Below are positions 1 to 19,139 of a stretch of DNA of 19,139 bases, piece by piece (positions within the stretch are counted from its first letter, which is position 1; every line of letters begins with the position of its first letter). This DNA comes from Phycisphaerales bacterium (GTDB lineage: Bacteria > Planctomycetota > Phycisphaerae > Tepidisphaerales > Tepidisphaeraceae), in the NCBI GenBank assembly GCA_003153655.1, contig PMAK01000092.1, positions 775 to 19,913 on the forward strand, written 5' to 3'. The notes beneath the pieces are model-generated. The model did no database searches. It saw nothing but the letters and a program-made list of their open reading frames with translations, and was not told where the DNA came from. The translations under genes and the position numbers were made by a program.

Positions 1-708
1 GCGACGCGTGACCGTACTGTTGTCAACCAATGCGCCGGCAATCGGGCTCGGTCCAATGTTGAACTCCTGCCCATTTGTATAGGGCTGGCCGCCATTTCGA
101 CCGACGAAAAACCCGCCCGTTGCGCCAACGGTTGAGTTATTGTTCCAAAATTCGAAGGAGTATTCCGTATTGGCGGCGAGGGCAACCTGATCGGTGGTGC
201 CGCTGTTGTTGAATACAAATTCATAAACAGCGCCAGTGCCGCCGGCATATGTAAAGCTCAAGCCCGCGCCGCCGCCAAGAAGATCGTGACCGACTTCAGC
301 CGTACTGAGGATGTATCCACCAGTGCTGCCCGTCACTTGGGTGATCATCTGAAATAAATGCAGGCTGATACTGGAATTGGGGGCACCGCTACCGAATACC
401 GCGATTTCACCGAGATTAAAGCCGGTTGCTCCGGTATTGAAAGTTTCGCCCACGAGCTCGCCGGGCACAACACTGTTATTCGTAACAACGCCGTCCGGCG
501 CTCCATTGGCTCCGTTGTCACCGGTATCGAATAGTGGGTTTGAGCCAACCGCCGATGTTGGTGCGCCTCCGCTGGCCGCTGTTGGCCAATCATTTCCAAT
601 TCCCCCCGCAAATGCGTCGATGGTCATGCCGGCAAAAGCCGACGTGCCTATAAAAATTGGAGCTACAGCGCCGCAGATAATCGCTAGAGACTTTTTGCCC
701 TTCGACAT
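1..708 (-). CDS. Secreted surface protein, probable PEP-CTERM class, 3' end cut by window edge
   Basis: An open frame of 236 codons runs from ATG at 708 off the left edge. A GGAGGG ribosome site lies just upstream of the ATG, which fixes the start. The N-terminus is a clear signal peptide: a basic MSKGKK stretch, a hydrophobic core, then an AFAG cleavage region near residue 26. The rest is rich in Gly, Asn, Thr and Ser with the short beta-strand texture of planctomycete extracellular proteins (for example NTEYSFEFWNN near residue 190). The C-terminus is missing, so a PEP-CTERM anchor cannot be seen, and that class is inferred from the overall style and from the neighbour at 7312. It has its own promoter and an operator at 858-869, which places it in the same regulon as the xylan genes. 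The molecular function is unknown; a surface or substrate-binding role is a guess. Confidence 0.75.
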   Translation of the reverse strand, partial: MSKGKKSLAIICGAVAPIFIGTSAFAGMTIDAFAGGIGNDWPTAASGGAPTSAVGSNPLFDTGDNGANGAPDGVVTNNSVVPGELVGETFNTGATGFNLGEIAVFGSGAPNSSISLHLFQMITQVTGSTGGYILSTAEVGHDLLGGGAGLSFTYAGGTGAVYEFVFNNSGTTDQVALAANTEYSFEFWNNNSTVGATGGFFVGRNGGQPYTNGQEFNIGPSPIAGALVDNSTVTRR

Positions 709-857
709 GACTACCCTCCACAAGTGGTTCTCGCACAGATTTCAAAGCGGTCGGAATTTTCAGCCTAAACGCTTGTCAGCGGTTTACCCGTTTCGTTGGT
801 TTTCCGCCGACCTACGCGGAAAACAATTCAACTCCGAATCACGACAGATATGGCTAC

Positions 858-869
858 GTAACCGCTTAC
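858..869. promoter_or_regulatory. LacI-type operator, copy 1 (GTAACCGCTTAC)
   Basis: This site fits GTAANCGNTTAC. On the minus strand it begins 3 bases after a TAATAT -10 box, so a bound repressor would cover the transcription start of the secreted-protein gene starting at 708. It is one of seven copies in the window that differ only at positions 5 and 8. Confidence 0.85.
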
Positions 870-872
870 TAT

Positions 873-900
873 ATATTACTTGAAGGGTCAGATGTGTCAA
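873..900 (-). promoter_or_regulatory. Sigma-70-like promoter of the secreted-protein gene
   Basis: On the minus strand a perfect TTGACA -35 box (895-900) is separated by 16 bases from a TAATAT -10 box (873-878). The operator follows 3 bases later. The leader to the ATG at 708 is roughly 155 bases. Confidence 0.7.
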
Positions 901-921
901 GAAAAAAAAGTCAAGGATTCG

Positions 922-1986
922 TCAGTCTTTAGATTGAAGGATGGCGCTGTTGGCTGGTCGGACGCTGCTCGGCGGTGGGGCTGTAGAGCCTCGAACGATC
1001 AGGTCCTCGGCAACCTTAATGTCCCTCCCTGAATGCGGCTGCGGGGAGAGCAGATGGTTTAAAAGTAAATCAGCGCCCAAGCGACCCATCTCCCGCCCGG
1101 CAACCGCGACCGCAGTCAGTGGCGGATAGAGTATCGCAACCGGGAAGACGTCATTGAAGCAGATCATGCTGAAGTCCTGCGGCACTCGCAATCCCAGGCC
1201 GTACGCCGCGCCCAACACCATGACGGCAATTTGATGATCGTAGGTGATGACAGCGGTGGCGCCGCCTTCAATGACCATCGCCCGCACAAACTCCGCGGGA
1301 GAATGAAATGGCGTATCGTGGCCCGGAACCAGGCGAATGGCCTGATCGCGGACCGTTGCGAGCAACGTTCCATAACGCTCGTTCACGCTGTAGTGGCTGA
1401 AATAGGCGGCGCGAGCGTTAGCATATGCAAAACGCTTGTGGCCCAATTGCGACAGATGTGAAATCGCCCGCTTCATCCCCATCGCGTCGTCAGCCAGGAC
1501 ATACATGGCGGGGCGGCCCACGCGCTCGTTTACGCACACGTATGGCACGCGGCGGAGATCCAACTCAGTTACCGTTTCGGGTTTGGGCGCCTGCATCAGA
1601 ATGGCGCCGTCAAATCGCCAGAATGGCAGGGGATTCTTCGTGCTGCGGATGGGGCTCAGTCCGAAGAAAACGTCGTAGCCGCCGGCATGCAGGGTTTCGG
1701 CGATGCCTTCGATCAGAGATTCGTTGATGCCCTCGGCCACGTGAGTCTGTGGCGAGGCGAACAATCCAATCACGCGAGTGTTTCGTAGGCTCAGGCTGCG
1801 TGCGCTGAGGTCGGGCACGTAGCCCAGCTCGCGCGCGGTGTCCCAGATTTTTTGTCGGACAGCTTCAGTGGTGGAGAAGTTTTTCTTCTGGTCATTGAGG
1901 ACGCGGCTTACGGTGGCAGCGGTCACGCCGCAAAGCTTCGCCACGTCGGTGATTGTCGGCCTTTTGCTCACGGCAGAATTATACAC
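922..1986 (-). CDS. LacI/GalR-family transcriptional regulator, probable repressor of the xylan regulon
   Basis: The 354-residue product has the classic family layout. An N-terminal helix-turn-helix occupies residues about 11-30 (TITDVAKLCGVTAATVSRVL), followed by a hinge helix (LSARSLSLRNTRVIG), and a periplasmic-binding-protein-like sensor domain fills the rest. Members bind palindromes with a central CG and are released by a small ligand, usually a sugar. The window has seven such palindromes, one of them between this gene and the upstream xylanase, so self-regulation is likely. The effector is unknown; xylose or xylo-oligosaccharide is inferred from the target genes. The first possible start is GTG at 1986. 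A second GTG at 1971, giving MSKRPTITDV, fits family length better. Neither has a good ribosome site, and a TATAAT lies 6 bases before the 1971 GTG. An eight-T run (902-909, minus strand) just after the stop may help end transcription. Confidence 0.93.
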   Translation of the reverse strand: MYNSAVSKRPTITDVAKLCGVTAATVSRVLNDQKKNFSTTEAVRQKIWDTARELGYVPDLSARSLSLRNTRVIGLFASPQTHVAEGINESLIEGIAETLHAGGYDVFFGLSPIRSTKNPLPFWRFDGAILMQAPKPETVTELDLRRVPYVCVNERVGRPAMYVLADDAMGMKRAISHLSQLGHKRFAYANARAAYFSHYSVNERYGTLLATVRDQAIRLVPGHDTPFHSPAEFVRAMVIEGGATAVITYDHQIAVMVLGAAYGLGLRVPQDFSMICFNDVFPVAILYPPLTAVAVAGREMGRLGADLLLNHLLSPQPHSGRDIKVAEDLIVRGSTAPPPSSVRPANSAILQSKD

Positions 1987-2083
1987 AGAATTCGCAGAAA
2001 AGCGTGCTAAAAGCGGCGAAACTGAATTGGTGCTTCGATTTTCGATCTCATCGGCGGCGTATGTTTGAGATAGACCGTGCGTA

Positions 2084-2095
2084 GTAATCGATTAC
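2084..2095. promoter_or_regulatory. LacI-type operator, copy 2 (GTAATCGATTAC)
   Basis: A perfect 12-bp palindrome in the 186-base gap between the end of the xylanase gene (2173) and the start of the LacI gene (1986). It lies about 100 bases upstream of the regulator, on its strand, which suggests autoregulation. No convincing -35/-10 pair was seen beside it, unlike the other copies. Confidence 0.8.
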
Positions 2096-2172
2096 CTTGT
2101 AACACCTTTACCGCTTCGGCAAATTGGGAAGATTTCACCGTCTGACGGCGTGGAACAGCGGTATGTGACGGC

Positions 2173-3990
2173 TTACTGTATCTGAACGATCAGCCGCGAT
2201 CCGCCAGGCTCGATTTGGGCCGTGACGGTTTTGTTTTTTCCGCCGGAGGTGACCGAGAGATCGTAGTCGCCGTAGAAGCCGCGAATCTCGGCCGCGCCGT
2301 GATCGTCGGTGTTCACCGTCACGTTGGTGGTCCATTGCTTCTGCGTCAAATCAATCCACATCTGCGCGGCCGGCCGCATTGACCAGTCGGTGGCGAAAAT
2401 TCCACCATCGGGGCGCCAATGCCGCCCTTGCCAGAATCCCCAGAGCATGATGTCGTTCACGCTCGGGTGGGAGAACATTGCGATCATGTAATCGCGCAAG
2501 TAATCCGACTGCAACTGCCCATCTTGAAGGCTGATGCTGACTTCCGTCATTTCGATTGGCAAATTAAATATCGCGAATCGGTCGAGAATTTTCAGCATGG
2601 CCTCGGGGGCGGCCAGGTCGGTGCCGAAATGGGATTGCATGCCGATTCCGCCGATGGGCGCGCCGTTGTCCTGAAGGTATTTGATGTTGTTATAGAAGTC
2701 ATCGCGATGTTCGCTGTGGGCTCCGCCCTCCATGATCCCGAAGTCGTTGAGAAATAGAATGCAATTGGGATCGGCGGCGTGGGCGAGCTTGTACCAATCG
2801 ATCATCACCGCGCGGCCGCCGAGCAAATCAATCAAATCGTGATTCGTGTACGGCTCGTTGACCACGTCCCAATCGACCAGTTGGCCGCGGAAATGGGAAA
2901 CCATATATGTGATATGCTTGGCCGTGATTTCCCGAAGTTTTTTCGGATCTTTTTGATAGGCCTTGAGCTCGGTAGGCAGCCATTTCCAACTCGGCCAAAC
3001 CAGGTTATGGCCACGGACGGGAATGTTGTTATCGCGGAGCCATTTCAACGCGAGATCCACATCCGGCGGGACGCCGTTCCATGTTGCCTGCCATTTCATC
3101 TCATTTTCGAAAACCGCCCGATTGAACAGTGACAGAACCGTCTGGCGATAGCGCACCGCATCCGGCGATTTGCCGAGAAGCAGATCAGCATCCACGCAGG
3201 TGCCGAATCCGAACGCATGCCTGCGAAGCACCGCATGAATCTCGGCGTTCGGAACCGGAGCGCCGGCGGCGTCCGTGACATAAACATCCAGATCACCCTT
3301 GCGGATTTTTTCGATCCGCGCGAGAGCATCTTTTCGCCACTGAGCGTTTGGATCGCGCCCGGCGTAGGTGATTTTCGTCTGGGGAAGATCCTCGAATTTC
3401 ACCAGCGACTGGTAATTAACGACCGAAATCCCGCCGAGCTCGATGGTTTGGCGATCAAATCCCGCGCGGAAGGCGACATGCGCCTGATCGGCTGGGAAAT
3501 CGATTTTTGCTTGAAACGGGATGAATACTTCTTTCCATTTCGGGCCGCTGCTGATCTTGAATTCGACGGCTTTGTCGAACGGGTCGTGGGCGATTTCAAA
3601 GACGAAGGTGGTATACCCCTCGCCGGTCATGGAGTCGTCGCATTTCAGCCAGAAATGGGCGAGAAGGACATCCCCTTTTTTAACGGGCTGAATTACTGGA
3701 GCCACAATCTGGGTGTACCATTCGGCACGGGCTCCCGGCGAAGTTTCGACTTGAATTGCCTGATTGAAATCTGGATGGTCGGCTTTGACGATTTGAATCT
3801 TGCCAAGCTGCAACTGGATTCCGAAGAGGCTATAGGCTGCTAGGCCCGAGGATGGCAAGACGGATTGGCCTGGGGGGAGCGGGTGTCCGTCGGTTGCTTT
3901 GATTGGGGAATTGGCTGAGCAACTAGATAGGGCGAGCAATCCAGCAATGAACAGGCAATGAAGGATGCTTCGGTTTTTGTGGAATGACAT
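2173..3990 (-). CDS. GH10 endo-1,4-beta-xylanase-like lipoprotein
   Basis: The product is 605 residues from the chosen ATG. It starts with a lipoprotein signal: MSFHKNR, a hydrophobic core and lipobox LSSC with Cys24. A TTG at 4032 would add 14 residues in frame but spoils the signal. Residues about 35-200 form a beta-rich region resembling a carbohydrate-binding module. The GH10 barrel runs from about 225 to 555: HNLVWP, WDVVNEP carrying the acid/base Glu379, GIGMQSHFG, MTEVSI carrying the nucleophile Glu483, and a late Trp-rich segment (WGFWQGRHW). The last 50 residues look like a small beta domain. GH10 enzymes cut internal beta-1,4 bonds of xylan with retention of configuration. The nucleophile motif reads TEVS instead of the usual TELD, so specificity may differ. 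The gene follows a small membrane protein and a pseudopilin and is probably transcribed with them from the promoter near 5700. Confidence 0.92.
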   Translation of the reverse strand: MSFHKNRSILHCLFIAGLLALSSCSANSPIKATDGHPLPPGQSVLPSSGLAAYSLFGIQLQLGKIQIVKADHPDFNQAIQVETSPGARAEWYTQIVAPVIQPVKKGDVLLAHFWLKCDDSMTGEGYTTFVFEIAHDPFDKAVEFKISSGPKWKEVFIPFQAKIDFPADQAHVAFRAGFDRQTIELGGISVVNYQSLVKFEDLPQTKITYAGRDPNAQWRKDALARIEKIRKGDLDVYVTDAAGAPVPNAEIHAVLRRHAFGFGTCVDADLLLGKSPDAVRYRQTVLSLFNRAVFENEMKWQATWNGVPPDVDLALKWLRDNNIPVRGHNLVWPSWKWLPTELKAYQKDPKKLREITAKHITYMVSHFRGQLVDWDVVNEPYTNHDLIDLLGGRAVMIDWYKLAHAADPNCILFLNDFGIMEGGAHSEHRDDFYNNIKYLQDNGAPIGGIGMQSHFGTDLAAPEAMLKILDRFAIFNLPIEMTEVSISLQDGQLQSDYLRDYMIAMFSHPSVNDIMLWGFWQGRHWRPDGGIFATDWSMRPAAQMWIDLTQKQWTTNVTVNTDDHGAAEIRGFYGDYDLSVTSGGKNKTVTAQIEPGGSRLIVQIQ

Positions 3991-4032
3991 AGCAACCGTA
4001 TTCGTTGCAAGTGTGCGGGTATTCGTATCCAA

Positions 4033-4521
4033 TTACGGCGAGACGGGCTGAGGTTTATCCATTTGGCCGTTGGGGCACCGGACGTCAATAATCGCTCGTC
4101 CTTCCGGACTGTAGGAAGGAACCCAGTTCTTGTCGCCAGGCCTTTTGACGAGAGTGTCCGAAGAACGGGAAACAGGCTGATGCTGCCCACTAATTTTTTC
4201 AATGCCGGTCAATTGATCATGTAATTCTTGAGTGTATGTTTCGAGGTAGCCTGCGAACGTCCCGCCATTGGAACATTTGAAAACATGGCAGCGAACAGCG
4301 GTCGCGCCGTCATGGTCATATGGAAGCACCTTATCGCCAGCGTCTACAAACCAGGAATGACCATCGTCTGTCGTAAAATAATCCTGCCCGGCAGGCGGGA
4401 GCGGCGGTGGACGGTTTCCCCGAAACTGCCAGACAATGAATACCAAAATCAGAACGATCACGCCGCCAATAGCGCCGCTTGAGAGACCAGGTTTTTCGTT
4501 AATTTGCTCGCGAAGACCCAA
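4033..4521 (-). CDS. Small membrane-anchored protein of unknown function
   Basis: I do not recognise a named family. The 162-residue product has a short basic N-terminus, one transmembrane helix at residues about 16-33 (GAIGGVIVLILVFIVWQF), a proline-rich linker (RPPPLPP), then a soluble domain of about 110 residues presumably facing the periplasm. That domain opens with YFTTDDGHSWFVDAGDK and carries a conspicuous AVRCHVFKC segment; its two Cys five residues apart could form a disulfide or bind metal. The start is TTG, supported by GGAG 6 bases upstream (TTGGAGTAAGCG). It begins 30 bases after the pseudopilin stop and ends 42 bases before the xylanase ATG, so it is almost certainly in one operon with them. 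That position suggests a role in secretion or assembly of the surface proteins, which is inference. Confidence 0.8.
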   Translation of the reverse strand: MGLREQINEKPGLSSGAIGGVIVLILVFIVWQFRGNRPPPLPPAGQDYFTTDDGHSWFVDAGDKVLPYDHDGATAVRCHVFKCSNGGTFAGYLETYTQELHDQLTGIEKISGQHQPVSRSSDTLVKRPGDKNWVPSYSPEGRAIIDVRCPNGQMDKPQPVSP

Positions 4522-4551
4522 CGCTTACTCCAAATCCTATCATCAGCAATC

Positions 4552-5583
4552 TCACGGGTTCACATTGATATGCATGCGAGTCAGGTCCGTGGTATTGGTT
4601 CGTGGATTATAGTTATAAACGTCTACGTGACCGTCAACACATAACGCGTTGCACTGAGTGTTATTGTTGTGACGAAAGCGAAGATTTCCTGATCCGTCAC
4701 CACCACCGGGCTGATCGCTGTTCAATTCCGTATCGGTGTTAATATTCGCTGCAGGCACACCGGGGGTGGGTGTGACGTCAATCGGCTGCCCGGCATTGAT
4801 AGGAGCAGCACCCTGATTCGAGGCAATTCCATACTGGTCTGTCAAACCGGTCTGCTGCAAACCGGTGTCATTCGGATAACGGAAGCGCCCATTGTCAATA
4901 CGATATCCGACGGGACCATCGGTTGGGACGTCAAAGCCATACGGCGGTTGGAGGAAAAGAGTGGCATCAAAGATGAGACAAATATCAGAACTGCGTTTGA
5001 TATGCGCAATCGTATACGGACCCAAAATCCGATTAGCGATTGGATCTATGGGATCCGCCCAGCTTGTCAACATCGGCATCAAGCGAGGATGGCAAACGTA
5101 CTGACATTCCGTAACCCCGGCGTTGTCGTTTGCGAGGACGAGACCTTGCGCTTCCGCCTCCGGACAATAAAAGACATGGCGAATCGCGCTGTTGGTCCCT
5201 CCAATTGCCGCATTGTCTGTATAATTGTTGGCGGCCTTACCCATATAGGGCTGTATCAACACAGACCAATTTGACCAGTATAGGACTGTCAGCCCAAATG
5301 CGTTTCTTCCCGTGTGGGTGTTGTACATTCCATCCCAATAACCATACGGAAGCAGGCCTTGGTTGTCGCCGGCATACATGATGATCGATTGGCCAATCTG
5401 GCGCAGGTTTGATTGACACTGAACTCCCATGGCGGCCTCGCGGGCACGGCCCAGAGCAGGGAGTAGAATCGAAATGAGCAGCGCGATGATCCCGATAACG
5501 ACCAAGAGCTCAACGAGCGTAAAGGCTTTGACGGAGCGAAGGATCCGACTAATCCTAATATCGTATTTGGTGTGAATCGACAT
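4552..5583 (-). CDS. Pseudopilin-like protein A (prepilin N-terminal methylation motif, H-Xn-DG C-terminus)
   Basis: The 343-residue product carries the type IV prepilin signature: a basic leader, cleavage after Ala20, then [20 protein letters not shown] with the conserved Glu25. After the helix comes the [11 protein letters not shown] segment typical of the large planctomycete DUF1559-like group. Near the C-terminus [17 protein letters not shown] is a version of the H-X9-DG processing-associated motif, here with 11 residues between His and Asp. It ends INVNP. Such proteins are handled by prepilin peptidase and sit in the inner membrane or in pilus/secretion fibres. The ATG at 5583 has GGAAAGG upstream. 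The operator at 5676 and a strong promoter precede it; a paralogue lies directly upstream. The exact role is unknown. Confidence 0.88.
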
Positions 5584-5675
5584 AAAAGCAATACCTTTCC
5601 GGTCTGGGCGTTACCCTTTGCCTGATATGAACTCCAACCGCGATTTACGTCCCTCCAGAGCCTTTGCGCCGTCAA

Positions 5676-5687
5676 GTAACCGTTTAC
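5676..5687. promoter_or_regulatory. LacI-type operator, copy 3 (GTAACCGTTTAC)
   Basis: On the minus strand it begins 3 bases after a TATAAA -10 box, in the same layout as copy 1. It should control pseudopilin A, the small membrane protein and the GH10 xylanase as one unit. Confidence 0.87.
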
Positions 5688-5690
5688 TTA

Positions 5691-5718
5691 TTTATATCGG
5701 AGCGCTAATTAATGTCAA
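5691..5718 (-). promoter_or_regulatory. Sigma-70-like promoter of the pseudopilin A/xylanase operon
   Basis: On the minus strand TTGACA (5713-5718), a 16-base spacer and TATAAA (5691-5696) are followed 3 bases later by the operator. The arrangement is nearly the same as at 873-900 although the spacer sequences differ. Confidence 0.72.
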
Positions 5719-5769
5719 GATAATTTCACGGATTTGATGTCCGCTTTGAATTTTATCGGAGGGATTGTC

Positions 5770-6816
5770 TCAGGGGTTCACGTTTATGTTGCTGCGGAGG
5801 AGGTCGGTCTGCTTAGTTCGGGAGTTGTAATTGAAGGCCTGCACGTGGCCATCAACCATAAGGGCGTTGCACTGCGTATTGCCCATGTGGCGGAAGCGGA
5901 GGTTTCCGCTATTGCCGTAGATACCCGAATTCCAATCCGAATCCGTGTTAGCTAGGGAGTCGTACGGTGTGCCATCGGCGGGCTGGATATCTATCGGCTG
6001 TCCTGCATTGATAGGGCCGCCCGCGCCCGCGTTGCCGGAAAATCCATATACGTCGGTCAGTTGTGTGGTGGCCTCCCCAGATACTCTCATTCGTCCGGCA
6101 TCCAAACCGAACGCAACGGGAACCGTTGACGGGACGTTCCAACCTCCACTGCCGTTCACAAGCGCCGCGTCGAAAATAAGGCAAATGTCCGAGCTTCGCT
6201 TAATGTGCGAAATATTGTAAGGAAGGTCGAAGCGGTTGGTAACCTGATCATCCGGGGTGGGATGAGCATTAACGACATCCGGCGTTTCCTCAAAACCCTC
6301 CATCCACGGCATCAGGCGCGGATGGCACACGTATTGGGTTATTGTCGCGCCAGCCGTATTGATTGTTGGCAGTGATGCAGCCTCCGGGCACAGGAAGACT
6401 TGACGAAGCGAGCTTGTGAGGCCACCAGTCGCCGCATTGTCCGTAAAATTATTCGAACCCTTACCCATATACGGCTGAATTTCCACGGACCAGACGGTCC
6501 AATAAATCGTCTTGGGATTGATCTGAGGATCCCTGCCAGTCGCTGGGTTCCAAAGGCCATTCCAATACCCCATGGGCAATGTGCCTTGGTAATCATTCGC
6601 ATACATGACGATCGCCTGGCCAATTTGCCGGAGATTTGATTGGCATTGAACGGAGTTGGCGCTTTCGCGAGCGCGGCTCAAGGCGGGGAGCAAAATAGAA
6701 ATCAGCAGGGCGATGATGCCAATGACGACGAGGAGCTCGACCAGGGTAAAGGCAGTGCGTTGAGGCGGCGGAATATGCATAGATGCGAAGTCACTGTCGC
6801 GTTTCGCCATGGACAT
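5770..6816 (-). CDS. Pseudopilin-like protein B, paralogue of A
   Basis: The 348-residue product has a 22-residue leader ending in Ala22, then [20 protein letters not shown] with Glu27, and [11 protein letters not shown] after the helix. It matches protein A along most of its length: [49 protein letters not shown], and the C-terminal RHMGNTQCNALMVDGHV (again 11 residues between His and Asp) ending INVNP. The ATG at 6816 is chosen because GGAG lies 7 bases upstream. A longer in-frame start at 6909 would put the operator inside the coding region. The pair looks like a tandem duplication, each copy with its own operator. Function is unknown; cleavage by prepilin peptidase is expected from the motif. 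Confidence 0.87.
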   Translation of the reverse strand: MSMAKRDSDFASMHIPPPQRTAFTLVELLVVIGIIALLISILLPALSRARESANSVQCQSNLRQIGQAIVMYANDYQGTLPMGYWNGLWNPATGRDPQINPKTIYWTVWSVEIQPYMGKGSNNFTDNAATGGLTSSLRQVFLCPEAASLPTINTAGATITQYVCHPRLMPWMEGFEETPDVVNAHPTPDDQVTNRFDLPYNISHIKRSSDICLIFDAALVNGSGGWNVPSTVPVAFGLDAGRMRVSGEATTQLTDVYGFSGNAGAGGPINAGQPIDIQPADGTPYDSLANTDSDWNSGIYGNSGNLRFRHMGNTQCNALMVDGHVQAFNYNSRTKQTDLLRSNINVNP

Positions 6817-6882
6817 TTCGTCTCCGCCTTCAATTGCCACTCGTCCTACCTGTGATCGCGAAATGCGCTGACTTGGAAAACA

Positions 6883-6894
6883 GTAACCGATTAC
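6883..6894. promoter_or_regulatory. LacI-type operator, copy 4 (GTAACCGATTAC)
   Basis: It lies 67 bases upstream of the pseudopilin B ATG at 6816, next to a possible promoter on the minus strand. It keeps the ten fixed bases of the motif. Confidence 0.85.
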
Positions 6895-6922
6895 TTTACG
6901 CATCGGCAAGATTTGCCGTCAA
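6895..6922 (-). promoter_or_regulatory. Possible promoter of pseudopilin B (weak -10)
   Basis: On the minus strand TTGACG (6917-6922) and a 16-base spacer lead to CGTAAA (6895-6900), a poor -10 box that abuts the operator. The spacer contains a perfect 6-bp inverted repeat, CGGCAA and TTGCCG (6904-6918). It is proposed mainly because the layout matches the stronger promoters. Confidence 0.4.
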
Positions 6923-7079
6923 GGGAAATCCAAGCAGCGTGGCTTTTTGGCTGATGGGAAAGTTTTGAGTAAGGGAAATGCCGTTCTGGTGGCTTGGGCG
7001 ATTGGTATCACCTGCCGTTGAGAGGGATATTTGCCAGCACGTAGTTTTTTGCGTCAATAGACAGGGCCTTACGCGACGA

Positions 7080-7139
7080 GGGCAAATTGGGGTTATTTCT
7101 ATAATGGATTGGAAAATATGGCTTTATCCATATTTGCCC
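7080..7139. repeat. Overlapping inverted repeats upstream of the PEP-CTERM promoter
   Basis: GGGCAAAT (7080-7087) is matched by ATTTGCCC (7132-7139). Inside it, AAATATGG (7114-7121) and CCATATTT (7128-7135) form a perfect 8-bp stem with a 6-base loop. The region ends 19 bases before the -35 box at 7159, so it could be an activator site or alternative hairpins. No protein is known to match it. Confidence 0.5.
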
Positions 7140-7158
7140 CATAATTACAACTTTTTAA

Positions 7159-7186
7159 TTGACATTCATTTTGAACGCATTATATT
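7159..7186 (+). promoter_or_regulatory. Sigma-70-like promoter of the PEP-CTERM gene
   Basis: TTGACA (7159-7164), a 16-base spacer and TATATT (7181-7186), with the operator starting 6 bases later at 7193. This is one of the three best promoters in the window. Confidence 0.75.
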
Positions 7187-7192
7187 TCGGGA

Positions 7193-7204
7193 GTAATCGT
7201 TTAC
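7193..7204. promoter_or_regulatory. LacI-type operator, copy 5 (GTAATCGTTTAC)
   Basis: It overlaps the expected transcription start of the PEP-CTERM gene. The leader from here to the ATG at 7312 is about 110 bases. Confidence 0.87.
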
Positions 7205-7311
7205 TTAGATCGTTGATTGCGGTGCCGTGGCCGGCAAACCACGGAGCGGTACAAAACACTTTATGTCCAGATCGCGCCGGGGTTTTGGACTTTTCTGATG
7301 GAGGGCTTCTC

Positions 7312-8283
7312 ATGTCGAATTTTGGTAAAGCACGCGTCGCTACCCGCCGAGCCATTATGGCTGCGGGAGTCCTCGCGGCTGCGTCTTCATATTCCGCCTT
7401 CGGTGGAATTGTTACAGGGACCTTCACCTCGCCACTCACTACCGGCTTGGTTCTGTCGGCGGATATTAATGGCGGCGTCATTGCCTCCAATAACTCCACG
7501 ACGGAAGGGTCCAATGGACCTGCTTCCAGCCCAGTGCTGAGCGCTGATCCGTTTGGCGTGACCTGGTCCGCCTGGGGTGGCCCGACCAACACCAACGGCG
7601 ACGGCACCCAGTTGCCGAACAGCAATGCGTCGCCGACGGCGGCGGCATCGAGCATTAGCAAGACATTTGCCGGCGGCATCACCGCGACGCTCAGCGAAGC
7701 GGGCACTGCCTCCAACTACGGCACGGTCAGCAGCATCGAGTCGTTGAACGGCCGCGATCGCGGCACACCATCCGGTGCGGCGAACGATAACGATATGTTC
7801 CGGGACTTCGAATTTGCAGGCGCAGCCGGCTCGGCTATTCAGAGTACCAACTACCTCCAGCTTCAGGTCGGCGGCCTAGCGGCATCTACTTCTTACGAGA
7901 TCGCCCTCTATTCGTTTGACACCACGGGATCGCATTCGATGAACTGGACGGCCACGGCGCCGACTTCCAACCTGTCGAACGGTGGGCATCTTGGCTACAA
8001 CCCCGATCCGACGGATGTCTTCACGGCTCCGGCTGATGAACAGACGATCACCTGGACGAGCGGTGGCGCGAATCCGGCTCCAGCCGAATTCACAATCACC
8101 AGCAGTGCCACAGGCAGCCTTACTGTTTGGGGCTGGGGCGGCAACGGCATCACCGGCAGCCAAAACTCCGACACGTCGTACCTCAACGGCTTCCAGATCG
8201 CGGCTGTTCCAGAGCCCACCACCCTCGGCCTTATCGGCGTGGCTGGTTTCGGGCTGATGGCACGTCGCCGTCGGCAGGCTTAA
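7312..8283 (+). CDS. PEP-CTERM surface-anchored protein
   Basis: The 323-residue product starts at ATG 7312, placed by GGAGGG 7 bases upstream; an in-frame open region reaching back to 7159 would take in the promoter and operator. The N-terminus is a signal peptide (MSNFGKARVATRRAIMAAGV, cleavage near residue 31 after SAFG). The C-terminus is a textbook PEP-CTERM tail: VPEP, a hydrophobic stretch (LGLIGVAGFGLMA) and a basic end (RRRRQA). PEP-CTERM proteins are processed by an exosortase and end up at the cell surface or in extracellular matrix. The middle is Gly/Ser/Thr/Asn-rich with FRDFEFA, LQVGGLAASTSYEIALYSFD and MNWTATAP, suggesting a beta-sandwich; carbohydrate binding is possible but unproven. 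A strong terminator follows it, so it is a single-gene unit under the shared operator. Confidence 0.9.
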   Translation: MSNFGKARVATRRAIMAAGVLAAASSYSAFGGIVTGTFTSPLTTGLVLSADINGGVIASNNSTTEGSNGPASSPVLSADPFGVTWSAWGGPTNTNGDGTQLPNSNASPTAAASSISKTFAGGITATLSEAGTASNYGTVSSIESLNGRDRGTPSGAANDNDMFRDFEFAGAAGSAIQSTNYLQLQVGGLAASTSYEIALYSFDTTGSHSMNWTATAPTSNLSNGGHLGYNPDPTDVFTAPADEQTITWTSGGANPAPAEFTITSSATGSLTVWGWGGNGITGSQNSDTSYLNGFQIAAVPEPTTLGLIGVAGFGLMARRRRQA

Positions 8284-8323
8284 GTCATAAGTTTGGTTTC
8301 TGAGCTTTCAGTCCATAAAGTCA

Positions 8324-8371
8324 CGACGCCAGCAGTAAGCCTCCTCTTGCTGCTGGCGTCGCGGCGCTTTT
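8324..8371 (+). terminator. Rho-independent-type terminator after the PEP-CTERM gene
   Basis: A perfect 12-bp stem, CGACGCCAGCAG (8324-8335) with CTGCTGGCGTCG (8350-8361), has a 14-base loop. It is followed by CGGCGCTTTT; the T run is short. Confidence 0.75.
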
Positions 8372-8431
8372 GAACCTGGCATTTCCTCAGGGTGTTCCCG
8401 GCCTATGGCTCAGAACCGCTGCGCATTTCCC

Positions 8432-8459
8432 TTGACGCGGAACGAATCGATATTAAGTT
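8432..8459 (+). promoter_or_regulatory. Probable promoter of the ABC transporter operon
   Basis: TTGACG (8432-8437), a 16-base spacer and TAAGTT (8454-8459) end 2 bases before the operator. The boxes are weaker than at 7159 but the layout is the same. Confidence 0.5.
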
Positions 8460-8461
8460 AA

Positions 8462-8473
8462 GTAAACGGTTAC
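8462..8473. promoter_or_regulatory. LacI-type operator, copy 6 (GTAAACGGTTAC)
   Basis: It precedes the ABC transporter operon by 216 bases and follows a TTGACG-16-TAAGTT promoter. Confidence 0.85.
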
Positions 8474-8689
8474 TCAGCCCAGCGGGCGGTTCGGCGGCAT
8501 TTGAGTTGGACGGGTCTATTGGCGTCGTTTTTCCTCGGAAGCCTGCGGCCGTTCCAGGCTTGTTCGATGTCAGAGCGCCTTTTGCAATGTTGGTAACCAA
8601 TCCTTAGGTTCGATGCGCGTTCGCCAGTTTTCCCCCATGGCTTCGACGACTTTAATTGGACCGAAATTGATCGACCGGGCGATATCACC

Positions 8690-10090
8690 ATGAAGTTTCC
8701 TTACGGTCCCGCGCCGTTGGCGATCCTCATCATCGCAGTGCTGACGGGAATTGCGCTGGCCGTTTGGGGTCCGCTTTCGCACGCGCCTGATTATCGACCG
8801 CCGGATCTTGTCCTTGCGACCTTCGTTCCCGAACAAGCGGAGGTCTATCACAACGCAATCCCGGAATTCGAAAAGCAAAATAACTGCAAGATTGAAATCG
8901 AGCTCGTCGATCAGAACGCGCTGCAAAGCCGGCTGCAATCCGCCCTCCAGGTCGGCGCGGATGTGCCGGATATGGTCGAGTTGATGTACGGCACCATGGG
9001 CGTCTTTACCAAGGGGCCGCTGGAAGATGTCGGGCTTGTCGATCTGACGGACAAGATTAAGGCCAGCGGTCTTTATGATCGACTGGTCACCAATCGACTT
9101 TCCAAATGGTCATCCCGCGGACATGTATTTGCGTTGCCGCATGACGTTCATCCCGTGCTTTTGTGTTATCGCCGCGATTTGATGGAGCAGCTGGGGATCG
9201 ACATAAACAAGCTGACAACGTGGGAAGAATTTTCCCGCGTAGGCCGCGAGGTCGTAAAAAAAACGATGCGGCCCGATGGCGTTCCCGAGCACTACATGAT
9301 CGATATGCAGTCGGACGGCAATGACACGCTCATTCTGCTGCTGCTGCAGCACGGAGTCGGATTGTTCGATGCCGCGGGAAATGTGACGTTCGATAGCCCC
9401 GCGGCTCTTGATGTCGTCTGCTGGTATGTCAAACAAGTAGAAGGCCCGACCCGTATTTCATTTCCATGCGGAGAAGGGCAGAACTTTGCCAAGGCGATGA
9501 TTGATGGATTGTGTCTGTTCTATTTTTGCCCGGATTGGCGGGCCAATCGGATTGAATTGGAAATTCCCAGCCTGTCCGGCAAACTCGCGCTGATGCCGAT
9601 GCCCGCGTGGGAACCCGGCGGCTTGCGCACCAGCACGTGGGGCGGCGCGGGGCTGGCATTTACCAAACAATGCCGCAATTTTGATCTCGCCTGGAAGCTG
9701 GCGATGTATCTTTATTATGATCGGGCGCAGCTGGGTCCGCGGTATGCGGTCACTCATATTCTCCCGCCGCTGAAGTCCGCGTGGGATTTGCCGCAGCTCT
9801 CCGAATCGAGCCCGTTTTACAGCAACCAGTCTTTGGGCAAAGTTTACTCGGCGATGGCGCCTTTCGTGCCGGAAGAACATGACTTCGCATACAACACGAT
9901 TGCCAATGGCAAGCTCTCCGAAGCGTTCACGAACGCCTCGTATTATTACAAGGTTCATGGAGAAGACGGCCTGCGGGAATATGCGCGCGCGGAATTGAAA
10001 CGCTGCGCGGATCATGTTCGGCTTGTCATGGCGCGAAATGTCTTCTTGAAGCCGCAGCCCGCGCAGGTTTCGGAGGCATCGGGCAAATGA
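8690..10090 (+). CDS. ABC transporter sugar-binding protein (family 1 extracellular solute-binding)
   Basis: The 466-residue product has a hydrophobic N-terminal segment at residues about 9-25 (PLAILIIAVLTGIALAVW) that can be a signal peptide or an uncleaved anchor. No lipobox Cys follows it, although many binding proteins of this class are lipoproteins. The mature part reads as a family 1 binding protein: EFEKQNNCKIEIELVD early on, GADVPDMVEL, FALPHDVHPVLLCYRRD, and TWGGAGLAFTKQCRNFDLAW late. It should capture an oligosaccharide outside the inner membrane and hand it to the two permeases that follow; xylo-oligosaccharide is inferred from the locus. The ribosome site before the ATG is weak, but the frame upstream (open only back to 8597) offers no better start. 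The stop overlaps the next gene by ATGA. Confidence 0.88.
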   Translation: MKFPYGPAPLAILIIAVLTGIALAVWGPLSHAPDYRPPDLVLATFVPEQAEVYHNAIPEFEKQNNCKIEIELVDQNALQSRLQSALQVGADVPDMVELMYGTMGVFTKGPLEDVGLVDLTDKIKASGLYDRLVTNRLSKWSSRGHVFALPHDVHPVLLCYRRDLMEQLGIDINKLTTWEEFSRVGREVVKKTMRPDGVPEHYMIDMQSDGNDTLILLLLQHGVGLFDAAGNVTFDSPAALDVVCWYVKQVEGPTRISFPCGEGQNFAKAMIDGLCLFYFCPDWRANRIELEIPSLSGKLALMPMPAWEPGGLRTSTWGGAGLAFTKQCRNFDLAWKLAMYLYYDRAQLGPRYAVTHILPPLKSAWDLPQLSESSPFYSNQSLGKVYSAMAPFVPEEHDFAYNTIANGKLSEAFTNASYYYKVHGEDGLREYARAELKRCADHVRLVMARNVFLKPQPAQVSEASGK

Positions 10091-11019
10091 GTGAATCATC
10101 AATCGCCAAACGCGCGCCGATCGGCTGGAGGCTTCGCAGCCGCAGTACGCCGTATGTTTTTCTCTTTCCCTATGTGGCTATCAACCTGGTCTTTTTTCTC
10201 CTTCCGCTGATTTACGCGACGGTCCTCGCGTTTTATCAAACCAATGGCCCCGCTCGCCGCGCTTATGTGGGCTGGAGCAACTTCACTTTCGTTCTGAAAG
10301 ATGCTGATTTTCACAAAGCACTATGGAACACGACGATCTTTGCGATCTTCTCCATTGGCTTGCAGCTTCCGCTGAGCCTCGGGCTGGCAATGCTGCTGAA
10401 CGCGAAGAACGACCGTTTTAAGGGAATTTTTCGGCTTGCGATTTTCGCGCCAAATCTGGTCGGGCAGGTTTTCGTGGGTGTTATATTCTCGGTGTTGTTC
10501 ACGCCCCGCTACGGATTATTCAACCGGGGTCTTCAGGCGTTAACAGGGTGGGGGCTGGAGCAGCAATGGCTCGGGGATTCCAAGCTGGTCATGCCCGCCA
10601 TCATTATTGCGGCGATGTGGATGTACGTTGGGTTCAACATGATTTATTTTCTGGCTGCGCTGCAGAACGTCGATCAAAATCTGATCGAAGCGGCGAAAAT
10701 CGACGGCGCCGGCCCGGGTAATATTTTCTTGAACGTCATCGTTCCCGCCATCGCGCCGGTGGCCACCTTTGTCGTTGTCACCAGCACGATCGGGTCTTAT
10801 CAGCTTTTTGAGCTTCCATATAATATGCTTAAGAATAACGGCGGGGGGTATGGTCCCAGCAATAGCGGGCTAACCATCGTGGGTTATCTGTATCAAAACG
10901 CGTTTACGAATGGTGATCTTGGGACCGGCGCAGCCGTGGGTTGGCTGCTGACATTCATCATTCTCATCATCAGTCTGGTGCAAATCCGAATCGTCGGCAG
11001 CGTGGGGAGCGAAATATGA
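10087..11019 (+). CDS. ABC sugar transporter permease, MalF/UgpA type
   Basis: The 310-residue product has about six transmembrane segments, the first at residues about 21-42 (PYVFLFPYVAINLVFFLLPL). The EAA loop that contacts the ATPase is visible near residue 203 (EAAKIDGAGPGNIFLNVIVP). The length and N-terminal FLFPY motif match the first permease of carbohydrate-uptake type 1 importers. The ATG overlaps the binding-protein stop by ATGA, with GGAGG 10 bases upstream; its own stop overlaps the next ATG in the same way, so translation of the three genes is probably coupled. Confidence 0.92.
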   Translation: MSESSIAKRAPIGWRLRSRSTPYVFLFPYVAINLVFFLLPLIYATVLAFYQTNGPARRAYVGWSNFTFVLKDADFHKALWNTTIFAIFSIGLQLPLSLGLAMLLNAKNDRFKGIFRLAIFAPNLVGQVFVGVIFSVLFTPRYGLFNRGLQALTGWGLEQQWLGDSKLVMPAIIIAAMWMYVGFNMIYFLAALQNVDQNLIEAAKIDGAGPGNIFLNVIVPAIAPVATFVVVTSTIGSYQLFELPYNMLKNNGGGYGPSNSGLTIVGYLYQNAFTNGDLGTGAAVGWLLTFIILIISLVQIRIVGSVGSEI

Positions 11020-11936
11020 ACTCGCTGCAGATTTTTGTGCTCGTTCTCGCAGCGCTCTTTATTTTGCTCTTGCCGTTTTCGCGCACCATCGCTTTCAAAT
11101 ACGGCCGCTTCGTTTTGCTTCTGTTCGTCGGGACAGTAATGCTTATGCCATTTGTGTGGCTCATCTGCTCCGCGTTCAAATCGACGGATGCGATGAGCCA
11201 ATATTCATTTCTTCCCCCGGTTTCAAAGATATCCAGTGAGACAATCAACCTGGGCAATTTTCATACGCTGTTGGCTCCGGAATCCACGGTTCAGGGGCCG
11301 GTCACATTTTGGCGCTATCTCACCAATTCGCTCTTCCTGGCTTCGACTCTCACTATCGTCTCGCTATTTTTCAGTTCGCTCGGGGGGTATGCACTGGCCA
11401 AACATCGTTTTGCTGGCCGGAACCTTTTCATGATTTACATGCTGGCATCAATGACCATTCCGGGCGTCGTTTTGCTCGCGCCGAACTTCGCGGTCATATG
11501 GCGGCTGGGCTGGATGGATACTTACAAAGCCCTCATCGTGCCCGGGGCGGTGGGGGCGTTCGGCATTTTTCTGTTTCGGCAGGCGATGCTTAGCGTTCCG
11601 AATGAGCTTATTGAAGCGGCGAGAATCGATGGGTGCAGCGAGTTCCGAATCTATCTGCAGTTGATCATGCCCCTAGTGAGGCCCATGAGCGGGGCGTTTT
11701 GCCTGATCAGCTTCATGGGCGCTTGGAACGCATTTTTAGCCCCCAATATCTTCCTACAGAGCCAGAGTAAGCTAACGTTGCCGGTTGTTTTGAATCAGTA
11801 CATGGGTACGTATGTGCAGCATTACGGCGTCTTTTTAGCCGGCACGCTACTGGCGATGATCCCGCCGGCAATTCTCTTCTTTTCGCTCCAAAAGGAGTTT
11901 ATTTCCGGTCTTACCAGCGGTGCTGTAAAGCAATAA
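11016..11936 (+). CDS. ABC sugar transporter permease, MalG/UgpE type
   Basis: The product is 306 residues from ATG 11016, chosen because it overlaps the previous stop (ATGA) and has GGGGAG just upstream; a longer in-frame start at 10941 lies inside the previous gene. It has the usual second-permease layout: an early segment ending MPFVWLICSAFKS, SLGGYALAKHRFAGRN, and the EAA loop EAARIDGCSEFRIYLQLIMP. The C-terminus SLQKEFISGLTSGAVK is close to the common MalG-type ending. No ATPase gene follows, so the importer must share an ATPase encoded elsewhere, as is common for this transporter class. Confidence 0.92.
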   Translation: MNSLQIFVLVLAALFILLLPFSRTIAFKYGRFVLLLFVGTVMLMPFVWLICSAFKSTDAMSQYSFLPPVSKISSETINLGNFHTLLAPESTVQGPVTFWRYLTNSLFLASTLTIVSLFFSSLGGYALAKHRFAGRNLFMIYMLASMTIPGVVLLAPNFAVIWRLGWMDTYKALIVPGAVGAFGIFLFRQAMLSVPNELIEAARIDGCSEFRIYLQLIMPLVRPMSGAFCLISFMGAWNAFLAPNIFLQSQSKLTLPVVLNQYMGTYVQHYGVFLAGTLLAMIPPAILFFSLQKEFISGLTSGAVKQ

Positions 11937-12015
11937 ATTGCTTCGCCGGGCCGGCTTCTTGCAAGCGATTTTACTTTCCTTGAAAGCAAAACTCGCTAAA
12001 ATGGAAATCGACTAA

Positions 12016-12027
12016 GTAAACGTTTAC
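12016..12027. promoter_or_regulatory. LacI-type operator, copy 7 (GTAAACGTTTAC)
   Basis: A perfect palindrome ending 13 bases before the GTG start of the GH52 gene. A TAAAAT at 11997-12002 could be the -10 box, with only a poor -35 candidate (TTTCCT, 11975-11980). A repressor bound here would block both transcription and access to the start codon. Confidence 0.88.
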
Positions 12028-12040
12028 CAAGAAAGCGACT

Positions 12041-14320
12041 GTGGGTAGCGAATTGTTGCCATTTGCGGGGAATATCAATTTTAACGCTCAGCACGCCCCA
12101 ATGGGGGCTTATATGAGCTTTACGTGCGGCCATTTCAACAGTGGCGGCGGGATTGGAATCGAAATTGGAAAGCCCGCGAGCCAAAACCTTTATATCGGGG
12201 TTAAGGATGGACGTCGCGCATCCTCGCAGCCCATCCGGTGCCTTCCCTTTTTCAAGGGGGGATCTGAGCTCCACGTGCCGGCCTCTTCATATGAGATAGA
12301 GGAGAGTGTTTTGGCGGCACCGCGCCAGTCGCTCCAGACATATGGCGCGGATCAGATTCGTCGTTTTTTTGGGTGGGGTTCGGATACTTGGCAGACGCCG
12401 GACTTCAAGTTCACCGTCTATAGTCCGTTCTCGCCGATTCCTGAGCCCAGCACGGATTCCGAAACTCTGAAGGCCTGCCTTCTTCCGGCGGTTATCGCCA
12501 CGCTTGAAGTTGATAACCGGCAGGGAACTGAGCCAAAGACGGCGGTCTTTGCCATCGATTTCGTTGAGCCCGGCGCGCGGATATTGGAATTTGACACTGC
12601 CGGCTCGGACCAAGGCAAGCTTGGCTTTGCCTGGCGGCGCAATATGGGCGTTCTTGGGCGAATCGAAAAGGATTCCGATCAGAGCGGAGGCGAGTTTCTT
12701 GCAATCCAGCGATGGCTCGTCGCCGAGGCATTGACTGATCCCAATCCGATTCACGCACTCGGCACCTGTGCGGGGCTTGCGATGGAAGTGCCGGCGGGAG
12801 TCAAAAAGACGCTTGTACTGGCCATCGGCGTTCATCTTGATGGGACGGTGACGACCGGCCTTGAGGGGCGCTATTACTATACGCGCTATTACACGAATTT
12901 GGATGAAGTATTAGCCGCCGCCCTCGATCGGGCTGCTGATCTCCAGACTAGCTCCGCGGTCTTGGACCAGCGGCTGGTCGATTCCGGGCTCTCAACCGAT
13001 CAGCAGTTTCTCATCGCCCATGGAACCCGCGGCTATTACGGCAGCACGCAGTTGCTCGATGTGGGCGGCGAGCCACTTTGGATCGTCAACGAGGGCGAAT
13101 ACTGCATGATGAATACCCTCGACTTGTCGGTGGATCATGCATTCTGGGAACTCAAGGATAATCCATGGGTTGTGCGAAATATACTGACCCATTTCGCCCG
13201 GCGATTCAGCTATCACGATCAGGTAAAAACACCGGGCGGTCAGTTGCGGCCCGGCGGAATTTCGTTTTGCCACGACATGGGGATCAACAATAACTTTTCC
13301 CCGCCGGGCAACAGCAGCTATGAGCTCGCGCATCTCAAGGGGTGCTTCTCGTACATGACGCAGGAGCAGCTTTGCAATTGGGTGCTGATGGCTGCCAGCT
13401 ATGTCGCCGCAACGCGGGATATCGACTGGCTGCTGGCCAACAAGCATCTGCTTGATGCATGCGCCCAAAGCATGCATGCTCGCGCAAACCAGCGCACGGG
13501 TTTGATGGCGTATGATTCGTCACGCTGCGTCGAGGGCAAGGAAATCACCACTTACGATTCTCTTGACGAATCCCTCGGCCAGGCCAGGGCCAATACTTAT
13601 CTGGGTACAAAATGCTGGGCCACATGGCTCGCGCTGGATTTTGTTTCGCGGCTGCGTTTCATGGCCGGGGACGTTCCAGCCGAGCCGGTTGCGTCGCTGA
13701 CCGAGCAACTGGCGGCCACTTTGATTTCATCAGCGACAGATGGATTAATCCCGGCCGTTCTGGAAAAGAATAATCCCGGCTTTCGCTCGCGCATATTGCC
13801 GGCGATTGAGGCGCTGATTTATCCGGCGTATTGGCTGTCCCTGATTCGCAACTGGCCGGCCGATCTGGCGGGTGATGCCGAGGAAATGCTCACACGCCAT
13901 CTGCAAGGTCCGCTGATTGATGTGTTGCGCCGGCATGTCCTGAAGCTGTTGACCGATCCACAAACCGCCAATATTTTCCCGGATGGTGGGCTGAAACTGT
14001 CCTCGACCTCGAACAATTCGTGGATGAGCAAGATCGCCATCGTTCAGTTCGTCGCCGAGTCGATTCTCCGCATTCAGGAGACCGACCCGCGAATTGCCGG
14101 CATCATGCGCAAGGCTGATGCGGCGCATGTGCGATGGCAAACGAATGGCAGCGGGTTCTGGGCGTGTTCGGATCAGTTCGTCAGCGGCGAGGCAAAGGGC
14201 AGCCGCTATTATCCGCGCATCATCACGGCCGCGTTGTGGCTGGAAGATTCCGCGAAATCCTGGCTTCCAACTGGATCCCCGGCGAAGTTTTCCCCAGCCG
14301 TTGCCAATCGGAAAGCGTAG
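12041..14320 (+). CDS. GH52 beta-xylosidase, cytoplasmic
   Basis: The 759-residue product matches what I know of family GH52, whose characterised members are beta-xylosidases. The N-terminus FNAQHAPMGAYMSFT corresponds to the family's FNAHHSPVGAF segment. The catalytic nucleophile segment is LWIVNEGEYCMMNTLDLSVD (Glu351 or Glu353), and the acid/base segment is EITTYDSLDESLGQAR (probably Asp506). Other conserved parts are GGISFCHDMG, LKGCFSYMT, FPDGGLKLSSTSNNSW, RKADAAHV and GSRYYPR. There is no signal peptide, so it should act in the cytoplasm on imported xylo-oligosaccharides, releasing xylose from non-reducing ends with retention. The start is a GTG with only a weak AAGAAAG upstream. The operator ends 13 bases before it. 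It lies 104 bases after the permease gene and may also be reached by read-through. Confidence 0.93.
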   Translation: MGSELLPFAGNINFNAQHAPMGAYMSFTCGHFNSGGGIGIEIGKPASQNLYIGVKDGRRASSQPIRCLPFFKGGSELHVPASSYEIEESVLAAPRQSLQTYGADQIRRFFGWGSDTWQTPDFKFTVYSPFSPIPEPSTDSETLKACLLPAVIATLEVDNRQGTEPKTAVFAIDFVEPGARILEFDTAGSDQGKLGFAWRRNMGVLGRIEKDSDQSGGEFLAIQRWLVAEALTDPNPIHALGTCAGLAMEVPAGVKKTLVLAIGVHLDGTVTTGLEGRYYYTRYYTNLDEVLAAALDRAADLQTSSAVLDQRLVDSGLSTDQQFLIAHGTRGYYGSTQLLDVGGEPLWIVNEGEYCMMNTLDLSVDHAFWELKDNPWVVRNILTHFARRFSYHDQVKTPGGQLRPGGISFCHDMGINNNFSPPGNSSYELAHLKGCFSYMTQEQLCNWVLMAASYVAATRDIDWLLANKHLLDACAQSMHARANQRTGLMAYDSSRCVEGKEITTYDSLDESLGQARANTYLGTKCWATWLALDFVSRLRFMAGDVPAEPVASLTEQLAATLISSATDGLIPAVLEKNNPGFRSRILPAIEALIYPAYWLSLIRNWPADLAGDAEEMLTRHLQGPLIDVLRRHVLKLLTDPQTANIFPDGGLKLSSTSNNSWMSKIAIVQFVAESILRIQETDPRIAGIMRKADAAHVRWQTNGSGFWACSDQFVSGEAKGSRYYPRIITAALWLEDSAKSWLPTGSPAKFSPAVANRKA

Positions 14321-14340
14321 TCCCATATTTTAACTGGAAC

Positions 14341-14952
14341 TCAGGCCGCCGCGGCGCGTAATCGCTTGAGTTGCAATCGCTGCATTTCAGCGCTGATCAG
14401 CTGCATCTTTTTGCGAGCGGCGGCGTTATTTTGGGGGACGAGAAAGCCATAGCGAAATTTGCCGGCGCCTCGTTCCTGAACGGTCTGGACGCGTGCAGTG
14501 GCTTCGAAAGTTTCGCCTTCGCCTGTGAGTCTGATCTTTACTACCGCGCCGAGGCTGAGTTTCTTCTTGGTGATCGCGGCAAAGCCTTCGGGGCTGATAT
14601 CAACGACCTGGCAACCCGGCTCTTTATCAACGTCAACAACAAACTCCGAGGTGACAAGAGAGACTCGGAAGGTCTGACGGCTCTCAGCGGAAACCGGCTC
14701 GCCGTTCCGGCGGAAACAAATCACGCATGGGTTGTTTGTGCGGATCTCGGTGACGATTGCTCCCTGCTGGAAGAATTTTCCGCGCACCTCGCAATAGGCG
14801 TTGACGTCGCCATTCACGGTTGGGGTGATCGATTCTTCGAATTCAGCCACGAAACTGGTGGCGTCGGATTCGACGACTTTACCGGGATGAAGAACACGTT
14901 TCTTCGACGGAGATGGGATCAAAAGATAAACGGCATTTCCAACAGCAAGCAT
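14341..14952 (-). CDS. PilZ-domain protein, probable cyclic-di-GMP receptor
   Basis: The product is 203 residues from ATG 14952, which has AGGAG 7 bases upstream; an in-frame extension to 15000 lacks a site. Residues 1-80 are a beta-rich N-terminal domain resembling the YcgR N-terminal fold. The PilZ domain follows with both ligand motifs intact: RQTFR (Arg92, Arg96; RxxxR) and DISPEG (Asp118, Ser120, Gly123; DxSxxG). The C-terminus is a basic helix rich in Lys, Arg and Ala. PilZ proteins bind cyclic-di-GMP and alter motility, surface polysaccharide or transcription. It converges with the GH52 gene with only 20 bases between them, and has no copy of the locus operator, so it is probably not part of the xylan regulon. 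Confidence 0.9.
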   Translation of the reverse strand: MLAVGNAVYLLIPSPSKKRVLHPGKVVESDATSFVAEFEESITPTVNGDVNAYCEVRGKFFQQGAIVTEIRTNNPCVICFRRNGEPVSAESRQTFRVSLVTSEFVVDVDKEPGCQVVDISPEGFAAITKKKLSLGAVVKIRLTGEGETFEATARVQTVQERGAGKFRYGFLVPQNNAAARKKMQLISAEMQRLQLKRLRAAAA

Positions 14953-15157
14953 CGTTAGTCTCCTCTTTCGTTTGGATAAGTAAAACGTTGTCAGCACCAC
15001 CGATTACACCACCCTTTTCAGGCCGGAGGTGTCCTCCAAACAACATGAGGCGTTGGAAGTATCGGCAATGTTGAATTGCTGTTGAATAAGGACTTTCCCG
15101 GATAGTGGCCCGAATCATGGAGCATCGAGATTATCGGCACCGAGATCTGATAGGTAG

Positions 15158-16726
15158 TCAATCCGAGCCGGGCGGTCGGCTCCGCGTGGCACAATCGTAG
15201 AGATAGATCATCGCCCCCGGCTCGGAATGCTGGAGGATCGGAATCCCGATGTCGCTGAACGCGGCAACGGTGAACTGATGCACATCATATTCGCCGCCCT
15301 CGGCGTGAATGAGGATGACCCAGACGCGCTTGTGCCCGGCGAAAGGTTTCACATCCTCCAGAACGTCTCGCGGCCCATCAATCGATGGCTGAATGTGCAA
15401 CGCGCCGGGACGGTCGAGGTCGGCCGGCCAGTTTGATTGGGATCGATATAGGTTAAAAGATTTCTCGCCGAAATGGGTTAGATAAAGTTCGTCGCCGGTT
15501 TGCCAATGGTTGGCGACCCAGCGGTAAGCCGACAGGGATTCTTCTCGTCCCGGCGGGGAAAAGAGATAGCCGTTGGCGCGATGGGCCGAGGGAAGCAGGA
15601 TCATGCCGGCGATGACGAGTGCCGCGGTTTTTCCGGCTAGATTTGTCCAGAGCGATTCAAAGGCAACGCCGATGAGCAGGAGATATTGCGGCACAAAGAA
15701 CAGGGCGAGGCGATCGCCGAATGGATATTGCTTCATTGACGAAGCCAACAGAACGAGCGGCAGGGGGGCGACGAGGAGCAGCAGGTTATCGCGGCGTCGG
15801 AAAGCAACGACGATGCCGATGATTAGGCCGAGTACGGCTGCGCTGGGATAGTCCAGCCACATTCCGCCGGGATCGCTGGCGATGTTGGTCAGGCAGGAAA
15901 ATATCCATGTGAAGACCGCGACCGGAGGCCAATGCGGCATGAAGGCATCGCGGGCCACCCAATACTGAACCAGATGTGGATGAGCCTCGCCGTGCGCGAA
16001 TTGGCGGACGAAGATGAGGTATTCGACCGCGAACACGGTTGTCCAAATCAGGCAAATCCAGAGTCCCTGGCGCAAGGCGGCGCGATTGCCGGATAGGCGC
16101 ATTTGCCAGATGGCGATAATTCCGACGCCGGCCAGGACGAATATCGCCGGATACGAAAAGAAGATGCTGGTGGCGCCGACGATCGCGGCCATATTTGCGC
16201 GCCGGGGTGTTTGATCTTCAAGCCATCGCAGAATTGTCAGGACAATTGCCAACGAGACTGCCACGTCGCAGGAGTAGGGCTTGAGTTCATTGGAGTAATA
16301 AATCAGCGGACCCAGGAAAGTGAACATCGCCACTGCTGCGACGGCGCTGCTCGGTCGGAGTAATCGCCGTGCTACTCCGAGCATCAGCGGCAATGAGGCG
16401 AGTCCAAATAGGAGCGAAACCAGCCGGAGGGATCGTTCGCCATTGCCGAAGATGCGCGTTGTGAGATGGACGAGGATGAGGAAGCCCGGCGGGGCGGCTT
16501 GCCAGTCCTCGAGGGGTTTGAATAGCAGATCATGCAGGGAGCGAGTGAGGAGGCTGTTGGCGAGATAGATTTCGTCGAGCCAAAGCGCTCGCCAGTGAAT
16601 CCATCGGCCCAGGCGGAGAATTGCGCCGAAGGCAATGATTGCCCACAGGAGGGCGCTTGTGGCGCGGGACCAGGCGATTTTGCGGGAGTTTGTGGATATG
16701 CTCGCGGGATCGGCCAGAGCGGTCAT
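15158..16726 (-). CDS. GT39-like polytopic membrane glycosyltransferase (PMT/ArnT-type)
   Basis: The 522-residue product is strongly hydrophobic with about ten or more membrane segments. The first luminal/periplasmic loop has RALWLDEIYLA with Asp51-Glu52, the acidic pair used by GT-C glycosyltransferases of the protein-mannosyltransferase superfamily. A second recognisable stretch is YYSNELKPYSCDV around residue 144. The C-terminal 130 residues are soluble and include YRWVANHWQTGDELYLTHFG. Such enzymes move a sugar from a polyprenyl-phosphate donor to protein, lipid or glycan outside the membrane. The acceptor is unknown. The gene has no operator and stands alone on the minus strand, divergent from the esterase gene with 102 bases between starts; no clear ribosome site precedes the ATG. 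Confidence 0.85.
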   Translation of the reverse strand: MTALADPASISTNSRKIAWSRATSALLWAIIAFGAILRLGRWIHWRALWLDEIYLANSLLTRSLHDLLFKPLEDWQAAPPGFLILVHLTTRIFGNGERSLRLVSLLFGLASLPLMLGVARRLLRPSSAVAAVAMFTFLGPLIYYSNELKPYSCDVAVSLAIVLTILRWLEDQTPRRANMAAIVGATSIFFSYPAIFVLAGVGIIAIWQMRLSGNRAALRQGLWICLIWTTVFAVEYLIFVRQFAHGEAHPHLVQYWVARDAFMPHWPPVAVFTWIFSCLTNIASDPGGMWLDYPSAAVLGLIIGIVVAFRRRDNLLLLVAPLPLVLLASSMKQYPFGDRLALFFVPQYLLLIGVAFESLWTNLAGKTAALVIAGMILLPSAHRANGYLFSPPGREESLSAYRWVANHWQTGDELYLTHFGEKSFNLYRSQSNWPADLDRPGALHIQPSIDGPRDVLEDVKPFAGHKRVWVILIHAEGGEYDVHQFTVAAFSDIGIPILQHSEPGAMIYLYDCATRSRPPGSD

Positions 16727-16828
16727 CGCTTGATATGTTAACCGAGGGATTGGAAATTGCTCAAGCGGATGTCGGCGTTATCATTGGCGGAGTAAGGCTC
16801 AAAGGTTTTTTTGGCGGAGAAACATTTT

Positions 16829-17605
16829 ATGAAGCGATGGCATTTTTTATTGGTGGTTGGTCTGGGGCTTGGGAGTTTGACATGGGTGTCCGGCGCTCGT
16901 GGCGATGGGGCGACGACTGCGCCGGCGACACAGCCTTCGGGCGTGGAGGCCGCGGATGTCGCAGCGCCAAAGCTCGGCAAGGATGGACAGCTTGAGCATC
17001 ACTTCAAGATGCGGCACGAGCAATTCCTGGCGCGACGCACGGCGGGAACTATCGGCGTTCTGTTTCTCGGCGACTCGATCACCGAAGGATGGGGCGGCGG
17101 CGGGAAAGCCGTTTGGGAGAAATATTATGTGCCGCTCGATGCGGCCAACTTCGGGATCGGCGGGGACAAGACGCAGCATGTTCTGTGGCGGATCGACAAT
17201 GGCGAGCTGGACGGAATCAGCCCGAAGCTGGTGGTTCTGCTGATCGGAACGAACAACATCGGCTATCCGGCTGAAGAGATTCTCAAGGCTGACGAGAAGA
17301 TTGTTCAGGAGATCCATGACAAGCTGCCGCAATCCAAGCTGCTGATTTTGGGGATTTTTCCTCGTGCGGATAAGCGAGCGGGGTCGCCGGTTCTGATGCA
17401 GGCGAAGATCAAAGAGGTGAACAAAGGGCTTGCGACTTTGGACGATGGGAGCAAGACGCGGTTTTTGGATGTCGGCAATATATTTCTGGATGCCGACGGG
17501 AATATTCCGCATGACATCATGAAGGATTCACTGCATCCGACGGCCCAGGGGTATCAGATCTGGGCGGATGCGATGAATCCGCTGCTGAATGAGATGCTGA
17601 AGTAA
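16829..17605 (+). CDS. Secreted SGNH/GDSL-family hydrolase, probable esterase
   Basis: The product is 258 residues from ATG 16829 with GGAG 9 bases upstream. A signal peptide covers residues 1-25. The SGNH blocks are all present: GDSITEG with nucleophile Ser83, NFGIGGD, GTNN with Asn142, and DSLHP with Asp233 and His236. It resembles the platelet-activating-factor acetylhydrolase-like branch, which removes acetyl or other short acyl groups. Deacetylation of xylan or another polysaccharide is conceivable given the neighbourhood, but there is no operator here and the substrate cannot be told from sequence. Confidence 0.9.
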   Translation: MKRWHFLLVVGLGLGSLTWVSGARGDGATTAPATQPSGVEAADVAAPKLGKDGQLEHHFKMRHEQFLARRTAGTIGVLFLGDSITEGWGGGGKAVWEKYYVPLDAANFGIGGDKTQHVLWRIDNGELDGISPKLVVLLIGTNNIGYPAEEILKADEKIVQEIHDKLPQSKLLILGIFPRADKRAGSPVLMQAKIKEVNKGLATLDDGSKTRFLDVGNIFLDADGNIPHDIMKDSLHPTAQGYQIWADAMNPLLNEMLK

Positions 17606-17934
17606 CGCCGGCTTGCTATTAGGGGAACTGAACAGAAGCTTACAGAACGTTACACTTTTGAGTATTTTATTAGTATACGCTAGTTTTATGGTTGGGATGT
17701 ATTTGGTTGAATTCAAATAGGTTATGTCAATATGAGTGAGCTGAGATGGAGCTTGAGCGCCAAGAAGTGTTCAACCGGGCTCAACAAAGTTTTTGCTTCC
17801 ATAAGGCATATTTCGCGGTCTCATTCGCCACTGACTCCGATAAAGGGTCAGGAAGATTTTCCAATAAACCTTCCTGACCCCTTATCCGTGTCTGCTATCC
17901 CTACCTGTGTTACAATTTTCTGTTCAAGGCGATC
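17606..17934. other. Non-coding region with A+T-rich stretch and long palindrome
   Basis: No gene is supported in these 329 bases. The first part (about 17636-17720) is A+T-rich compared with its surroundings. A long imperfect palindrome occupies 17839-17886. A 68-codon open frame starting at 17732 runs through the palindrome and has no recognisable product. Confidence 0.6.
17839..17886. repeat. Long imperfect palindrome, REP/MITE-like
   Basis: The arms 17839-17855 and 17870-17886 are 17 bases each and complementary at all but one position (GATAAAGGGTCAGGAAG against CTTCCTGACCCCTTATC), with a 14-base loop. It is over 230 bases past the esterase stop and has no T run, so it is a poor terminator. 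It looks like a dispersed palindromic element; that needs a genome-wide count. Confidence 0.6.
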
Positions 17935-19139
17935 ATGACATTCGTCAAACCCATTCTGGAGGAAGTGAGCCGCACGGCAGTTGCCGAACAGCTTATTGAT
18001 TTACTCACCAAATGCGCGGCGAGCGACTCGGTAAAGACAACGGTCGGAGCTGTTGCCGCCACAACTATGCCCGTTCTGTTTCCGGCCGTGCTCCTGGTCG
18101 GCATGGGGTTATTCAAATATCGAGGCGAGCGAGAGAAGGACGATGATTTCCGCACGCATTGCGAGGAGGTCATCCAGTTGCTCCGAGGACTCGATGGTCG
18201 AGTTGATGTTGTCGCCGAAAAACTTGACGACATTATGCAGCGCCGGACGTGGATTCACGCACGCCTTTCCGGCGCGGACCAGCATCAGCTTGCACGATGC
18301 GTCGCGAATGAAGTTCAGAAATTCTTGCAAGCGAATGGACTTGACGCGCGAGACCGCCTCGAAGGGCTGCAGCTTTATGCTGTCGAGGTCCTGAGGGTCG
18401 CGGACGGCATCGCCGCTACGCAAGAGCAACATACACGAGCGCTGAATCGCATTGAACACAACCAAGATGGACTCGCAAGTCGCAAGGACCTGGATGAATT
18501 GAAGCAAGACCTTCTGGCGGAGATTCGAAGCCGAAAATCTGGGCAACTGCCGCCAGATAAATCTGTCGACACCGACCTGGTTGCGGCAGTTAATCGCATC
18601 GCGCGTGATGCACAGCGGGGAGGACTGACCGCGAGGCAAATACTTGAAGGTGATAATCCCAGCGACGTTGCGAATTATCTCATTCTGCGGAGGGTGCAGA
18701 TCGATTCGGCGCAACAACTGCTCAATCAGCGTGTGGACGAGGAGAAAATCGGGCTGGACCGCGAACTGGCCGCCGTGGCTTACACAATCGGCAGGATTGA
18801 CGACGCAGCCGAGGCCATTGAGCGCATCTTGTCGCTGATTCCGGACGATATCGATGCTCATAATCGGCGTGGCCATATCCAATCGATGCGCGGTCAACTT
18901 ACCAATGCCGAGACAAGTTATCGCCGCGTCCTTGAACTCTCCGCTGGCAACCAGGAATGGGAAGCGATTGCCGACGGCAACCTCGGCAACGTGCTGAAGA
19001 CGCGTGGGGATCTGGATGGGGCCGAGGCGATGTATGACAAGTCGCTGGAGATCAACGAGAAACTCGGCCGGCTGGAGGGCATGGCCATCCAGTACGGCAA
19101 CCTCGGCATTGTGCTGGAGACGCGTGGGGATCTGGATGG
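17935..19139 (+). CDS. Tetratricopeptide-repeat protein with N-terminal membrane segment, 3' end cut by window edge
   Basis: An open frame of 401 complete codons starts at ATG 17935 and runs off the right edge. Residues about 39-61 contain one likely membrane segment (TMPVLFPAVLLVGMGLF) followed by a charged stretch. Residues about 80-205 are helical and polar with coiled-coil character. From about 250 tetratricopeptide-like helix pairs begin (ELAAVAYTIGRIDDAAEAIE), and from about 347 they become near-identical 40-residue units: NLGNVLKTRGDLDGAEAMYD then NLGIVLETRGDLDG. Such repeats bind proteins; many sensor, scaffold and STAND-type signalling proteins carry them. The N-terminal part matches no family I can name. 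No good ribosome site precedes the ATG, so the start is less certain than the frame. Confidence 0.75.
   Translation, partial: MTFVKPILEEVSRTAVAEQLIDLLTKCAASDSVKTTVGAVAATTMPVLFPAVLLVGMGLFKYRGEREKDDDFRTHCEEVIQLLRGLDGRVDVVAEKLDDIMQRRTWIHARLSGADQHQLARCVANEVQKFLQANGLDARDRLEGLQLYAVEVLRVADGIAATQEQHTRALNRIEHNQDGLASRKDLDELKQDLLAEIRSRKSGQLPPDKSVDTDLVAAVNRIARDAQRGGLTARQILEGDNPSDVANYLILRRVQIDSAQQLLNQRVDEEKIGLDRELAAVAYTIGRIDDAAEAIERILSLIPDDIDAHNRRGHIQSMRGQLTNAETSYRRVLELSAGNQEWEAIADGNLGNVLKTRGDLDGAEAMYDKSLEINEKLGRLEGMAIQYGNLGIVLETRGDLD
18973..19139 (+). repeat. Tandem 120-bp coding repeat (TPR units)
   Basis: The segment from 18973 (ACGGCAACCTCGGCA region) recurs at 19093 with exactly 120 bases between copies. 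The stretch ACGCGTGGGGATCTGGATGG is identical in both. The second copy is cut by the window edge, so the copy number is unknown. Confidence 0.8.

What the first reader, a model, noticed from the sequence alone, without database searches (positions are those of the whole stretch)
858..12027. Seven copies of one operator define a local xylan regulon
GTAANCGNTTAC occurs at 858, 2084, 5676, 6883, 7193, 8462 and 12016. Ten of twelve bases never vary, and every copy is upstream of a gene in this locus: secreted protein, LacI gene, pseudopilins A and B, PEP-CTERM protein, ABC importer and GH52 xylosidase. I saw no copy in the coding regions or in 14341-19139. The CG-centred palindrome is the kind bound by LacI-family proteins and one is encoded here. 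The pairing of this regulator with this motif is inference.
Basis: partly seen in the sequence, partly recalled or inferred. Interest (0 to 1): 0.85.

Follow-up and report, generated by a model that had tools for sequence, protein, structure and literature searches.

The report
One repressor, several xylan gene clusters
A planctomycete appears to use one repressor and one short DNA palindrome to switch on, together, its xylan-digesting enzymes, a sugar importer and two pilin-like proteins of unknown role.

Summary
In detail: seven exact GTAANCGNTTAC sites, none in 200 shuffles. The 4.65-Mb genome has 15 sites: seven here, one before GH115+GH67 genes, one before a GH10 gene, one before a corrinoid methyl-transfer operon, two at a second LacI locus, three inside reading frames. 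Four other genomes of the family with orthologues of this LacI (60-71% identity) have 17 sites, 16 of them taken as outside genes, beside GH10, GH67, GH115, GH52, pseudopilin and PEP-CTERM genes. Of 26 regulon sites, 19 lie just behind a sigma70-like promoter on the target side, 0 of 26 in either control: the layout of a repressor that blocks transcription start. Closest known system: XynR of Anaerocellum bescii, a LacI-family xylan regulator, one of whose validated operators contains the motif (PMC12285236). Caveat: the 12-mer is not exclusive; an unrelated LacI uses the same core. Binding and inducer are untested. The unusual part is that pseudopilin genes are among the targets.

The parts
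858..869 (.). operator copy 1, before a secreted-protein gene that runs leftwards from 708
   Evidence: exact match; TTGACA-N16-TAATAT, -10 starting 9 bases before the site
1..708 (-). start of a secreted-protein gene, cut by the window edge
   Evidence: no Pfam match
922..1986 (-). LacI-family regulator
   Evidence: PF00356 and PF13377 over cut-off
2084..2095 (.). operator copy 2, 109 bases before the LacI gene (autoregulation)
   Evidence: promoter score only 8 of 12
2173..4032 (-). GH10 endoxylanase, probable lipoprotein (likely ATG near 3990), last gene of the operon behind 5676
   Evidence: PF00331, E 7e-47
4033..4521 (-). small protein of no known family with one hydrophobic stretch, between pseudopilin and GH10
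   Evidence: no Pfam or NCBIfam match
4552..5583 (-). DUF1559 pseudopilin B
   Evidence: PF07596, PF07963
5676..5687 (.). operator copy 3, before pseudopilin B
   Evidence: TTGACA-N16-TATAAA
5770..6828 (-). DUF1559 pseudopilin A (ORF listed to 6909; likely ATG at 6828)
   Evidence: PF07596, PF07963; 60% identical to pseudopilin B
6883..6894 (.). operator copy 4, before pseudopilin A
   Evidence: TTGACG-N18-TAAAGT, overlapping the site by two bases
7193..7204 (.). operator copy 5, before the PEP-CTERM gene
   Evidence: TTGACA-N16-TATATT
7312..8283 (+). PEP-CTERM protein
   Evidence: PF07589, TIGR02595
8462..8473 (.). operator copy 6, before the importer genes
   Evidence: promoter score 8 of 12
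8690..11936 (+). ABC importer: binding protein 8690-10090, permeases 10087-11019 and 11004-11936; no ATPase gene among them
   Evidence: PF13416/PF01547, PF00528 twice
12016..12027 (.). operator copy 7, 25 bases before the GH52 gene
   Evidence: promoter score 8 of 12
12041..14320 (+). GH52 beta-xylosidase, no signal peptide seen
   Evidence: PF03512, E 1.8e-134

Best explanation
The LacI-family protein encoded at 922-1986 is a substrate-responsive repressor of a (glucurono)xylan regulon spread over several loci. As a dimer it sits on GTAANCGNTTAC, which at most targets begins within a few bases of the -10 box and so covers the transcription start, shutting out RNA polymerase; a xylan breakdown product (xylobiose, a xylo-oligosaccharide or xylose) releases it. 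This turns on together the secreted GH10 xylanase, the GH67 and GH115 alpha-glucuronidases, a xylo-oligosaccharide importer, the GH52 beta-xylosidase, two DUF1559 pseudopilins, PEP-CTERM proteins and the repressor itself. Shown by computation: the sites, their placing behind promoters, the targets, and co-conservation with the LacI orthologue. Inferred: binding, sign of control, inducer, and any role of the pseudopilins.
For: Seven exact sites, 0 in shuffles. GH115+GH67 and GH10 at two further sites of the genome. Orthologues of the LacI in 4 of the 25 other family genomes sampled; in G010 2 of 2 and in G021 1 of 1 genomic sites lie at the LacI locus, in G020 4 of 8 on the two LacI contigs. 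Of 32 sites in the five genomes, 4 are taken as inside genes, 2 are at the C5 locus, and 24 of the other 26 are in a cluster with a xylan-enzyme gene. 19 of 26 sites directly behind a sigma70-like promoter, 0 of 26 in each control; 15 of 22 without four divergent sites. Site counts 6.4 against 1.19 per family genome with and without the orthologue, p=0.005; 4.25 and p=0.017 without the window's genome; reversed pattern 3.6 against 3.2. In another family of the class 6 of 9 loci of 35-38% homologues have two GTAAACGTTTAC before LacI.
Against: The core is not exclusive: the C5 LacI, its G005 orthologue and a further LacI in G016 have it upstream. The orthologue at 50% identity in G093 and three of nine homologues at 35-38% have no exact site in the fetched stretch. 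7 of 26 sites, three of them in the window and the GH115 one, have no promoter of 9 of 12 in place. One-mismatch sites are fewer than for the reversed pattern (67 against 162), so weak sites add no support. In six genomes of the distant family 12 of 29 exact sites are at LacI; of five others examined, one is before a TonB receptor gene and three are beside a gene cluster with only weak GH30 similarity; twelve were not examined. Binding and inducer untested.
Confidence: 0.85

Rival explanations
1. Shared operator: two or more LacI paralogues (the xylan LacI and the C5 LacI of a different glycan locus) bind the same sites, so that this is a cross-regulated glycan network and not a one-regulator regulon.
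For: Same 12-mer at the C5 locus (GTAACCGCTTAC also occurs at window 858) and at the C5 orthologue in G005.
Against: G002, G010, G020 and G021 have no match to the C5 LacI at E 1e-50 yet keep the sites at xylan genes; the G005 site has outer bases T/A where xylan sites mostly have A or G / C or T.
Confidence: 0.1
2. The LacI protein activates, or acts like the global CcpA, through these sites instead of repressing a xylan regulon.
For: Seven of 26 sites have no strong promoter directly upstream.
Against: 19 of 26 sites lie at or behind the -10 box, where activation is not expected; only 15 sites in the genome, nine of them at xylan loci.
Confidence: 0.04
3. Chance or a repeat element spread through the locus.
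For: Exact sites outside the window (8) are about as many as matches of the reversed pattern in the whole genome (7), and three of them are inside reading frames.
Against: 0 in 200 shuffles; the conserved stretch is about 16 bases with unrelated flanks; kept at corresponding genes of other genera.
Confidence: 0.01

Closest known systems
XynR of Anaerocellum (Caldicellulosiruptor) bescii, LacI family (PMC12285236; abstract and passages seen)
   Same: LacI-family regulator of a multi-locus xylan regulon with transporter, endoxylanase, beta-xylosidase, esterase and alpha-glucuronidase genes; CG-centred operators; the validated XDL operator actagtaaacgcttacgata contains GTAANCGNTTAC.
   Different: Firmicutes; its other four listed operators have GAAA on at least one side; xylulokinase is a target there and was not sought here; no pseudopilin or PEP-CTERM targets in the passages seen; orthology with the present protein not tested.
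GalR/PurR/CytR-type LacI repressors (recalled; NCBIfam models RbsR, CytR, PurR, GalR match below their cut-offs)
   Same: Domain architecture, CG-centred palindrome.
   Different: No equivalog cut-off is reached; different targets.
Alginate genes of Verruconatronum alginivorum (PMC13274419; passages seen)
   Same: Pseudopilin among the 17 genes over-expressed on a polysaccharide; a pseudopilin of the alginate gene cluster has at least 67 homologues in that genome.
   Different: Verrucomicrobiota, alginate; no LacI mentioned.
Gene-cluster surveys of Phycisphaerae and Planctomycetota (PMC11266412, PMC11131199; passages seen)
   Same: Xylan predicted as a substrate in Tepidisphaerales and Sedimentisphaerales.
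   Different: No word beginning with 'LacI' or 'pilin' in either main text; words such as 'pseudopilin' were not covered by that search; no operator seen in the passages.

Membership tests
LacI/GalR family transcription factor | N-terminal LacI helix-turn-helix plus periplasmic-binding-like sensor domain | tested here: met
   PF00356 44.8 bits (cut-off 27), PF13377 78.7 bits (cut-off 26.5)
LacI/GalR family transcription factor | Operator an even palindrome centred on CG, at the promoter | tested here: met
   (sequence only)
LacI/GalR family transcription factor | Specific binding, released or strengthened by a small effector | not testable with these tools
   needs purified protein
XynR-type xylan regulon | Targets are xylan hydrolases, transporter and alpha-glucuronidases at several loci | tested here: met
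   GH10, GH52, ABC importer in the window; GH115, GH67, GH10 elsewhere
XynR-type xylan regulon | Operator like the validated XynR operators | tested here: inconclusive
   exact with the XDL operator; the other four listed differ in one or both outer arms
XynR-type xylan regulon | Orthology with A. bescii XynR | not tested
   XynR sequence not at hand
DUF1559 pseudopilin | Type IV prepilin N-terminus and DUF1559 domain | tested here: met
   PF07963 and PF07596 over cut-off in both window proteins
Bacteroidota-type polysaccharide utilisation locus | SusC/SusD pair | tested here: inconclusive
   no such match among the ten window proteins scanned; genome not searched for it

The most novel reading that the evidence does not exclude
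The pseudopilins, with PEP-CTERM partners, are substrate-specific working parts of glycan use in these bacteria: one dedicated set per glycan, doing at the cell surface or across the periplasm a job comparable to SusC/SusD of Bacteroidota, and the LacI regulons tell which pilin belongs to which glycan. Support: pseudopilin promoters carry the xylan operator twice here, at both LacI loci of G020 and in G010, and 37 of 75 LacI matches in eight family genomes have a listed pseudopilin within 5 kb, 4.1 being expected.
Probability: 0.3. Interest if true: 0.75.

Novelty: new member of a known kind. Interest (0 to 1): 0.52.

Why it matters
It gives a concrete, testable regulon for widespread but little-cultured carbohydrate degraders. 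It ties two of the very numerous DUF1559 pseudopilins, whose role is open, to a named substrate, so that the question of what they do becomes an experiment on xylan. It also offers local regulators as a way to assign glycans to unexplained loci in these genomes.

Tried and rejected
Generalising the operator to other LacI-pseudopilin pairs failed. In 20 fetched loci with a LacI gene within 3 kb of a pseudopilin (the xylan loci left out), 1 of 25 pseudopilins had a CG-centred palindrome in the 300 bases upstream, against 1 of 21 pseudopilins away from LacI; of the 13 LacI genes that the script recognised in those loci 1 had one upstream. The neighbourhood is common, the operator at the pseudopilin is not.

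Demethylation of 4-O-methyl-glucuronate. Site C16:42452 precedes a UroD-type methyltransferase, a corrinoid protein and a RACo-like activator and, divergently, a methylene-THF-reductase-like gene, 8.8 kb from the GH115/GH67 site; a one-mismatch site stands about 70 bases before a homocysteine S-methyltransferase gene 6.3 kb on. GH115 and GH67 release that methylated sugar (recalled), so the idea is tempting. Against it: of three orthologues at 84-88% identity, G019 has no such site in its divergent region, G020 has a one-mismatch site inside the start of the divergent gene and two TTGTATACAA palindromes, and G018 is cut off by the contig end; the homocysteine methyltransferase points to methionine synthesis. 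I rate it at about 7%. Four paper searches with demethylation terms listed 0, 2, 0 and 6 papers, none of which describes such a pathway by title and abstract opening; none was read.

Considered and dropped: chance or a repeat element.

Limits. Promoter test: I chose the side of four divergent sites after seeing scores; without them it is 15 of 22 against 0 and 0. Whether a site is outside a gene rests on assumed starts: of the 26 regulon sites, five (window 6883 and 7193, L095:1482, L096:5297, L066:14121) lie 15-223 bases inside the ORF of their own target as listed from the first start codon; the L095 protein has its signal-peptide-like stretch well after the site. Some other sites fall in antisense ORFs taken as spurious. 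One search listed 150 of 429 pseudopilin matches, so undercounts observed and expected alike; one of its 75 LacI matches is below the Pfam cut-off. Pfam scans covered chosen ORFs only. The assembly has 304 contigs and is 88% complete, so sites may be missing.
Full report
What is in the window. GTAANCGNTTAC occurs seven times without mismatch at the coordinates given and never in 200 dinucleotide-preserving shuffles; looser matches are near chance. In five of the seven copies the likeness reaches over 16 bases, AGTAANCGNTTAC plus three. The genes are LacI, GH10, a small protein of no family, two DUF1559 pseudopilins 60% identical to each other, a PEP-CTERM protein, an ABC binding protein with two permeases, and GH52. 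GH10 has no site of its own and probably follows pseudopilin B and the small gene in one operon behind site 5676.

Genome-wide. The genome (4.65 Mb, 304 contigs, 88% complete) has 15 sites; the pattern read backwards has 7. Eight lie outside the window. Two are on contig C5 at a second LacI gene beside a glycoside phosphorylase of the SOGP kind, a PF10091 enzyme, a pseudopilin and PEP-CTERM-type genes, which I read as a beta-1,2-glucan locus (substrate recalled). One precedes GH115 and GH67 genes, both alpha-glucuronidase families (C16:33609), and one a GH10 gene with GH44 further on (C83:1025). One stands between a methylene-THF-reductase-like gene and a corrinoid methyl-transfer operon (C16:42452). 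Three lie inside long reading frames (C227, C235, C262) and are taken as background. The regulon is therefore not local: it reaches at least two further xylan loci. At one mismatch the motif has 67 more places and the reversed pattern 162, so I make nothing of weak sites.

Relatives. The LacI protein was sought in 150 genomes; 15 have a match at E <= 1e-60, among them 5 of the 26 genomes of its own family, the window's included. The family is probably Tepidisphaeraceae, going by one source name. In G010 both genomic sites, and in G021 the only one, lie at the LacI locus; G020 has eight and G002 six. With the window's genome that makes 32 sites. Four are taken as inside genes and two are at C5. 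Of the other 26, 24 lie in a cluster with a gene of a xylan-enzyme family (GH10, GH52, GH67, GH115); the exceptions are the corrinoid operon and a PEP-CTERM gene on a 10-kb contig of G002, where four scanned ORFs showed no xylan family. A pseudopilin gene is the target at two window sites, at one site in each of the two G020 LacI loci and in G010; in G021 the site is next to a PEP-CTERM gene, with the pseudopilin 657 bases off on the other side. GH52 has the site again in G002.

Presence and absence. Family genomes with the orthologue have 6.4 sites on average (n=5), those without 1.19 (n=21; p=0.005); without the window's own genome 4.25 and p=0.017; the reversed pattern does not differ (3.6 against 3.2). 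Beyond the family, 6 of 9 loci of 35-38% homologues have two GTAAACGTTTAC before LacI; in the one annotated by Pfam, a pseudopilin, GH67, an MFS_2 sugar transporter and GH10 follow. In six genomes of that family 12 of 29 exact sites are these; of five others examined one is before a TonB receptor gene, one before no gene that I recognised, and three are beside a large secreted protein (in one scanned case CBM_4_9 with sub-threshold GH30) at the far end of a cluster with GH3; twelve were not examined. The 50% orthologue in G093 and three distant homologues have no exact site in the fetched stretch. In a tree of 32 LacI proteins the label 'has the site' needs 4 changes against 10.9 in shuffles: clustered, but not confined to one clade.

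Mechanism. For the 26 sites I scored the best -35/-10 pair with the -10 starting 4-20 bases before the site. On the target side 19 of 26 reach at least 9 of 12 consensus bases, mostly TTGACA-like, N16, TANNNT-like, with the operator overlapping or up to 11 bases behind; on the opposite side 0 of 26 and 60 bases further upstream 0 of 26. In the window it is 4 of 7. Leaving out four divergent sites whose side I had chosen with scores in view gives 15 of 22 against 0 and 0. This is the classical placing for steric repression at the transcription start. Repression, and release by a xylan product, are inferred from it and from the family.

Pairing and its limit. Co-occurrence, synteny and the site before the LacI gene itself argue for this LacI. 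But the 74% orthologue of the C5 LacI in G005, a genome without the xylan LacI at the threshold used, has CTGTAACCGCTTACAA upstream, and a further LacI in G016 has ATGTAACCGGTTACAT. Unrelated LacI proteins thus share the 12-mer core, and single sites need their outer bases or an experiment for assignment. The C112 LacI locus has a related but different palindrome, GTTAANCGNTTAAC with small departures, at three intergenic places.

Pseudopilins. With a 10-sequence alignment 22 DUF1559-type pseudopilins are found in this genome (the Pfam model finds 7). Five of its 6 LacI genes have one within 10 kb; over eight family genomes (one without LacI) 37 of 75 LacI matches have a listed one within 5 kb, 4.1 expected. 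An operator of this kind at the pseudopilin is not general. In Verruconatronum a pseudopilin is among the genes over-expressed on alginate (PMC13274419, passages seen), so glycan-linked pseudopilin expression is not peculiar to this window.

Known or new. XynR of A. bescii is a LacI-family xylan regulator with operators at xylanase, xylosidase, transporter and alpha-glucuronidase genes; its validated XDL operator contains GTAAACGCTTAC (PMC12285236, abstract and passages seen). The present system works like XynR; orthology was not tested. A search for papers with 'LacI family', 'Planctomycetes', 'regulon' and 'operator' gave none; the library holds only part of the literature. I file it as a new member of a known kind whose target list is unusual.

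Noticed in passing
L017:15453 (G000:C16:42452) and L101:7730 (G000:C16:48730): Exact site, with TATAAT ending 11 bases before it, at a corrinoid methyl-transfer operon, and a one-mismatch site before a homocysteine S-methyltransferase gene; a link to methyl groups of glucuronoxylan is possible but weak.
   Followed up: partly
L039:2165, 2402 and 6521 (G000:C112): Another LacI locus, with alpha-amylase-family genes, a pseudopilin and a variant operator GTTAANCGNTTAAC at three intergenic places.
   Followed up: partly
window 4033-4521; L040:4869-5952; L041:2480-3687: A small protein without a known family sits behind the pseudopilin; similar-looking small proteins (by eye, not compared by tool) sit in pairs behind pseudopilins at two further LacI loci of the genome.
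   Followed up: no
L016 (G000:C5:18424-36423): SOGP-type phosphorylase, PF10091 enzyme, own LacI, pseudopilin and PEP-CTERM gene with two sites of the same 12-mer.
   Followed up: partly
L172:3912 and 3937 (G020:C192): Two TTGTATACAA palindromes, GntR-type by recall, where the corrinoid operon of the window's genome has the LacI-type site.
   Followed up: no
window 14341-15000 and 16811-17605: PilZ-domain protein and GDSL-type esterase to the right of the regulon, without the operator.
   Followed up: no
window 18974-19139: Two 46-base copies 120 bases apart, 93% identical, at the right edge of the window.
   Followed up: no
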